From: Sphingopyxis terrae subsp. terrae NBRC 15098
Lineage (GTDB): Bacteria > Pseudomonadota > Alphaproteobacteria > Sphingomonadales > Sphingomonadaceae
Direction of reading: 5' to 3'
Assembly (NCBI RefSeq): GCF_001610975.1
Contig: NZ_CP013342.1
Coordinates: 1,364,001 to 1,428,000, forward strand
DNA: 64,000 bases
The number at the start of each line of letters is the position of its first letter. Positions within the stretch are counted from its first letter, which is position 1. Below the pieces are notes generated by a model, which was not told where the DNA came from, made no database searches, and worked only from the letters and a program-made list of their open reading frames with translations. The position numbers and the translations under genes were made by a program. Positions 1 to 64,000 of the stretch are shown piece after piece.

Positions 1-1788
1 CTCGTCGGCCACTGCCTCGGTCTGTTCGAGCGTTGCGCCCGGGGCGAGCTGGATGGCCACGCGGCTCGTGTCGGAATCGATCGACGGCTGGAAGGTCATC
101 GGGAGCAGCGAGAAGCTGAAAATGGTCGCAAAGAGCGCCAGCACACCGATGCCGACCACCCAGACGCGATGGTCCTTGATGTAACCGAGCCATTTCCAGC
201 GCCCGCCGCGCGCACGCGCGGCAGCGGCCCCGCTGGTGTCGAGGCTCCAGCGCAAGATGCGCATATAGGTGTCGATCAGCGGGCCCTCGCCATGCTTTTG
301 CGGACCCTGCGCAGAGAGAAAATAGGCGGCGAGCATGGGTGTGATCATGCGCGCGACCGCGAGGCTCATCAGCACCGCGGCCACGACCGTCAGTCCGAAA
401 TTCTTGAAATATTGCCCGGCGACGCCCGGCATCAGCCCGACCGGCAGGAACACCGCGACGATCGTCATGGTTGTCGCGAGCACCGCGAGGCCGATCTCGT
501 CGGCCGCATCGATCGAGGCCTGATAGGCCGATTTGCCCATCCGCATGTGGCGCACGATATTCTCGATCTCGACGATCGCATCGTCGACCAGCACGCCGGC
601 AACGAGGCTGAGCGCGAGCAAGGTCATCATGTTGAGCGAGAAGCCCATGAGGTCCATGAACAGGAAGGTCGGGACCGCCGACAGCGGGATGGCGAGCGCC
701 GAGATCAACGTCGCCCGCCAGTCGCGCAAGAAAAGGAAGACGACGACGACCGCGAGGATCGCGCCCTCGACCATCGCATTGATCGCCGAATGATATTGGC
801 CTTTGGTATATTCGATATCGCTGAACAGCTCGGTGAATTTGACCTTGGGGTTTTCCTTCTCGAGTTTTCGCAGCTCCTCGACCGCAGCGTCATAGACGGT
901 CACATCCGAGGCGCCCTTGGCGCGCTCGAAGCCGAAGGTCAGCACCTGCCGCCCGTCCTGCTTCGAGACCGAGCGCTGCTCGGCGTAGAGATCCTTGACC
1001 TCGGCGATATCGGCGAGGCGCACGGTCCGGTTCGTCCCGACCGAGATTAGCGTCTCGCCGAGCGCGTTGGCGCTGCTCGCGTTCCCGAGGATACGCACCG
1101 CCTGCTCGGAGCCCGCGACCTCCATCCGGCCGCCGGCCGCATTGACATTGAGCTGGACGAGCTGGGTGTTCACCGCGGCGGCGGTAAGGCCGTAGGCGCG
1201 CATGCGTTCGGGGTTGAGGATGACGCGGATTTCGCGGCTGACGCCGCCCCGGCGATAGGCGTCGCCCATGCCGGGGACCGCGATCAGCCGCTTCGCGACG
1301 ACATTGTCGACATACCAGCTCAATTCCTCGAGCGTCATATCGGTGGCCGAAGCCGACCAATAGGCAAGCGTGTTGCCCGAGGTAGAGAGGCGGATAACCT
1401 GCGGTTCGAGGATGCCGTTCGGCAGGTTGCTGCGGATCTGGGTGATCTTGTCGCGAATGTCAGTCACCGCCCGGTCGATCGGCGTGCCGATCGCGAACTG
1501 GACGAAGGTCTGCGACTGGCCTTCGGTAACCGTCGAATTGAGCTCGTCGATCCCCTCGATCGTCCGCACCGCCGCCTCGACACGCTGCGTGACCTGCGTT
1601 TCGAGTTCGGTGGGCGCGGCGCCCGGCTGGGCGATGATGACGATGGCGCCCGGAAAATCGATGTCGGGATCGCTCTGGACCCCCATCATGAGGAAGGAGA
1701 CGATGCCCGCCACCGTCAGACCGAAGAACATGACGAGCGGCGGGATCGGGTTCCGGATGGACCAGGCCGAGATATTCTTGAAGTTCAT
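1..1788 (-). CDS. HAE1-type RND efflux permease, C-terminus outside window
   Basis: The visible 596 codons encode the N-terminal half of an inner-membrane proton-driven RND transporter of the AcrB/MdtB type. The protein starts MNFKNISAWSIRNPIPP, has the first transmembrane helix near residues 15-33, then a large periplasmic porter region, and the TM4 region LVDDAIVEIENI with the paired Asp used in proton relay. It lacks the DFG-x3-DGA motif of metal (HME) pumps, so drugs or other hydrophobic compounds are likelier substrates than metal ions. The ATG at 1788 is preceded by GGGGGAGAGAGG. It lies 44 nt after the P1B ATPase gene on the same strand and is probably the last visible gene of the metal unit. 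No membrane-fusion partner is in the window; it could lie beyond position 1. Confidence 0.9.
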   Translation of the reverse strand, partial: MNFKNISAWSIRNPIPPLVMFFGLTVAGIVSFLMMGVQSDPDIDFPGAIVIIAQPGAAPTELETQVTQRVEAAVRTIEGIDELNSTVTEGQSQTFVQFAIGTPIDRAVTDIRDKITQIRSNLPNGILEPQVIRLSTSGNTLAYWSASATDMTLEELSWYVDNVVAKRLIAVPGMGDAYRRGGVSREIRVILNPERMRAYGLTAAAVNTQLVQLNVNAAGGRMEVAGSEQAVRILGNASSANALGETLISVGTNRTVRLADIAEVKDLYAEQRSVSKQDGRQVLTFGFERAKGASDVTVYDAAVEELRKLEKENPKVKFTELFSDIEYTKGQYHSAINAMVEGAILAVVVVFLFLRDWRATLISALAIPLSAVPTFLFMDLMGFSLNMMTLLALSLVAGVLVDDAIVEIENIVRHMRMGKSAYQASIDAADEIGLAVLATTMTIVAVFLPVGLMPGVAGQYFKNFGLTVVAAVLMSLAVARMITPMLAAYFLSAQGPQKHGEGPLIDTYMRILRWSLDTSGAAAARARGGRWKWLGYIKDHRVWVVGIGVLALFATIFSFSLLPMTFQPSIDSDTSRVAIQLAPGATLEQTEAVADE

Positions 1789-1832
1789 CCTCTCTCCCCC
1801 TTCCGGTTCGATCCCACCGCGACTGTGCGCCC

Positions 1833-4373
1833 TCAGCCCATGCTGCGATCGCGATAGGCGAGCAGGCGAAGCGCGTTGGCGACGACGACGAGGGTCGAGC
1901 CTTCGTGCGCCGCGACCGCCGCACCGATTCCGAGTCCGAAGATCGTCGCCGGCACGAGGACCACGACGACGCCGAGGCTGACCACCAGATTCTGGCGGAT
2001 GATGCGGCGCGTCTGGCGGCTAAGTCCGATCGCGAACGGCAGATGAGCGAGGTCATCGGCCATCAGCGCGACGTCGGCGGTTTCGAGGGCAACATCGGAC
2101 CCCGCGGCGCCCATCGCGATCCCGACGGTGGCGCTCGCCATCGCCGGTGCGTCATTGACGCCGTCACCGACCATGGCGACCGGCTGCTGCGCCTTGAGGT
2201 CGCGAATGGCGTCGACCTTCTGATCGGGCATCAGGTCGCCCCAGGCCTCGTCGATCCCGACCTCGGCGGCAATCGATTCCGCGACCTTCTGGTGATCGCC
2301 CGAAATCATGATCATCCGGCCGATGCCGAGCTCGCGCAGTTTGGCGATCGCGGTGCGCGCCGCTTCGCGCGGCGTGTCCATCAGACCGATCGCGCCAAGA
2401 TCGCGGTCGCCCATACGAACGACCATCGTCGTGCGGCCCTGCTCGCGGAGGCCGGCGATCGCAGCCGCCACTTCGCCGCCGATCGGCGCGATGCCGTCGG
2501 CACCGAACATTTCGGCCTTGCCGATCAGGACGGTTTCGCCCTCGACCTTTGCCGTGACGCCGCGACCCGTCAGGCTGTTAAGGTCGTCCGCCACCGGTAC
2601 GCGCGTCGACGTCAGCATGGCCTCGCCATCGCGCGCGATGGCAGCGGCAAGCGGATGATCGCTCAGCCGCTCGACCGCCACCGCGATCCGCAGCAGTTCC
2701 TCCTTCGGCACGCCGCTGGCCGGCAGGACGTCGGTGATGCGCGGCTTTCCTTCGGTGAGCGTTCCCGTCTTGTCGAACGCCAGCGCGGTCAGCGAGCCGA
2801 GATTTTCGAGCGGGCCACCGCCTTTGACCAGCACGCCGCCGCGCGCCGCACGCGCAACGCCCGACAGGACGGCACTCGGCGTCGCGATCGCGAGCGCGCA
2901 CGGGCTTGCCGCGACAAGGACCGCCATGGCGCGATAGAAGCTGTCGCGGAACGGCTCGTCGACAACGACCCAGGCGAAGAGCAGGACGAACACAAGCGCG
3001 AGCACGCTCGGCACGAAGATGCGCTCGAACTTGTCGGTGAAGCGCTGGGTCGGCGATTTCTGCGTTTCCGCCTCGCTCACCATCTTCACGACCTTAGCGA
3101 GCGTGGTATCGGCCGCAAGACGGGTTACCGCGATCTCGATCGCGCCATAGCCGTTGATGGTGCCCGCGAAGACGCGATATTTTGCGTCGAGTGCATCGGG
3201 CTTTGCCGCGGCCTGCGCACGATCGGCCACCGGTTCCTTGTCGACGGGGACGCTCTCGCCGGTCACCGGAGCCTGATCTATCGCCGTGCGGCCAACGACG
3301 ACGAAGCCGTCGGCGGCAAGACGCTCGTTGGGCTTGACGATGACGGTGTCGCCAATCGCCAGCTGCTCGACCGGGACTTCGCGAGCCGTCCCGTCGGCAT
3401 CCTTCACCGTCGCGGTCTGCGGCGCCAGCTCCGCAAGCGCCTCGATTGCGCGCTTGGCGCGGCCCATGGCATAATGTTCGAGCGCATGGCCGAGGCTGAA
3501 GAGGAAGAGGAGCAGCGCGCCTTCGGCCCACGCACCAAGCGCGGCAGCGCCGGCCGCGGCGACGAGCATCAGCGTGTCGATCTCGAAGCGCTTGAGCTTC
3601 AGATTCTCGATGGCCTCGCGGACAGTGAACCAGCCACCGAAGCCATAAGCGGCAATATAGAATGCGAGCGGCACCCACTCCGGCGCCGCGGCGAGCTTCT
3701 CGATCGCAAAGCCGATGCCGAGGACGAGACCGCACAGCAGCGCGAAGATCAGCTCGGTCCGCTCGCCGAAGATGCCGCCATGATCATGGCCATGGTCGTG
3801 GCTATCCTCGCCCGTATGGCCATGTTTGTGATCTGGCCCATGCGCGTGATCCGGACCATGGTCATGGCCATCATCGCCATGTTGGTGGGCGGCTTGTGCC
3901 GGGGCAGCCGCGGCGACGGCAGTCGATTTCTGAGTGACGCCCATATCCGAGAGTGTCTTTCTGATCATTTCGATGGAGGTCTCCGAGCGCTGGAACTCGG
4001 CGCGCAGCGTACCGGCGGCGCCGACTTCGGCCTCGATCACGCCCGGCATTTCGCGAAGCTTCAGTCCGATCGTCCGCGCGCGACGGGCGTGGCCGACGCC
4101 TTCGAGGTCATCCCAGAAGAGATGCTGATACTGGCCGGTGAGCTCGGCACCGGCGCTGCGCGCGAGCTGCCGCACGCGTTCGAGCGGGAGAATATCCGGA
4201 CGGTAATGGATGCAGAGCTGTGGCGGCGAACCGTCGCTTGAGCGGACAACATGGACCTTGTCGACGCCTTCGCGTCCTTCGAGTTCGCTCGTCAGGCGCG
4301 CGACGCAGCGGTCGGCGGTATCGGCGACTTCGGGGAGGAGAAGCGGAATATCGAGCCGCAACTGGTCACTCAT
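1833..4373 (-). CDS. P1B-4 type heavy-metal translocating ATPase with His-rich N-terminus (CzcP/CtpD-like)
   Basis: This 846-residue inner-membrane ATPase exports soft or transition metal ions. The phosphorylation motif DKTGT is at 534-538, a TGES loop is at 371-374 and the SDHPLA nucleotide-binding motif follows. The TM4 motif is SPC (490-492) rather than CPC, and the last helix carries HEGST (823-827). These are the marks of the P1B-4 subgroup (CoaT, CtpD, CzcP), known for Co, Fe, Zn or Cd transport. Unusually for that subgroup there is a 200-residue N-terminal extension: two degenerate ferredoxin-like HMA segments without CxxC (about 8-80 and 98-148) and a His/Asp-rich stretch (163-198). 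An AAAGGA ribosome site precedes the ATG. Substrate identity is inferred, not shown. Confidence 0.93.
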   Translation of the reverse strand: MSDQLRLDIPLLLPEVADTADRCVARLTSELEGREGVDKVHVVRSSDGSPPQLCIHYRPDILPLERVRQLARSAGAELTGQYQHLFWDDLEGVGHARRARTIGLKLREMPGVIEAEVGAAGTLRAEFQRSETSIEMIRKTLSDMGVTQKSTAVAAAAPAQAAHQHGDDGHDHGPDHAHGPDHKHGHTGEDSHDHGHDHGGIFGERTELIFALLCGLVLGIGFAIEKLAAAPEWVPLAFYIAAYGFGGWFTVREAIENLKLKRFEIDTLMLVAAAGAAALGAWAEGALLLFLFSLGHALEHYAMGRAKRAIEALAELAPQTATVKDADGTAREVPVEQLAIGDTVIVKPNERLAADGFVVVGRTAIDQAPVTGESVPVDKEPVADRAQAAAKPDALDAKYRVFAGTINGYGAIEIAVTRLAADTTLAKVVKMVSEAETQKSPTQRFTDKFERIFVPSVLALVFVLLFAWVVVDEPFRDSFYRAMAVLVAASPCALAIATPSAVLSGVARAARGGVLVKGGGPLENLGSLTALAFDKTGTLTEGKPRITDVLPASGVPKEELLRIAVAVERLSDHPLAAAIARDGEAMLTSTRVPVADDLNSLTGRGVTAKVEGETVLIGKAEMFGADGIAPIGGEVAAAIAGLREQGRTTMVVRMGDRDLGAIGLMDTPREAARTAIAKLRELGIGRMIMISGDHQKVAESIAAEVGIDEAWGDLMPDQKVDAIRDLKAQQPVAMVGDGVNDAPAMASATVGIAMGAAGSDVALETADVALMADDLAHLPFAIGLSRQTRRIIRQNLVVSLGVVVVLVPATIFGLGIGAAVAAHEGSTLVVVANALRLLAYRDRSMG

Positions 4374-4439
4374 GATGCCATCCTTTTCTGTTGGCGGTCG
4401 GCAATGCGATCCGGGCGCATGTTAAACGCGCGGCAGGAT

Positions 4440-4484
4440 GAGGTGCGGGAGCCATTGCGGGATGCGACCCGGCTCCCGCACCTC
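4440..4484. repeat. Perfect 14-bp inverted repeat between SRPBCC gene and P1B ATPase gene
   Basis: Positions 4440-4453 (GAGGTGCGGGAGCC) are the exact reverse complement of 4471-4484, with a 17-nt loop. The repeat lies in the 190-nt gap inside the minus-strand metal unit, 67 nt before the ATPase start. There is no T-run on the minus-strand exit side, so it is not a standard intrinsic terminator. It could be an mRNA stability or attenuation hairpin that sets a lower level for the distal genes. Confidence 0.6.
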
Positions 4485-4563
4485 CCTGACAGCCGGAAAT
4501 CCCTGCCCGTGGTGAGGGGGGCGATTGAGAGGGGCCTCCGACGGCCAGGTTTCGAATTCAAGA

Positions 4564-5034
4564 TCATGCGCGGCGCCCGCTTGGCCGCGCGTAGCGGGAC
4601 TGAACTGTCGTGCGACGGAGTTGCTGTTCGAGCGCCATGTTCGAGCGCTTGAGAAAAACGCTGCAAACCCGCCGCAGAATGGGATAGCCGAGCCATGAGA
4701 AGAGACCCGCGCATTCCAGGCGATGGGTAACCTCCACCCCTTGGCCGAGCTTTTCGAGCCGGTAGCTCTCCTCGATGACGAGCAGCCCGCGCGTGCCTGT
4801 CCGCCAGGAGAAGCCCGTCAGCCAGTCGAGGCCGGTTATCCGCCCCTCGGATGCAAATTCCGGACCCCGCTTCCCGCGCGGAGAATAGACATAGCCTACG
4901 CGCTCATCATCTCCCGGACGATCGGTGAAACGGAGCGTCGGATGCCAGTCGTCGTACCGCTCGATATCGACGAGCAGTCGCCAGACCCGCCCGATCGGGA
5001 CCGGCAAGCGGAGCGAGGTGCCTACCGAGAACAT
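4564..5034 (-). CDS. SRPBCC-fold protein (polyketide cyclase/START-like)
   Basis: The product is a 156-residue protein of the SRPBCC ligand-binding fold. Visible features are the N-terminal strand and helix (SVGTSLRLPVPIGRVWRLLV), the YDDWHPT segment typical of this superfamily, and the LTGFSWRTGTRG and EVTHRLECAG strands, followed by a long C-terminal helix. The ATG at 5034 is chosen because GAGGAGG stands a few bases upstream; an ATG seven codons earlier has no such site. It lies 81 nt after the DUF190 gene in the metal unit. The ligand is unknown. Such proteins bind hydrophobic molecules, and a role in metal resistance is suggested only by position. Confidence 0.75.
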   Translation of the reverse strand: MFSVGTSLRLPVPIGRVWRLLVDIERYDDWHPTLRFTDRPGDDERVGYVYSPRGKRGPEFASEGRITGLDWLTGFSWRTGTRGLLVIEESYRLEKLGQGVEVTHRLECAGLFSWLGYPILRRVCSVFLKRSNMALEQQLRRTTVQSRYARPSGRRA

Positions 5035-5115
5035 CGGAGACCTCCTCGCTCGCACGAGCTGGTCCGCGACGCAGGCCGGGGACCTGCGCCGCGGTGTAGA
5101 CCGGCAAGATGCCGG

Positions 5116-5460
5116 TCAGCTCTGAACATCGGGGGGCTCCGCGGCGGATTTCCCGCCGAGGATTTCGACCGCTTCGAGCGTGATGAGCCCGATGTCCGGT
5201 ATTTCGGTCAGCTGCGCCGCAAAGTCGCGGAGCCGCTGCTCCTCGTCGATGATCTCGATCACGACCGCCCGGTCATTCTCCAGCGCATGCTTGCGGTGGA
5301 GATGCGCCGAGCGACCGAAACCGAGAACCGCTTCGAGCACCGTAACGCCTGCCAGCTTTTGCTGGCGAGCGAGTTCGGAAATGAACTCGAAGACCCGCTG
5401 ATCACCGAAGAAGGCGGATTCATCGGTGTAGATGCGCAAGAGCTTGGATGCTTTTGTCAT
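5116..5460 (-). CDS. DUF190 PII-like protein
   Basis: The 114-residue product matches the DUF190 family, a small PII-like trimeric fold often encoded next to transporters such as CrcB or cation pumps. It begins MTKASKLLRIYTDES and contains the family pattern GVTVLEAVLGFG followed by RAVVIEIIDEEQR. No signal peptide or membrane segment is seen, so it should be cytoplasmic. The ATG has an AGGGAGAG site, and it follows czcA by 12 nt, so the two are almost certainly co-transcribed. PII-like proteins usually sense nucleotides or gate a partner; regulation of the adjacent efflux pump is an inference. Confidence 0.85.
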   Translation of the reverse strand: MTKASKLLRIYTDESAFFGDQRVFEFISELARQQKLAGVTVLEAVLGFGRSAHLHRKHALENDRAVVIEIIDEEQRLRDFAAQLTEIPDIGLITLEAVEILGGKSAAEPPDVQS

Positions 5461-5472
5461 GACAGTCTCTCC

Positions 5473-8400
5473 CTATTCCGTGACCGGCTGGACCGCCGAC
5501 TCCGCTTTTCGCTTGAGGAACTTCGGCTGCCAGTTCGCCCCGAGGACGACTTTTGCGATCGCGGGGAGAACGAGCAGCGTCAGGATGGTCGCCGCGATGA
5601 GACCGCCGATGACGGTCGTCGCGAGAGGCTTCTGCACCTCGGCACCCGTGCCGGTCGCGATCGCCATCGGCACGAAGCCGATCGCGGGCACGAAGCCGGT
5701 CATGATCACCGCACGCATCTTCTCGGTCATGCCCTCGCGGATTGCCTCCGTGAGCGGGACATCATTCTCGAGCCGTTCGCGGATCGCCGTCATGACGACG
5801 AGACCGTTGAGCACCGCGACGCCGGCAAGGCAGATGAAGCCCACCGCCGCCGACACCGAGAAGTTGATGCCCGTAAGCGCGAGAGTGAACACCCCGCCCG
5901 CGAGCCCAAGCGGCACGGCGAGGAACACGGCGGTCGCGCGCCCGAACGTGCCGAGCGCCATGTAAAGCAGGATGAAGATGCCCGCGAAGCAGAGCGGCAC
6001 CACGATCGAGAGCCGCTGCGATGCGGCCTGCAGACTTTCGAACTGCCCGCCCCATTCGAGGTAATAGCCCGCCGGAAGCTTCACATTGGCGATCTTCGCC
6101 TGCGCTTCGGCCACGAAGGATCCCGCATCGCGGCCTTCGAGGTTCACCTGCACGACGACGCGCCGCTTGCCATTTTCGCGGCTGATCTGGTTGAGCCCTT
6201 CGGTCAGCCGGATCTGCGCCACCTGGGCGAGCGGTATCTGTCCGCGATTGCCGCCCTCGGAGGGCAGCAACACGGGCAGCGCGCGGATGTCGTCGAGATT
6301 GACCCGGGTCGCGTCGGGGACGCGAACCGTGATGTCGAAGCGCCTGTCGCCCTCATAGAGCAGGCCGGATTCCCGCCCGCCGAGCGCCGCCGACACCGTA
6401 TCGGCAACCTCCTGTACCGAGAGACCGTAGCGCGCGATCGCATTGCGATCGAGCTTCACGTCGAGCGTCGGAGCGCCGCCCACTTGGTCGGCCTTGACGC
6501 TGCCCGCACCCGGTATGCCCTGGAGCACGCGCACCATCTCGTTCGCCGCGAGCGACATCTTGTCGAGGTCGTCCCCGTAGAGCTTGATGGCCACGTCGCC
6601 GCGAACGCCCGCGATCAGTTCGTTGAAACGAAGCTGGATCGGCTGGCTGACTTCATAAAGCTGGCCGAGCTGGCCGCCAGCGGCTTTCTCGATACGCTCG
6701 ACGACATCGGCCTTCGAATCGACACCTGCCGGCCACTGATCCTGGGGTTTCAGGATCACGAAACCGTCGGAGATGTTCGGCGGCATCGGGTCGGTCGCCA
6801 CCTCGGCCGTACCCGTCTTCGAAAACATCAGCTCGACTTCGGGCAGGCTCGAGATCGCCGTCTCGACGTTGCGCTGCATGACCAGAGACTGTTCGAGGCT
6901 CACCGAAGGCACGCGCGTCGAGGCAAGCGCCATATTCTTCTCGTCGAGCTGCGGAATGAATTCCGAGCCGAGCAGTCCGAACGCCGGGATCGCAAGGACG
7001 AAGAAGGCAAAGCCGCCGGCGATGAAAGCCCACGGCTTGGCGAGCGCCTTGTCGAGCAAGGGCAGGTAGCGCTCCTTCGACTTGCGGATCGCCCAGACTT
7101 CCTTCTCGGCAACCTTGCCGCGAATCATCAGCGCGACAAGCGCCGGAACCAGGGTGATCGCGAGAATGAAGGCCGCAACGAGCGCGAGCATGATGGTGAT
7201 GGCCATCGGCGAGAAGGTCTTCCCCTCGACGCCCGTAAACATCAGCAACGGCGCGAAGGCCAGTAGGATGATCGCCTGGCCGAAGACGGTCGGTTTGATC
7301 ATCTCCTGGCTCGCGCGCATCGTCTCCTCGAGACGTTCGCGAAGGTTGAGCAATCTCCCTTCATGCTCCTGCCGGTGCGCCAGTCTGGCGAGGCAGTTTT
7401 CGATGATGATCACCGCCCCGTCGACGATCAGACCGAAGTCGAGCGCGCCGAGGCTCATCAGGTTACCGGGGACCCGGAAGGCGTTCATGCCCATCGCCAT
7501 CATCAGGAAGGAGAAGGGAATGACGAGCACCGCGATGATCGCGGCGCGCCAGTTGCCGAGCAGGAAGAAGAGCGCGGCCGCTACGAGCAGCGCGCCTTCG
7601 GTGAGGTTCTTTTCAACCGTGCCGACGGTTGCGTTCACGAGCTTGGCGCGGTCGAGTACCACCTTCACTTCGACGCCGGGCGGCAGGGTCTTCGACACCT
7701 GCGCGATCTTCGCCGAAACATCCTCCGCAACAGTGCGGCTATTCTGCCCGATCAGCATGAGCACGGTCCCGATGACCGCCTCCTTGCCGTTCATGCTGCC
7801 CGCACCGGTTCTGAGGTCGCCGCCGATCTTCACATTGGCGAGCTGTCCAACCGTCACGGGCACGCCGCCGCGCGTCGCGACGACGGCGTTGCGGATTTCG
7901 TCGACCGAGCGGACGCGTGCATCGACGCGCACGAGATAGGCCTCGCCTGCCCGGTTATAGTAGTTGGCACCGACCGCGAGGTTGGCGCGTTCAAGGGCTT
8001 CGCCCAGTTCGCTATAGGAAATGCCGTAGCTGGTGAGGCGGGTCGGATCGGGTTCGACCACGAAGGTCTTGGCATAGCCGCCGATCGAGTCGACGCCGGC
8101 GACGCCGCCGACCGACTTCAATTGCGGGCTGACGATCCAGTCCTGGACCGTGCGAAGATAGCCCGATTTGGCGATCTCGTCGGTGAGGATATCGCCCTCG
8201 GGGGTCAGATAGCTGCCGTCGGGTTGCCAACCTGGTTGGCCCGCGACCTTCTTGGCGCCCTTCCCGTCGGGATTTTTGTAGCCGACGGTGTACATGACGA
8301 CCTCGCCGAGACCCGTCGTGACGGGACCGATCTGCGGCTGGGCCCCGTCGGGAAGATTCTCGCCCGCCTGGAGAAGCCGTTCGCCCACCTGCTGGCGCGC

Positions 8401-8715
8401 GAAATAGAGGTCGGTTTCATCGGTGAAGATTGCCGTCACCTGGCTGAAGCCGTTGCGCGAGATCGAGCGTGTCGTCTCGAGCCCCGGAATGCCGGCGAGC
8501 GAGATTTCGATCGGATAGGTTACGAGCTTCTCGATTTCGACCGGCGAGAGACGCGGATCGATCGTGTTGATTTGCACCTGCTTGTTGGTGATGTCGGGAA
8601 CCGCGTCGATCGGCAGCTTGGTGAGCTGCCATACGCCGAGTCCCGCGATCACGAGGAAGAGAAAGAGTACCGCCCAGCGCGCGCGGACGGATAGCGCCAT
8701 CAGTTTCGCGATCAC
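5473..8715 (-). CDS. czcA: CzcA-family heavy-metal efflux RND permease (cassette 1)
   Basis: This 1080-residue inner-membrane antiporter uses the proton gradient to drive divalent cations through its tripartite complex. The start ([18 protein letters not shown]) is the HME-RND signature after TM1, and TM4 carries [15 protein letters not shown], the DFG-x3-DGA-x3-EN pattern of Zn/Co/Cd/Ni pumps rather than Cu/Ag pumps. Twelve transmembrane helices and two large periplasmic loops are evident from hydrophobicity. Translation starts at a GTG with GGAGGA eight bases upstream, inside the end of czcB. Compared with CzcA of cassette 2 it has an extra Lys/Gly-rich insertion (about residues 145-180) in the first porter loop, so docking or specificity may differ. 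Confidence 0.95.
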   Translation of the reverse strand: MIAKLMALSVRARWAVLFLFLVIAGLGVWQLTKLPIDAVPDITNKQVQINTIDPRLSPVEIEKLVTYPIEISLAGIPGLETTRSISRNGFSQVTAIFTDETDLYFARQQVGERLLQAGENLPDGAQPQIGPVTTGLGEVVMYTVGYKNPDGKGAKKVAGQPGWQPDGSYLTPEGDILTDEIAKSGYLRTVQDWIVSPQLKSVGGVAGVDSIGGYAKTFVVEPDPTRLTSYGISYSELGEALERANLAVGANYYNRAGEAYLVRVDARVRSVDEIRNAVVATRGGVPVTVGQLANVKIGGDLRTGAGSMNGKEAVIGTVLMLIGQNSRTVAEDVSAKIAQVSKTLPPGVEVKVVLDRAKLVNATVGTVEKNLTEGALLVAAALFFLLGNWRAAIIAVLVIPFSFLMMAMGMNAFRVPGNLMSLGALDFGLIVDGAVIIIENCLARLAHRQEHEGRLLNLRERLEETMRASQEMIKPTVFGQAIILLAFAPLLMFTGVEGKTFSPMAITIMLALVAAFILAITLVPALVALMIRGKVAEKEVWAIRKSKERYLPLLDKALAKPWAFIAGGFAFFVLAIPAFGLLGSEFIPQLDEKNMALASTRVPSVSLEQSLVMQRNVETAISSLPEVELMFSKTGTAEVATDPMPPNISDGFVILKPQDQWPAGVDSKADVVERIEKAAGGQLGQLYEVSQPIQLRFNELIAGVRGDVAIKLYGDDLDKMSLAANEMVRVLQGIPGAGSVKADQVGGAPTLDVKLDRNAIARYGLSVQEVADTVSAALGGRESGLLYEGDRRFDITVRVPDATRVNLDDIRALPVLLPSEGGNRGQIPLAQVAQIRLTEGLNQISRENGKRRVVVQVNLEGRDAGSFVAEAQAKIANVKLPAGYYLEWGGQFESLQAASQRLSIVVPLCFAGIFILLYMALGTFGRATAVFLAVPLGLAGGVFTLALTGINFSVSAAVGFICLAGVAVLNGLVVMTAIRERLENDVPLTEAIREGMTEKMRAVIMTGFVPAIGFVPMAIATGTGAEVQKPLATTVIGGLIAATILTLLVLPAIAKVVLGANWQPKFLKRKAESAVQPVTE

Positions 8716-8718
8716 GGT

Positions 8719-9888
8719 TTATTCCTCCTCGCCCGCGCCCTTGCCGAGTTCGGCCTTGAGCAGGAATGCGTTCTTGGTCGCGACGATCTGGCCCGGCTTC
8801 AGCCCGGCGAGGATTTCGACACGGCCCGCGCTGCGCTGGCCGACGGTCACCTGCTGCGCGCGGAAGCCGTCCTTCGTGCGGACGAACACCACGTCGCGGC
8901 CTTCGAGCGTCTGGAGGGCTTCGTCCGCGATCACGATACGGGCCGGCCCACCGGTTTCGGCGCCGCGGCTCGGAAGCAGCCGCACCCGGACCGCCAAGCC
9001 CGGCTGGAGCGCCCCGGGTACGTCGAGCACGGCGGTTGCCGAGCGCGTGTCGCCCGACAGGCCGGGCGTGACGGCGCGCACGCGGGCATCGATCGTCCGT
9101 CCGTCGGGAAGTTCGATGATCGCACGGTCTCCGGGCGAGAGCCGCTGGGCATCGGCCGGACCGACGGCGGCCTCGATCTGCACCTTGCTGGGATCGGCAA
9201 CGCGGAACAATTCGGTTTCGGGCTGAACGAAGGCGCCAAGGCTGGCGTTCTCGGCCGTGATCCGTCCCGAGATCGGGCTTGCCACGATGACGCTGCTGCC
9301 ATCGCGCGTGACCTGCGCGGCGCTCGCTGCGGCACGCGCGCGCTGCGCTTCGGCCGCGGCGGCCGCGGCTTCGGCTTGCGCCTGCTCATAGTCGACGCGC
9401 GCCGACACCTTCTGGTCGAACAGGGTCTTCTCGCGGTGGAGATTTTTCTGCGCGAGCGTCGAGCGCGCATCGGCGGCAATCCGTTCGGCCGCAATCTGGG
9501 CGGCGTCGCGGCTTTGCACGATCGCGATCGTCTCACCGGCGCTGACCGGATCGCCGAGCCGCTTGAAGAGACGGGTGACCGCGCCGCCCGCGCGGGCGGT
9601 GACGATCGCCTCGCCGCTCGGCGCGGCGGTAACGGTCGCTTGCGAGATGATTTCCGAACCGAGTCCGCCGGCGCCGATCGTCTCGACGCCGATCTCGGCG
9701 GCCTTGATCGCTTCGGGCGTGATGGCGAGGCTGCTCGGAAGGGCTTCGCTCGCCGCTTCCTTTTCGCCTTCGGCAGCCGGCGCGGCGGCCGGGTCGGCGG
9801 TGCAGCGTGCAACGCCGAAGCCCGTGACGGCAGCGAGTATCATGGCGCCCGCGACAGTGCCGAGGAGACGCTTGTCCTTGGTGATCAT
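8719..9888 (-). CDS. czcB: CzcB-family periplasmic adaptor (cassette 1)
   Basis: The 389-residue membrane-fusion protein links the CzcA permease to the CzcC outer-membrane channel. An N-terminal hydrophobic anchor (about 8-27) is followed by an acidic linker, a barrel-sandwich half (EAIVTARAGGAVTRLFKRLG), an Ala-rich alpha-hairpin (about 130-200) and the second lipoyl half (IVASPISGRITAENASLG). Beta-barrel and membrane-proximal domains come after that. No lipobox is seen, unlike the CzcB of cassette 2, and it lacks that protein's His/Glu-rich N-terminal segment. GGAGATAG precedes the ATG. The stop lies 3 nt before the czcA start, which indicates translational coupling. Confidence 0.93.
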   Translation of the reverse strand: MITKDKRLLGTVAGAMILAAVTGFGVARCTADPAAAPAAEGEKEAASEALPSSLAITPEAIKAAEIGVETIGAGGLGSEIISQATVTAAPSGEAIVTARAGGAVTRLFKRLGDPVSAGETIAIVQSRDAAQIAAERIAADARSTLAQKNLHREKTLFDQKVSARVDYEQAQAEAAAAAAEAQRARAAASAAQVTRDGSSVIVASPISGRITAENASLGAFVQPETELFRVADPSKVQIEAAVGPADAQRLSPGDRAIIELPDGRTIDARVRAVTPGLSGDTRSATAVLDVPGALQPGLAVRVRLLPSRGAETGGPARIVIADEALQTLEGRDVVFVRTKDGFRAQQVTVGQRSAGRVEILAGLKPGQIVATKNAFLLKAELGKGAGEEE

Positions 9889-9997
9889 ATTCTATCTCCG
9901 CTGTTGATGCGGTTCGCGCGCCGACCGGCGGCGCACCCCTGTTGACTTGGAAGGACGATGGCGAAGGCGCCTCCGTCCACTGGAAGGCTCGGCGCGC

Positions 9998-11305
9998 TCA
10001 TGGCTGATGATCCGCATCGCCGTCGGCGGCTGCCTGGCGCGATAGGATGGCGCGGGCTTCGGCCCGGGCCTGGCGCGCCGCGATCAGTTCGGCCTGCGTT
10101 GCCGCATAGGCCTGCTGCGCGTCGATATATTCGACGAGCGAGGACTTGCCGGCGCGGTAGCTGAGTTCGGCGAGCCGGACACCTTCGCGCGCCTGCTCGA
10201 TGCCGCTACCCTCAAGCGCCGCGAGGCGGGCCTCTGCGGCTTCGAGTTCGGCCTGCGCATTGGCGATCTCCGCCTGAGCATTGACCACTGCATTCTCGCG
10301 CCGCGCAATGGCGGCGGCGACATCGGATTTGGCTGCCGAGATGTTGCCGCGGTTGCGGTCGAAGACGGGGAGCGGCACGGAAACATTGGCGATCAATGCG
10401 CGATCGCCGGTGTCGCGAAGCTGACGCACCCCGAAGCCGACCGACGGATCGAGCCGGCCATCGGCGCGCTGCCCCTGGAGCCGCGCTTCAGCAATCAGCT
10501 TCTCGGTTTCTGCCAAGCGAACGTCGAGCGTCGCGAGCGAGTCCACCGTCTCCGGTGCCACCCACATATCGCCTTCCATCAACTCGGCAGGCGGGACCGA
10601 GCTTCCAAGGAGCGCCGCGAGCGAACGCCGGGCGGTCCTTTCTTCGGCCTCGGCCGTGCGTAGCTCGGCGGTGGCCTGAACGAGAGCCGCATTGGCGCGG
10701 AACGCACGGAGCGGCGGCTCGTTGCCGGTATCGACCATGGCCTGTGCCACGCGGACGAGTTCGCGGGCACGCGCTTCATTTTCGCGTGCGAGCGCGAGGC
10801 TATCGCGGGCCGCGAGAGCGGTCGCGAACTGGTTGCGGACATCGAGCGCAAGATCTGCGCGTGCAATCTCCAACTTGTACTTCGCGGCCAGAAACTCGGC
10901 GTCGGCGAGCGTCATGCGCGACCGGCGCCGGCCCCCGATATCGAGACGCTGATTGACCGACACGGTCGTTTCGAGACCGTTCAGGCCCGAGTAGGGGCCG
11001 GTGCCTGCGAAATTCTCGACATCGACATTGAGCGTCGGATTGTAGCGATAGCCCGCCTGACGCTGGCGACCGCGAGCGGCCTCCACTTCGGCTTCGGCGG
11101 CAACCACGCGCGGCGAGCGCGCGTCGGCTTCCTCCATCGCCTGCGCGAGGGACAATCGAGCGGGAAGCGGGCCGGTACGCACGGCCTCGCCTGCGGAAGA
11201 AGGCGGTCCCACCAGCTCCGTCGCTGCCGACTGGGCAGCGGCGGGCGCGGAATTTGAGCCTGCAACGAGCGCCACGAGACTCGCGGCGACAACTATGGAT
11301 TTCAT
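9998..11305 (-). CDS. czcC: CzcC-family outer-membrane efflux channel (cassette 1)
   Basis: The 435-residue product is a TolC-fold outer-membrane factor. A Sec signal (MKSIVVAASLVALVAGSNS, cleaved near AAAQS) is followed by two OEP repeats with long coiled helices, for example ARSPRVVAAEAEVEAARGRQ and RLAALEGSGIEQAREGVRLA. The segment RQAGYRYNPTLNVDVENFAG is typical of the CzcC branch. It is the first pump gene after the small Cys/His-rich gene and is separated from czcB by 109 nt. AGGAG stands about ten bases before the ATG. Function with the adjacent czcBA is inferred from gene order, which is the standard czcCBA arrangement. Confidence 0.92.
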   Translation of the reverse strand: MKSIVVAASLVALVAGSNSAPAAAQSAATELVGPPSSAGEAVRTGPLPARLSLAQAMEEADARSPRVVAAEAEVEAARGRQRQAGYRYNPTLNVDVENFAGTGPYSGLNGLETTVSVNQRLDIGGRRRSRMTLADAEFLAAKYKLEIARADLALDVRNQFATALAARDSLALARENEARARELVRVAQAMVDTGNEPPLRAFRANAALVQATAELRTAEAEERTARRSLAALLGSSVPPAELMEGDMWVAPETVDSLATLDVRLAETEKLIAEARLQGQRADGRLDPSVGFGVRQLRDTGDRALIANVSVPLPVFDRNRGNISAAKSDVAAAIARRENAVVNAQAEIANAQAELEAAEARLAALEGSGIEQAREGVRLAELSYRAGKSSLVEYIDAQQAYAATQAELIAARQARAEARAILSRQAAADGDADHQP

Positions 11306-11370
11306 GAAAAGGAGACTCCTGACGTTTCCAGGGAGAAGCGCACGCGAAGGGCACGCGCAGACCTAGAGCG

Positions 11371-11733
11371 TCAGGCGATTGGAGGGCGGAACGTCCCGAT
11401 ATAGGCGACGGGCGGCAAGGCGGCCGTCAGGATGCGCGTATGCGCTTCAGGGGCAGGCGTTTCGGTCGCTGCCGACAGCGATTCCGCCGGGACGCCCGAA
11501 TGGTGACCGTGGCAGCCATGAGCGGCGGCAGGCACCTGCTGCTTTTCGCCGGGAGAGGATTTTTTCTTGTCGACTTCGGCGCCTTCGATCGCCGGTGCGG
11601 GAACGCAGCCGGCTTCGATCACAGCAACGAAAAGGCTCGCCTCGGCCCGATCCTCGGTCGCATGTGCGAGCGACCCCGCAACCGTTCCGGATGCAAGGAG
11701 AAGGGTCAGGAGGAAGAGGATCACCCGTCGCAT
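11371..11733 (-). CDS. Small secreted Cys/His-rich protein heading czc cassette 1
   Basis: The 120-residue product has a clear signal peptide (MRRVILFLLTLLLASGTVAG) and a mature part with the metal-ligand cluster HGCHGHH near residues 73-79, plus one more Cys (43). It starts the minus-strand metal unit and precedes czcC by 65 nt. Size, export and position resemble CzcI-type periplasmic proteins, but no firm homology can be claimed by eye. AGGGGCC stands before the ATG. A periplasmic metal buffer or sensor for the pump is the likeliest role. Confidence 0.7.
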   Translation of the reverse strand: MRRVILFLLTLLLASGTVAGSLAHATEDRAEASLFVAVIEAGCVPAPAIEGAEVDKKKSSPGEKQQVPAAAHGCHGHHSGVPAESLSAATETPAPEAHTRILTAALPPVAYIGTFRPPIA

Positions 11734-12149
11734 TGAAACCGGCCCCTAGCATCGAAACGGCGCGGTGAAAAGTAGAAGATTTTCAATCAACTTCGGCGGC
11801 ACTCTTCGAACCCCCGAACCGGCTCCGTAATTTTATCTCATGGAGGTAAGAGAGCAGTGCACCTTGCCCCTCTATAGTTGCAGATGCGCCTCAAGAAACA
11901 GGATATCGGCCGAACAATCACGCGTTAAGCACAATAATTCTACAATTGTCTTTCACTCTTATTTCTATCGCTTCGCTATTGGCCCCCGCCTCCTTTGTTC
12001 GGGACGACATTCGAGCGATATGCTTCCCGTGAGACGAGGGGGTAAATCGGACGCAGAGCGGCACAGCGTCCTGCCGGAACATCAGGGCTTGACCCTGTAT
12101 CTACTACAGGGTGCAAGAGCCTGCCCTGCACAAAAAAGGGGGAAAGAGG
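11734..12149. other. Divergent control region between the two czc cassettes (416 bp)
   Basis: No gene is supported here. It separates the start of the minus-strand unit (11733) from the plus-strand unit (12150) and is visibly more AT-rich in parts (around 11920-11970) than its surroundings. It holds the MerR-type promoter at 12089-12119. On the minus-strand side, 11767-11784 contains GAAAA-N8-TTTTC, a possible operator just upstream of the small Cys/His-rich gene. The plus-strand segment at 11864-11885 has a degenerate half-site only. Confidence 0.7.
12089..12119 (+). promoter_or_regulatory. MerR-family type promoter and operator for czc cassette 2
   Basis: A -35 element TTGACC (12089-12094) is followed by a 19-bp spacer and a -10-like CAAGAG (12114-12119). 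The spacer contains the perfect dyad ACCCTGTA-N5-TACAGGGT (12092-12112). The overlong spacer with a central dyad is the hallmark of promoters untwisted by MerR-family metal sensors such as ZntR, CadR and PbrR. The first downstream gene starts at 12150. No merR-type gene occurs in the window, so the regulator must be encoded elsewhere. Confidence 0.85.
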
Positions 12150-12554
12150 ATGGTGCCGCCGACAGTAAATCCCGTGAGCATGGCCGTCATCGAGCCGCTG
12201 CTGCGCGAGCAATATCGCCTGTTTTGCGAATCACGCCGAATCGGAGATGAAGCCGCTGCGTGGCAGGCGCTGGAATGGGAACATATATTGAGCCAGCCCT
12301 ATATGGGCGCGCATCTCGCCTCCCACTGGCACATGTTTCGCTATGCGATCGAGCTCGGCGATGCCCGTGAAGCTACCGGTCAGGCAATGCGGTTCCTGCT
12401 CGTCCCGCTCGGTTCGCTGACCGGCCGCCTCCCCGCAGGGAATAATGGTCGCGCGCGGGTGAGCGCCTTCGAGCCGATGCCGATGCCGCAGGCCCTCGAA
12501 GCGCTGATCGAAACGGCCCGGTCGACGGAGAGCCGCGCTGCGCGAACCGATTGA
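12150..12554 (+). CDS. DUF3703 family protein
   Basis: The 134-residue product matches DUF3703, a family of small soluble proteins repeatedly found in metal-resistance clusters. Recognisable parts are REQYRLFCESRRIGDEAAAW, WEHILSQPYMGAHLASHWHM with several His residues, and the C-terminal PAGNNGRARVSAFEPMPMP. The ATG at 12150 is chosen because AAGGGGG lies about seven bases upstream and it is the first start after the MerR-type promoter. There is no signal peptide, so it should be cytoplasmic. Its biochemical function is not known; the conserved His residues suggest metal binding. Confidence 0.82.
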   Translation: MVPPTVNPVSMAVIEPLLREQYRLFCESRRIGDEAAAWQALEWEHILSQPYMGAHLASHWHMFRYAIELGDAREATGQAMRFLLVPLGSLTGRLPAGNNGRARVSAFEPMPMPQALEALIETARSTESRAARTD

Positions 12555-12603
12555 TCCGGTTTTGGACTTCCGGAACGGGTCATTCGCTGTTAGGGGCGCG
12601 ACC

Positions 12604-12942
12604 ATGTCCGGCGCTACCCTTCGCCTGTTGCTTGTGTTCATCCTGCTGCTCAGCGGGCTCCACAATGCTGCGCCGGCGATGGCGGGCATGACGCACCATG
12701 CGACGGATTCGCATCTTTCGCACCATGTCGAGCCGGGCCATGCGTCGGACAAGGACACGCAAAAAGGTCAGCAGGACGCCGACCTCCACGGCAGTCACCA
12801 TAATTGCCCGGTCGCATCCGATCAGGCCCTTTCGGGTCATGACGATCTGTCCTGTTTTTCCGGCGGCCTGCACTTTGCGTTGCCCGCGACGCGCCTCGCT
12901 TCGCGCGCGCTCGCACCGCCCCTGAACCCTCCCCTCGCCTGA
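12604..12942 (+). CDS. Small secreted His-rich protein in czc cassette 2
   Basis: The 112-residue product has a signal peptide (LRLLLVFILLLSGLHNAAPA) and a mature region with many His residues in pairs (THH, SHH, GSHHNCP) and two Cys. It sits between the DUF3703 gene and czcC. The ATG at 12604 has AGGGGCG upstream; the reading frame extends 14 codons further but without a good site. It is likely a periplasmic metal-binding protein, the counterpart of the Cys/His-rich protein in the opposite cassette. Only composition and position support this. Confidence 0.7.
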   Translation: MSGATLRLLLVFILLLSGLHNAAPAMAGMTHHATDSHLSHHVEPGHASDKDTQKGQQDADLHGSHHNCPVASDQALSGHDDLSCFSGGLHFALPATRLASRALAPPLNPPLA

Positions 12943-13007
12943 ACGCCGCCTGCCGCGCGGCCCCTTTTCGGCCTGCGCTCAGTCGAATCGTTCAGGAGTG
13001 ATCATTC

Positions 13008-14239
13008 ATGCATATCCATATGCGCGCCGCCCTGTTGGCCGGGGCTGCGCTGCTGGCGGGGTCCGTTTGGGCCCAGCCGCTAACGCTCGACCAGGCGGTC
13101 GAGCGGGCCATCGCTGCATCGCCCGAGCTTAGAGCGGGCGAAGCGGGGGTCGACGCCGCGCGCGCCGACCAGCTGCAAGCCCGCGTCCGTCCCAATCCGA
13201 CCGTGTCGGTCGACATGGACAATGGCGTCGGGACGGGCGGCTATGGCCTGTTCCGGCAATCGGAACTCACCGTCACCTATTCGCAGCCGCTCGAACGCGG
13301 GGGCAAGCGCGAGGCGCGAATGGCGCTTGCCGAGCGCGGTGTCGTTCTCGCCGAGGCGCAGTGGCGGCTCGTCCGGCTCGACATCGCCCAGGAAGTGCAG
13401 CGCGCCTATATCGACGTCCAGATCGCCGAGCAGATGGTCTGGATCGCAGAGGATCGCGTCAAACTTGAAAAGGAGATGCGGACCGAAGCGATCAGGCGCG
13501 TGCGCGGCTACAAGGATCCGCTCTTCGTCGAGACGCGCGCCGATGCCCGCATTCTCGAAGCCGAACTGGCCCTGAAGGAAGCCCAGGCGAAGCGGCAGTC
13601 CGCACGCGCATTGCTCACCTCCTTCTGGGGCGGCACGCCTGACAGCCTCGTTATCGCCGAGGGGATCGAGAAACCCGATCCGCGCGATCCGCCGCTCGCC
13701 GAAGCCGACGCGGCGGTCTTCGACGCCGCCGTCGACCGGGCCCGCGCGCAGGTCGTCGTCGAGCAGAGCCGTGCGCACCAAGACTATACGGTCTCGGGCG
13801 GCACGCGCTTTCTTCGCGAGACCAATGATGTCGCCGTTCTTGGCGGCATCTCGATCCCGCTCGGACGGTTCGACCGCAACCAGGGCAATATCGCCCGGGC
13901 GCAGGCCGAACGGCGGCAGCTCGAGTTCCAATCCGAAGCGAGCCGGCTCGAGCGGCTGCGGCGCCTCGCGTCGCTGCGCGCCGATGCCGACGCCGCACGC
14001 GTCCGGGCCGAGGGCATCATGAACGACGTCTATCCCAAGGCGGTGAAGACGCTCGGCCAGGTGCGCGAAGGCTATGCCCGCGGCGGGTTCCTGTTCGCCG
14101 ACGTACAGGATGCCGCCGACGTCATCATCCAGATCCAGGGTCAGTGGGCCGAGGCCATGACACGCTACCGCGATTTGCTCGCGGAGATCGATCGCCTGAC
14201 CGGCCGCTTCGATGCGGCTCCCCTTGCGGAGAATATTCC

Positions 14240-14243
<4 letters not shown>
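13008..14243 (+). CDS. czcC: CzcC-family outer-membrane efflux channel (cassette 2)
   Basis: The 411-residue TolC-fold protein has a signal peptide (MHIHMRAALLAGAALLAGS, cleaved near VWAQ) and two OEP repeats starting PLTLDQAVERAIAASPELRA. The segment VRPNPTVSVDMDNGVGTGG is typical of CzcC proteins. AGGAGTG precedes the ATG by about seven bases. Its stop overlaps the czcB start in an ATGA arrangement (14240-14243), so the two are translationally coupled. It is clearly paralogous to, but distinct from, the CzcC of cassette 1, being 24 residues shorter and divergent in the N-terminal part. Confidence 0.92.
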
Positions 14244-18681
<4,438 letters not shown>

Positions 18682-18739
18682 GACACTCCCGGATGGCCGC
18701 CATTCCCCCCTGTCGGCGGCAACCGAGAGTGCTGACTGG

Positions 18740-18770
18740 GGCGGAACCCAAGCGGGTTCCGCCTCCTTTT
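18740..18770 (+). terminator. Rho-independent terminator after czc cassette 2
   Basis: A perfect 10-bp stem GGCGGAACCC / GGGTTCCGCC with a 4-nt loop (AAGC) is followed by TCCTTTT. It lies 58 nt after the czcA stop and 28 nt before the cation transporter start, so the latter is either weakly read through or has its own start site. Confidence 0.85.
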
Positions 18771-18798
18771 AGGGATGGTGAGGATTGAGGAGCTTGCA

Positions 18799-19395
18799 AT
18801 GAATGAAAAAGCATCCGGGAGCGAACGCGAAAAGCGAACGCTCCAGATCGTTCTCGTCCTGAACTCGGCTATCGCGATCGCCTTCCTCGTAACCGGCGGG
18901 CTCGGCGATTCGAGCGCGCTCATCGCCAATGGGCTCGACAATCTGTCCGACGCCGCGGTCTATGCCTTGAGCCTCGTTGCGCTCAGCCACGGCCTGAAAT
19001 GGAAAACCCGTGCTGCCACGGCATCGGGTGTCATGCTGCTGGTCTTCGCGGCCGGCGTCCTGTTCGATGTAGGACGGCGCTATTTCGAAGGCAGCGAACC
19101 GATCGGTCCGACAATGATGATCATGTCGGCCGTCGCTGCGGTGGTGAACTATGCTTGTCTGAAGCTCTTGCAGCGCATTCAGGATCCGGACGTCAACCTC
19201 AGAGCCGCGACAACCTTCAGCTACAACGACTTCATCTCGAACGGCGGCATCCTGATCGCGGGTGTCCTCGTCTGGTGGCTCGGTACGAACTGGCCGGACC
19301 TTCTGGTTGGATTTGCGACTGCGCTGATCGCGATCAAGGGCGGCATCGAAATCCTTCGCGACGCCCGCCAAGAGGCCAAACAGCAGAAAGATTAG
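18799..19395 (+). CDS. Cation diffusion facilitator-like transporter, short and with atypical metal sites
   Basis: The 198-residue product has six hydrophobic segments and the CDF pattern ANGLDNLSDA in the second and FSYNDFISNGG in the fifth. Typical CDF zinc exporters have HxxxD in both places. Here TM2 has DxxxD, and the position four before the TM5 Asp is Phe, so the canonical tetrahedral site is altered. The long cytoplasmic C-terminal domain is also missing, since the chain ends shortly after TM6. The ATG at 18799 has GAGGAG nine bases upstream. It follows the efflux cassette and probably belongs to the metal-resistance set, but its ion may not be zinc. Confidence 0.8.
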   Translation: MNEKASGSEREKRTLQIVLVLNSAIAIAFLVTGGLGDSSALIANGLDNLSDAAVYALSLVALSHGLKWKTRAATASGVMLLVFAAGVLFDVGRRYFEGSEPIGPTMMIMSAVAAVVNYACLKLLQRIQDPDVNLRAATTFSYNDFISNGGILIAGVLVWWLGTNWPDLLVGFATALIAIKGGIEILRDARQEAKQQKD

Positions 19396-19590
19396 AGCAT
19401 GTGAGGCGTGTCGGATCGGCGGAAGAATGTTCGGACCTCTGCGAACAACGTCGCCGATCCTGCCCTAGAGGCACCCGACAGCTCGCTCCCATCATATTAC
19501 GTCCTTATTACGCGAGGCAAAAATCGAGCCCACGTAACGACGCGTATTACGCCGCCATTCGGCGTAAGTGTCTGAAATTGTTAGGAAAAC
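19396..19590. other. Junction between metal block and tRNA-Gly with repeated TATTACG
   Basis: No gene is supported. Three copies of TATTACG occur at 19495-19501, 19506-19512 and 19545-19551. This segment borders the encoded CCA end of the tRNA-Gly gene. It could hold an old recombination junction or simply be the tRNA downstream region; no integrase gene or clear direct repeat of the tRNA 3' end is visible. Confidence 0.4.
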
Positions 19591-19665
19591 TGGAGCGGGC
19601 GAAGGGATTCGAACCCTCGACCCCAACCTTGGCAAGGTTGTGCTCTACCCCTGAGCTACGCCCGC
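19591..19665 (-). tRNA. tRNA-Gly (anticodon GCC)
   Basis: Read on the minus strand the sequence starts GCGGGCGTAGCTCAG and folds into a standard cloverleaf. The acceptor stem is GCGGGCG with CGCCCGC, the anticodon loop is TTGCCAA giving GCC, the T arm contains GGTTCGAATCC, and a CCA end is encoded (19591-19593). It reads Gly codons GGC and GGU. Its 3' end faces the heavy-metal block. Confidence 0.96.
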
Positions 19666-19884
19666 TCTGGCGGCTGGCGACCGGTGGGTGCCAGCGGGTG
19701 AGGCGGGCGATTAGCACCGGCTTTTGGAGTCGGCAAGCCCCCCCTTGTACTTTTCTTAGAGGGGCCGGGCGAAGGGTTGGCATCCGGCGTATAATTCCCA
19801 CATAACGCGGCGAGGAGATTCTTTTCGCGTCGGCACGGGGCCATTGCAGCCCGCCACCATGGCGCGAAACAACCGGCAAGGAGC

Positions 19885-20802
19885 ATGAGCGTGGCGACAT
19901 TGGGGCTGAACCCGCAGGAAAAGGAAGCCGTCGAAGCCTTCCGCCGCGACGTCGTCGAACCGTCGATGACGAAGCTCGTCATCCTCGATTTCTGGGCCGA
20001 ATGGTGCGGGCCGTGCAAGCAGCTCGCCCCCGTGCTCGAAAAGGTCGCCGCCGATTACGCCGACAAGGGCGTGGTGCTGGCGAAGGTCGACGTCGATACG
20101 AACGGTTTCATCGCGAGCCAGTTTCAGGTCCAGTCGATCCCGACCGTTTATGCGATCTTCCAAGGCCAGCCGGTCGCCAACCTGACAAACGCGCGCAGCG
20201 AAAGCCAGCTCAAGTCGATGCTCGACCAGCTGCTCGCTCAATTGCCGGTCGAAAGCGACGCCGGAGCACGCGCGGTCGAGATCGCCCCGCTGCTCGAAAT
20301 GGGCGAATCGGTTCTGGCCGAAGGCGACGGCCCGCGCGCGGTCGGCATTTTTTCGCAGGTCGCCGAAATGGCGCCCGACAGCGCCGCCGCGCACAGCGGG
20401 CTGATCCGCGCGCTGCTCGCCGCAGGCGATAGCGAAGGTGCGGCGCTGGCGCTGGCCGCCGTCCCCGCCGACATTGCGGGCGATCCCGCGATCGCGCAGG
20501 CGAAAAGCGCGCTCGAACTCGCCGCAGATGCGCCCGACGCCGGCGAACTCGCGGCGCTGGAAGCCGCGACCGCCGCCCATCCCGACGACCATCAGGCGCG
20601 CTTTGATCTTGCCGTGGCGCAAATCGGCGCGGGACAGCGCGATGCCGCCGCCGACAATCTGCTCTACATCGTCGCCGCCGACCGCGAATGGAACGACGGG
20701 GCAGCGCGCGCGAAGCTGCTGTCGCTGTTCGAAGCGGTGGGGCTGGAAGATCCGTGGGTCGCCGCCCAGCGCCGCCGCCTGTCACTGATCCTGTTCGGCT
20801 GA
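19885..20802 (+). CDS. Thioredoxin-TPR fusion protein (CnoX/YbbN type)
   Basis: The 305-residue cytoplasmic protein has an N-terminal thioredoxin domain (about 10-120) with the active site WCGPC (Cys41, Cys44) and the cis-Pro segment QSIPTVYAIF. A C-terminal region of TPR-like helices (about 140-300) rich in Ala and Asp follows. This is the architecture of CnoX/YbbN, a chaperone-linked redox protein that protects clients during oxidative stress; E. coli YbbN has lost the second Cys, whereas here both are present. AAGGAG stands just before the ATG. Its stop overlaps the next start (TGATG), so it is co-translated with the LON-domain gene. Confidence 0.9.
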   Translation: MSVATLGLNPQEKEAVEAFRRDVVEPSMTKLVILDFWAEWCGPCKQLAPVLEKVAADYADKGVVLAKVDVDTNGFIASQFQVQSIPTVYAIFQGQPVANLTNARSESQLKSMLDQLLAQLPVESDAGARAVEIAPLLEMGESVLAEGDGPRAVGIFSQVAEMAPDSAAAHSGLIRALLAAGDSEGAALALAAVPADIAGDPAIAQAKSALELAADAPDAGELAALEAATAAHPDDHQARFDLAVAQIGAGQRDAAADNLLYIVAADREWNDGAARAKLLSLFEAVGLEDPWVAAQRRRLSLILFG

Positions 20803-21452
20803 TGTCGACCGACGCGCCCCTGACCATTCAGCGGATCGCGATTTTTCCGCTGCCCGGGGCGGTGCTGTTTCCGGGACTGCACCTGCCGCTCCACATTTTC
20901 GAGCCGCGCTACAAGGCGATGGTGCAGGAAGTGCTGGCGCGCGACCGCCAGATCGGGATGATCCAGCCGCGCCAGATCCCGGGCGAGGAGGATCGCGAGC
21001 CCCCCGCGCTTTACGATGTCGGCTGCGTCGGGCGCATCATCGACGTCGAGGCGCTCGCCGAGGGTCGGTTCAACATCGTCCTGGAAGGCGTCGCGCGCTT
21101 TCGCGTCCGCCGCGAGCTCGACGTCACGACACCCTTTCGCCAGGTTGAGGCCGAAATAGAGGCCGAGGTCGAGGATGAAGCAGCGCTGTCGAGCATCGAG
21201 CGCGCGAGCCTTGAGCGCGAGGCGAAACGCTTTGCCGAGCGGCAGGGCTATGTCGTCGACTGGGCTTCGGTCGGTCAGCTCGACGACGAAACACTGGTGA
21301 ACGGCATCGCGCAGGTCGCACCGTTCGACGCTGCGGCCAAGCAGGCGCTGCTTGAAACCTCTCCGCTCGAAACGCGCGCCGAACTGGTGATTCAGTTGAT
21401 GCAGTTTTTCGGCCGCTTCGACGGCGACGACGGACGCGCGACGCTGCAGTAG
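20802..21452 (+). CDS. LON peptidase substrate-binding domain protein
   Basis: The 216-residue protein consists of the N-terminal substrate-recognition domain of Lon proteases without ATPase or peptidase parts. Diagnostic segments are IFPLPGAVLFPGLHLPLHIF, PRYKAMVQEVLARD, VGCVGRIIDVEALAEGRFNI and a helical C-terminus. The start is the ATG that shares one base with the stop of the thioredoxin gene. Stand-alone LON-domain proteins are common in alphaproteobacteria next to this thioredoxin; their client is unknown. Confidence 0.9.
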   Translation: MSTDAPLTIQRIAIFPLPGAVLFPGLHLPLHIFEPRYKAMVQEVLARDRQIGMIQPRQIPGEEDREPPALYDVGCVGRIIDVEALAEGRFNIVLEGVARFRVRRELDVTTPFRQVEAEIEAEVEDEAALSSIERASLEREAKRFAERQGYVVDWASVGQLDDETLVNGIAQVAPFDAAAKQALLETSPLETRAELVIQLMQFFGRFDGDDGRATLQ

Positions 21453-21659
21453 AGCGTTAGTGCGGCGAGCGCCAGCGACGCGCAAAGGCACGATCGATCC
21501 GCGCCCGCGCACCCGGCGTCACCTCTGCCGCGGTGTGCGCCGTGCCTCGATCCTGTCCGACATCTTATGTCCCCTGTTCCCCGCGGCAAAATGGCCGCGC
21601 AGGATCAGGCTATGCCGCAATGGTTAGCGCGGTCGCACGGGGCGCCCAAGCAGGACTAG

Positions 21660-22889
21660 CTATATTTCGGTGCCAGCCAGCAGCCGAGGCAGATCGCCCG
21701 CTTCGCCGCGCGCTTCGTCCATGAAGAAGCGCTTGAGCGCCGGCATGCGCTGCACCGCGCCGAGCCCGGTACGGCGGACGAGGGAGGCGGTGCGCCCCGG
21801 AATGCCGAACAGCCGCGTCAGTCCGTCGGTCGCGAGGCTGACCATCAGATTGTCGAGCCCGCGCCAGCGCTGATAGCGCGCGAGCAGCGCCGCATCGCCA
21901 AGATCGAGTCCGATCCGCGCGCCGTCGACGAGGACCTCGGCCAGCGCCGCGGCATCGCGCAGCCCCAGGTTGAGACCCTGCCCCGCGATCGGATGGATGC
22001 CGTGCGCAGCGTCGCCGACCAGGACGATGCGGTCGCCGACGATCTGCGCGCTGTGATGGAAGCCGAGCGGATAGGTCATGCGCGGCGCGACGAGCTCCAT
22101 CGTGCCGAGAATGTCGCCCGCGCGCTTGCCGAGTTCGGCAAGGAAGCCCCGGTCGCCAAGCTTGGCGAACCCCGGCCCGTCCTGTTCGGATACGGTCCAC
22201 ACGAAGGCCGAGCGATGCCGCCCCTCGCCATCGTCGACAAGCGGAAGCAGCGCGAAGGGTCCCGAGGGGAAAAAGATTTCGTGCGCGATCTGATCATGCG
22301 GACGCGAATGCGCCACCGCGCCAATCATCGCGTGATGATGATAGGACCAGTTGGCGATCGTGAAGCCGGCCGCATCGCGGGTCGGCGAACGGCGCCCTTC
22401 GGCGACGATGAGCAGTGGCGCCGCGAGCCGCGTGCCATCGGCGAGGGTCAGCGTGACACCATGCGCGTCGATATCGCGCGCGACCACCTTCGCCGGCATG
22501 AACAGGCGCACCAGCGGCGCCTCGGCAAGCGCCGCCGCGAGCGCGACGCGAAGCTGGCGGTTTTCGACCATCGTACCGAGCGCGGGGGCGTCCGCATCGG
22601 CGACGAAATCGAGCTCGCCCGCCTGTCCCCCGTCGCTGACCTTGATCGCGCGGATCGGGCAGCCGTGGGGTGCGAGCCGGTCAGCAAGGCCGAGCACGCC
22701 GAACATCTGCCATACCGCGCTGGCGATCGCCGAGGCGCGGCCATCGAAGCCTGGCGCGATCGTCGCAACCGGATCGGCGGGGTCGACGATCTGCGACGAC
22801 AGACCATGATGGGAAAGCGCGATCGCCAGAGCCTGGCCGACAAGCCCGCCGCCGGAGATCAGGACATCGCTGCGCAATATTTCGCTCAT
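21660..22889 (-). CDS. UbiH/UbiF/COQ6-family FAD-dependent hydroxylase
   Basis: The 409-residue flavoprotein monooxygenase is likely to hydroxylate the aromatic ring in ubiquinone synthesis. It shows the dinucleotide-binding start DVLISGGGLVGQALAIALSH, a DG-type segment, and the second FAD motif GDAAHGIHPIAGQGLNLGLRD near residue 290, which is diagnostic for the UbiH/COQ6 family. The ring position (C1, C5 or C6) cannot be told by eye. It is transcribed towards the LON-domain gene and divergently from ftsK, with 139 bp between the two starts. The partial ubiA at the window's end is another ubiquinone gene, but far away. Confidence 0.88.
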   Translation of the reverse strand: MSEILRSDVLISGGGLVGQALAIALSHHGLSSQIVDPADPVATIAPGFDGRASAIASAVWQMFGVLGLADRLAPHGCPIRAIKVSDGGQAGELDFVADADAPALGTMVENRQLRVALAAALAEAPLVRLFMPAKVVARDIDAHGVTLTLADGTRLAAPLLIVAEGRRSPTRDAAGFTIANWSYHHHAMIGAVAHSRPHDQIAHEIFFPSGPFALLPLVDDGEGRHRSAFVWTVSEQDGPGFAKLGDRGFLAELGKRAGDILGTMELVAPRMTYPLGFHHSAQIVGDRIVLVGDAAHGIHPIAGQGLNLGLRDAAALAEVLVDGARIGLDLGDAALLARYQRWRGLDNLMVSLATDGLTRLFGIPGRTASLVRRTGLGAVQRMPALKRFFMDEARGEAGDLPRLLAGTEI

Positions 22890-23028
22890 GCCGCCGCTCT
22901 ACTCTGGCCCGGCGCGCTTGGGAAGCGGACAGGCGCACCCGGATCGCCGGCGGGCCGGGCGCCGCTTGACGACGAGTCCGCCCCATGCGCATATCGCCGT
23001 GGTTAATCGATCGAGGACCGCATTCCGC

Positions 23029-25344
23029 ATGGCAAGCCGCAAGCCCGCATCGGCGAAGGCCGACTGGCGCACCGTTTTCAGACAAAGCATCGCGCGATCG
23101 CTGGTGATTGCCGCGGCACTGGCGCTCGCCGCCTTCACGCTGTTTTTCGCGCTCGCCCTGCTCACATACGACAGCACCGACGCAGCGCTCAACACCGCTG
23201 CGGGCGGCAGCGCCGCCAACTGGATGGGCCATGCGGGGGCCTGGTTCGCCGACCTTGGCCTGTCGGTCGGCGGCGCGCCGGTCGCGCTGCTCGTCCCGCT
23301 GTTCGGCATCATGGCCTGGCGGCTGTGGGCGGCCGAGCCGCAGCCCTATTGGCTGCGTCAGCTCACCTATTGCTTTGCCGGCATCCTGCTCGTCGGCATG
23401 GGCGCCGAGCTTTGGTCGCCGGCGTCGGGATCACCGATGCCCGCGGGTTGGGGCGGCCTGCTCGCTCTGCTCGCGGGGAGCGCGGTCACCCCGCTGTTTG
23501 CGCTGGCAGGCGACCCCGCCGCGGCGCTGATCCGCTTCGGCACGATCCTGCTCCTCATCCTTGTCGGCCTCTGGCTCGCGATGCGCTCGCTGCGGCTTGA
23601 AAAGGGCTGGCTCGGGCGGCTCAGACTGCCGGCGGCCGAAGGAAACCGGGTCGTCGAACCGGCGCGCGCGGCCCCGGCCGATGCGCCGCGCCCCGCCAAT
23701 CTGGTCGAGCGCGTGATCCGGCCGCGCCCGCGCGCCGAACCGAGCGATCGCGCCCCGCCCGAGATTGCCGACCCGGCGCAGCGCTCGGCGCCATCGAAGC
23801 CGCGCGCCAAGCCGCAGACCGAGCTGTTCACCAATTACCGGCTTCCCTCGATCGACCTGCTTTCCCCGGCCCCCGACACGCCGGCGGGACAGATCGACAA
23901 GGCGGCGCTCGAACGCAATGCGCGCTTGCTCGAATCGGTGCTCGAGGATTTCCAGGTCAAGGGCGTGATCACTGCGGTCCGCCCCGGTCCGGTCGTCACC
24001 ATGTACGAGCTTGAGCCCGCGCCCGGAACCAAGGCGAGCCGCGTGTCGAACCTCGCGGACGACATCGCGCGCAACATGTCGGCGCTGTCGGCGCGCATCG
24101 CGCCGATTCCGGGGCGCACCGTCATCGGCATCGAATTGCCCAATGCGCACCGCGAGGCCGTCGTGCTGCACGAAATCATCGGCAGCGGGCTGTTTCAGGA
24201 ACATAGCGGCGCGCTGCCCATCATCCTCGGCAAGAATATCAGCGGCGACGCGGTGATCGCCGATCTTGCGCCAATGCCGCACCTGCTGATCGCCGGCACC
24301 ACCGGGTCGGGTAAATCGGTCGGCCTCAATGCGATGATCCTGTCGCTGCTCTATCGCCTCGGTCCCGATCAGGTGAAGATGATCATGATCGATCCCAAGA
24401 TGCTGGAACTCAGCGTCTATGACGACATCCCGCACCTGCTTGCCCCGGTGGTGACCGAACCCAAGAAGGCGGTGCGCGCGCTCAAATGGGCGGTCGAGCA
24501 GATGGAGGATCGCTACCGGATGATGTCGTCGCTCTCGGTGCGCAACCTCGCGTCCTACAATGACAAGGTGCGCGGCGCGCTCGCCAAGGGCAAGTCGCTC
24601 GGGCGGCGTGTCCAGACGGGCTATGATCCCGAGACCGGCCAGCCGGTCTATGAGGAAGAAACGCTTGATTATCAGCCGCTGCCGCAGATCGTCGTCGTCG
24701 TCGACGAGCTGGCCGACCTGATGATGACCGCGGGCAAGGAAGTCGAATTCCTCATCCAGCGCCTCGCGCAAAAGGCGCGCGCGGCGGGCATCCATCTGAT
24801 CCTTGCGACGCAGCGTCCGTCGGTCGACGTCATCACCGGCGTCATCAAGGCGAACCTGCCGACCCGCATCAGCTTCAACGTTACGTCGAAAATCGACAGC
24901 CGCACCATTTTGGGCGAGGCCGGCGCCGAACAACTGCTGGGCAAGGGCGACATGCTTTACGTTCCCGGCGGCAAGCAGATCACGCGCATCCACGGCCCCT
25001 TCGTTTCCGACGACGAAGTCCGCGCGGTCGCCGACCATTGGCGCGGCCAGGGACGCCCCGACTATGTCGAGAGCGTCACAGAAGATCCCGAGGACGGCGG
25101 TTTCGCCATGGAAGGCGCGCCTGCGGGCGGCGACAGTGCCGAGGACCGCATGTATGCCAAGGCCTGCCAGATCGTGGTCGAAAGCCAGAAGGCATCGACC
25201 AGCTGGCTGCAACGCCAGCTGCGCATCGGCTATAATAGCGCGGCGCGGCTGATCGAGCGGATGGAGGACGAAGGGCTGGTCAGCCCGCCGAACCATGTCG
25301 GCCGCCGCGACGTGCTGACCGACCAATATGGGCAGCCGCGATAG
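23029..25344 (+). CDS. ftsK: DNA translocase FtsK
   Basis: The 771-residue protein pumps chromosomal DNA through the division septum. The N-terminus has four to five membrane helices (about 20-190), then a short Pro/Ala linker (about 200-285), then the alpha/beta motor domain with Walker A TTGSGKSVG near 425 and Walker B VVVVDELADLMM. The C-terminal winged-helix gamma domain (TSWLQRQLRIGYNSAARLIE) recognises KOPS-type sequences. The ATG at 23029 follows GAGGA; the frame is open upstream but without a better site. The linker is short compared with E. coli, as usual in this group. Confidence 0.95.
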   Translation: MASRKPASAKADWRTVFRQSIARSLVIAAALALAAFTLFFALALLTYDSTDAALNTAAGGSAANWMGHAGAWFADLGLSVGGAPVALLVPLFGIMAWRLWAAEPQPYWLRQLTYCFAGILLVGMGAELWSPASGSPMPAGWGGLLALLAGSAVTPLFALAGDPAAALIRFGTILLLILVGLWLAMRSLRLEKGWLGRLRLPAAEGNRVVEPARAAPADAPRPANLVERVIRPRPRAEPSDRAPPEIADPAQRSAPSKPRAKPQTELFTNYRLPSIDLLSPAPDTPAGQIDKAALERNARLLESVLEDFQVKGVITAVRPGPVVTMYELEPAPGTKASRVSNLADDIARNMSALSARIAPIPGRTVIGIELPNAHREAVVLHEIIGSGLFQEHSGALPIILGKNISGDAVIADLAPMPHLLIAGTTGSGKSVGLNAMILSLLYRLGPDQVKMIMIDPKMLELSVYDDIPHLLAPVVTEPKKAVRALKWAVEQMEDRYRMMSSLSVRNLASYNDKVRGALAKGKSLGRRVQTGYDPETGQPVYEEETLDYQPLPQIVVVVDELADLMMTAGKEVEFLIQRLAQKARAAGIHLILATQRPSVDVITGVIKANLPTRISFNVTSKIDSRTILGEAGAEQLLGKGDMLYVPGGKQITRIHGPFVSDDEVRAVADHWRGQGRPDYVESVTEDPEDGGFAMEGAPAGGDSAEDRMYAKACQIVVESQKASTSWLQRQLRIGYNSAARLIERMEDEGLVSPPNHVGRRDVLTDQYGQPR

Positions 25345-25456
25345 GGAACCTTTCGCCACGCCAACGACTTGAACAGCGGCTAAAGGCCGGGTTCAGGGCG
25401 GGTTCAATGCCGCCCTGCAACAAGCCGGTATCGACCGAAACATACAAGAGAGCCCG

Positions 25457-26113
25457 ATGACCCTGACGATCGACCGCCATATCCTGACCCGCGCCGCCGC
25501 GCTGGCGCTCGCGCCCGCCGCCGCCATCGGCCTGACGCTGACCGCGCCCGCCATCGCGCAATCGGCGAGCGCGCTCGCCGCGGTGCAATCGCACCTCAAG
25601 TCGACCAGTTCGATGACCGCCGACTTCGTGCAGACCGATCGCAACGGTCAGCGGCTGAGCGGACAGCTGACGCTGAAGCGTCCGGGCAAGATCCGCTTCC
25701 AGTATCAGAAGGGCGTCCCGCTGCTGATCGTCGGCGACGGCAGCCGCCTGACGATGATCGATTATGAGGTCAAGCAGGTCCAAAGCTGGCCGGTGAAAAA
25801 TTCGCCGCTCGGCGCGCTGCTCGATCCCGATCGCGATCTCGCCAAATATGCGAAGGTCGTTCCGACCGGAAACAGCGATGTGCTGAGCGTCGAGGTCAAG
25901 GATCCCAAGCGCCCCGAATATGGGACGATCACCATGGTGTTCATCCGCGATGCGGGGGCGCCGGGCGGATTGCGGCTGCGCGGCTGGGTGGCGCTCGATT
26001 CGCAGAACAACCGGACGCGGATCGATCTGTCGAACCAGCGTTTCAACGTGCCGGTCGCCGATTCGGCCTTCCGCTGGACCGATCCCCGCCCCAAACAGCG
26101 CGGCCGCGTCTGA
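25457..26113 (+). CDS. lolA: Outer-membrane lipoprotein carrier LolA
   Basis: The 218-residue periplasmic chaperone ferries lipoproteins from LolCDE to the outer membrane. A signal peptide (about 1-35, cleaved near PAIAQ) is followed by the LolA fold: LAAVQSHLKSTSSMTADFVQ, GQLTLKRPGKIRFQYQKG and a strand series with NSPLGALLDPDRDL. No LolB is seen nearby. It lies 112 nt after ftsK, a conserved neighbourhood in proteobacteria. The next gene on the strand is nearly 390 nt away, behind a structured intergenic region. Confidence 0.93.
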   Translation: MTLTIDRHILTRAAALALAPAAAIGLTLTAPAIAQSASALAAVQSHLKSTSSMTADFVQTDRNGQRLSGQLTLKRPGKIRFQYQKGVPLLIVGDGSRLTMIDYEVKQVQSWPVKNSPLGALLDPDRDLAKYAKVVPTGNSDVLSVEVKDPKRPEYGTITMVFIRDAGAPGGLRLRGWVALDSQNNRTRIDLSNQRFNVPVADSAFRWTDPRPKQRGRV

Positions 26114-26239
26114 CGCCAGCACGACTTTTATGAACAGGGCACCGTCTCCCCAATGGGATTCGGCGCCCTTTTTCCGTCCAACCGACGTTCGGCATCGACG
26201 AACTGCAAATGTCGCCGACAGCCGCCGATTTTCGTTCAG

Positions 26240-26407
26240 CTTGGGGACAGGGAAGAGGGGCTATTTCAACTCTCGAAGGCGCCGACACGGCCTCCGGATT
26301 TTGGGTTTCCCCCTGTTGCCCCAACCGGATTGCCAGGTGTCTTCATTCAAGAGCGTGACGAACGCTGACCTTGAACCCCCGTTCCACCGCCCCTGGAACG
26401 GGGGTTT
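26240..26407 (+). ncRNA. Candidate structured non-coding RNA in the lolA-xthA gap
   Basis: The 387-bp gap 26114-26500 has no supported gene. Within it, TTGGGG-ACAGGG (26241-26252) can pair with CCCTGT-tg-CCCCAA (26311-26324), 12 base pairs with a 2-nt bulge. This encloses a large internal loop and a small hairpin near 26281-26291. A second hairpin AGCGT-N5-ACGCT (26352-26366) and then a strong terminator stem follow. A long bulged stem with an inner open region and a terminator fits an independent small RNA of about 165 nt; 6S RNA has a comparable overall shape. Identity is unproven and the 5' end is a guess. Confidence 0.45.
26374..26407 (+). terminator. Strong terminator-like hairpin before xthA
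   Basis: AACCCCCGTTCCA (26374-26386) pairs perfectly over 13 bp with TGGAACGGGGGTT (26394-26406), with a 7-nt loop, followed by TATGTTTATG. It lies 261 nt after lolA and 94 nt before xthA, so it could end lolA transcripts or the candidate small RNA. Confidence 0.75.
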
Positions 26408-26500
26408 ATGTTTATGCGCGGCGTGTCCGGCGCGTCGCTGCAGGCGGCACCAGCCCGCAACGATTGCAGTGAAGGCTTCGCACCGATAGAGCCGGACCCC

Positions 26501-27295
26501 ATGACCCAAACGAGCATTGCTTCCTGGAACATCAACAGCGTGCGTGCGCGCATTGGCATCGTCGAGAAATTCCTGCGCGAAGAGGCGCCTGACGTCCTCT
26601 GCCTTCAGGAAACGAAGGTCGAATGCGGACTGTTTCCGAAGCAGATGTTTGAGGATCTGGGCTATCGTCACATCGTCACCAACGGCCAGCGGATGCACCA
26701 TGGGGTCGCGATCGTCAGCAAGCTGCCGCTCACCGATGTGCGCAAATATGATTGGCAGGCCAATGGCGAGGCACGCCATGTCGGCGTGACGCTGCCGTCG
26801 GGCGTGCGACTGGACAATGTCTATATCCCCGCCGGCGGCGATATCCCCGACCGCGCGCTAAACCCCAAATTCGGTCAGAAGCTCGACTTTCTGGAGCGCA
26901 TGACCGAATGGGCGGGCGCGCTCGCCGATACGCCCACAGTGCTGACCGGCGACTTCAACGTCGCGCCGCTCGAAAGCGACGTATGGAACCATAAAGCGCT
27001 GCTCGACGTCGTCAGTCATACGCCGGTTGAGGTCGATACGCTCGCCCGCCTGCAGGCCGCGGCTGGCTGGATCGATCTCGGCCGCCAGTTCGTGGCGCCG
27101 CCGACGCCGCTCTACACCTGGTGGAGTTACCGCGCGAAGGACTGGGAAGCGTCGAACCGCGGTCGGCGGCTCGACCATATGTGGGTTACCCCCGACATCC
27201 GGAACGCGGCGCAGAGCCACCGCGTCGTCCAGCCGGCGCGGAGCTGGGAACGCCCGTCCGACCATATCCCCCTCGTCACGGAGTTCGCATTTTGA
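26501..27295 (+). CDS. xthA: Exodeoxyribonuclease III
   Basis: The 264-residue AP endonuclease and 3'-5' exonuclease acts in base-excision repair. The EEP-fold motifs are all present: SWNINSVRAR at the N-terminus, LQETKV with the metal-binding Glu, TGDFNVAP, the RLDHMWVT motif and the terminal SDHIPLV with the catalytic His. The ATG at 26501 gives the normal N-terminus; the frame stays open about 31 codons upstream without conserved sequence. Its stop overlaps the ribA start, so the two are coupled. Confidence 0.94.
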   Translation: MTQTSIASWNINSVRARIGIVEKFLREEAPDVLCLQETKVECGLFPKQMFEDLGYRHIVTNGQRMHHGVAIVSKLPLTDVRKYDWQANGEARHVGVTLPSGVRLDNVYIPAGGDIPDRALNPKFGQKLDFLERMTEWAGALADTPTVLTGDFNVAPLESDVWNHKALLDVVSHTPVEVDTLARLQAAAGWIDLGRQFVAPPTPLYTWWSYRAKDWEASNRGRRLDHMWVTPDIRNAAQSHRVVQPARSWERPSDHIPLVTEFAF

Positions 27296-28362
27296 GCGAC
27301 GCGGCGGGTAGCGACCGCGGCGCCCGCCGCGCCGCGCGCGCAATCGACGCGCTGCGCCGCGGGTGGCCCTTTCGGATCGAAGGCGCCGACGGGGCTCTTG
27401 ATCTGCTCGCCGTCGAAAGCGCGCGCGATGCGGCGCTGGCCGAATTCGGCAGCGCCGACCTGCTGATCTCGGGCGAGCGCGCGGTCACGCTGAAGCTTAC
27501 CAACCAGCGCGCCGCCGCAACGCCGGGGCCCGTGCGGCTCGCGGATGGCGCCGCGAGCATCGCCGCGGCGCTGGCGATCGCCGACCCGGCGCTCGACCTT
27601 GCCAATCCGCTCAAAGGACCGTTTCGCACGATCGCAAACGGCGGCGAGGCGGCGGCGGCGACTGCGATGACAATGGCGCGCCACGCGGGCCTGCTCCCCG
27701 CCTTTTTCGTGCACACGGCCGGAGGTGAAGCCGAAACCGTCTGTTCCGCCGCCGACGTCGCCGCCCTGCTCGACCCGGCGCGGCTCGAAATCGCGGCGCG
27801 CGCGCGCCTGCCTGTCGCGGCGAGCGAAACCGCAGAGATCGTCGCCTTTCGCAGCCCCGAGGAAGCGTCGGACCATGTCGCGCTGATTATCGGCAAGCGC
27901 GACGGCAATCCGCCCGTGGTGCGTCTGCACAGCGAATGCCTGACCGGCGACGTGCTCGGCAGTCTCAAATGCGATTGCGGACCGCAGCTGCATGCGGCGC
28001 TGCACGCGATGGCCGACGCGCCATGGGGGGTGTTGCTCTATCTGCGCCAGGAAGGCCGCGGCATCGGCCTCGTCAATAAGCTGCGCGCCTATGCGCTGCA
28101 GGATCAGGGCTATGATACAGTCGACGCCAATCTGCGGCTGGGTTTCCCCGTCGAGGCGCGCGATTTTGCGATCGCCGGCCAGATACTCGCGCTGCTCAAC
28201 ATCCCGCGCATCCGCCTGATGACCAACAATCCCGAAAAGGTCGCGCGACTGGAAAAGGAGGGCGTCGACGTCGTTGAACGCATCCCGCTCGCGCTGCCGA
28301 CGAACAAATATAACGCGCAATATCTCGCGACGAAGCGCGACCGCACGGGGCATCAATTGTAG
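27292..28362 (+). CDS. ribA: GTP cyclohydrolase II (riboflavin synthesis), TTG start
   Basis: The enzyme opens GTP to start riboflavin synthesis. The catalytic domain is C-terminal (about 180-356), with the zinc ligands in SECLTGDVLGSLKCDCG and the RQEGRGIGLVNKL motif. The N-terminal 170 residues are an Ala-rich extension found in alphaproteobacterial RibA proteins and lack a recognisable RibB active site. The start is placed at TTG 27292, inside the xthA stop (TTGA), with GGAG eight bases before. No ATG in this frame lies between there and conserved sequence. No FMN riboswitch is seen. Confidence 0.88.
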   Translation: MSDAAGSDRGARRAARAIDALRRGWPFRIEGADGALDLLAVESARDAALAEFGSADLLISGERAVTLKLTNQRAAATPGPVRLADGAASIAAALAIADPALDLANPLKGPFRTIANGGEAAAATAMTMARHAGLLPAFFVHTAGGEAETVCSAADVAALLDPARLEIAARARLPVAASETAEIVAFRSPEEASDHVALIIGKRDGNPPVVRLHSECLTGDVLGSLKCDCGPQLHAALHAMADAPWGVLLYLRQEGRGIGLVNKLRAYALQDQGYDTVDANLRLGFPVEARDFAIAGQILALLNIPRIRLMTNNPEKVARLEKEGVDVVERIPLALPTNKYNAQYLATKRDRTGHQL

Positions 28363-28370
28363 AGCCTCGC

Positions 28371-28447
28371 CATTGCGAGCGCAGCGAAGCAGTCCAAAGC
28401 GGCTTACGCCTGCTCTGGATTGCAGCGTCGCTTCGCTCCTCGCAATG
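28371..28447. repeat. REP-like palindromic intergenic repeat
   Basis: The element begins CATTGCGAGCGCAGCGAAGC and ends GCTTCGCTCCTCGCAATG, forming an imperfect long palindrome with CAGTCCA and CTGGATTGC inside. This is a widespread dispersed palindromic repeat in proteobacterial genomes. It sits between the convergent ribA and LytTR-regulator genes, where it may act as a bidirectional terminator or mRNA stabiliser. Confidence 0.75.
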
Positions 28448-28464
28448 ACGATATGTGTTGGCGC

Positions 28465-29271
28465 TTAGTGCACAAACCGCGCGACCACGTCGCGGTAGCT
28501 GCGGCTGACCTTCACCTGCGCGCCCGAGCCGAGCACGAGGAAACACTCGCCGTTGGTGTGGGGCTTGACCTGCTTCACCTGGCTGAGGTTGACGATGGTC
28601 GAGCGATGCACGCGCTGGAAATTGCGCGGGTCGAGCCGCTTTTCGAGATCCTTCATCGTTTCGCGCAGGATCAGCGAATTGTCGGCGGTGTAGATGCACA
28701 TATAGTCGCCGGCAGCGTCGATGCGTTCGATGCTGTCGACATCGACGCGGAAAATCTGCCCGCGATCCTTGATGTTGATCATCTTTTCGTAGCGGTCAGC
28801 GGCAGGCGCATCGGCCGCCGTTTCGGCATCATATTCCTCGACCGCGTCGGGCGCGACTTCGGCAAGCACCGTCTTCAGCCGCTCAACCTCGGCCGCGCCA
28901 CGCTTTTCAGTGAGGCGCTGGCGCACGCGGTCGATCGCATCGGCGAGCCGCTCGGGTTCGACGGGCTTCACCAGATAATCGACCGCCTGCGCCTCGAAGG
29001 CGCGGATCGCATGATCCGAATAGGCGGTGACGAAGACGACGAGCGGCGGCTCGACTTCCATCAGCCCCTGGATCACCGAAAAACCGTCGAATCCGGGCAT
29101 CTGGATATCGAGGAAGACGAGGTCGGGCTTGTGCGTCTTGATCTTGCGAATGGCCTCCCGGCCGTTCTGCGCGGTGTCCACGACTTCGACATCGCTATGC
29201 GCTTCAAGCCGCAGTTGCAGGCCCTGGGTCGCCAATTTCTCGTCATCCACCAGGATGGTTCTGATCGTCAT
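28465..29271 (-). CDS. LytTR-family response regulator
   Basis: The 268-residue regulator has an N-terminal receiver domain (about 4-120) with acidic residues D9 and D10, phospho-acceptor D55 (LVFLDIQMPG) and the conserved Lys in YLVKPVEP. A linker rich in Ala and Asp and a C-terminal LytTR DNA-binding domain (about 165-268, RVHRSTIVNLSQVKQVKPH) follow. LytTR proteins bind paired short direct repeats upstream of targets. Its start overlaps the end of the sensor kinase gene by 4 nt, so the two form one operon and one signalling pair. The regulon is unknown. Confidence 0.93.
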   Translation of the reverse strand: MTIRTILVDDEKLATQGLQLRLEAHSDVEVVDTAQNGREAIRKIKTHKPDLVFLDIQMPGFDGFSVIQGLMEVEPPLVVFVTAYSDHAIRAFEAQAVDYLVKPVEPERLADAIDRVRQRLTEKRGAAEVERLKTVLAEVAPDAVEEYDAETAADAPAADRYEKMINIKDRGQIFRVDVDSIERIDAAGDYMCIYTADNSLILRETMKDLEKRLDPRNFQRVHRSTIVNLSQVKQVKPHTNGECFLVLGSGAQVKVSRSYRDVVARFVH

Positions 29272-30413
29272 GTGCGTTCGGTTCCAATCGTCGCTTGTCC
29301 ATCGGGCTGAAACGGAATCTCGATAATCACTGTGAATCCGCCATCGGTGCCCGATTGCACCTCGAACCGTTGCTGGTCGCCATAGGCCTGGGCCAGCCGG
29401 TCCCTGATGTTGGCTAAACCCACACCGGTCGATTCCGTTGCAATCCCGGTGGTGGGGTCGACGCCATCGGCTGACAATCCCGTGCCGGTGTCGGACACGG
29501 TAATCCGAACATTTTGACCGGCAAGCTGAGCCGTCAGGGTAATGTCGGCTCCTTCTTCCTGCGGTGTCACCGCATATTTGATCGCATTTTCGATCAGCGG
29601 CTGGAGCAGCAACGAAGGCAGGCGGGCGCGCTGCGCCGCCGGATCAATCTGGAAATGCGGCCGCAGCCGGTCCTCGAAACGCATCTTCTCGATGTCGAGG
29701 TAGAGCTTCAGCGTCTCGACCTCCTGCGCCAGCGTCACCTGCGCGGTCGGTTCGTTGGCGAGCGTGTAGCGCAGAAAGGCCGACAGGCGCGACAGCATCG
29801 CATTGGCGGGCTCGGTCTGTTTCAGAAGGACAAGGGTCGAGATGCTGTTGAGCGTGTTGAAAAGGAAGTGCGGGTTGAGCTGGTAGCGCAGCATCGCGAG
29901 CTGCGCCGACGCGGCCTGCGCCTCGAGCCGCAGCACGCGGTCATTCTGTTCCTCGAGCTGCAGGAAATAGTTGATCGCGAAATAGAGCGCCGACCAGGCG
30001 GCGAGCGTCGTCGCGTCGATATAGATCGATACCAGCAGCAGGCCAGTAAAGCTCGTCTCGCTGTCGGGCTTCAATATCTGGAACAGCCAGGCGTCGATGA
30101 AGGCCCAGACCGCGGTGGCGAAGGCCAGGAGGCCGAAGCTTGCCCCCCACATCAGGATCGTGCGGCGGTTGATCAGCGCGCGATAGCAAACCGAAAGCAG
30201 CAGTGTCAGCGAAAAGCCCGTAACCGCGGAAACGACGACGAGGACAAGGAAATCGAAGGATTGGCCGCCCGCCAGCCCCGACACGACGCGCAGCCCGAAC
30301 CAGCCGAGCCAGCCGAGGATCTGGAGATTCCAGAAGGCGCGGATCTTGTTCCCGAAAAACGGCCCGGGCGAGGAAAAGCCGAACAACGGAATCGGGGAAG
30401 TCTGGCTTGCCAT
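29268..30413 (-). CDS. LytS-type sensor histidine kinase
   Basis: The 381-residue membrane kinase has about six hydrophobic segments in the first 190 residues, a short coiled region, and the His_kinase domain with the phospho-acceptor in LRYQLNPHFLFNTLNSIS. A HATPase domain with LLLQPLIENAIKYAV (N-box) and TGTGLS / GVGLANIRDRL (G-boxes) follows. No separate periplasmic sensor domain is seen, so the stimulus is probably membrane-related. It is the first gene of the two-component operon and partners the LytTR regulator. Confidence 0.92.
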   Translation of the reverse strand: MASQTSPIPLFGFSSPGPFFGNKIRAFWNLQILGWLGWFGLRVVSGLAGGQSFDFLVLVVVSAVTGFSLTLLLSVCYRALINRRTILMWGASFGLLAFATAVWAFIDAWLFQILKPDSETSFTGLLLVSIYIDATTLAAWSALYFAINYFLQLEEQNDRVLRLEAQAASAQLAMLRYQLNPHFLFNTLNSISTLVLLKQTEPANAMLSRLSAFLRYTLANEPTAQVTLAQEVETLKLYLDIEKMRFEDRLRPHFQIDPAAQRARLPSLLLQPLIENAIKYAVTPQEEGADITLTAQLAGQNVRITVSDTGTGLSADGVDPTTGIATESTGVGLANIRDRLAQAYGDQQRFEVQSGTDGGFTVIIEIPFQPDGQATIGTERT

Positions 30414-30461
30414 GTCAGCCGCCGAAATCAGGGGACGAGCGCGTCGTCCGCAAAGTGGGGA

Positions 30462-30971
30462 TCATTCGGCCGCGACCGGTGCCATCCGCACGCGCGCCTG
30501 GCCGAGCGGCTGGAGTTCCGAACGATGTTTCCAGACAAGCTCGCCATATTCCAGCGGCCGGCCATCGTGCGCGGTGATCGTCACCGGGCCGATCGGCTGT
30601 TCGTCATGCGAATCGACGAGCACCGGGGTCGAGGGGACCCCCGCCCCCCATTTTTCACCCCACTGGCGCAGCGCGATCATCGCGGGCAGCAGTTCGACGC
30701 CCTTCTGGGTAAGCTGATACAGAACCTTGCGACGATCCTCGGCCATCACTTCGCGCGCCATAATGCCATGATCGACCAGCTTCGACAGCCGGTTCGACAG
30801 GATGTTGCGCGCGATATTGAGCTCCTGCTGGAACTCTTCGAAATGATGGACACCGTTGAAGGCGGCGCGAAGGATCATGAAGGACCATCGTTCGCCCATC
30901 GCCTCGAGCGCGAGCGGCAGGGCGCAATTGCCCCCATCAAGATCGTTCAGTTTTTCGCGTAATTTTCCCAT
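30462..30971 (-). CDS. HxlR-family winged-helix transcriptional regulator
   Basis: The 169-residue DNA-binding protein has the HxlR/MarR-like winged helix in its first 110 residues: CALPLALEAMGERWSFMILR, RNILSNRLSKLVDHGIM and the wing RKVLYQLTQKG. A 50-residue C-terminal extension of unknown role follows. The single Cys near the N-terminus (NCALP) is where HxlR proteins often sense electrophiles or oxidants. The start at 30971 gives the usual N-terminus. It is divergent from the small secreted protein at 31095, with a dyad between them that may be its operator. Confidence 0.88.
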   Translation of the reverse strand: MGKLREKLNDLDGGNCALPLALEAMGERWSFMILRAAFNGVHHFEEFQQELNIARNILSNRLSKLVDHGIMAREVMAEDRRKVLYQLTQKGVELLPAMIALRQWGEKWGAGVPSTPVLVDSHDEQPIGPVTITAHDGRPLEYGELVWKHRSELQPLGQARVRMAPVAAE

Positions 30972-31024
30972 AGGCCATGCCCTAACGTAAAATCGCCGCC
31001 GTGCCAAAAAAATATAGGGCCTCG

Positions 31025-31039
31025 GTTGCATTTCGCAAC
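31025..31039. promoter_or_regulatory. Dyad GTTGC-N5-GCAAC between hxlR-type gene and secreted-protein gene
   Basis: A perfect 5+5 inverted repeat with a 5-nt centre lies in the 123-bp divergent intergenic region. HxlR regulators commonly autoregulate by binding dyads in such a position. Protein binding is an inference. Confidence 0.4.
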
Positions 31040-31094
31040 GGACGCACCAGATCGCGAAGCGCAATCTTCCGGTTGTCAAAAAAAGGAGGCCCCC

Positions 31095-31430
31095 ATGTTC
31101 CATTTCCGGCTTTCCCCCGGCACCCCGATGCTCGCCCTGGCGGGCGCGCTGTCGATCGGCGCCGCGGTGCTCCCCGCTGTTCCTGCCGCCGCCGCTGGCG
31201 GCCCTTTCTATCGCGCCGAACTGGCCGACGCGGCGAAGACCGCGCGCTTCGTCGCCCGCGATGTCGTCTGGGTCTGTGAGGGCACGACCTGCACGGCAGG
31301 CCGCGGCACCAGCCGTCCGCTGATGATGTGCGCCGCACTCGCCAAGAAGGCCGGCCGGGTTACGAGCTTCACCGTCGATGGCAAGCCGCTCGAGGACGCC
31401 GACCTCGCGCGCTGCAACGGCGAAGGCTGA
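31095..31430 (+). CDS. Small secreted protein of the CC_3452 type
   Basis: The 111-residue product has a signal peptide ending near AVPAAAAGG and a mature domain starting PFYRAELADAAKTARFVARD with three Cys (VWVCEGTTCTAG and RPLMMCAAL). This resembles the CC_3452 family, small exported proteins conserved in Caulobacter and sphingomonads with no assigned function. The ATG at 31095 has a perfect AGGAGG six bases upstream; the frame extends upstream without support. A strong terminator follows at 31441. Confidence 0.82.
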   Translation: MFHFRLSPGTPMLALAGALSIGAAVLPAVPAAAAGGPFYRAELADAAKTARFVARDVVWVCEGTTCTAGRGTSRPLMMCAALAKKAGRVTSFTVDGKPLEDADLARCNGEG

Positions 31431-31440
31431 CCCTCCGCCC

Positions 31441-31491
31441 GCAAGAAGGGCCGCGCCGGCTCTCCCCCCTGCACCGCGCGGCCCTTTTCTT
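31441..31491 (+). terminator. Rho-independent terminator after the CC_3452-type gene
   Basis: GGGCCGCGC (31448-31456) pairs with GCGCGGCCC (31476-31484), and flanking GCAAGAA/TTTTCTTGC extends the stem with a small bulge. A TTTTCTT run follows. It separates the secreted-protein gene from the rsh gene. Confidence 0.8.
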
Positions 31492-31573
31492 GCGCTGGCG
31501 AAGCCTCGTGGCTTCGCTGCTCCACCGATACAAATATATTGCAATTGGCCTCGCATGAACGACATTGGATGCG

Positions 31574-33667
31574 ATGCTGAGGCAGTATGAACTTGTCGAG
31601 CGCGTGCGCGCTTATGATCCCGACGTCGACGAGGCGCTGCTGAACCGCGCCTATGTCTTCACCGTACAGAAGCACGGGAGCCAGAAGCGCGCGTCGGGCG
31701 ACCCTTATTTCAGCCATCCGGTCGAGGTCGCGGGCATTCTGACCGACCTGCATCTCGACAGCGAGACGATCGTCACCGCGCTGCTCCACGACACGCTGGA
31801 AGACACGCTGACCACGCCCGAAGAGATCGAGCGGCTGTTCGGCGCCGACGTCGGGCGACTGGTCGATGGCGTCACCAAGCTCAGCAAGATCGAGGCGCAG
31901 ACCGAGAATGAGCGCGCCGCCGAAAATCTGCGCAAATTCCTCCTCGCCATGTCCGACGATATCCGCGTGCTGCTCGTCAAGCTCGCCGACCGGCTGCACA
32001 ATATGCGCACGCTGCATTTCATCAAGAATCCGGACAAAAGGCGCCGCATCGCCAAGGAGACGATGGACATCTATGCCCCGCTCGCCGAGCGGATCGGCAT
32101 GTATGAATATATGCGCGAAATGCAGCTTCTGGCCTTTCGCGAGCTCGAGCCCGAGGCCTATGCGACGATCACCGGCCGGCTCGCCAAACTGACCGCGGGC
32201 GGCAAGGACAAGGTCGCCGGGATCAGCCGCGAGTTCAAGGAACTGCTCGCGAAAAGCGGGATCGAGGCGGACGTGTCGGGGCGCGAAAAGCATCCCTATT
32301 CGATATGGCGCAAGATGCAGGAACGCCACGTCAGCTTCGAACAGGTCACCGACATCATCGCCTTTCGCGTCATCACGCGCAGCGATGCCGACTGCTATGC
32401 CGCGCTTGGCGTCTTTCACCGCAAGTGGAAAATGGTTCCCGGCCGCTTCAAGGATTATATCTCGACCCCCAAGCGCAACGGCTACAAATCGCTGCACACG
32501 ACGATCATGCACAATGAAAATATGCGGATCGAAATCCAGATCCGCAGCGAAGCGATGCACCAGCAGTCCGAATTCGGCTTTGCCGCGCACTGGGCCTACA
32601 AGCAGGGCGGCGGCTCACCCGACGGACAGGCGGGGTGGATTCGCGACCTGCTCGAAATCCTGGACCAGACGCACGATCCCGACGAACTGCTCGAGAATAC
32701 GCGCATTGCGATGTATCAGGACCGCATCTTCGCCTTCACGCCGAAGGGCAGCCTGTTCCAGCTTCCCAAGGGCGCGACGCCGGTTGATTTTGCTTATGCC
32801 GTCCACACCGGGCTCGGCGACCGCACCGTCGGTGCCAAGGTCAACGGCCGGCTCGTGCCGCTGCGCACCCAGCTCGTCAACGGCGATACCGTCGAGATAT
32901 TGTCGTCGGAAAAGCAGACGCCGCAGCCCGCGTGGCTGGGCTTTGCGGTGACGGGCAAGGCGCGCGCCGCGATCCGCCGCCACGTCCGGTCGAAGGAAAA
33001 GGTCGAACTCGCCGCCCTTGGCCGCAAGATGTACGACGAGATCGCCCGCCGCCTGCCCAACAAGGTCGGCGACAAGGCGCGCGCCGCCGCGCGCGAGCGG
33101 CTGAAGCTAGAGGATGACAGCGCGCTCTATGTCGCGATCGCACGGCGGCGATTGTCCGACGACCAGATTCTCGAAGCGCTCGTCCCCGGCATCACCGCCG
33201 AGATGAAATCGAAGCCGGGCAAGCTGCGCCAGGGCGCTGCGGTGTCGATCGAGGGGCTGACCCCCGGCGTCGCCTACAAGCTTGCCGACTGCTGCCACCC
33301 CGTTCCCGGCGACCGCATCGTGGGCCTCGCACGGCCCGGCGAGGGGATCGAGGTTCATGTGATCGATTGCCCCAGCCTGGCCGACGGAATCGACGCCGAC
33401 TGGATCGACCTGAGGTGGCAGGAGGACAGCGAGGGCGGCAATGCCCGGCTGTGCGTCGTAATCCTCAACGAAACCGGCACGCTCGCCGAAATGTCGGGCA
33501 TCCTCGCCGCCAATTCGGCGAATATCACCAATCTGCGGCTGTCGAACCGGGAGGGCGATTTCCACACCTATGACGTCGTCGTCGAGGTGCGCGACGTTCA
33601 GCATGTCATGCGTATCCTGTCCGCCCTTCGCGCATCGGACAGCGTCGTGCAGGCCGAGCGGCTCTAG
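31574..33667 (+). CDS. rsh: Bifunctional (p)ppGpp synthetase/hydrolase (RelA/SpoT, Rsh)
   Basis: The 697-residue cytoplasmic enzyme makes and degrades the stringent alarmone. The hydrolase HD domain is intact (LLHDTLED, His72, Asp73, Glu76, Asp77). The synthetase domain follows (about 230-340, FKDYISTPKRNGYKSLHTT), then TGS (about 385-450, VYAVHTGLGDRTVGAKVNGR region), a conserved ADCCHPVPGD helical or zinc-finger segment and a C-terminal ACT domain (about 620-695). Both activities therefore look functional, as expected for the single Rsh of alphaproteobacteria. ATG 31574 (MLRQYELVERV) is preferred over a TTG three codons upstream. No strong ribosome site is seen. Confidence 0.94.
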   Translation: MLRQYELVERVRAYDPDVDEALLNRAYVFTVQKHGSQKRASGDPYFSHPVEVAGILTDLHLDSETIVTALLHDTLEDTLTTPEEIERLFGADVGRLVDGVTKLSKIEAQTENERAAENLRKFLLAMSDDIRVLLVKLADRLHNMRTLHFIKNPDKRRRIAKETMDIYAPLAERIGMYEYMREMQLLAFRELEPEAYATITGRLAKLTAGGKDKVAGISREFKELLAKSGIEADVSGREKHPYSIWRKMQERHVSFEQVTDIIAFRVITRSDADCYAALGVFHRKWKMVPGRFKDYISTPKRNGYKSLHTTIMHNENMRIEIQIRSEAMHQQSEFGFAAHWAYKQGGGSPDGQAGWIRDLLEILDQTHDPDELLENTRIAMYQDRIFAFTPKGSLFQLPKGATPVDFAYAVHTGLGDRTVGAKVNGRLVPLRTQLVNGDTVEILSSEKQTPQPAWLGFAVTGKARAAIRRHVRSKEKVELAALGRKMYDEIARRLPNKVGDKARAAARERLKLEDDSALYVAIARRRLSDDQILEALVPGITAEMKSKPGKLRQGAAVSIEGLTPGVAYKLADCCHPVPGDRIVGLARPGEGIEVHVIDCPSLADGIDADWIDLRWQEDSEGGNARLCVVILNETGTLAEMSGILAANSANITNLRLSNREGDFHTYDVVVEVRDVQHVMRILSALRASDSVVQAERL

Positions 33668-33674
33668 CGAAACG

Positions 33675-36600
33675 TCAGTTCGGGTATGCCAGGGGCGGTC
33701 GCCATGCCGCCTGATCGACGGTGTCGCTGACCTTGTAGACCAGCCCCTTGCTGTTCAGGAACAGCTTCTCCATTTCGGGCCGGGTGAAGGGGCGCGAACC
33801 GACGCGGCCGAACACCGCCATCTGCCCCCCCGTTTCGTCGACCGCCCGGTCGCGGTCGAGCCCCTTCGACAGCGCGAGCGCCGGCGAAGGAGTTTTGGCC
33901 CAGGCGATCAGTTCGGGCGTCGGCGCGGGCGAGAAGCCATAGAGGCCGGGATTGTCCGGACTGGTAAGCTGAAGCACCTTGATGCCGTTCCGTCCGTCGG
34001 CGACATAGGCGAAGAGCGACGCGTTGGTCGATGCGACGATTACATCCTCGGCATCGTTGAGCGCCCCCCCGAAGGTCATCGCGGGCCAGGCGGCCGGCGC
34101 CATCGGCCGCGTGACGTCGACGATCACCAGACCATCCTGCTTGGCCGCGACATACATGAAGGTGCGCGCGAGATAGATCTTGCGCGCATTGGCGAGCCGC
34201 ACCGTTCCCGCCGGAACCGGTTCCGGCCGGTCCATATGCGTGATGTCGAACAGCTTCACGCCCTCCGCGTCAGTGACCCACAGGTACCGGAACTGCACGG
34301 CACTCGCGCGCGCATCGGTCATCGGCAGCTGCGCCGTCACCTTCGGTTCGAGCGGCGTCGACAGGTCGAGCACGACGAGCCCGGCATCGGTGGTGACATA
34401 GGCATAGTCGCCCGCAAGCGTCACGTGGCGGGCCCCGGCAAGCACATTGTCTGGATTCCACGTCAGCGCGCGGCTCAGCTTGTTATTGCGGAATTCGCCG
34501 TCCGCCATCGTGTCAATGTCGACCAGAATCAGGCCTTCGACGCTGTCGGTGATGACGGCATAGCGGTAGAGCGGGTGCAGTGCCTGTTCGTGATTTTCGG
34601 GGAAATCCTTACGGATATGCTCGTTGCGGGCCATGCTGATCGGCTGGTTCGTGCCGATCGCCATGCAGGTCGCGTTCGTCGTTTTGACATGCGTATCGTG
34701 CCCGAGCGGCGAAAAAGGCGCGCGGGTGATGCGTTCGGAGAAGCCCTTGTTGCCGATCGATGCGACGTCATAGACGCGAAAGCCGCCCCTGCCTTCGGCG
34801 ACATACATATATTCGCCGCGCAGTTGCAGGCAGTTGACCCGGCCGCTCGTCCCCTGGACGATATTCGCGAATTCCTCGAGCGCATGGCTTTCGCCCGACC
34901 CCTTCTTGTCGAAGGTCTTGCCGCGCACCCAATTTTTAAGCTCGCGATGGTTCTGATCGACGTGCAGGCGCCAATAGTCGGGATAGGCATATTTCTGGAG
35001 ATAGCTGCCGATCACCGCCTGCGGCTCGTCCCATTCGGTGACGCGCGTCGCCTGGAAGCCGTCCTCCAGCCCCGACCAGACATTGAGCCCGACGAAATTG
35101 ACGAAATTGGTCCCCATCAGGAGCAGCTGCGACATGATCGCATTATTGTCATCCGCCTGCGACAGATGGCAGTCGCTGCACTGCTTCGTTTCCTGACGCC
35201 GCACCGTATGCGGGAAATGCGGCGCGAAGGCCTGGCTCGAGAAGCCCGCAGCAGAGATCGGCGGCTGCTGGATATAGATGCGTTCGCGGTTGAGGTTCGT
35301 CGAGGACAAGACCAGCGCCGATGTCGACCGGATCGGCGCGATGATCCCGCGCGGATTGCCGTCGGCGTCGGGCTCGCCGGGCTTGGTCAGCATGTGCCGG
35401 CCGAGCTGGAACATTTCGTCGCGCGCGACCTGCGGGTTGTAGGTTGCGAAGTTGCGCGTCTCCTCCCCTTCGAAATGGTGCATGCTGGTCTTCCAGTTCG
35501 CCTCGATCGGCAAATGGCAACCGCCGCAGCTCGTCGTCCACGACAGGTGGCAGGTGAAGCAGGCCATCTTGTCGTCGCCGTGGGCGCGATCTTCCCTTGC
35601 CACGCCCGGCCCCCACGCAAAGCTGCCATCGTCGGCGCCGCTGCGCGACATCAGTTTGGCGCGCGCCGCCTTCGCGTTGAAATGCGGTCCCGGCGTCACC
35701 GCCTGCTTGACGAGGCTGACCTGCCACTGGAGCTTCGGATCGACGATCGACCGCTGGATCAGCCCGGTGATTTCGCCATTGTCGTCATATTGGAATTCGA
35801 ACCGGCGCCGGCCGTCCGAATTGCGGAGCAGCGCAAGATTGGTTCCCTGCGGCCGTGCCGCGACGTTCGAGGTGAGCAGATTGGGATAGGCGTCGGCGGT
35901 GCCGTGACAATCCTTGCACCCGATCTCGACCGCGTTCGCGACCTCGCCCTGGATATAACCATTGCCGTGCGCGTCCTGCGCGAAGTGGCAGTCGGCGCAC
36001 TGCATCCCCTTTTCGGCGTGAATGTCCATCATATGGACCGCCTTGCCGGGATTGATGCCGGGCGGCACGAACTTGCCCTCGATACCGGGCTTGGCGGGAT
36101 CGGCGCTGGCGAGACACAGGTCGCGCTGCGCCGGATCGCTGTAGCTCGCGCAGCTCTTGCGCCATTTTTCGGGGTCCTTGGGATCGACGATATGCGCCTT
36201 GTCGGTGCCATAGGTCGACATATTGCCGTCGGCGTCGAGCAGATTGCCGCTGCGGTCGCGCTTGAAGATGCCGCGGAAGTTCCAGCCATGGCCGTGATAG
36301 TCGGCAAACTGGGTGTCCTTGTTGCTGTCGTTCACGTCATAGACGTCGCGCAGAAACTCGACGTCGGCCCACAGGCCGCGCGGGCTCGCACCTTCGGGAT
36401 TGCGTTCGAGAACCTTGTGGACTTCGGCTGCGGTCGGATAGCGCTGTTGCTTGTATTTCTTCTGATATTCCTCGTCGCTCATCCCCGGTGGGCGCGGCGC
36501 GGTGTTGTCGGGGCCGGGCCATAGCTGCGGCGCGTCCGATTCATAATCCCACATCGTGTAGCCGAGGTAAGAGTTCAGGAAGATATTGGGCTGGTGCATG

Positions 36601-38003
36601 TGGCAATTCATGCACTGCGCCGTCGGGATCGCGCGGGTGAAGGCGTGGGTGATCGGATGCCCCGATTCGCGCCGGTCCTTCGCGGGTACGGCTTGCGGTC
36701 CGGCTTTTGCGGCTTCGGGGTCGATCAGCGCGCCATGGCCACCGGGCGACGGCGCATGTTTCTCCGCATCGCCATGCGCGTCGCCGGCGCCCCCACCATG
36801 TCCGCCGCCATGCCCGTCATCATCGGGTTTCCATTTCTTCCCCGCGATCGTCGGATCGATCGTCGCGCTTTCGCCATCGCGGCCATATTGCGCATAGGTC
36901 AGGCTGTGCCGCGGTTCGCGGTCGTTGGCATAGATGACATGGCAGCCGGCGCACCCCGACTGGCGATAATCGCCCGGCTGGTCGTTGGTTCCCATAAACC
37001 ACATATAGGGGTCGTTGAGGCGCGTCTTGTGGAGATTGAGCACCGCAATCGCGACGCGCAGGCCGGTGCCGGGGCCGCGGTTCGACTGTTTGAGGTCGGG
37101 GCGTCCCGGTTCCTCGAGGCGCTGGATGCTGCCCGTCGGGTTGGGCAGGCCGATTTCGGAAAACTGCGTGTTGATATTGCGCCCGCCGCGTTCAAAGACG
37201 CGAAACACATCGCTAGGCGGCATGACATTCCAGCGCGGCAGCGGATAGAGCCGCGCCAGCGCTCCCCGCTTGGTCTCCGGTGCCGTCAATATCTTGTCGG
37301 ACGGAAAGTCGGGTTTGCAGGCCTGTTTATATTCCTCCGCCGTCAGCTGCGACGAGGGCGAGAGGACGCACGCTGGATCGCCATCCCGCGTATAGGCCTC
37401 TCCGAACAGATATTGCTTATAGGGAACAATGCCGTTGTTATAGGCCGCGCCGCCCCAGAACATCGCCGCCGTGGACATCAGCGACCGTTCGGTCGCCTCG
37501 ATAATCTCGAGGTGGCACGACCCGCACGCCTCGCGCGCGACGCGGTAGTCGCTCGGGTTGACGAAGCGGATATATTCGGGCGCTTCCTTGTTGAGCAGCG
37601 TGTAGCTGCGCTTCGGGTTCGCCGATGTGCCACCCCACGCCCCGGGCAGCGTCGGCTGGGGATGCGCGAGTTTCATCGCCGCCAGATTATAGGGATTGTC
37701 GTAGCCGAGTTCGGGGCGCCCGAACGCCGCGGGCGATTGCGAATCCCCGCCGTGGCAGTCGGTACAGCCCAGCCGCACCGCAGGCGTCGCGTGCATCGAC
37801 GGCCGGTCGGTCTGGGTGTGGCAGCTGTAACAGCCCTTCGACTTTGCCTCGACGTCGGCCTCGCTCTGTTCGCGCGGCGCCGGCGGCGTGAAGCGATAGG
37901 TGACGGCGACCGGCTTTTCGCCTTCCGACGCGCGCGCGCCCTGCATACCGGCGGTCATCGCCATCAATAGGAAGATCAGGAGGGCGAGCAGCCTGCGCAT
38001 CAT
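33675..38003 (-). CDS. Decaheme c-type cytochrome fused to LVIVD-repeat beta-propeller
   Basis: The 1442-residue exported protein has a signal peptide (about 1-26) and ten CXXCH heme sites, at Cys 58, 80, 160, 351, 464, 669, 696, 815, 826 and 942. A Gly/His-rich insertion (about 397-424) lies between hemes four and five. The part from about 1060 to 1400 has no heme and instead shows repeated strands (GLILVDI, GLVVLDLS, GVKLFDI, GLVIVDV) of the LVIVD propeller family. It is the last gene of a four-gene unit and starts 3 nt after the barrel gene. An electron-transfer role is firm from the hemes; extracellular location and the partner are inferred. It is convergent with rsh. Confidence 0.88.
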   Translation of the reverse strand: MMRRLLALLIFLLMAMTAGMQGARASEGEKPVAVTYRFTPPAPREQSEADVEAKSKGCYSCHTQTDRPSMHATPAVRLGCTDCHGGDSQSPAAFGRPELGYDNPYNLAAMKLAHPQPTLPGAWGGTSANPKRSYTLLNKEAPEYIRFVNPSDYRVAREACGSCHLEIIEATERSLMSTAAMFWGGAAYNNGIVPYKQYLFGEAYTRDGDPACVLSPSSQLTAEEYKQACKPDFPSDKILTAPETKRGALARLYPLPRWNVMPPSDVFRVFERGGRNINTQFSEIGLPNPTGSIQRLEEPGRPDLKQSNRGPGTGLRVAIAVLNLHKTRLNDPYMWFMGTNDQPGDYRQSGCAGCHVIYANDREPRHSLTYAQYGRDGESATIDPTIAGKKWKPDDDGHGGGHGGGAGDAHGDAEKHAPSPGGHGALIDPEAAKAGPQAVPAKDRRESGHPITHAFTRAIPTAQCMNCHMHQPNIFLNSYLGYTMWDYESDAPQLWPGPDNTAPRPPGMSDEEYQKKYKQQRYPTAAEVHKVLERNPEGASPRGLWADVEFLRDVYDVNDSNKDTQFADYHGHGWNFRGIFKRDRSGNLLDADGNMSTYGTDKAHIVDPKDPEKWRKSCASYSDPAQRDLCLASADPAKPGIEGKFVPPGINPGKAVHMMDIHAEKGMQCADCHFAQDAHGNGYIQGEVANAVEIGCKDCHGTADAYPNLLTSNVAARPQGTNLALLRNSDGRRRFEFQYDDNGEITGLIQRSIVDPKLQWQVSLVKQAVTPGPHFNAKAARAKLMSRSGADDGSFAWGPGVAREDRAHGDDKMACFTCHLSWTTSCGGCHLPIEANWKTSMHHFEGEETRNFATYNPQVARDEMFQLGRHMLTKPGEPDADGNPRGIIAPIRSTSALVLSSTNLNRERIYIQQPPISAAGFSSQAFAPHFPHTVRRQETKQCSDCHLSQADDNNAIMSQLLLMGTNFVNFVGLNVWSGLEDGFQATRVTEWDEPQAVIGSYLQKYAYPDYWRLHVDQNHRELKNWVRGKTFDKKGSGESHALEEFANIVQGTSGRVNCLQLRGEYMYVAEGRGGFRVYDVASIGNKGFSERITRAPFSPLGHDTHVKTTNATCMAIGTNQPISMARNEHIRKDFPENHEQALHPLYRYAVITDSVEGLILVDIDTMADGEFRNNKLSRALTWNPDNVLAGARHVTLAGDYAYVTTDAGLVVLDLSTPLEPKVTAQLPMTDARASAVQFRYLWVTDAEGVKLFDITHMDRPEPVPAGTVRLANARKIYLARTFMYVAAKQDGLVIVDVTRPMAPAAWPAMTFGGALNDAEDVIVASTNASLFAYVADGRNGIKVLQLTSPDNPGLYGFSPAPTPELIAWAKTPSPALALSKGLDRDRAVDETGGQMAVFGRVGSRPFTRPEMEKLFLNSKGLVYKVSDTVDQAAWRPPLAYPN

Positions 38004-38006
38004 CGT

Positions 38007-39965
38007 CTAGAAACTCACGATCAGATTGGCGAGGACCGAGACATAAGCCCGGTCGCGCTCGCGATTCTCGAACAGATCCTTGAATCCGTCACCGGGCAGC
38101 AGCACCGCGGCGCTGAGGCGGCCGACGATATTCTGTGTCGCCTTGGGCCGCCAGATGCCCGCCACCGACAGATCCCAGCCGATATCCTTGGGGATCGACC
38201 CTTCGCTGCGCAGCACCTGCAAACCCGCGGTATTGTCGAACCACAGATGATTGGCATTCACGCTGACGCGCGTTTCGGGCGACAGGTCGAAATCGGCGCC
38301 GGCGCCGACGAAAACGGTGCCAGGGTTGTTGAAATTCGACTGCCCCTCTTCCTTCGATGAGCGCAGCGAATTGAGGATGCCGTTGCGACCGTTGATCGAA
38401 ATGACGCGCCCGCCGCCCGCAAAGGGAATCGTCTGACGAATCCAGTAGCTGGTGTCGGCGCCGCCGAAGATCGGATTTTCGAAGATCGCGTCGAAGCCGC
38501 CCTCGACATTGTTATAGGGATCGCTGTCGCCGGTGGCGTAAAGGCCCGACAGGCGAAAGCGCATCCAGTCATGATCATAGCTGAGTTCGGCGGCGCCGAA
38601 GCCCGCGCGGATCTTTGCCGGCTTGCTGGTGAAGAAGCTGTTCCGGTCCTCGCCCAGCGCCGCATAGAAGCTGGCGGTCAGATTAATCCGTCCGATGCGC
38701 CCGTCGGCGCTGTAGCCGAGGTAGGTCACGTCATATTCGCGGCCGCGCAGATCGCCGAGCAGCGCCGGGCGCACCGGAAAGCCGTTATGATCGATCTGGA
38801 TGTCGTTCTTTTCGCGGTTGCGATTGTAGGTGACGCTGACCTGGCTCGTCAGTCCGACGAAGGGGAAGTCCTGGCGATAGAGGTTCGCGGTGAAGATGAA
38901 ATCGTCGCGCGGGCTTTGCGTGATGTCGTTGAGCCCGCTGTTGGTGTCCTTTTCGAGCCGCCAGAAGGCCGCGACATTATATTGGAAGCGATTGTTGTCG
39001 CGGTTGCCGAACAGGCGGATGCCGAGTTGGCTGTCATTGAACAGGAAACCGCGAAAATCGCTCTGGAACGGCTGGATGCCGATGCGGATCGAATGGAAGT
39101 CGTAACGGTCGCTGTCGTTGCCCAGATGCTTGTCGACGAACAATTCCTGCACCCCCAGGAAATTGTCGTAACGATGGCTCGGCTGCGACGGGCGCACGTC
39201 GAGCACGCGCCGTTCGGGCACGTCGACATAGTTGAAATTATAGGCCAGCGTAACGCGATATTCGACGTCGGGCGGCTTGAAGGCGGTCGATCCCTTGATG
39301 AGCGCGGCACCCGCGATCAGCGTCTGCGACAGCACGAAGCTGCGGTTCTTGCCGAACACGTCGAGGCTGCCCGGCCGCTCGGTGGTCTGGACGCCGACCG
39401 GAATCGGAAAGGTGCGCGGTTCGAACACCGTGTCCGACACCGCGCTGGCGACGAAAAACCAGTCGTCGCCCCTGATCGGCAGCCACGGCACCTTCGACCG
39501 GTCGATCGGTCGATCGCCCTTCAGCGTATTCTGATGATAGGGGTCGAACCAGCGTTCCTTCACCACGCCAAGCGATTCGATGAGGCGCCAGCGGTCGGGC
39601 ACCGGCAGTTGATCCTCGATCCCCGGAAAGGCCTGCGGCGGCGGCGGGCGCAGCGCCCCGACATTGTCCTGCCGCATCTGGTCGGGCAGGTCGGGCGTGT
39701 AGCCAGGACGGCGGCGCCCTTCGATGATCTGGGTGACCAGATCGTCCTTCAGCACATCCTTCCAGTCGACCGGCGGCGGCGGCGGGATCAGCGCTTCGCC
39801 GTCGGGCGCCGGGATCGCAGCCGGCGCCGCGTCCGGCGCGGCGCCATGGGGCGCGGGCGGTTCGGGCGGCGGCGGGGGTGGCGGCAGCGCCTGACCCGCC
39901 GCGGGCGCGCCCTGCGCCGCAAGCGTCGCGATGATCGGCAGCAGGCTGCTTCCAAGCGCGCTCAT
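38007..39965 (-). CDS. Outer-membrane beta-barrel protein with proline-rich N-terminus
   Basis: The 652-residue product reads as a large barrel. Alternating polar and apolar strands with aromatic girdles occur from about 200 to the end (for example YRVTLAYNFNYVDVP, FRLSGLYATGDSDPYNN), and the chain ends in Phe (VLANLIVSF), the usual outer-membrane insertion signal. The N-terminal region is odd: a weak hydrophobic leader without basic residues, then runs of Pro and Ala (about 25-68). It sits between the HbpS lipoprotein gene and the decaheme gene with 3-nt gaps. In porin-cytochrome conduits the barrel sheaths a periplasmic cytochrome; that role is proposed here by context. No heme motif is present. 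Confidence 0.75.
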   Translation of the reverse strand: MSALGSSLLPIIATLAAQGAPAAGQALPPPPPPPEPPAPHGAAPDAAPAAIPAPDGEALIPPPPPVDWKDVLKDDLVTQIIEGRRRPGYTPDLPDQMRQDNVGALRPPPPQAFPGIEDQLPVPDRWRLIESLGVVKERWFDPYHQNTLKGDRPIDRSKVPWLPIRGDDWFFVASAVSDTVFEPRTFPIPVGVQTTERPGSLDVFGKNRSFVLSQTLIAGAALIKGSTAFKPPDVEYRVTLAYNFNYVDVPERRVLDVRPSQPSHRYDNFLGVQELFVDKHLGNDSDRYDFHSIRIGIQPFQSDFRGFLFNDSQLGIRLFGNRDNNRFQYNVAAFWRLEKDTNSGLNDITQSPRDDFIFTANLYRQDFPFVGLTSQVSVTYNRNREKNDIQIDHNGFPVRPALLGDLRGREYDVTYLGYSADGRIGRINLTASFYAALGEDRNSFFTSKPAKIRAGFGAAELSYDHDWMRFRLSGLYATGDSDPYNNVEGGFDAIFENPIFGGADTSYWIRQTIPFAGGGRVISINGRNGILNSLRSSKEEGQSNFNNPGTVFVGAGADFDLSPETRVSVNANHLWFDNTAGLQVLRSEGSIPKDIGWDLSVAGIWRPKATQNIVGRLSAAVLLPGDGFKDLFENRERDRAYVSVLANLIVSF

Positions 39966-39968
39966 CGC

Positions 39969-41948
39969 CTATAGCCCCTGGCAGACATTCTGCTGGCTGG
40001 TGTCGAGGAAGGGCGCAAAGGGGCAGCTGATGTAGCGCAGGCGCACTGTCTTTCCATCGGACAGCGTGACGACGATATTGTCGGCACGCTTGTCGATCGG
40101 GGCGTTGCCGATCGTGCCCACGCGCGCGCCGCCGTTATGCGTCCCGAGGAAGCTGATCATATCGTCCTGGTCGATGCCGTCGCCCGACACGCCGATCGCG
40201 CCGACAAGCTGCGTCCCGCGATAGATGGGCACCGAACCCGGGAAAATCTGGATACCGTTCTGCAGGCGATTCTGCCCCGCCGCGACGTCGGGCAAGGTCG
40301 TGCAGCGTTGCGGCGTGTCGGTCGCGCTGGCGCCCGACACGAAGCCGAGGTGCACGCCGATATTGCCGATGACGAGGGCGGATTGCAGCCCGGTCGAAAA
40401 GGGATTGAACTGCGCGATCGGGCGCGACAGCGGGCCATTGGGCCGCCCGACCTCGCCGTCGGGGAAATAGGGGCGCGACAGATTGCCCCCCGACCGGTCG
40501 GCGAAGGCGAAGGTGCCGGTGAGCGCGCTCGGATCGTTCAGAAAGCTGCGCACCGCGGGGACGAAATGCTGCACGTCGGCGCTGGCGTTGGCGCTGAGTT
40601 CCGCTCCGGCGTTGGCGCCCGAGAAAAAGGCCGCGGTGCGCGCCTTCTGCAGCGATACGTCGGTGCCGAAAATCGGCGCGTCGGGCGCGCGCACGATGCC
40701 GAGCACGGCGCCATGCGTATCGACGAGGCTGATCGTCACCTGCGCCCGGCTGTCGAGCGGGCGGCGAATCTGCGCGCGCGCGCGGCTCATCACCGCAAAG
40801 GCATCTTCGAGCACGGCGCGCACCTCGGCCTGGGTCAGCGGCGCGCTGTTGGTCGATGCATCGGTGCCGGCGCGGATCGGGAAGCGGTTGGTGCCGCTGC
40901 CATTGGTCAGGACAAAGGCATCGCGGTTGGAAAATTCGGCTGCGGTCGAGGCGCGGATTCCCGACGCTTCACTGCCATAGGCGGTGCCCGCGACGATCGC
41001 CGCGGCGGCATAGCCGATGACCGCGACCAGATTGCCGGCCGTGCCGTTCAGGCTGGCGAAGCTCGCGCCGCCGCTCGTCTGCAAGCCGCCATAAGTGGCG
41101 TCCGAAAAGCGCAGCGTCGTCCCGTCGACGGTGATCTTGTCGGCGGTGATCGCCGCCGGCGCCTCGAACCCGCGCGTCCCGGCGAGCGCAATGAACTCCT
41201 CGGCATCATTGTCGATGTCGAGAATGTTGGAATCGCTGCCATAGACGCCGTCGCCCATCACCCCGATGCCGCCGACGAGCACGCCATTCTTGTAAAGCGG
41301 CAGGCCGCCCGGGTCGGCCGCGAGGCCGAGCGGCGAGCGCTTTGGCCCGATCAGCGCGCCGCCGCCCATGGCGCCGAAGCGCGCGGCAAGATCGCTGCAC
41401 GGAAGCTGGCTGAACTGCACCCCGAACAGCGGCCCGCTCTCCAGCCCCGCAGTCGTCGGCGCGGGCGGGAAATGCTCCTGGACGATCTGGCTCGCGGTGC
41501 GCGTCGAAAAGGCGTTGCCGCCGCTCGACAGATAGGCGCCGGTGATCGCCTTCGCGATCGCACCCGCTTCTGCAGGGAAGGTGACGTTCTGCGCGTCGAT
41601 ATTGTCGCCGTTGGGCGCCGCCGAGGTCGTCGCGGTGGCGCGCGCGCCGTTCATGCGGAAGACACCGAGGACATTGCCGACGCGGTCGGTGACCGCGATT
41701 ACCGACGGAAGGCCGCGCGCCTGCGCCTCGGCGATTGCGCCGGCCAGTACGGTCTGGACGTCGGCGACGCTGAGCGACTGGCTCGCGGGCGGCGTGTAGA
41801 GGCCGCCGGTCGGAGTGGGAGTCGGCGTCGGCGTGGGCGTTGGCGAGGGGGTCGGCGTGCCGCCGCCTCCACCGCCGCACGAGGCGAGGAGCAGTGCCGG
41901 GCCGGCGACAAGGGCGGCGGTACGAAAGAGGCGCGATCGGGTCCGCAT
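39969..41948 (-). CDS. Tandem HbpS/GlcG-domain lipoprotein
   Basis: The 659-residue lipoprotein starts at ATG 41948, 4 nt after the upstream cytochrome stop. It has a lipobox (LASC, Cys24), a Gly run, a Thr-Pro repeat linker (about 31-46) and two HbpS/GlcG-like domains (about 52-300 and 370-640). Each contains the family pattern of AxxxAxARGLP-like helix, VVDxxGxVLGxxR-like strand and GGIGVMGDG / GAIGVSGDG loop. HbpS of Streptomyces binds heme and iron; GlcG is of unknown function. In this unit it might deliver heme or shield redox centres at the membrane surface. Two Cys near the C-terminus (CPFAP, NVCQGL) may form a disulfide. Confidence 0.8.
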   Translation of the reverse strand: MRTRSRLFRTAALVAGPALLLASCGGGGGGTPTPSPTPTPTPTPTPTGGLYTPPASQSLSVADVQTVLAGAIAEAQARGLPSVIAVTDRVGNVLGVFRMNGARATATTSAAPNGDNIDAQNVTFPAEAGAIAKAITGAYLSSGGNAFSTRTASQIVQEHFPPAPTTAGLESGPLFGVQFSQLPCSDLAARFGAMGGGALIGPKRSPLGLAADPGGLPLYKNGVLVGGIGVMGDGVYGSDSNILDIDNDAEEFIALAGTRGFEAPAAITADKITVDGTTLRFSDATYGGLQTSGGASFASLNGTAGNLVAVIGYAAAAIVAGTAYGSEASGIRASTAAEFSNRDAFVLTNGSGTNRFPIRAGTDASTNSAPLTQAEVRAVLEDAFAVMSRARAQIRRPLDSRAQVTISLVDTHGAVLGIVRAPDAPIFGTDVSLQKARTAAFFSGANAGAELSANASADVQHFVPAVRSFLNDPSALTGTFAFADRSGGNLSRPYFPDGEVGRPNGPLSRPIAQFNPFSTGLQSALVIGNIGVHLGFVSGASATDTPQRCTTLPDVAAGQNRLQNGIQIFPGSVPIYRGTQLVGAIGVSGDGIDQDDMISFLGTHNGGARVGTIGNAPIDKRADNIVVTLSDGKTVRLRYISCPFAPFLDTSQQNVCQGL

Positions 41949-41952
41949 CGGC

Positions 41953-43398
41953 TTACCGCAGCGCCTGAATCGCGCGCACCGCGCTGCCGAAGGAGGCTTG
42001 GAAGTCGCTGGGCTTGTAGGCGTTGGGATCCTTGACCGAGGCATAGGCGCGGTCGATGTCGGCGCGGATGCCCGCCGCAGCGCCGATGGTGATCCGCCCC
42101 GACGAAACCATCGCGTTGAGCAGCGTGTCGACCCCCATCACCGCCTGCGATGACCCCGCATAGTCGGTGAAGCGGTCATTGACCGCCTTCCCCGCAATCG
42201 CATCGACCATCGCAAAGGCGTCGGTGCCCGAAAAGGCGCGCGCTGCGAAGGCGCTTTTGAGCGCCGCGACCGTCTGCGCCAGATCAGCGGCGGCGCGAAC
42301 CGCGGCCGGACGATCGGTCGCGATCGCGCGGTGGAAGGCGGCGCTGCGCGCGCCGAGCTGTTCGGCAAGCGCGGGCGAGGCCATGCGCGCGGCGGCCGAG
42401 AGCATGATCAGATTTTCGTCATTATAGGGCGGCATGCCTTCGGGAATGCCCGGCCGCGCCGGATTGTCGACGCTGGTCTTCACCGGCTTCGCCTGATCGT
42501 AGATCCGGCGGTGGCAACTGTGGCAGTCGAGGAAATAAAATTCGGGGAACATCCCCTCGGTCCCGCGTTTCGACTGGAACAGCGCGAGGCTGCGTTCGAG
42601 CGCGGTCGCCTGCCCCACCGCCCACATCTGCACATGGTCGGTGCGCGCGCCCGCCGCGCCGAACTTGCGCCAGCCATAATCGGCATCTTCCTGATGATGC
42701 GCCTGGAGCGAGGAGAAGAGGTCGAGCTCGAATGAAATGCGCGGATGCCCCGCCGCCATGATGCGGTGGGTGACGAACTGCCCCTCGCCCGCGGCCCCGA
42801 AATGGCAGTCGACGCACACGCCCGCGCGCACCACCGGATCCTCGAGCCGGCGCAAGCCGGCGCGCAGATTGGCGAGATGCTTCTCGCGCATTTCGCCGCC
42901 GGGGCTGGGGTTGGCGCCGACCCCGGCATAATGGCTCGCGATCCAGCTGCCTGCAGGACCGTGGCAGGATTCGCAGGTGACGCCGTCCTCGACCGGCGCG
43001 GCACCGCGGCTCGTTGCCGCATCGCTGTGGCACCCAAGGCACATCGAGGCGCGCGCCGGATCGCCGATGCCGAGGTTGCGGGCAATGAACTGGCTTCGGC
43101 TGGTGTTGAGCACGGCCCAGGCGCGGCTATGCGCGCCGCCGGGGGTCGAGGGTTCCTGCCAGCGCATCAACTCGTCCTGACGGACAACGACGCCGTCGCC
43201 CTCCATCCGGCCGTGGCAGGTCGATCCCGCGCAGGACGCAACACCCAGAAAACGCCCGCCGCTTTCGCCCTGCGAGCGCGCCGGAGGCGCCGAAAGCGTC
43301 GCGGCGATCGCAAGCATGGCAAGCAGCAGCGCCAGTGCCGCCACCGCCGCCCACGACCGATCGCCGCGCCCGATGCCAGCGTGCGTCGTCATTCCCAC
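41953..43398 (-). CDS. Membrane-anchored multiheme c-type cytochrome (c554-like)
   Basis: The 481-residue protein has an N-terminal hydrophobic segment (about 16-38) acting as signal or anchor, four CXXCH sites (Cys 120, 142, 195, 292) and an earlier CX4CH site (Cys56 to His62). Spacing and the GHPRISFELDLFSS segment recall the cytochrome c554 family. The last 170 residues are helical and heme-free. Translation may begin at GTG 43398 (AGGGGA upstream) or ATG 43392. It is the first gene of the cytochrome unit and probably passes electrons between the inner membrane or periplasm and the barrel-decaheme pair. It starts 31 nt after gdhA. Confidence 0.86.
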   Translation of the reverse strand: MGMTTHAGIGRGDRSWAAVAALALLLAMLAIAATLSAPPARSQGESGGRFLGVASCAGSTCHGRMEGDGVVVRQDELMRWQEPSTPGGAHSRAWAVLNTSRSQFIARNLGIGDPARASMCLGCHSDAATSRGAAPVEDGVTCESCHGPAGSWIASHYAGVGANPSPGGEMREKHLANLRAGLRRLEDPVVRAGVCVDCHFGAAGEGQFVTHRIMAAGHPRISFELDLFSSLQAHHQEDADYGWRKFGAAGARTDHVQMWAVGQATALERSLALFQSKRGTEGMFPEFYFLDCHSCHRRIYDQAKPVKTSVDNPARPGIPEGMPPYNDENLIMLSAAARMASPALAEQLGARSAAFHRAIATDRPAAVRAAADLAQTVAALKSAFAARAFSGTDAFAMVDAIAGKAVNDRFTDYAGSSQAVMGVDTLLNAMVSSGRITIGAAAGIRADIDRAYASVKDPNAYKPSDFQASFGSAVRAIQALR

Positions 43399-43429
43399 GA
43401 GTCCCCTTTTGCCCTGAGGGCCTTTTACC

Positions 43430-44785
43430 CTAAACGACCCCGAACGCCAGCATCGCGTCGGCGACTTTCTTGAAGCCGGCGATGTTCGCGCCCTTCACAT
43501 AATCGATATAGCCGCCGCCCTGATCGCCATAGGTCAGGCAGCGTTCGTGGATGCCCGCCATGATATCCTTGAGCATCTGTTGCAGCTCGGCTTCGCTCCA
43601 GCTGCGCCGGCCGCTGTTCTGGCTCATTTCGAGGCCCGAAACCGCAACCCCGCCGGCGTTGGCCGCCTTGCCGGGCGCGAACATGATCTTTGCGTCCTTG
43701 AAGACATGAACACCGGCAAGGTCGGTCGGCATGTTCGCGCCCTCGCTCACCGCGATGCAGCCGTTCGCCACCAGCATTTTCGCATCATCGCCATTCAGCT
43801 CGTTCTGCGTCGCGCACGGCAGCACGACGTCGCACGGCACCGCCCACGGCGTTTTGCCCGCGGTAAAGGTGGCGCTCTTGAACTCGGCGCAATAATCCTC
43901 GATCCGGCCGCGCCGGTGCGTCTTGTGCGCCTTAACCCAGTCGATCTTTTCCTGGGTGATGCCGTCGGGATCGTGGATGAAGCCGCCCGAATCGGACAGG
44001 GTGAGCACCTTGCCGCCCAGCTGCACGATCTTTTCCGCCGCGTGCGTCGCGACATTGCCCGATCCCGAAATCACCGCGCTCTTGCCGACGAGATCCTGCC
44101 CCTTCGCCGCAAGCATGTTTGCGAGGAAATAGACAGCGCCATAGCCCGTCGCCTCGGTCCGGATCAGCGAGCCGCCCCATTCAAGGCCCTTGCCGGTGAG
44201 CACCCCGGTAAATTCGTTCGTAATGCGCTTGTACTGGCCGAACATGAAGCCGATTTCGCGTCCGCCGACGCCGATGTCGCCCGCCGGCACGTCGACGTCG
44301 GCGCCGATGTGGCGATAGAGCTCGGTCATGAAGCTCTGGCAGAAGCGCATGATCTCGCGCACGCTCTTGCCCTTCGGGTTGAAGTTCGACCCGCCCTTGC
44401 CGCCGCCCATCGGCAGGCCGGTGAGCGCATTCTTGAACGTTTGTTCGAACGCCAGGAATTTGAGGACGCTTTCGGTCACGCTCGGGTGAAAGCGGATGCC
44501 CCCCTTATAGGGGCCGATGGCATTGTTGTTCTGAACCCGCCAGCCGCGCTGGACGCGGATATTGCCGTTGTCGTCCTCCCAGCAGACGCGGAAGGACACG
44601 ACCCGGTCGGGTTCGGCAATGCGCCGCAATATCTGCTGCGCGTGATATTCTTCCTTGTCGGCGATGAAGTCGAAAATATCCTCGGCGACTTCCTGCACCG
44701 CCTGGACGAACTCGGGCTGGCCCGGGTTGCGCCGCTTCACACCTTCCATGAACGTCGGAAAATCGACGTGATCCGCTACCGCCAT
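43430..44785 (-). CDS. gdhA: NADP-specific glutamate dehydrogenase
   Basis: The 451-residue cytoplasmic enzyme aminates 2-oxoglutarate to glutamate. The substrate-binding segment LPMGGGKGGSNFNPKGKS and the RVQNNNAIGPYKGGIRFHP region mark the hexameric NADP-type (GdhA) family. The Rossmann part shows VISGSGNVATHAAEKI, and the C-terminus GGYIDYVKGANIAGFKKVADAM is intact. It lies upstream of the cytochrome unit on the same strand with 31 nt between, and no terminator oriented for the minus strand is seen. Read-through into the cytochromes is therefore possible. A small dyad ACGAT-TTT-ATCGT (44836-44848) lies in its promoter region. Confidence 0.96.
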   Translation of the reverse strand: MAVADHVDFPTFMEGVKRRNPGQPEFVQAVQEVAEDIFDFIADKEEYHAQQILRRIAEPDRVVSFRVCWEDDNGNIRVQRGWRVQNNNAIGPYKGGIRFHPSVTESVLKFLAFEQTFKNALTGLPMGGGKGGSNFNPKGKSVREIMRFCQSFMTELYRHIGADVDVPAGDIGVGGREIGFMFGQYKRITNEFTGVLTGKGLEWGGSLIRTEATGYGAVYFLANMLAAKGQDLVGKSAVISGSGNVATHAAEKIVQLGGKVLTLSDSGGFIHDPDGITQEKIDWVKAHKTHRRGRIEDYCAEFKSATFTAGKTPWAVPCDVVLPCATQNELNGDDAKMLVANGCIAVSEGANMPTDLAGVHVFKDAKIMFAPGKAANAGGVAVSGLEMSQNSGRRSWSEAELQQMLKDIMAGIHERCLTYGDQGGGYIDYVKGANIAGFKKVADAMLAFGVV

Positions 44786-44951
44786 GCACCCCTCCCACGC
44801 AAAGACTTGGGAAAACCGGTGCGACCCCCTGTTTTACGATTTTATCGTTGACCGACCTCGCCCGACAGAGGCTACACCTTTGCCCGCCAAAGGCAATATG
44901 GCGCGGCACCGTCGCGCGCGATTTCGCCGCGGCGAATATTCGGGGGATGGA

Positions 44952-45878
44952 ATGAGCGAAACCAAGGCCATGTCGACGACGAACCGTGCGATCCTGATCG
45001 CCGCCTTCCTCCTGCTCGCCGGCGCGATCGGCTACGCGATCTGGCGCGATTCCGCCAATTATGCCGCGGCGCCCGCGCCGACGGCCGCAGCGTCACCCGA
45101 TGCACAGCTTGCCGCAATCGAGGACCGGACGCGGCGCGAACCGCAAAGCGCCGACGCGTGGATGGCGCTCGGTGCCGCGCGTTTCGACCTTGGCGATTAT
45201 CCCGGCGCCGCCGCAGCTTATGAAAAATCGGTCGCGATCGCGCCCGAGTCGGCTGGGCTATGGTCGGCGCTTGGCGAGGCGCGCGTGATGGCAAGTCCGC
45301 GCGATCCGATGCCCGCCGCCGCGGCCGAAGCCTTTGACAAGGCGATCGCGCTCAATCCCAGAGATCCGCGCGCACGCTATTTCATGGCAGTGAAGAAGGA
45401 TATCGCCGGCGATCACAAGGGGGCGATCGACGAATGGTTCGCGCTGCTCGCCGACACGCCGCAGGGCGCTCCGTGGGAGGCCGACCTGCGCCGCACGATC
45501 GAGCAGGTCGGCGCGATCAACAAGATCGACGTCGCCCCGCGCCTCGCCGCGACGCAGCCGCGCGCGCTCAAGGCCGACGAGATGCCCGTCGCCGCGCGCG
45601 CAATCCCCGGCCCCAGCCGCGCCGACATGGAAACCGCCTCGCAGCTTCCCAAGGGGCAGCAGGACGCGATGATCGTGGGGATGGTCGACGGGCTGGAGGC
45701 CAAGCTGAAAGCAAATCCGGCGGACGTCGACCGCTGGATCATGCTGATGCGCAGCCGGATGACGCTCGGCGAAACCGCAAAAGCGGCGCAGGCACTGAAA
45801 GACGCGCTCGCCGCCAATCCGGGTGCGGCACAAAGGCTGAAGGCGCAGGCGCAGATGCTCGGGGTGCCGGGGACCTGA
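44952..45878 (+). CDS. CcmI/CycH-like TPR protein
   Basis: The 308-residue protein has one N-terminal membrane helix (about 11-28) followed by TPR repeats facing the periplasm (DAWMALGAARFDLGDYPGAA; PRARYFMAVKKDIAGDHKGA). Its C-terminal pattern GMVDGLEAKLKANPADVDRW closely resembles the TPR part of CcmI/CycH, which holds apocytochrome c for heme ligation. Only one membrane helix is present rather than two, and no other ccm gene is nearby. The ATG at 44952 follows GGGGGATGG. It is divergent from gdhA and close to the multiheme genes, so assistance in their maturation is plausible but not shown. Confidence 0.75.
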   Translation: MSETKAMSTTNRAILIAAFLLLAGAIGYAIWRDSANYAAAPAPTAAASPDAQLAAIEDRTRREPQSADAWMALGAARFDLGDYPGAAAAYEKSVAIAPESAGLWSALGEARVMASPRDPMPAAAAEAFDKAIALNPRDPRARYFMAVKKDIAGDHKGAIDEWFALLADTPQGAPWEADLRRTIEQVGAINKIDVAPRLAATQPRALKADEMPVAARAIPGPSRADMETASQLPKGQQDAMIVGMVDGLEAKLKANPADVDRWIMLMRSRMTLGETAKAAQALKDALAANPGAAQRLKAQAQMLGVPGT

Positions 45879-45901
45879 TTTTTTAGCAGGGGGAGATAGT
45901 C

Positions 45902-46570
45902 GTGAAATCCGTGATGATATTGGCCGGCATAATGGCCATGGCCGCCGCCGCACCGACCGCAGCCGCACGCGAGAGCTTTGTGCTGGAAATCGGCGGCGAA
46001 CAGCTGACGGGACTCGCGCCCGAAGGATATTGCGTTCCCAAGGGCAAGGACAAGGAAGCCAGCGATCTGCTTGCCACGGGTGACACGCAGAATTTCACCT
46101 TGATCATGCTGATCCGGTGCGATCGCCAAAATCATCCGCAAGGGTTCGGCGCCGACTATTTCCTGATCAAGGCGGCGCGCGAGACGATAGACGTCGTTAT
46201 GGAACGCGCCGAATTCCTCAAGCTGATGGAGGCCGAGATTGGCAAAGCCGAATGGCGATCGGGTGAAACTTCGGACGCGTTGCTGAAAAATGCGTCGAAG
46301 GACGTAAGCAGCGCGCTGGGGACGGATATCGCGATATCCGGCGCACTGCGCCCGCATGGCGTCGACACGAGCTGCGCCTATCTTGGCGGTTCGCTGAACG
46401 TGGCCACCGACGGAAAAACGCTCCCCATAGTCGCGGGGGCCTGCCTGACCTCGGTCGCAGGCAAGCTGCTGTCGGTTAACGCCTATGACGAGGCGAAGCC
46501 GCCCGTCGACGCGGCCGTCCAGATGCGCCGCGCGCGCGCTTTAGCGATGCAGTTGAAGGCCGCTCCCTGA
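45902..46570 (+). CDS. Hypothetical exported protein
   Basis: I do not recognise the family. The 222-residue product has a signal peptide (about 1-22, Ala-rich) and a mature domain with four Cys (YCVPKGK, IRCDRQ, TSCAYLG, GACLTS), which suggests two disulfides in the periplasm. No heme or metal motif is seen. Translation starts at GTG with GGGGGAGA six bases upstream, 23 nt after the CcmI-like gene, so the two are likely co-transcribed. It is convergent with putA. Confidence 0.7.
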   Translation: MKSVMILAGIMAMAAAAPTAAARESFVLEIGGEQLTGLAPEGYCVPKGKDKEASDLLATGDTQNFTLIMLIRCDRQNHPQGFGADYFLIKAARETIDVVMERAEFLKLMEAEIGKAEWRSGETSDALLKNASKDVSSALGTDIAISGALRPHGVDTSCAYLGGSLNVATDGKTLPIVAGACLTSVAGKLLSVNAYDEAKPPVDAAVQMRRARALAMQLKAAP

Positions 46571-46583
46571 CCCGAAAGCTGCC

Positions 46584-49500
46584 CTAACCCGCCATCAGCG
46601 CCGCATTGCCGCCCGCGGCGGTGATGTCGGTCGAGATCGATTTTTCCTCGGCGAAACGGTGCAGATAATGCGGGCCACCGGCTTTCGGCCCCGTGCCCGA
46701 CAGACCTCGGCCGCCGAAGGGCTGCGATCCAACGATCGCGCCGATCTGGTTGCGATTGACATAGACATTGCCGACCGCCGCGCGCGCCGCGACATGCGCC
46801 GCGACGCCGTCGATCCGCGTGTGGACGCCTAGCGTCAGGCCATAGCCCGAGGCGTTGATCGCGTCGATCAGCGCGTCGAGCTCGCCGCCTTTCCATGTCG
46901 CGAAATGCAGCACCGGTCCGAAAATCTCGCGCCTGAGATCGGTGACATGATCGAGGCGGATCATCGTCGGCGGTACGAAGGTACCGCCCGCCGGCCAATC
47001 GGTGCGCGCCGCCTCTGCGATCACGCGGCCCGCGGCGCGCGCATCCGCGACATAAGCCGCAATGTTCGCTTGCGCCTCGGCATCGATGATCGGACCGACG
47101 TCGGTCGAGAGGATCGCCGGGTCGCCGATGTTGAGTTCGGCCATCGCGCCCGCGACCATGTCGATCATCGTGTCGGCGACATCCTCTTGCACGCAAAGCA
47201 GGCGAAGCGCCGAACAGCGCTGGCCCGCCGATTGGAAAGCGCTCGCGACGGCGTCACGCGCGACCTGTTCGGGAAGCGCGGTCGAATCGACGATCATCGC
47301 GTTGGCACCGCCGGTTTCGGCGATCAGCGTCGCGATCGGACCGTCACGCCCCGCGAGGCTGCGGTTGATCGCGCGCGCAACCTCGGTCGATCCGGTGAAT
47401 GCGACGCCGATGATATCGTCATGACCGGTCAGCGCTGCGCCCACCGTTTCGCCGCGACCGGGGAGAAATGCCAACACATCGGCGGGCACACCCGCCTCGA
47501 GCAGCAATTCTATCGCGGCATGCGCGATCAGCGGCGTCTGTTCGGCGGGCTTCGCCAGCACGGCGTTGCCCGCGGCGAGCGCCGCCGAGACCTGCCCCAG
47601 AAAGATCGCCAGCGGGAAATTCCACGGGCTGATGGCAACGAAGACGCCCTTGCCTTCGAGGATCAGTTCGTTGCGCTCGCCGGTCGGGCCGGGCAGCGCG
47701 ATGGGGTAGGAGAAATCGGCGCGCGCCTGGGCGGCATAATAGCGCAGGAAGTCGACCGCCTCGCGCACTTCGGCCACCGCATCGACGAGCGTCTTGCCCG
47801 CCTCGTCGATCGCCAGTCCCAGAAAGAGAGCATCGCGTTCCTCGAGCAGATCGGCCGCGCGTTCGAGCCGTTCGGCGCGGAAGGCGCCGCCGGCCAGACT
47901 CCAGTCGCCCTGCGCGGCGCGCGCGGCGGCGATGGCGGCATTGACCATATCGGCGTGGGCCTCAATTACATGACCGACGACAGCGCCGGTTGCGGGATTG
48001 CGCACCGCTTCGGCGGTGCCCGCCGCTGCCGTGCCGCCGACGATCGGCGCCGCGATGCGCCCGCTGTCACGCGCCCCGGCAATCGCGGCCGCCAGCGCCT
48101 CGGGCACGCCGGGTTCGCCAAGGTCATAGCCGCGCGAATTGCGCCGGACGGGATCGAAAAGCTGGAGCCCGGTCGGGATCTTCGACGGCACGCTCGCGAT
48201 GCTGCGCGGGTCGACCGCCAGCTCTTCGGCGGTCACGTCGGGGTCCGAAAACTGGTGCACGAAACTGCTGTTCGCGCCATTTTCGAGCAGGCGGCGGACG
48301 AGATAGGCGAGCAGGTCGCGGTGGGTGCCCACGGGCGCATAGACGCGTACCGGGCGCGGCGGCGGCGACAGCGCAACGATCGCATCATGCGCGCCTTCAC
48401 CCATGCCGTGCAGCCGCTGCAGTTCGTAATCGGCGCCGTCGAACAGTTCGGCGATGAAGGCCAGCGTCATCGCATTATGCGTCGCAAAGGCCGGGAAGAT
48501 GCAATCCTGATGCTCGCGCAATATCTGCGCGCACGCCATATAGTTGAGGTCGGTGTGGTTCTTTGCGGTGAAGACCGGAAAATCGCCGAGCCCCATCGTC
48601 TGCGCGCGCTTGATCTCGGTATCCCAATAGGCGCCCTTGACCAGCCGCATCGACAGCATGACGCCCCGCGCGCGCGCCTTGGCGGCAACCCAGCGGATCG
48701 CCTCGCTCGCGCGCTTCTGATAGGCCTGGATCACGATGCCGAGCCCGGTCCAGCCGTCGGCGAGCCCCGCGTCGATCAGCGCGCCATAAACGTCGAGATG
48801 CGGTTCGAGCCGGTCGCTTTCCTCGGCATCGATCATCAGCGGAATGTTGACGCCGCGCGCGGCGCGGGCGAGCGCGATAACATCGGGGATCAATTCTTCG
48901 CGAACGCGCTCGGCCTGCAGATATTCGTAACGCGGGTGGAGCGCCGACAGCTTGATCGAAATGCCGTGGTTGGCAAATGGGTCGCCCGGCTTCGCATCGC
49001 GGCCGATGCGCGCGATCGCCGCGGCATAGCTGTCATAATAGCGCCGCGCATCCTCTGCGGTGCGCGCCGCTTCGCCGAGCATGTCGAAGCTGGCGAGTTC
49101 GCCCTTGTCCTTGTCGGCACGCCGCACCGCGGCGTCGATCGTTTCGCCCATCACGAACTGCTGGCCGAGCAGCTTCATCGCCGCGAGTGCCGCCTGGCGG
49201 ATCACCGGCTCGCCCGAGCGGCGGATCATCGACTTGAGCAGGGTGAGCGGGTTCGCCTTGCTGCCCATCGCGCCGAGCATCAGCGTCGCCGAGCCCAGCG
49301 ACAGGCCGCGCGCCGACAGCGCGACAACCAGCGGGCTGTCCTCATCCTCGCCCTCGCGCCAATGGCGTCCGGCGATCTTGTCGCGGATCAGCGCATTGGC
49401 GGTCGCGCTGTCGGGAACGCGCAGCAGCGCTTCGGCAAGGCACATCAGCACGACGCCTTCCTCGGTCGACAGGCGGTAGCGATTCATGAGCTGCGCGACG

Positions 49501-49676
49501 AGCGTTTCGCGCTCGCCCTCGGCCTTCGCCTTGCGGATGAGCGCGAGCCCCCGCCGCGTCACTGCCTCGAGGGTGGCGGGCGAGCGGGCAAGCTGGGTCC
49601 GCAGATCGGCGACAAGGTCGGCTTCGGAACGGCGGGCGAGGGCGCGGATGGCGGCGCGGTCGGTCGGCTGGGTCAT
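46584..49676 (-). CDS. putA: Bifunctional proline dehydrogenase / glutamate-semialdehyde dehydrogenase PutA
   Basis: The 1030-residue enzyme oxidises proline to glutamate in two steps with channelled intermediate. The FAD-dependent PRODH barrel spans about 120-460 (MIDAEESDRLEPHLDVYGAL, RLVKGAYWDTEIKRAQ, ATHNA) and the NAD-dependent P5C dehydrogenase spans about 540-1000 (ISPWNFPLAIFLGQ; catalytic Cys in QSAGQRCSALRLL). There is no N-terminal ribbon-helix-helix domain, so unlike E. coli PutA it should not repress itself. The divergent Lrp-family gene probably regulates it. ATG 49676 is chosen; upstream codons are not conserved in appearance. Confidence 0.95.
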   Translation of the reverse strand: MTQPTDRAAIRALARRSEADLVADLRTQLARSPATLEAVTRRGLALIRKAKAEGERETLVAQLMNRYRLSTEEGVVLMCLAEALLRVPDSATANALIRDKIAGRHWREGEDEDSPLVVALSARGLSLGSATLMLGAMGSKANPLTLLKSMIRRSGEPVIRQAALAAMKLLGQQFVMGETIDAAVRRADKDKGELASFDMLGEAARTAEDARRYYDSYAAAIARIGRDAKPGDPFANHGISIKLSALHPRYEYLQAERVREELIPDVIALARAARGVNIPLMIDAEESDRLEPHLDVYGALIDAGLADGWTGLGIVIQAYQKRASEAIRWVAAKARARGVMLSMRLVKGAYWDTEIKRAQTMGLGDFPVFTAKNHTDLNYMACAQILREHQDCIFPAFATHNAMTLAFIAELFDGADYELQRLHGMGEGAHDAIVALSPPPRPVRVYAPVGTHRDLLAYLVRRLLENGANSSFVHQFSDPDVTAEELAVDPRSIASVPSKIPTGLQLFDPVRRNSRGYDLGEPGVPEALAAAIAGARDSGRIAAPIVGGTAAAGTAEAVRNPATGAVVGHVIEAHADMVNAAIAAARAAQGDWSLAGGAFRAERLERAADLLEERDALFLGLAIDEAGKTLVDAVAEVREAVDFLRYYAAQARADFSYPIALPGPTGERNELILEGKGVFVAISPWNFPLAIFLGQVSAALAAGNAVLAKPAEQTPLIAHAAIELLLEAGVPADVLAFLPGRGETVGAALTGHDDIIGVAFTGSTEVARAINRSLAGRDGPIATLIAETGGANAMIVDSTALPEQVARDAVASAFQSAGQRCSALRLLCVQEDVADTMIDMVAGAMAELNIGDPAILSTDVGPIIDAEAQANIAAYVADARAAGRVIAEAARTDWPAGGTFVPPTMIRLDHVTDLRREIFGPVLHFATWKGGELDALIDAINASGYGLTLGVHTRIDGVAAHVAARAAVGNVYVNRNQIGAIVGSQPFGGRGLSGTGPKAGGPHYLHRFAEEKSISTDITAAGGNAALMAG

Positions 49677-49773
49677 GGCGCATGATAGCATGCGGTGAAA
49701 AGGCAATCCGCCTTCAATCGCGCACCTACGATTATCTTTTGACCTATTATCGGCGTCATATTAGGCAATTGGT

Positions 49774-50244
49774 ATGGCAAATTCGAAAATCATGGTCGAT
49801 CTGGACGAATTCGATCGCAAGATCATCGCGATATTGGGCCGCGACGGGCGGATGACCTACACCGAACTGGCGCAGCGCGTCGGCCTGTCGAAGACGCCTT
49901 GCCAGCAACGCGTCAAGCGACTGGTCGACAGCGGGCTGATCACCGGCTTTCGCGCGATCGTTGACCCCGCCAAGCTGGGGCTCGACCATGTGGCCTTTAC
50001 CGAGGTCAAGCTGTCCGACACGCGCGAGGAGGCGCTACGCCGCTTCAACGACGCAGTGCGGCGGATTCCCGAGGTCGAGGAATGCCACATGATCGCGAGC
50101 AGCTTCGACTATCTCCTGAAGGTGCGTACCCTCGACATCCGCCGCTATCGCATCGTGTTGGGCGAGAAAATCTCCAGCCTGCCGCATGTCGCGAGCACCT
50201 CGACCTTCGTCGCGATGGAAACGATCTGCGAATCGGCGCGCTGA
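49774..50244 (+). CDS. Lrp/AsnC-family regulator (PutR-like)
   Basis: The 156-residue regulator has the Lrp N-terminal helix-turn-helix (about 8-65: LDEFDRKIIAILGRDGRMTY, LAQRVGLSKTPCQQRVKRL) and a C-terminal RAM ligand-binding domain (about 75-150). The gene is divergent from putA with 97 bp between starts, a layout known for PutR, which activates putA in response to proline in alphaproteobacteria. The shared intergenic region is AT-rich and contains TTGACC on the regulator's strand. Proline as ligand is an inference from position. Confidence 0.9.
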   Translation: MANSKIMVDLDEFDRKIIAILGRDGRMTYTELAQRVGLSKTPCQQRVKRLVDSGLITGFRAIVDPAKLGLDHVAFTEVKLSDTREEALRRFNDAVRRIPEVEECHMIASSFDYLLKVRTLDIRRYRIVLGEKISSLPHVASTSTFVAMETICESAR

Positions 50245-50289
50245 GCCGCCGGTCTGCACCGCTGCCGCATCCCGGCCAGAATCTCTTTC

Positions 50290-51579
50290 TTATTTCACGT
50301 CGGTTCGCCCGGTAGACGGCAGGCGCGAATCGATTTTCGCCACGATCCGGCATTCGAGGGACTGTGCAGCGCAGTCCTTCGCGACGGCCTTTTCGAGATC
50401 GTTCGGCCAAGCCGTCCAGGTCACATGCGGGCCACCACCCGCATCGACCGATAGCGCCACCTTGCTGTTGGACGACCAGGACACCGCCTCGCATTCATCC
50501 TTGGCTTCGGCCCGGCAGGCCGCCAGTGCCGCCTTCTTCGCGCTGTCAAAATCCTTCGCGCCGGACACCGACCACACCGAATTGCGCCACGGCGCCTTGC
50601 CGCTCTTGGTCCAGCTTTGCGCGGTAAACCAGGGCTTGCCGAAAGCGTCGGGATCGTATCGCACGGCCTGTTCCGTAACCAGGTCGAAAAAGCCCGCCTC
50701 GCTGCATCGCTTGTGCCTCTTTCGGCAGAAATCGAGCGCGCGCTTCTGGGCAGCCGTGGCCGAGGATGCGCTCGCTGCGCCGCCCATCACGCCGCCGCCC
50801 ATCGTCAGGGCAATATAAACGTCCGAACCAGCCAGTGTGACGCTACAAGTCTTACCGCTGTCGGCCTGGCACAGCGCAACCACATCGAACGCCGCCTTGT
50901 CCGGCAAAGGTCGCCCGCCCACGATCCAGACCTCGCGCGGCGGCGTCCCCTCGGCACCCGCATCAGGCCACGCGAGAGCACCGTAGCGGCGATGCGGATC
51001 GTTCACCGGACCATAGATTCGCGGCGATTCGGAAATATTCTGCCCGGAGGGCGCGATCAACGCTGGCGCCGTCGCCCACTGGATTTCCTCGCACTCATCG
51101 TTTTCGTCCCTGCAATATTTGGCCATGGCCTTTTCTGCCTTGCCTTTATCCACCTCGGACACCGCATAAAGATCGCCCTCGACCCCGCGGGAGATGACAA
51201 GCGCGCCATTGGCGCCACCGGCCGCTGTCGTGCACCCGGATCCCATCGCTGCATTGCAGGCCGCCAGCGCCGCGCGATCGGCGCGCGTCCGATTCGAATA
51301 GCCGGTGACGAGCCAGGCCCAGCTAGAATCGCGATGCCAGGCGGCCGCATAATAATTGTCATAAGCGGACCTCGTCGGCTGTTGCGGCTCCTCCTCGCCG
51401 CCGCCATCGTCATAGCCGGGGTTTGGCGCACACCCTTGCCATCCGCCCGTCCCGCCGCCAATCGGGAAGAACCCGTCGGGACAGCCACCTTCCGCATGTG
51501 CTGCCGGAGACATGAAGTCGAAAAGGATCGCCGCGCATAGCGTAAGAAAAATCCGGCCGAGAAAAGGCTTCCAGTCCAT
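50290..51579 (-). CDS. Secreted DUF4189-repeat protein
   Basis: The 429-residue product has a signal peptide (WKPFLGRIFLTLCAAILFDF, cleaved near AAHAE). It contains about three DUF4189-like units marked by WS/Y-x-G motifs and paired Cys (RAALAACNAAMGSGC, ALDFCRKRHKRC, AALAACRAEAKDEC). DUF4189 domains occur in exported proteins of unknown function, often in tandem. The first third is Gly-rich (GGGTGGWQGCAPNPG). Start choice is uncertain: ATG 51579 gives a normal signal peptide and has GGGGA about 11 bases upstream, but 51591 and 51609 are possible. It is convergent with the Lrp gene. Confidence 0.72.
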   Translation of the reverse strand: MDWKPFLGRIFLTLCAAILFDFMSPAAHAEGGCPDGFFPIGGGTGGWQGCAPNPGYDDGGGEEEPQQPTRSAYDNYYAAAWHRDSSWAWLVTGYSNRTRADRAALAACNAAMGSGCTTAAGGANGALVISRGVEGDLYAVSEVDKGKAEKAMAKYCRDENDECEEIQWATAPALIAPSGQNISESPRIYGPVNDPHRRYGALAWPDAGAEGTPPREVWIVGGRPLPDKAAFDVVALCQADSGKTCSVTLAGSDVYIALTMGGGVMGGAASASSATAAQKRALDFCRKRHKRCSEAGFFDLVTEQAVRYDPDAFGKPWFTAQSWTKSGKAPWRNSVWSVSGAKDFDSAKKAALAACRAEAKDECEAVSWSSNSKVALSVDAGGGPHVTWTAWPNDLEKAVAKDCAAQSLECRIVAKIDSRLPSTGRTDVK

Positions 51580-51780
51580 GACGCGCGTCATCCCCACTGA
51601 ATCTTTCATTCTGAAAATCAGCATTGGATAGCGGTTCGTGCCGGTAAGGCGACGGCTGCGGCGTACCAGTACAGATGCCGGTGATAGCGACATGGCCGAT
51701 CGGGCGCGGCCTGACGGTTCGCCAATACCGATACAATCGATGCCGAGATTATCGTCGGCAGCAAGGTTAGATGGGATGAA

Positions 51781-51854
51781 TGGAGGCCCGAGCCGGAATC
51801 GAACCGGCGTATACGGATTTGCAGTCCGCTGCGTCACCACTCCGCCATCGGGCC
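51781..51854 (-). tRNA. tRNA-Cys (anticodon GCA)
   Basis: On the minus strand the sequence begins GGCCCGATGGCGGAGTGG, has the anticodon loop CTGCAAA with GCA, a T arm GCCGGTTCGATTCCGGC, and an encoded CCA end (51781-51783). The acceptor stem GGCCCGA pairs fully with TCGGGCC. Confidence 0.96.
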
Positions 51855-52121
51855 TCGCGCCGAACGCCGCGGCCGCTGTGTCGCGGGCCGGGCCGGGTGT
51901 TGGACGGCGCCGCTAGTGCGGGGCTTTGGCGGGCTTGTCAAGGATTCGCCAAGGCCCACTCCAATTCGCACGCATTTTCGCGCAATGCGGGGTTGGCGCC
52001 ACCAACGCGGCCAGCTATGCGCGACGCAGCGCCGCGCGATGCTGTATTAGTATTGCAACACAGCATCGGTTCGGCTAGAACGGCCCCAAGCTTCAGGGCC
52101 CCAGAATCGGAAAACAGGCTG

Positions 52122-52784
52122 ATGGCGACGAAATTGAACGAAGTGACTGCTGCGGACATGCGGGCTGCGATGATCGATAGCCAGCTGAGAACCAATGACG
52201 TGATCGACCCGGCGGTCGTCGCGGCGATGGGCAGCGTGGCGCGCGAGGCGCATGTTCCCGCGGCGTTGGCGAGCGTCGCCTATATGGACCGCGCGATCGC
52301 GCTGGGTCACGGCCGCGCGCTCAACGCACCGCTCGTCACCGGCCGCCTGCTGGTCGCAGCCGATATCCGGCCCGGCCAGCGCGTGCTGCTGATCGGTGCG
52401 GCGACGGGCTACACCGCCGCGCTGCTCGCGGCGCTCGGTGCGTCGGTCGTCGCGGTCGAGGAGCAGGCCGACCTGCTCGCCGCCGCCCGCGCCGCAACCG
52501 ACAATCCCGCGATTCGCTGGGTCGAAGGTCCGCTGGCCGCAGGCGCGCCCGGCGAAGCGCCCGTCGACCGCATCCTGATCGACGGCGCGATCGAACAGCT
52601 TCCCGACGCGTTGGCAGCGCAGCTCGCCGAAGGCGGCAAGCTGGTCGCGGCGCGCCGCGAAGGCAGCGTCACCCGGCTTGTCCAGGGCGTCAAGACCGCC
52701 GGCACACTTGCGCTGCGCGCCTTTGCCGACATGGATGTCGCGGCGCTGCCGGGTTTCGAGGCCCCCAAGGGTTTTCGCTTCTGA
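52122..52784 (+). CDS. Protein-L-isoaspartate O-methyltransferase family protein
   Basis: The 220-residue protein belongs to the PCMT family: RAAMIDSQLRTNDVIDPAVV at the N-terminus, AYMDRAIALGHGRALNAP, and the SAM-binding loop GQRVLLIGAATGYTAALLAA. Motif I reads LIGAATGY instead of the common EIGTGSGY, and the substrate-binding Ser-rich loop is weak. This alphaproteobacterial subgroup may therefore not repair isoaspartate. The start at 52122 gives the usual N-terminus. It stands upstream of a TolC-family gene and popZ, a conserved order in this class. Confidence 0.85.
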   Translation: MATKLNEVTAADMRAAMIDSQLRTNDVIDPAVVAAMGSVAREAHVPAALASVAYMDRAIALGHGRALNAPLVTGRLLVAADIRPGQRVLLIGAATGYTAALLAALGASVVAVEEQADLLAAARAATDNPAIRWVEGPLAAGAPGEAPVDRILIDGAIEQLPDALAAQLAEGGKLVAARREGSVTRLVQGVKTAGTLALRAFADMDVAALPGFEAPKGFRF

Positions 52785-52816
52785 GAGCCCCCCCTCCCTT
52801 CAGGCTGAACCATATC

Positions 52817-54301
52817 ATGCACGACATCGACACAAAAATGACCGGACGACGCGCCCGCTGGCTAGCGGGCATGGCGCTCGGCGCGCTGGCGCTGTCGTCG
52901 CAGGCGCAGGCCGAGACGCTGCAGGGCGCGCTCGCCAAAGCCTATGAGAATAATCCGACGCTGACGGCGGCGCGCGCCGGACAGCGCGCGAATGACGAGA
53001 ATGTTCCGATCCAGAAGGCATCGGGCCTGCCCTCGGTCGGTGCCAGCGTCGATTATCAGGAAAATCTGGTCATCCCGGGCAACAGCTTCGTTTCGCCGGG
53101 CCGCGTCCTGTCTGCGGGCAGCCAGCTCAGCGTGCCGATCTATCAGGGCGGCGCGGTGCGCAACGCGGTGAAGGCGGCCGAATATCGCGTCGAGGCCGGG
53201 CAATCCGATCTGCGCGCAACCGAAGCGAGCATTTTCTCGCAGGTCGTGGGCGCATATATGGACGTGATCCGCGACCAGGCGATCGTCCAGCTCAACCAGA
53301 AGAATGTCGCGGTCCTCAAGACCAATTTGCAGGCATCGAGTGACCGCTTCGAGATCGGCGATCTGACGCGCACCGACGTCGCCCAATCGCAGGCCCGGCT
53401 TGCGCTGGCCGAGGGCGACCTGCGCGGCGCCGAAGCCAATCTGATTCGCAGCCGCGAAAATTATGTGAAGCTGGTCGGCGATGCGCCGGTCGACCTCCAG
53501 CCGCCGCCGGCGCTACCCAATCTCCCCCACTCGGTTGAGGATGCGGTCGCGATCGCGCTCAACAACAATCCCGACATCGAAGCGGCAAACCAGCGCATCA
53601 ACGCATCGCGCGCCGACATCGGCGCTGCGCGGGCCGCCCGCATGCCCAAACTGTCGGCGACGCTGGGGGGCGGCTACAACAATAATCTCCATTCGATTCC
53701 TGCCGGCAACACCGTGGCCGAGAATACGACGAAGAGCGCCGCCGCCGGCCTGTCGCTGACGCTGCCGATCTTTCAGGGCGGCCGCCCGTCGGCCCAGGTG
53801 CGCCAGGCGCAATCGCGCAGCAGCCAGGCGATTGAAACCTATGTTGCCACCGAACGCGACGTGATCGCGCAGACGCGCGGGGCCTATGCCGCGTGGCAGG
53901 CGAACGAGCGCGTCATCGCCGCGACCGAGCAGGCGGTGGGCGCCAATGCCCTGTCGCTCGAGGGGGTGCGCGCCGAAAACAGCGTCGGCACGCGCTCGAT
54001 CCTCGACATATTGAATGCCGAACAAGAATATCTGAACGCGCAGGTCCAGCTCGTCTCGGCGAAGCGCAACAGCTATGTCGCGGCTTTCTCGGTCCTCGCC
54101 GCGATGGGCAAGGCCGAAGCGCGCGACCTGGGGATCGAGGGCGGCGCGCTCTATGATCCGGCGGTAAATTATCGCCGTGTTCGCGGTCAGATCTGGGATT
54201 GGGCCGACGATCCGAAGCCGCAGCAGCAGGCCACCGATACGCGCAGCGTTCCCGCCGCCGATGCCAGCGTGCCTGCCGTGGAGCCGCTTCCCCAACAATA
54301 A
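52817..54301 (+). CDS. TolC-family outer-membrane channel protein
   Basis: The 494-residue protein has a signal peptide (cleaved near SSQAQAE) and begins with TLQGALAKAYENNPTLTAAR, the TolC type rather than the CzcC type. Two OEP repeats follow (IALNNNPDIEAANQRINASR in the second) and a low-complexity C-terminal tail. The GGYNNNLHSIP and PIFQGGRPSAQVRQA strands fit the TolC fold. It is likely the general exit duct for type I secretion and drug RND pumps. No cognate pump is adjacent. The possible HAE1 permease at position 1 is far away. Confidence 0.92.
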   Translation: MHDIDTKMTGRRARWLAGMALGALALSSQAQAETLQGALAKAYENNPTLTAARAGQRANDENVPIQKASGLPSVGASVDYQENLVIPGNSFVSPGRVLSAGSQLSVPIYQGGAVRNAVKAAEYRVEAGQSDLRATEASIFSQVVGAYMDVIRDQAIVQLNQKNVAVLKTNLQASSDRFEIGDLTRTDVAQSQARLALAEGDLRGAEANLIRSRENYVKLVGDAPVDLQPPPALPNLPHSVEDAVAIALNNNPDIEAANQRINASRADIGAARAARMPKLSATLGGGYNNNLHSIPAGNTVAENTTKSAAAGLSLTLPIFQGGRPSAQVRQAQSRSSQAIETYVATERDVIAQTRGAYAAWQANERVIAATEQAVGANALSLEGVRAENSVGTRSILDILNAEQEYLNAQVQLVSAKRNSYVAAFSVLAAMGKAEARDLGIEGGALYDPAVNYRRVRGQIWDWADDPKPQQQATDTRSVPAADASVPAVEPLPQQ

Positions 54302-54375
54302 GACTTGGCAAGCCCGCCCGCGCGCCGGTATGAACATGGTTAACCGGTATTTCCGGTGGAACTTAGGGGGCAAGC

Positions 54376-54819
54376 ATGGGCGACATGTCGCGGGAGCCAT
54401 CGATGGAAGACATTTTGTCGTCGATCCGGCGCGTCATCGCGCGTGACGAGGCCCCTGGGGCGCGCGCGCAGCGTGCGGCGGTGCCGAGCGAGGATATTCT
54501 CGACCTCAACGAAGAGGAAGAAGACGCCGTCGCCGAATCAGCCCTTGACGACAGCGGCGCCGCGACCGCGCAGGAAGAGCTGGTGTCGGTTGCCAGCGCC
54601 GATGCCGCGCGTCAGTCGCTCGAAGCGCTCACCGCCGCGATGGCGCCAGCCGCGGCCGCGGCCGCCGCGACGGTGCCCGCAGGGGGACGCAGCCTCGAGG
54701 ATGTCGTCGTCGACGCGATGCGGCCGATGCTCAAGCAATGGCTCGACGCCAATCTGCCGGCGATGGTCGAATCGATGGTGGCGCGCGAAATCAGCCGCAT
54801 CACCGGCAAGCGCCTCTAA
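54376..54819 (+). CDS. popZ: Polar organizing protein PopZ (DUF2497)
   Basis: The 147-residue protein has the two conserved ends of PopZ: the N-terminal helix MSREPSMEDILSSIRRVIAR, which binds client proteins, and the C-terminal oligomerisation helices (about 105-147, LEDVVVDAMRPMLKQWLDAN). A disordered acidic and Ala-rich middle lies between them. PopZ builds a pole-localised matrix that anchors ParB and the chromosome origin in alphaproteobacteria. GGGGG precedes the ATG. The middle region is short compared with Caulobacter PopZ. Confidence 0.88.
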   Translation: MGDMSREPSMEDILSSIRRVIARDEAPGARAQRAAVPSEDILDLNEEEEDAVAESALDDSGAATAQEELVSVASADAARQSLEALTAAMAPAAAAAAATVPAGGRSLEDVVVDAMRPMLKQWLDANLPAMVESMVAREISRITGKRL

Positions 54820-54822
54820 GGC

Positions 54823-55692
54823 TCAGGCCGCCCAATCCTCCAGCAGATAGCGCGCGATCGCCAGCGGCGGCGGTGCCATGAAGCTCGCGCCCATGTCGCC
54901 GGCGAGCGCCGCGCGTACCTCCGCACGGTCGACCCACATCGCCGCTTCAAGTTCGGTGGTGTCGATCGTCAACGCGGCGTCGCGCGCGACCGCGCGGCAC
55001 CCGATCATCAGCGACGAGGGGAAGGGCCAGGGCTGGCTCGCCACATAAGATACATCGGACACGGCGATGCCCGCTTCCTCGAACAATTCGCGCGCCACCG
55101 CTTCCTCAAGCGATTCACCCGGCTCGACGAAGCCCGCGAGAGCCGAAAAGAAGCCCGGCGGGAAGCCGGGCTGGCGGCCGAGCAGCACGCGGCCATCATA
55201 TTCGGCGAGCATGATGACAACGGGGTCGACGCGCGGGAAATGTTCCGCCCCGCAAGAGGCGCAGCGGCGACCCCAGCCGCCCCGGAACAATTCGGTCGGT
55301 GAACCGCAAACGGCGCAGAACCGGTGCCGCGCGTGCCAGTCGACGAGGCTGCGCGCGCCGCCGTAGAGCGCCGCTTCTTCGGGCGACAGCATCGGGAGCA
55401 GCCGCATCACGGTGCGCGAACGCGCATCGACGCGCCCTCCGGCATGCGCCTCGCGCACGAAGCGGGGCGCGCCGCTATCGTCGATCCCGAGCAGCAACAG
55501 CGCACGCTCGTCGGCCGGATCAAGCGCTTCCCATATCAGCCCGCCGCCGCTGCCCGGCACCGGATCGATGCCGTCAAGCAGCAGGCAGGTCGCGCGCGGA
55601 TCGGCGATCGCCGCCGCGAAAGCATCGGGATCGGTGCGGAGCCGGTCGGCGCGGTCGAGCCGCGCCCCGGTAAAGCCGAGCGGCAGCGGCAT
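54823..55692 (-). CDS. nudC: NAD-capped RNA / NADH pyrophosphatase NudC
   Basis: The 289-residue Nudix hydrolase cleaves NAD(H) and NAD caps of RNA. It has the zinc ribbon FCAVCGSPTE...CASCG (about 132-155), the Nudix box GFVEPGESLEEAVARELFEE and the NudC-specific SQPWPFPSS motif downstream. The C-terminus ends soon after the Nudix fold, as usual. Its start codon shares one base with the stop of the serine hydrolase gene, making it the third gene of the mutY - hydrolase - nudC operon. It is convergent with popZ. Confidence 0.94.
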   Translation of the reverse strand: MPLPLGFTGARLDRADRLRTDPDAFAAAIADPRATCLLLDGIDPVPGSGGGLIWEALDPADERALLLLGIDDSGAPRFVREAHAGGRVDARSRTVMRLLPMLSPEEAALYGGARSLVDWHARHRFCAVCGSPTELFRGGWGRRCASCGAEHFPRVDPVVIMLAEYDGRVLLGRQPGFPPGFFSALAGFVEPGESLEEAVARELFEEAGIAVSDVSYVASQPWPFPSSLMIGCRAVARDAALTIDTTELEAAMWVDRAEVRAALAGDMGASFMAPPPLAIARYLLEDWAA

Positions 55693-56975
55693 CAGGCCAT
55701 CACATCCTTGTAAAAGGCCTTGCCGAAGTCGCGTTGGAAGGGCAGCGCCTCCGACGGCATATATTGGGTATAGCCGCCGACGCGATAGCCGCGGCGGCGA
55801 TCGACAAAGGCGATGGTGCCGGCCGCACCGCCCCAGCCATAAACGCCTTCGCCGGTCGGCGATCCGGCCAGCGACACGCGGCCGCCGGCGCCAAAGCCCT
55901 CACCGTCGATGAACGTATTCTTGCGATCAACCGAATCGGCGAGCAGGTTCGACATGCCGAGCCGCGCGGTTTCGGGCTTCATGATCCGCACGCCGCCGGT
56001 TTCACCTTCGCCGAGCAGCATGGCGAGGAACCGGTCGTAATCGCGCGCCGTCGAAACGAGACCGCCGCCGCCATAGGGCATCGGCGGCGGGTCGAGGTAG
56101 ATCGAGCTCGTCGCGGGGTCGATCGGCAGCAGCACGCCGCCCAGCGGCGCATAGTTGGTCGACAACCGCGCTTCTTCGTCGCCGGTGACGCGAAAACCGG
56201 TGCTCGCCATCCCGAGCGGATCGAAAATGCGCGCCTTCAGAAAGGCGTCGAAGGGCTGACCTGAGACGACCTCGATCACGCGGCCCATCAGGTCGAGCCC
56301 GACCGAATAGCTCCAGCGGGTGCCGGGTTCATAGACGAGCGGCAGCGTCGCGAGCCGGTCGGCGAAAACCGCCAGGCTCGGCGCGGGGGTGGTCGGCGGG
56401 AAGCCTGGAATCGGCAGACGGCTGACCTGCCCGCCCAATATCCCCGCTTCGTTATAGGCGTCGCGGAGCGGCCCCTTCTGGACAATATTATAGCCGAGCC
56501 CGGCGGTGTGGGTGAGAAGCTGGCGGACCGTGATCGGCCCCTTCGCGGGGTGCACGTCGGTGATCGATCCGTCGGGAGTGTTCTGCACCTTCATCGCCGC
56601 AAAGGCCGGAAGGAAATCGGCGATCGGCTGATCCAGCGTCATCTTGCCGTCCTCGATCAGCAGCATGGCCGCCATGCCGGTGACCGGCTTGGTCATCGAA
56701 TAGAGGCGCCAGATCGTGTCCGGAGCCACAGCGCGCTGCGAATCCATCGCCTGCTTGCCTGCGCCCAGATAGTCGGGCGGCGCCTGATCCTTGCCTATCG
56801 CAGCGATAGCGCCGGCGAGTTCGCGGCGGTCCACGAATCCCTTGATGAAGGCGTAGGTCGCCGGATAGAGCGCCTCGGCATTGGTCCAGGCGAAGGCGGC
56901 GCGCGGCAACAGCGTCGCGCTGCCCCCCAGCGCCAGGCTGCCGAGCAGCGCGCGGCGCGAAATCATCATCGTCAT
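55692..56975 (-). CDS. Beta-lactamase-family serine hydrolase (class C / EstB type), Tat-like signal
   Basis: The 427-residue protein has a twin-arginine-like leader (MISRRALLGSLALGG) and the serine hydrolase motifs SMTK (Ser in the LYSMTKPVTGMAAM segment), the Tyr of WSYSVGLDLMG, and HTAGL. The GWGGAAGTIAFVDRRRGYR segment near the C-terminus is typical of the EstB/penicillin-binding-protein-like esterase branch. It could hydrolyse esters or D-amino peptides; true beta-lactamase action is not implied. It overlaps mutY by 4 nt and nudC by 1 nt, so the three are coupled. Confidence 0.88.
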   Translation of the reverse strand: MTMMISRRALLGSLALGGSATLLPRAAFAWTNAEALYPATYAFIKGFVDRRELAGAIAAIGKDQAPPDYLGAGKQAMDSQRAVAPDTIWRLYSMTKPVTGMAAMLLIEDGKMTLDQPIADFLPAFAAMKVQNTPDGSITDVHPAKGPITVRQLLTHTAGLGYNIVQKGPLRDAYNEAGILGGQVSRLPIPGFPPTTPAPSLAVFADRLATLPLVYEPGTRWSYSVGLDLMGRVIEVVSGQPFDAFLKARIFDPLGMASTGFRVTGDEEARLSTNYAPLGGVLLPIDPATSSIYLDPPPMPYGGGGLVSTARDYDRFLAMLLGEGETGGVRIMKPETARLGMSNLLADSVDRKNTFIDGEGFGAGGRVSLAGSPTGEGVYGWGGAAGTIAFVDRRRGYRVGGYTQYMPSEALPFQRDFGKAFYKDVMA

Positions 56976-58012
56976 CGGTCACTCTCCCGCATCTTGTCGA
57001 CCAGTTTGCGATACAGCGTCGGCAGACCGGCCGCGTCAAGCGCCGAAATCGGCCACCACTCACCTTCCCCTGCGGCATCCTCAACTCCGCGCCGGACGAG
57101 CGTCAATGTGAGGTCGAAATGGGTGAAGCCGTGCCGCACGGAGACGGCTCCGTCGCCGGATGCGGGCGGTTCGTCCCACGTACCGCCGGGCAATGCCCGC
57201 ATCCCGCCGAGCATCCCCTTGTCGGGGCGCCGTACCAGCCACAGCCGCGCATCCGATTCGATCCACCAGGCGCTTCCGTGGCGCTGCGGCTTCGCCTTTT
57301 TGGGCGGCTTGACCGGAAGGGATTCGGCGGTGCCGGCCGCAAATGCGGCGCAGTCGGCGGCGAGAGGACAGCGGGTGCAGGCGGGGCTGCGCGGCGTGCA
57401 GATCGTTGCGCCCAGATCCATGAGAGCCTGCGCGAAGTCGCCGGGGCGATCGCCCGGAACGAGCGGCGCCAGCGCGGCACGGATCGCGCGCTTTGCCGCC
57501 GGCAGCGGCGTGGTGATCAGCCGGTGGCGCGCGATCACCCGCTCGATATTGGCGTCGACAACGACCGCGGGGCGGCCAAAGGCGATCGCCGCGACCGCCG
57601 CCGCGGTGTAATCGCCAACGCCCGGCAAGGCACGCAAGCCCGCCTCGCTGTCCGGAAAAAGACCGTCATGATCGGCGACCACCGCCCGCGCGCAGGCGAG
57701 CAGGTTGCGGGCGCGGGCATAATATCCAAGGCCCGCCCACGCCGCCATTACGTCCGCGTCGTCGGCCGCCGCGAGATCGGCGACGTTCGGCCAACGTGCG
57801 GTAAAACGGGCGAAATAGCCTGCGACAGCAGCAACGGTCGTCTGTTGCAGCATCACTTCGGCGAGCCAGATGCGGTAGGGATCGGGCGTCACCACGCTCC
57901 CTGGCGCGATACGCCAGGGGAGGATGCGCGCCGCATGGTCGTACCAGGCGAGCAGCCGCGGCGCGAAATCCGCGTCGGCCGCGATATCGGGGTCTGGCAT
58001 CTGGACGCTCAC
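56972..58012 (-). CDS. mutY: A/G-specific adenine glycosylase MutY
   Basis: The 346-residue enzyme removes adenine mispaired with 8-oxoguanine. The helix-hairpin-helix GxGD core is seen (RALPGVGDYTAAAVAAIAFG, VVDANIERV with the catalytic Asp), the catalytic Glu lies in AEVMLQQTT (Glu52), and the 4Fe-4S cluster ligands are in CTPRSPACTRCPLAADC. A NUDT1-like C-terminal domain (about 230-346) recognises the oxidised base. It is the first gene of its operon and starts only 14 bp from the divergent dciA-like gene, so the two promoters must overlap coding sequence or each other. Confidence 0.95.
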   Translation of the reverse strand: MSVQMPDPDIAADADFAPRLLAWYDHAARILPWRIAPGSVVTPDPYRIWLAEVMLQQTTVAAVAGYFARFTARWPNVADLAAADDADVMAAWAGLGYYARARNLLACARAVVADHDGLFPDSEAGLRALPGVGDYTAAAVAAIAFGRPAVVVDANIERVIARHRLITTPLPAAKRAIRAALAPLVPGDRPGDFAQALMDLGATICTPRSPACTRCPLAADCAAFAAGTAESLPVKPPKKAKPQRHGSAWWIESDARLWLVRRPDKGMLGGMRALPGGTWDEPPASGDGAVSVRHGFTHFDLTLTLVRRGVEDAAGEGEWWPISALDAAGLPTLYRKLVDKMRESDR

Positions 58013-58026
58013 CCCCCGCCTATGGC

Positions 58027-58611
58027 ATGGCGGCGGCGATGGCGAAAGCAGGCTCCAGCGACGGCGACAAGTCCCCTAAAGCGCGCACGAAGAAGGCTGC
58101 CAAAAAGCCGCCGGCGCGCAGCTATGAGCGGCCGCGCGGCGGCGAGGCGCGCGCGATCGCCGATATGGTTCCCGAAATCGGCCGGACCGCCTTTCGCAAA
58201 TTCGGCTTCATCCAGTCGTCGGTCGTCAGCCGCTGGCGAGAAATCGTCGGCGATCGGCTCGCCGATGTCACCCAGCCTGCGATGATCCGCTTTCCCGCCG
58301 GACAAAAGGCGGGCGGAACGCTGCATCTGACGATCAGCGGCGCGCATGCACCCATGCTGCAGCATGTCGCCCCCGATATCGTCGCGGCGGTCAATCGCTT
58401 CTTCGGCTATGCCGCGATTGCGAGCGTGCGCATGACGCATGGTCAGGTCGCGCCCGCCCCCGCCCCCGTTCAGCAGCCGGCAATGCTGAAGCCGGTACCC
58501 GCCGAACTGGGGGATAGCCTGCGCGACATCGGCGATCCGGAACTCAGGACCGTGCTCGAACGCATGGCCGCCGGGCTTGCCAGCGCGCCGAAACTCCCGC
58601 GCATCAGTTGA
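58027..58611 (+). CDS. DciA-like protein (DUF721)
   Basis: The 194-residue protein has a basic disordered N-terminus (about 1-38, Lys/Arg/Ala-rich) and a DUF721 domain (about 45-140: FIQSSVVSRWREIVGDRLAD, LHLTISGAHAPMLQHVAPDI). DUF721 is the domain of DciA, the ancestral replicative helicase loader. A Pro/Ala linker and a C-terminal helix (SLRDIGDPELRTVLERMAAG) complete it. ATG 58039 is an equally good start. It is divergent from mutY and followed within 17 nt by the first DsbA-like gene. Confidence 0.82.
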   Translation: MAAAMAKAGSSDGDKSPKARTKKAAKKPPARSYERPRGGEARAIADMVPEIGRTAFRKFGFIQSSVVSRWREIVGDRLADVTQPAMIRFPAGQKAGGTLHLTISGAHAPMLQHVAPDIVAAVNRFFGYAAIASVRMTHGQVAPAPAPVQQPAMLKPVPAELGDSLRDIGDPELRTVLERMAAGLASAPKLPRIS

Positions 58612-58628
58612 AGGAAGACGGCACGTCC

Positions 58629-59348
58629 ATGCCCAAGATATCCGGTCGCACCCTGTCCCGCCGCACCGCCATCGGCGCCCTGTCGATCGCCGCGCTGTCG
58701 CTGGTCGCCGCCGCGCCCGCCGCTCCGGCGCCGGCCTGGTCGTCGAAGATCAGCACCAGCGCGATCGGTGCCTATATCGTCGGAAACCCCGCCGCCAAGG
58801 TGCGTCTGGTCGAATATTTCAGCTATACGTGCACCCACTGCGGCGAATTTGCGCGCGACGGCGACGTCCCGCTCAAGGCCCAATATATCGACAAGGGGCT
58901 GGTGGTCTTCGAATATCGCAACCTCGTTCGCGACCCGGTCGACCTGACCGCAGCGCTGCTGGCGCGCTGCGGCGGCGCCAAGGCCTTCGCGGCCAACCAC
59001 CACGCCATCTTCATGGCGCAGCCGGTCTGGCTGACGAAGGTGCAAAAGGCGCCCGAAGCCATGGTCAAGAGCTGGTATGTCGGCACCGAGAGCGAACGCG
59101 CGCGCAAGATCGCGGCCGACACCGGCCTCGGCGCGCTGATGGCGAAACGCGGCTACACCCAGGCGCAGATGAACGCCTGTTTCGATAGCGAGGTCACGCG
59201 CGCCGAACTCGAAGGCATGACCAATATCGGCCTGGGTGCCGACCATGTGCGCGGCACGCCGGCCTTTTTCATCAATGGACGCCACACCGACGTGACCGTC
59301 TGGTCCGCGATCAAAACGCAACTCGACGCGGCGCTGAAGGCCTCGTAA
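58629..59348 (+). CDS. DsbA-family thiol oxidoreductase, Tat-like signal
   Basis: The 239-residue periplasmic protein has a leader with a twin-Arg pair (LSRRTAIGALS) and a DsbA-type thioredoxin fold with active site CTHC (Cys68, Cys71) after VRLVEYFSYT. The cis-Pro loop is RGTPAFFING. It lies in tandem with a second DsbA-like gene, and both resemble the thioredoxin_4 branch rather than E. coli DsbA. The ATG at 58629 is preceded by GAAGGAAG; an in-frame TTG at 58608 is less likely. It probably oxidises or isomerises disulfides in exported proteins. Confidence 0.87.
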   Translation: MPKISGRTLSRRTAIGALSIAALSLVAAAPAAPAPAWSSKISTSAIGAYIVGNPAAKVRLVEYFSYTCTHCGEFARDGDVPLKAQYIDKGLVVFEYRNLVRDPVDLTAALLARCGGAKAFAANHHAIFMAQPVWLTKVQKAPEAMVKSWYVGTESERARKIAADTGLGALMAKRGYTQAQMNACFDSEVTRAELEGMTNIGLGADHVRGTPAFFINGRHTDVTVWSAIKTQLDAALKAS

Positions 59349-59385
59349 AAGCCCGTTCACGCGAATTATCCGGAGACTATCCCCA

Positions 59386-60132
59386 ATGACCAGATTGCCC
59401 CTTCGCCCCATCCTTCTCGCTTCGATCGGCGCCCTTGCGCTCGCCGGTTGCGGCAAGGGCACTACCGACCAGTCGAAGGAACAGGCGGTCGTCGCCAAGG
59501 TCGCGGCGCCTGCGGGCAAGCAATGGTCGACAACGGTGACCAAGACCGCCGAGGGCGGCTATCTGATGGGCAACCCCGACGCGCCGATCAAGATCATCGA
59601 ATATGCGTCGCTGACCTGCTCGCACTGCGCCGATTTCTCGAAGGAAAGCCACGAAGAGATCAAGCGCGACTTCATCGACAGCGGCCGTGTCAGCCTGGAA
59701 GTGCGCAACTTCATCCGCGACCCGCTCGACGCGATGGCCGCGGCAGTCGTGCATTGCGGCCCGGTCGATCGCTATTTCCCGCTGCAGGAAAATGTCTTTG
59801 CCTCGCAAGCCGAACTGTTCGCCGGCGCGCAGGCCAATCCCAAGGGCGGCGAAGCCGCGATGGCGCTGCCCCCCGCGCAGCGCTTTCCCGCGCTCGCCAA
59901 AGCCTGGAAGCTCGAAGAATTCTTCCAGTCGCGCGGCGTAACCGCCGACCAGATCAATGCCTGCCTGTCGAACGTCGACAATATCAGCAAGCTTGAGCAG
60001 ATGACCAACAAGGGCATCGAACAGTTCAAGATCCAGGGCACGCCGACCTTCGTCATCAATGGCCAGGTCGCCGAGGGCATCACCACCTGGGGCCCGCTGC
60101 GCGACCGCCTGCGCACCATGGGCGCCCGCTGA
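59386..60132 (+). CDS. DsbA-family thiol oxidoreductase lipoprotein
   Basis: The 248-residue protein has a lipobox (LAGC, Cys22), so it is predicted to be membrane-tethered in the periplasm. The thioredoxin-type active site is CSHC (Cys78, Cys81) in IIEYASLTCSHCADF and the cis-Pro loop is QGTPTFVING. An inserted helical region (about 110-195) separates the two halves, as in DsbA folds. It follows its paralog by 37 nt and is followed by a GC-rich hairpin. The tandem pair may divide soluble and membrane-attached clients. Confidence 0.88.
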   Translation: MTRLPLRPILLASIGALALAGCGKGTTDQSKEQAVVAKVAAPAGKQWSTTVTKTAEGGYLMGNPDAPIKIIEYASLTCSHCADFSKESHEEIKRDFIDSGRVSLEVRNFIRDPLDAMAAAVVHCGPVDRYFPLQENVFASQAELFAGAQANPKGGEAAMALPPAQRFPALAKAWKLEEFFQSRGVTADQINACLSNVDNISKLEQMTNKGIEQFKIQGTPTFVINGQVAEGITTWGPLRDRLRTMGAR

Positions 60133-60140
60133 AGACAATA

Positions 60141-60166
60141 GCCCTCCCCGTCGCGGCGGGGAGGGC
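60141..60166 (+). terminator. GC-rich hairpin after the DsbA-like pair
   Basis: GCCCTCCCCG (60141-60150) pairs with the segment 60157-60166 over 10 bp with a 6-nt loop. There is no T-run, so it may be a factor-assisted terminator or a dispersed palindrome rather than a classic intrinsic terminator. It lies 9 nt after the stop codon. Confidence 0.5.
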
Positions 60167-60272
60167 GGCACCCCTTGCGACTCGACCGCCCACGCGCCAT
60201 GACGGTGCCAGGGGGATATGTGACAGCAAGGTTGCACCGGCTCCGATTCGCTGACCTGCACGAGGTGGCCTC

Positions 60273-63200
60273 GTGCAGATAAGACGCCTGCGCCTGACCG
60301 GTTTCAAAAGCTTCGTCGAGCCAACCGAATTGCGGATCGAACCCGGGCTGACCGGCGTCGTCGGTCCGAACGGCTGCGGCAAATCGAACCTGCTCGAAGC
60401 GATCCGCTGGGTGATGGGCGAATCGAGCCCCAAATCCATGCGCGGCGGCGGGATGGAAGATGTGATCTTCGCCGGCACATCGCAGCGCCCGCCGCGCGAT
60501 TTTGCCGAGGTGGCCATCCATTGCGATACCGAAGGCAATGTCGTCGCGGGCCTGTCCGACGCGAGCGAAGGGCATGAACTCGAGATCATCCGCCGTATCG
60601 AACGCGGCGCGGGCAGCGCCTATCGCGCCAACGGGCGCGACGTCCGCGCCAAGGATGTCGCGCTGATCTTTGCCGACGCCGCGACCGGCGCGCACAGCCC
60701 CGCCCTCGTCAGTCAGGGCAAGATCGCGAACGTCATAGCCGCCAAGCCGACCGATCGCCGCGCGATGCTGGAGGAAGCGGCGGGCATCGCTGGTTTGCAC
60801 GTCCGCCGCAAGGATGCCGAGCAAAAGCTGCGCGCGACCGAAACCAACCTCAATCGCCTGTCCGAAATCGTCGCCGACATGGAAGTGCGCGCAAATGCGC
60901 TGCGCCGTCAGGCGCGGGCGGCGGAAAAATATCGCAAGCTCAGCGACGATATCCGTATCGCCGAAGGCCGGCTGATCTACGCGCGCTGGCGCGATGCCGC
61001 CACCGCCGCCGATCAGGCGCGCCGCGAAGCCGATGCCGCCGAAGCCGCCGTGAAGGCCGCGCAGACCGAACTCGAAACCGTTTCCGCCGCGCAGGTCGAA
61101 GTGGCGACGCGCGTCGGTAGCGCGCGCGCCGAGGCGCAGGCACAGCGCGATGCGCTCGCCGAGGCGACCGCGACGCTTGTCCGACTGCAGGGCGAGGAAC
61201 GTGCCGCGCGGCAACGGCTCGACGATCTGGCGGCGCAGCAGGCGCGGCTCGCCGAGGACCGGGCGCGCGAGGGCGAATTGGCGCGCGACGCCCATGCCGC
61301 CCTGACCGCGCTCGACGCCGAGGCGAAGCGTCTCACACAGGACATTGCCGCGCACGACGCGGGAAAGGCGGCGCTGGTCGAGGCGCATCAGGCGGCCCAG
61401 GCACGCCTCCGCGATGCAGAGGTCGCACTCGCGCAGGCACGGGCGAAGGCGGCGAGCGAAGCCGCCGATCGCCGCATCGCGGTGTCGGCGCGCGACACGG
61501 CCGAAGCCGCCGTCCGGCGTATCGCCGGCGACCGTCAGCGGGTCGAGGCCGAAATCGCCGCGCTGGGCGACAGCGCCGCACTCGCCGCAACCCAGGCCGA
61601 AAGCGTCCGCGGCGCCCAACAGGCCGAAGCGGCGATAATTTCCGCGGAAAGCGCGCTGCACGAGGCCGAGGCCGACCGCGAAGCGATCGCGGCCGATCTT
61701 GGCGCAATCGATGCCGGTCTTGCCGAAGCACGCGCCGCGCTCGCCGCGCTCGACGGCGAGGCGGCAACGCTCGAACGCGCGCTCGCCGCCGCCCGCACCG
61801 ACGACGACCGCATCCTCGACCGGCTGCGCGTGACGCCGGGCCACGAGGCGGCGCTCGCCGCCGCGCTCGGCGATGATCTCGACGCCGGGACCGACCGCGC
61901 CGCCGCGCGCAGTTGGGGCGCCGCCGATGCCGACAAGAACGACCCGGCGCTGCCGGCAGGCACGCAACCGCTCGCGGCGTTCGTCCAGGCGCCCCCGGCG
62001 CTCGTGCGGCGACTCGCCCAGATCGCGGTTGCCGATCGCGACACCGGCCAGCCGCTCGCGGTCGGCCAGCGGCTCGTCACCCTGGACGGCGTGATGCGCC
62101 GCTGGGATGGCTTCGTCACGCGCGGCGACGGCGCGACGGCGACCGAGCGGCTGCAACGGCAGAATCGCCTCGACGCGCTCGCCGCACAACGCCCGCAAGT
62201 CGAACTCGGGGTGCAGGAATTGCAGGATCGGCGCCATGTTGCGGCAACGCAGCTTGCCGAGCGAACCGACGCCGCCGCCGCGGCGCGCAAGGCGCTCGCG
62301 AGCGCCGACGAGGCACGCCGCACTGCGCTGCGTGCCGCCGATCAGGCGCAGGCCGCGCTCGACCGTCACCGCGACGCCGCCGCGCTGTTCGACCGTCGGC
62401 TCGCCGAAATTGCGGCGGCCGGGAGCGACGCCGCTGCGGACCTCACCGCGAAGGAGGCGGCGCTCGCCGCGCTCCCCGACGACAGTCTGGCCCGCGCGGC
62501 GCTTGAGGGTGAAGAAAGTGCAACCGACCGCGCGCGCAGCGACGCCAATGGCGCACGCGACGCGCTCGCCGATCATGAGCGCGCCCTTGCCGGCCTCAGC
62601 GAGCGGCACGCGGTCGTCGGCGCCGAGATCAAGAGCTGGAAGGCGCGCGCGGGCGAAGCGGCACGGCGCGTGACCGACATGGACAAGCGCGCCGACGCGC
62701 TGACAGCCGAAGCCGCGAAGCTTGCGGGCCTGCCCGAAAAGCTCGCCGCCGATAGCGAAGCTGCTGCGGCCCGGCAGACGGAGGTGCGGGGTAAAGTGGG
62801 CGCCGCCGAGGCGCAGGAGCGCGAAGCCGAAGCGGCGCTGCGCGAGGCCGAAGCGGCGCTGACGACGATCCGCGAGCGCGTCGCCGCGGCGCGCGAGACA
62901 CGCGCCGGCGCGGTGGCACGCTCCGAAAATGCCGAGCTGCGCCGCATCGAGATGGGGCGCCTGTCGGGCGAGCGCTTCGAATGTCCGCCCCCCTTGCTAC
63001 CGCAGAAGGTCGGGTTCGAGGGTGATGGCGTCGACGATGCAAATGCCGAGTCGGCCGCGCACGACCGGCTGATCGGCGAACGCGAGCGGTTGGGCCCGGT
63101 CAACCTCGTCGCCGCCGACGAGCTTGCCGAACTCGACGTCGAACGCGAACGAAGCGCCGCCGAGATCGAGGAGCTGCAACAAGCGGTCAACCGGTTGCGC

Positions 63201-63716
63201 GGCTCGATCGGCAACCTCAACCGCGAGGGCCGCGTTCGCCTGCTCGCCGCCTTCGAGACGGTGAACGAACATTTCCAGCGCCTGTTCACCACGCTGTTCA
63301 ACGGCGGGCAGGCGCATCTCGAACTCGTCGATTCGGACGATCCGCTCGAGGCCGGGCTGGAGATCATGGCGCAGCCGCCGGGCAAGCGCCTCGGCACGCT
63401 GACTTTGCTCTCGGGCGGCGAACAGGCACTGACCGCCGTCGCGCTGATCTTCGGCCTTTTCCTGACCAATCCGGCGCCGATCTGCGTCCTCGACGAAGTC
63501 GATGCGCCGCTCGATGACGCCAATATCGAACGCTTCTGCGACCTGCTCGACCGGATGACGCGCGAGACGAAGACCCGCTATCTGATCGTCACCCACAATG
63601 CGGTGACGATGGCGCGCATGCATCGCCTGTTCGGAGTGACGATGGTAGAGAAGGGCGTCAGCCGCCTCGTCTCGGTCGACCTCGGCGGCGCCGAAGAACT
63701 GCTTGCGGCCGAATAG
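60273..63716 (+). CDS. smc: Chromosome segregation protein SMC
   Basis: The 1147-residue condensin ATPase organises the chromosome. The N-terminal ATPase half has Walker A GPNGCGKSN and FKSFVEPTEL. Long Ala/Glu/Arg-rich coiled coils flank a hinge (about 515-610, TPGHEAALAAALGDDLDAG). The C-terminal half has the signature LLSGGEQALTAVALIF and Walker B ICVLDEVDAPLDD. Translation begins at GTG 60273 with GAGGTG six bases upstream. Coiled-coil composition is extremely Ala-rich, as expected in this high-GC group. No scpA or scpB is nearby. Confidence 0.95.
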   Translation: MQIRRLRLTGFKSFVEPTELRIEPGLTGVVGPNGCGKSNLLEAIRWVMGESSPKSMRGGGMEDVIFAGTSQRPPRDFAEVAIHCDTEGNVVAGLSDASEGHELEIIRRIERGAGSAYRANGRDVRAKDVALIFADAATGAHSPALVSQGKIANVIAAKPTDRRAMLEEAAGIAGLHVRRKDAEQKLRATETNLNRLSEIVADMEVRANALRRQARAAEKYRKLSDDIRIAEGRLIYARWRDAATAADQARREADAAEAAVKAAQTELETVSAAQVEVATRVGSARAEAQAQRDALAEATATLVRLQGEERAARQRLDDLAAQQARLAEDRAREGELARDAHAALTALDAEAKRLTQDIAAHDAGKAALVEAHQAAQARLRDAEVALAQARAKAASEAADRRIAVSARDTAEAAVRRIAGDRQRVEAEIAALGDSAALAATQAESVRGAQQAEAAIISAESALHEAEADREAIAADLGAIDAGLAEARAALAALDGEAATLERALAAARTDDDRILDRLRVTPGHEAALAAALGDDLDAGTDRAAARSWGAADADKNDPALPAGTQPLAAFVQAPPALVRRLAQIAVADRDTGQPLAVGQRLVTLDGVMRRWDGFVTRGDGATATERLQRQNRLDALAAQRPQVELGVQELQDRRHVAATQLAERTDAAAAARKALASADEARRTALRAADQAQAALDRHRDAAALFDRRLAEIAAAGSDAAADLTAKEAALAALPDDSLARAALEGEESATDRARSDANGARDALADHERALAGLSERHAVVGAEIKSWKARAGEAARRVTDMDKRADALTAEAAKLAGLPEKLAADSEAAAARQTEVRGKVGAAEAQEREAEAALREAEAALTTIRERVAAARETRAGAVARSENAELRRIEMGRLSGERFECPPPLLPQKVGFEGDGVDDANAESAAHDRLIGERERLGPVNLVAADELAELDVERERSAAEIEELQQAVNRLRGSIGNLNREGRVRLLAAFETVNEHFQRLFTTLFNGGQAHLELVDSDDPLEAGLEIMAQPPGKRLGTLTLLSGGEQALTAVALIFGLFLTNPAPICVLDEVDAPLDDANIERFCDLLDRMTRETKTRYLIVTHNAVTMARMHRLFGVTMVEKGVSRLVSVDLGGAEELLAAE

Positions 63717-63725
63717 GCGCCCGCG

Positions 63726-64000
63726 TCAGGGGGCGCTGCCGACCACCAGCATCGCCGCGAAGACCAGCAGCCCCGCAAAACGATTGCTGCGGAATTTGGC
63801 GAGCGCGTCGGCGCCATTGTCGGGATCGAGCGTGACGACCTGCCCCGTCAGATGCAGCGCGGCGGGGATCAGGGCGACAAGCACAAGGGCATCGGGACGA
63901 ACATTCCACAGCGCGCCCGCCCAGCCGCCGAGCGCCACAACGTAGCAGAGCGCGACGCCGGCCTTCACATGCCGCCCCATCGCGCGCGCGCTCGATTTCA
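63726..64000 (-). CDS. ubiA: 4-hydroxybenzoate polyprenyltransferase UbiA, N-terminus outside window
   Basis: The visible 91 C-terminal residues contain three hydrophobic helices and the conserved segment KSSARAMGRHVKAG, then QVVTLDPDNGADALAKFRSN, near the C-terminal end of UbiA prenyltransferases. The enzyme attaches the polyprenyl tail to 4-hydroxybenzoate in ubiquinone synthesis at the inner membrane. The gene continues beyond position 64000 and is convergent with smc, with 9 nt between stops. The catalytic Asp-rich motifs are outside the window. Confidence 0.85.
   Translation of the reverse strand, partial: KSSARAMGRHVKAGVALCYVVALGGWAGALWNVRPDALVLVALIPAALHLTGQVVTLDPDNGADALAKFRSNRFAGLLVFAAMLVVGSAP

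Follow-up and report, generated by a model that had tools for sequence, protein, structure and literature searches.

Four closely spaced genes on the minus strand

The window, that is, the whole stretch of 64,000 nucleotides of Sphingopyxis terrae DNA that was analyzed, contains a block of four minus-strand genes separated by only 4, 3, and 3 nt, and a dehydrogenase gene, pointing in the same direction, 31 nt upstream of it:

33675..38003, minus strand: decaheme c-type cytochrome (10 CxxCH motifs) fused to a C-terminal LVIVD beta-propeller (LVIVD-cytochrome)
34344..34433, minus strand: best-scoring LVIVD stretch by Pfam (residues 1191–1220), within the propeller
38007..39965, minus strand: outer-membrane beta-barrel, last residue Phe
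39969..41948, minus strand: tandem HbpS/GlcG-like lipoprotein, ATG at 41948
41953..43398, minus strand: c554-like cytochrome, GTG start
43430..44785, minus strand: member of the Glu/Leu/Phe/Val dehydrogenase family, probably glutamate dehydrogenase

An earlier note on this DNA had claimed four such genes 3–4 nt apart, among them a tandem HbpS protein, a barrel ending in Phe, and a decaheme-propeller fusion; inspection of the reading frames, Pfam searches, and motif counts confirmed all of this. The start of the HbpS gene was set at the ATG at 41948 because the longer reading frame, to 42044, overlaps the upstream gene. The dehydrogenase is a possible operon partner of the block and a possible source of its NAD(P)H.

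By Pfam, the c554-like cytochrome matches PF13435 (c554; E 1e-9), the HbpS protein matches PF03928 in three stretches (E 1e-21), and the LVIVD-cytochrome matches PF08309 (LVIVD; E 6e-15) in addition to the cytochrome c families PF14522 and PF14537. The c554-like protein carries four CxxCH motifs and one CX4CH, whose cysteines (Cys56 and Cys61) are each present in 97% of 68 length-filtered rows, so the protein probably is penta-heme. A few of these rows from relatives are unreliable, as an antisense ORF is sometimes labeled c554 (e.g., L100, L108, and L110–L113, where the real match lies on the opposite strand). The single N-terminal hydrophobic stretch of the protein (residues 13–41) may serve either as an anchor or as a signal peptide. 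The HbpS protein of the window has a lipobox (LLAS-C, by eye). The HbpS ORFs of 15 of 18 non-sphingomonad loci lack one, so anchoring to the surface or membrane is not constant; several of their starts are uncertain, and exact starts in relatives are generally unreliable because the ORF caller prefers upstream ones.

Co-inheritance of the block

The gene order was retained in all 59 loci with full flanks (80 loci were fetched), which argues that the block is more than a chance arrangement. Strong matches to the barrel and the LVIVD-cytochrome occurred in the identical 20 of 289 alphaproteobacterial genomes and in the identical 39 of 196 Sphingomonadales genomes. The same 39 held the strong matches to c554, full-length HbpS, and a further decaheme cytochrome with an FHA-like domain (FHA-cytochrome; described below), and in every carrier examined a cytochrome gene adjoined the barrel gene. 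Across genomes, the four genes therefore behave as the unit that had been proposed, and a barrel common in genomes without the cytochromes, which the earlier note had named as the finding to speak against it, did not turn up. In a draw of 398 genomes from the phylum, for which the barrel was left out, 23 genomes matched, 11 strongly and 12 weakly; the strong ones were eight sphingomonads and three others (G710, G810, and G803). Set aside as weak were LVIVD-cytochrome matches in G086 (9e-11, multiheme part only) and, among alphaproteobacteria, in G216, G306, G377, and G430; barrel matches in the alphaproteobacteria G330 and G454; c554 matches in G004 and G018 (5e-4); and 44 genomes in which the best HbpS match was partial or of low complexity, with an E-value of 1e-7 or worse.

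The decaheme-propeller cytochrome and its barrel

Residue conservation in the cytochromes was counted in rows filtered by length only. Nine CxxCH motifs of the LVIVD-cytochrome were present in 93 of 93 rows and the tenth in 92, and 14 histidines outside these motifs, 13 of them within the heme region, were invariant in all 93. Their number is enough to give each of the ten hemes a distal ligand and leaves none obviously open for catalysis, although this is not proof. The N-terminus (residues 1–20) is hydrophobic and Sec-like, and no lipobox was seen in it by eye. A structure model of residues 28–1060, built from an alignment of 61 rows chosen by hand from a larger list, reached a pLDDT of 46.4 and a pTM of 0.34 and was unusable. 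When this alignment and that of the barrel (78 rows, likewise hand-chosen) were used as profiles against the sequences of the PDB, nothing was found.

The barrel was modeled with 18 strands; AlgE was its best fold match, followed by OprD/Occ channels. Residues 1–151 are of low confidence in the model, and segment 121–150 is partly conserved. The last residue is F or Y in all 98 barrel ORFs that were called (L043, cut by a contig end, was excluded). No Pfam family was matched at E 1 by the barrels of the window and of L116, L111, and L106, and one homologue (P0241) bears the UniRef label “Alginate export domain.” Conservation exceeds that of the strands (0.71) in four of the nine outer loops of the modeled barrel, namely, residues 186–207 (0.76), 302–309 (0.96), 336–354 (0.83), and 478–549 (0.83); in the remaining five it is lower (0.43–0.70). 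Judging from the model, the four conserved loops suggest a partner, or a plug of the lumen, at these positions.

With 18 strands and AlgE as the best match, a folded multiheme wire inside the barrel is doubtful, and a substrate channel serving a periplasmic enzyme becomes a strong rival. Electron transfer may then stop in the periplasm, with the decaheme-propeller protein as terminal reductase or oxidoreductase, the barrel as its channel for substrate or product (an organic compound, an oxyanion, a chelate, or heme), and no electrons crossing the outer membrane. We hold this tentatively to be a real possibility: beside the AlgE fold and the OprD/Occ channels ranked next, it is favored by the Sec-like N-terminus of the cytochrome without lipobox, the lack of an MtrB/PioB family match of the barrel, the five outer loops conserved below the level of the strands, and the 15 of 18 non-sphingomonad HbpS proteins without a lipobox. 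Yet, the constant pairing of barrel and cytochrome, together with the four conserved loops, suggests that the barrel has a physical partner and is not simply a pore, and the 14 invariant histidines, in leaving no obvious open heme for catalysis, also argue against it without proving the point.

An inner-membrane trio 1.3 Mb away

The earlier note had limited the system to four genes; in fact, three more accompany them, and the unit is larger. This trio encodes a flavoprotein fusion, a membrane protein of the two-heme-b type, and the FHA-cytochrome, which is anchored and decaheme. It lies 1.3 Mb from the block, unlinked, in the genome of the window and was found near the block in relatives. The FHA-cytochrome gene adjoins the block convergently in 29 of 80 genome-contig loci (28 at a limit of 55 bits); in 17 of 19 non-sphingomonad loci, it lies upstream of the block and is co-directional with it. 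Outside Sphingomonadales, it was present in all five genomes positive for the outer genes and in none of the 24 others tested. An inner-membrane module dedicated to the block strengthens the idea of a system spanning the envelope.

The FHA-cytochrome has 10 CxxCH motifs in 46 of 46 length-filtered rows and exactly 10 further invariant histidines; its FHA assignment (E 0.011) is below the Pfam cut-off. In the flavoprotein, a YpdA-like FAD reductase (a match below the cut-off) is fused to two cyclic-nucleotide–binding domains and a [4Fe-4S] part, which matches PF13247 with 39.4 bits (cut-off 26.2). Among 31 length-filtered rows, 16 cysteines are invariant, and both cyclic-nucleotide domains show the phosphate-binding Glu/Arg pattern in all 31; sequence relatives of its parts in the PDB include PKA RI-alpha, YpdA/Bdr, and subunit 2 of formate hydrogenlyase. 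Directly downstream follows the cytochrome b gene, whose product contains WX3HX13H twice in 43 of 45 rows and SGXXG in 45 of 45, the genome of the window included. In sphingomonads, a neighboring gene encodes a class III cyclic-nucleotide phosphodiesterase-like protein, which resembles Rv0805 (matches to SpdA and CpdA are below cut-off). The cyclic-nucleotide domains and this neighbor together suggest control by a cyclic nucleotide. A shared FNR- or CRP-like site was considered and rejected: none with up to two mismatches was found upstream of the genes of the window or of the trio in its genome, and three other genomes showed only a few sites with two mismatches, which were inconsistent.

A candidate electron line from NAD(P)H to the outer membrane

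We propose, with a probability of just under one half (roughly 0.47), that block and trio form an envelope-spanning electron line to the outer membrane that is fed by NAD(P)H and possibly controlled by cyclic nucleotides, the trio being the inner and the block the outer half. From the domains and cofactor sites, we infer the following order of carriers. The cytosolic YpdA/ferredoxin-reductase–like flavoprotein would draw electrons from NAD(P)H and pass them via four [4Fe-4S] clusters to the two-heme-b membrane protein. The next carrier would be the periplasmic decaheme FHA-cytochrome, held by one transmembrane helix and reaching into the cytosol with its FHA-like domain, from which the penta-heme c554-like protein may relay electrons through the periplasm. 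At the outer membrane, the decaheme-propeller protein would receive them and dock on the AlgE-type barrel, and the electrons would leave, across the outer membrane, for an acceptor outside or nearly outside the cell. The two PKA-R–like domains of the flavoprotein and the neighboring phosphodiesterase-like gene may gate the flow through a cyclic nucleotide. What is described of the genus weighs against this reading: a passage of PMC4741004 calls Sphingopyxis strictly aerobic.

Electrons could also flow inward: the outer half would oxidize an external donor, be it Fe(II), Mn(II), or some other, and feed the inner membrane. This is improbable given that the cytosolic end is an NAD(P)H-type flavoprotein. 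At neutral pH, Fe(II) and Mn(II) reduce NAD(P)+ only with an input of energy, and the sphingomonads carrying the system are heterotrophs, both of which count against inward flow as well. In its favor, the signature of the membrane protein is that of the porin-cytochrome clusters PCC3 and PCC4, the reported hosts of which, in the passages of PMC5566968 concerned, include Fe(II) oxidizers.

Similarly unlikely, in our estimate, is an assimilatory iron or heme reductase, in which ferric chelates or heme would be reduced for uptake at the level of the outer membrane and HbpS would be the subunit that binds or handles heme. The family membership of HbpS fits this function, as do a weak match of the cytochrome b of a relative to the ferric reductases (PF01794; E 0.0013, below cut-off) and the HX13H pattern, which a passage of PMC5566968 gives as common to FRE/NOX. 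Against it, neither the block nor the trio contains an iron-uptake gene, and 25 c-type hemes are, in our judgment, a costly outfit for scavenging iron.

The proposed export line, if correct, would mean that common “strict aerobes” of freshwater, soil, and biofilms own a route for dumping electrons outside that draws directly on NAD(P)H and that a cyclic nucleotide perhaps switches. The genes could then be tested for activity on electrodes or minerals in cultivable members of Sphingopyxis, Sphingobium, and Novosphingobium. We know of no other electron-export chain in which the first electron carrier is itself fused to ligand-binding domains. It is rather doubtful that many ordinary aerobic sphingomonads have the complete device, a cyclic-nucleotide–gated exporter of NAD(P)H electrons with 25 c-type hemes from cytosol to surface that ends in the decaheme-propeller protein docked on the AlgE-type barrel. 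Such a device would be an outer-membrane conduit that employs a barrel family foreign to Mtr-type systems and whose electron flow a second messenger controls directly. If the chain stops in the periplasm instead, it would be a very heme-rich oxidoreductase for which no published description was found.

Among the matches listed in the open-licence literature (supplements of PMC11475568 and PMC5566968 excluded), no description of the system in sphingomonads was found. A mutant screen of Thioclava electrotropha was rejected as a link, as no multiheme cytochrome is affected in the part of PMC9226611 concerned; so was an anoxic transcriptome of Sphingopyxis granuli TFA, the cytochrome passages of which (PMC6472365) do not mention the system. 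The relevant passages of PMC12133095, PMC8805035, and PMC13322032 hold no link to sphingomonads.

Comparison with known systems

In principle, the system resembles MtrCAB, MtoAB, and PioAB in joining a barrel, a decaheme cytochrome, and an inner-membrane donor. Membership of the barrel in the MtrB/PioB family was dropped: it has no Pfam match, and the best PF11854 score in the whole genome lies elsewhere and reaches 18.7 of the required 23 bits (control genomes are also below the cut-off, so that the search has no proven sensitivity). The fold comparison was led by AlgE and Occ chains; no MtrB was among its best 50 rows, which is no proof that one is lacking. Of the transmembrane conduit claimed earlier, an electron-transfer unit inherited as one, with a barrel among its members, is supported, and exchange with the outside is inferred. 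For MtrA/DmsE (TIGR03508; cut-off 192.2 bits), the c554-like protein scored 15.5 and the FHA-cytochrome 19.6 bits, and the LVIVD-cytochrome was not listed, so that no decaheme protein of that family was found; scores for OmcA/MtrC (PF22113) were 13.4 and 26.5 bits (cut-off 30). The multiheme region is weakly similar to ExtM (NCBIfam NF040943; 70.6 bits, cut-off 800).

The barrel model has the 18-stranded fold of AlgE, whereas a match to its sequence family is lacking. Differences from AlgE, OprD, and Occ are the adjacent cytochrome, the four conserved loops, and the absence of alginate genes from block and trio; the common fold as such shows no common function. In the Uet (undecaheme) pathway of Tenderiales, a small porin goes together with proteins of the propeller (NHL) type and with a multiheme cytochrome in the periplasm, a combination that may resemble the present one. 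The passages of PMC10734462 that bear on it mention only some of the Uet cytochromes.

PCC3 shares a barrel with multiheme cytochromes and an inner-membrane protein with a signature of the same type. For its cytochromes, a passage of PMC5566968 gives median heme numbers of 34 and 21, and for its porins up to 42 predicted transmembrane regions; the system here, with 10 and 10 hemes and 18 modeled strands, is neither as heme-rich nor as large in the porin. Closest is PCC4, a putative porin-cytochrome cluster proposed by He et al (2017) in other Proteobacteria and Planctomycetes, with hosts that include Alpha- and Gammaproteobacteria and with electron flow hypothesized to be inward (PMC5566968, main text). 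The likeness, judged from the published description, comprises a porin with three multiheme cytochromes and no extra surface cytochrome, an inner-membrane protein that carries SGXXG once and WX3HX13H twice (in 45 and 43, respectively, of the 45 rows here), and, for Subgroup II, an Fe–S protein of pfam13247 beside the membrane protein, as PF13247 is found here in the flavoprotein fusion. In contrast, the heme numbers are 4, 5, and 10 there and 5, 10, and 10 here, and the Fe–S protein, a separate gene there, is here fused to the flavoprotein with its two cyclic-nucleotide–binding domains; the terms “propeller,” “cyclic,” and “Sphingo” are absent from the main text of PMC5566968. The system is not wholly new, given that PCC4, a related cluster, had already been proposed in 2017.

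Conservation of the four-gene block

The earlier note had described four minus-strand genes in this 3.98-Mb Sphingopyxis genome, a close relative of S. terrae in which the window spans C1:1364001–1428000. This description stood, except that the start of the HbpS gene had to be corrected to 41948. The genes encode a probable penta-heme c554-like cytochrome (c554), an HbpS lipoprotein, an outer-membrane β-barrel, and a large decaheme cytochrome fused to an LVIVD propeller (LVIVD-cytochrome). The short intergenic gaps were measured as 4, 3, and 3 nt, and a family search returned the same domains for the HbpS, LVIVD, and multiheme regions. A profile scan of the window's barrel protein matched no family in Pfam or NCBIfam. 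The LVIVD-cytochrome matches its S. terrae homologue at 97%. In a length-filtered alignment, nine of its CxxCH motifs occur in 93/93 rows and the remaining one in 92/93, and 14 histidines outside these motifs, one of them within the propeller, are present in all rows.

Eighty loci from named genomes were retrieved with the barrel, 21 of which were too short to judge gene order. In all 59 with enough flank, the order and direction of c554, HbpS, barrel, and LVIVD-cytochrome are the same; the four-gene block is one unit. The genera include Sphingopyxis, Sphingobium, Novosphingobium, Sphingomonas, Croceicoccus, and Tsuneonella, and copies reside on a 404-kb plasmid of Sphingopyxis indica and on 12 replicons (0.88–1.28 Mb) of Sphingobium. 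One copy is gammaproteobacterial (genome G803); its barrel is a 100% match to Colwellia echini, and related barrels occur in MAGs of Thalassotalea and Pseudomonadales; identity to the window barrel is 51–55% over the rows aligned. By a simple pattern, 15 of 18 non-sphingomonad HbpS ORFs lack a lipobox (homologues in loci L098–L101 and L103–L113); about half of these show a plain signal peptide, and the rest have uncertain starts.

The block stays constant even though its surroundings in Sphingopyxis differ from those in other genera. Its neighbors in the window are as follows:

31565–33667, plus strand: RelA/SpoT-type protein, its gene converging on that of the LVIVD-cytochrome with 7 nt separating their ends
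31 nt upstream of the block, co-directional: Glu/Leu/Phe/Val dehydrogenase family protein, probably glutamate dehydrogenase
46584–49706, minus strand: PutA-like bifunctional proline dehydrogenase/P5C dehydrogenase, judged from its translation alone

Most Sphingopyxis loci that extend far enough also have the RelA/SpoT-type gene past the block; it is absent from the loci of other genera. The dehydrogenase gene adjoins the block in 36 loci and was also seen in a locus of the same genus (genome G116); its position is suggestive only, in that the enzyme may supply NAD(P)H. In the non-sphingomonad alphaproteobacterium G810 (locus L114, oriented 3719–5065), a glutamate-dehydrogenase-like gene, 54% to that of the window, separates c554 from HbpS within the block. 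Judged by sequence, the PutA-like protein and the nearby probable glutamate dehydrogenase could jointly draw reducing power from proline in the vicinity of the electron block.

An inner-membrane trio inherited with the block

Three further genes recur beside the block in relatives:

Flavoprotein, ∼800 aa: pyridine-nucleotide-disulphide oxidoreductase domain, two cyclic-nucleotide-binding domains, and ferredoxin-type [4Fe-4S] domains
Membrane protein, ∼280 aa
FHA-cytochrome, ∼600 aa: weak FHA-like N-terminus, one TM-like stretch, ten CxxCH motifs

The FHA-cytochrome gene lies upstream of the block, in the same direction, in 17 of the 19 non-sphingomonad loci (L098–L116, fetched by place). Of the two exceptions, L102 begins within the barrel gene, and the stretch fetched for L115 narrowly misses the FHA-cytochrome gene, which is on the opposite strand there (C42:110392–112131). 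It was found in 29 of the 80 genome-contig loci, always convergent and 0.85–3.4 kb beyond the LVIVD-cytochrome, and was out of view in the fetched stretches of the Sphingopyxis loci and also in those of L046 and L055. A small protein of ∼150–220 aa is encoded between FHA-cytochrome and HbpS in L100, L101, L104, L105, L107, L108, and L110–L113; the copy scanned, that of L111, matched no Pfam family. One or two internal stop codons interrupt otherwise good matches to block or trio genes in genomes G145, G019, G132, and G810, reflecting either decay or assembly errors.

Among 196 Sphingomonadales genomes, the window's own included, strong matches to LVIVD-cytochrome, barrel, FHA-cytochrome, full-length HbpS, and c554 fall in the same 39, and at least six genera among the listed rows (g1, g2, g3, g4, g6, and g15) mix carriers and non-carriers, the five genes varying together. 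Barrel and LVIVD-cytochrome coincide in the same 20 of 289 alphaproteobacterial genomes. Among 29 genomes hand-picked from earlier searches, the FHA-cytochrome occurred in 5/5 with the outer half versus 0/24 of the others. Kinship among genomes means that simple co-occurrence probabilities overstate the case. Linkage does not, however, explain the co-inheritance in those genomes whose halves lie apart: G065, G074, G178, and the window's own genome, where the trio is located at about C1:2711.1–2716.4 kb, 1.3 Mb from the block.

Conserved sites were counted in length-filtered alignments. The FHA-cytochrome has ten CxxCH motifs in 46/46 rows and exactly ten further invariant histidines, as would be expected of bis-His hemes. 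Five histidines of the membrane protein are conserved in 98% or more of its 45 rows, two HX13H pairs accounting for four of them. In 31 rows, the flavoprotein shows 16 invariant cysteines in four groups of four, and both cyclic-nucleotide domains retain the phosphate-binding Glu and Arg pattern (31/31); among the PDB sequences related to its parts are PKA RI-alpha, the YpdA/Bdr flavoprotein, and formate hydrogenlyase subunit 2. A class III cyclic-nucleotide phosphodiesterase-like gene adjoins the FHA-cytochrome in 28/28 sphingomonad genome-contig loci listed with the latter, and also in the window's genome; in sphingomonads it is immediately downstream (as at L121:13427–14275). Among L098–L116, a match was in view only in L115 (37%). 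The protein resembles Rv0805, matches to SpdA and CpdA being below cut-off; SpdA is named a 2′,3′-cyclic nucleotide enzyme.

Proposed electron path

From the domains and conserved sites observed in both halves, we infer a path from NAD(P)H to an acceptor. Electrons would pass from NAD(P)H via FAD to four [4Fe-4S] clusters of the flavoprotein, on to two hemes b of the membrane protein, ten hemes c of the FHA-cytochrome, and five hemes c of the c554-like protein, and finally via ten hemes c of the LVIVD-cytochrome, at the barrel, to the acceptor. At neutral pH, neither Fe(II) nor Mn(II) can directly reduce NAD(P)+, and outward flow is therefore favored.

The weakest step is the crossing of the outer membrane, to which we assign a probability of roughly 0.47. 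A strong though less likely alternative is a periplasmic enzyme for which the barrel serves as dedicated substrate channel: high conservation in the barrel model is limited to four of the nine outer loops rather than extending to outer loops in general, and this recount shifted the odds slightly away from an electron conduit, although the very conservation of those four loops speaks against a mere channel.

Comparison with known systems

Sphingopyxis is described as strictly aerobic (PMC4741004), and this system is not among the entries in the terminal acceptor list of strain TFA (PMC6472365). Sphingomonads are not named in the main text of a large multiheme survey (PMC11475568). S. terrae is among the MAGs of an anode-enriched community (PMC8258643), the section covered drawing no connection with electron transfer.

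On the family tests applied to the barrel and the cytochromes, the system does not belong to Mtr, Mto, or Pio. The membrane-protein signature described for PCC3 and PCC4, SGXXG plus two WX3HX13H (He et al., PMC5566968), recurs in the trio's membrane protein (SGXXG in 45/45 rows, both WX3HX13H in 43/45). The same paper describes PCC4, which occurs in other Alphaproteobacteria, as likewise combining three multiheme cytochromes with a porin, to which Subgroup II adds an Fe-S protein; its heme counts of 4, 5, and 10, however, differ from those found here. Because the heme counts differ and the likeness is drawn from signature and described parts, the sphingomonad system is named PCC4-like rather than PCC4.
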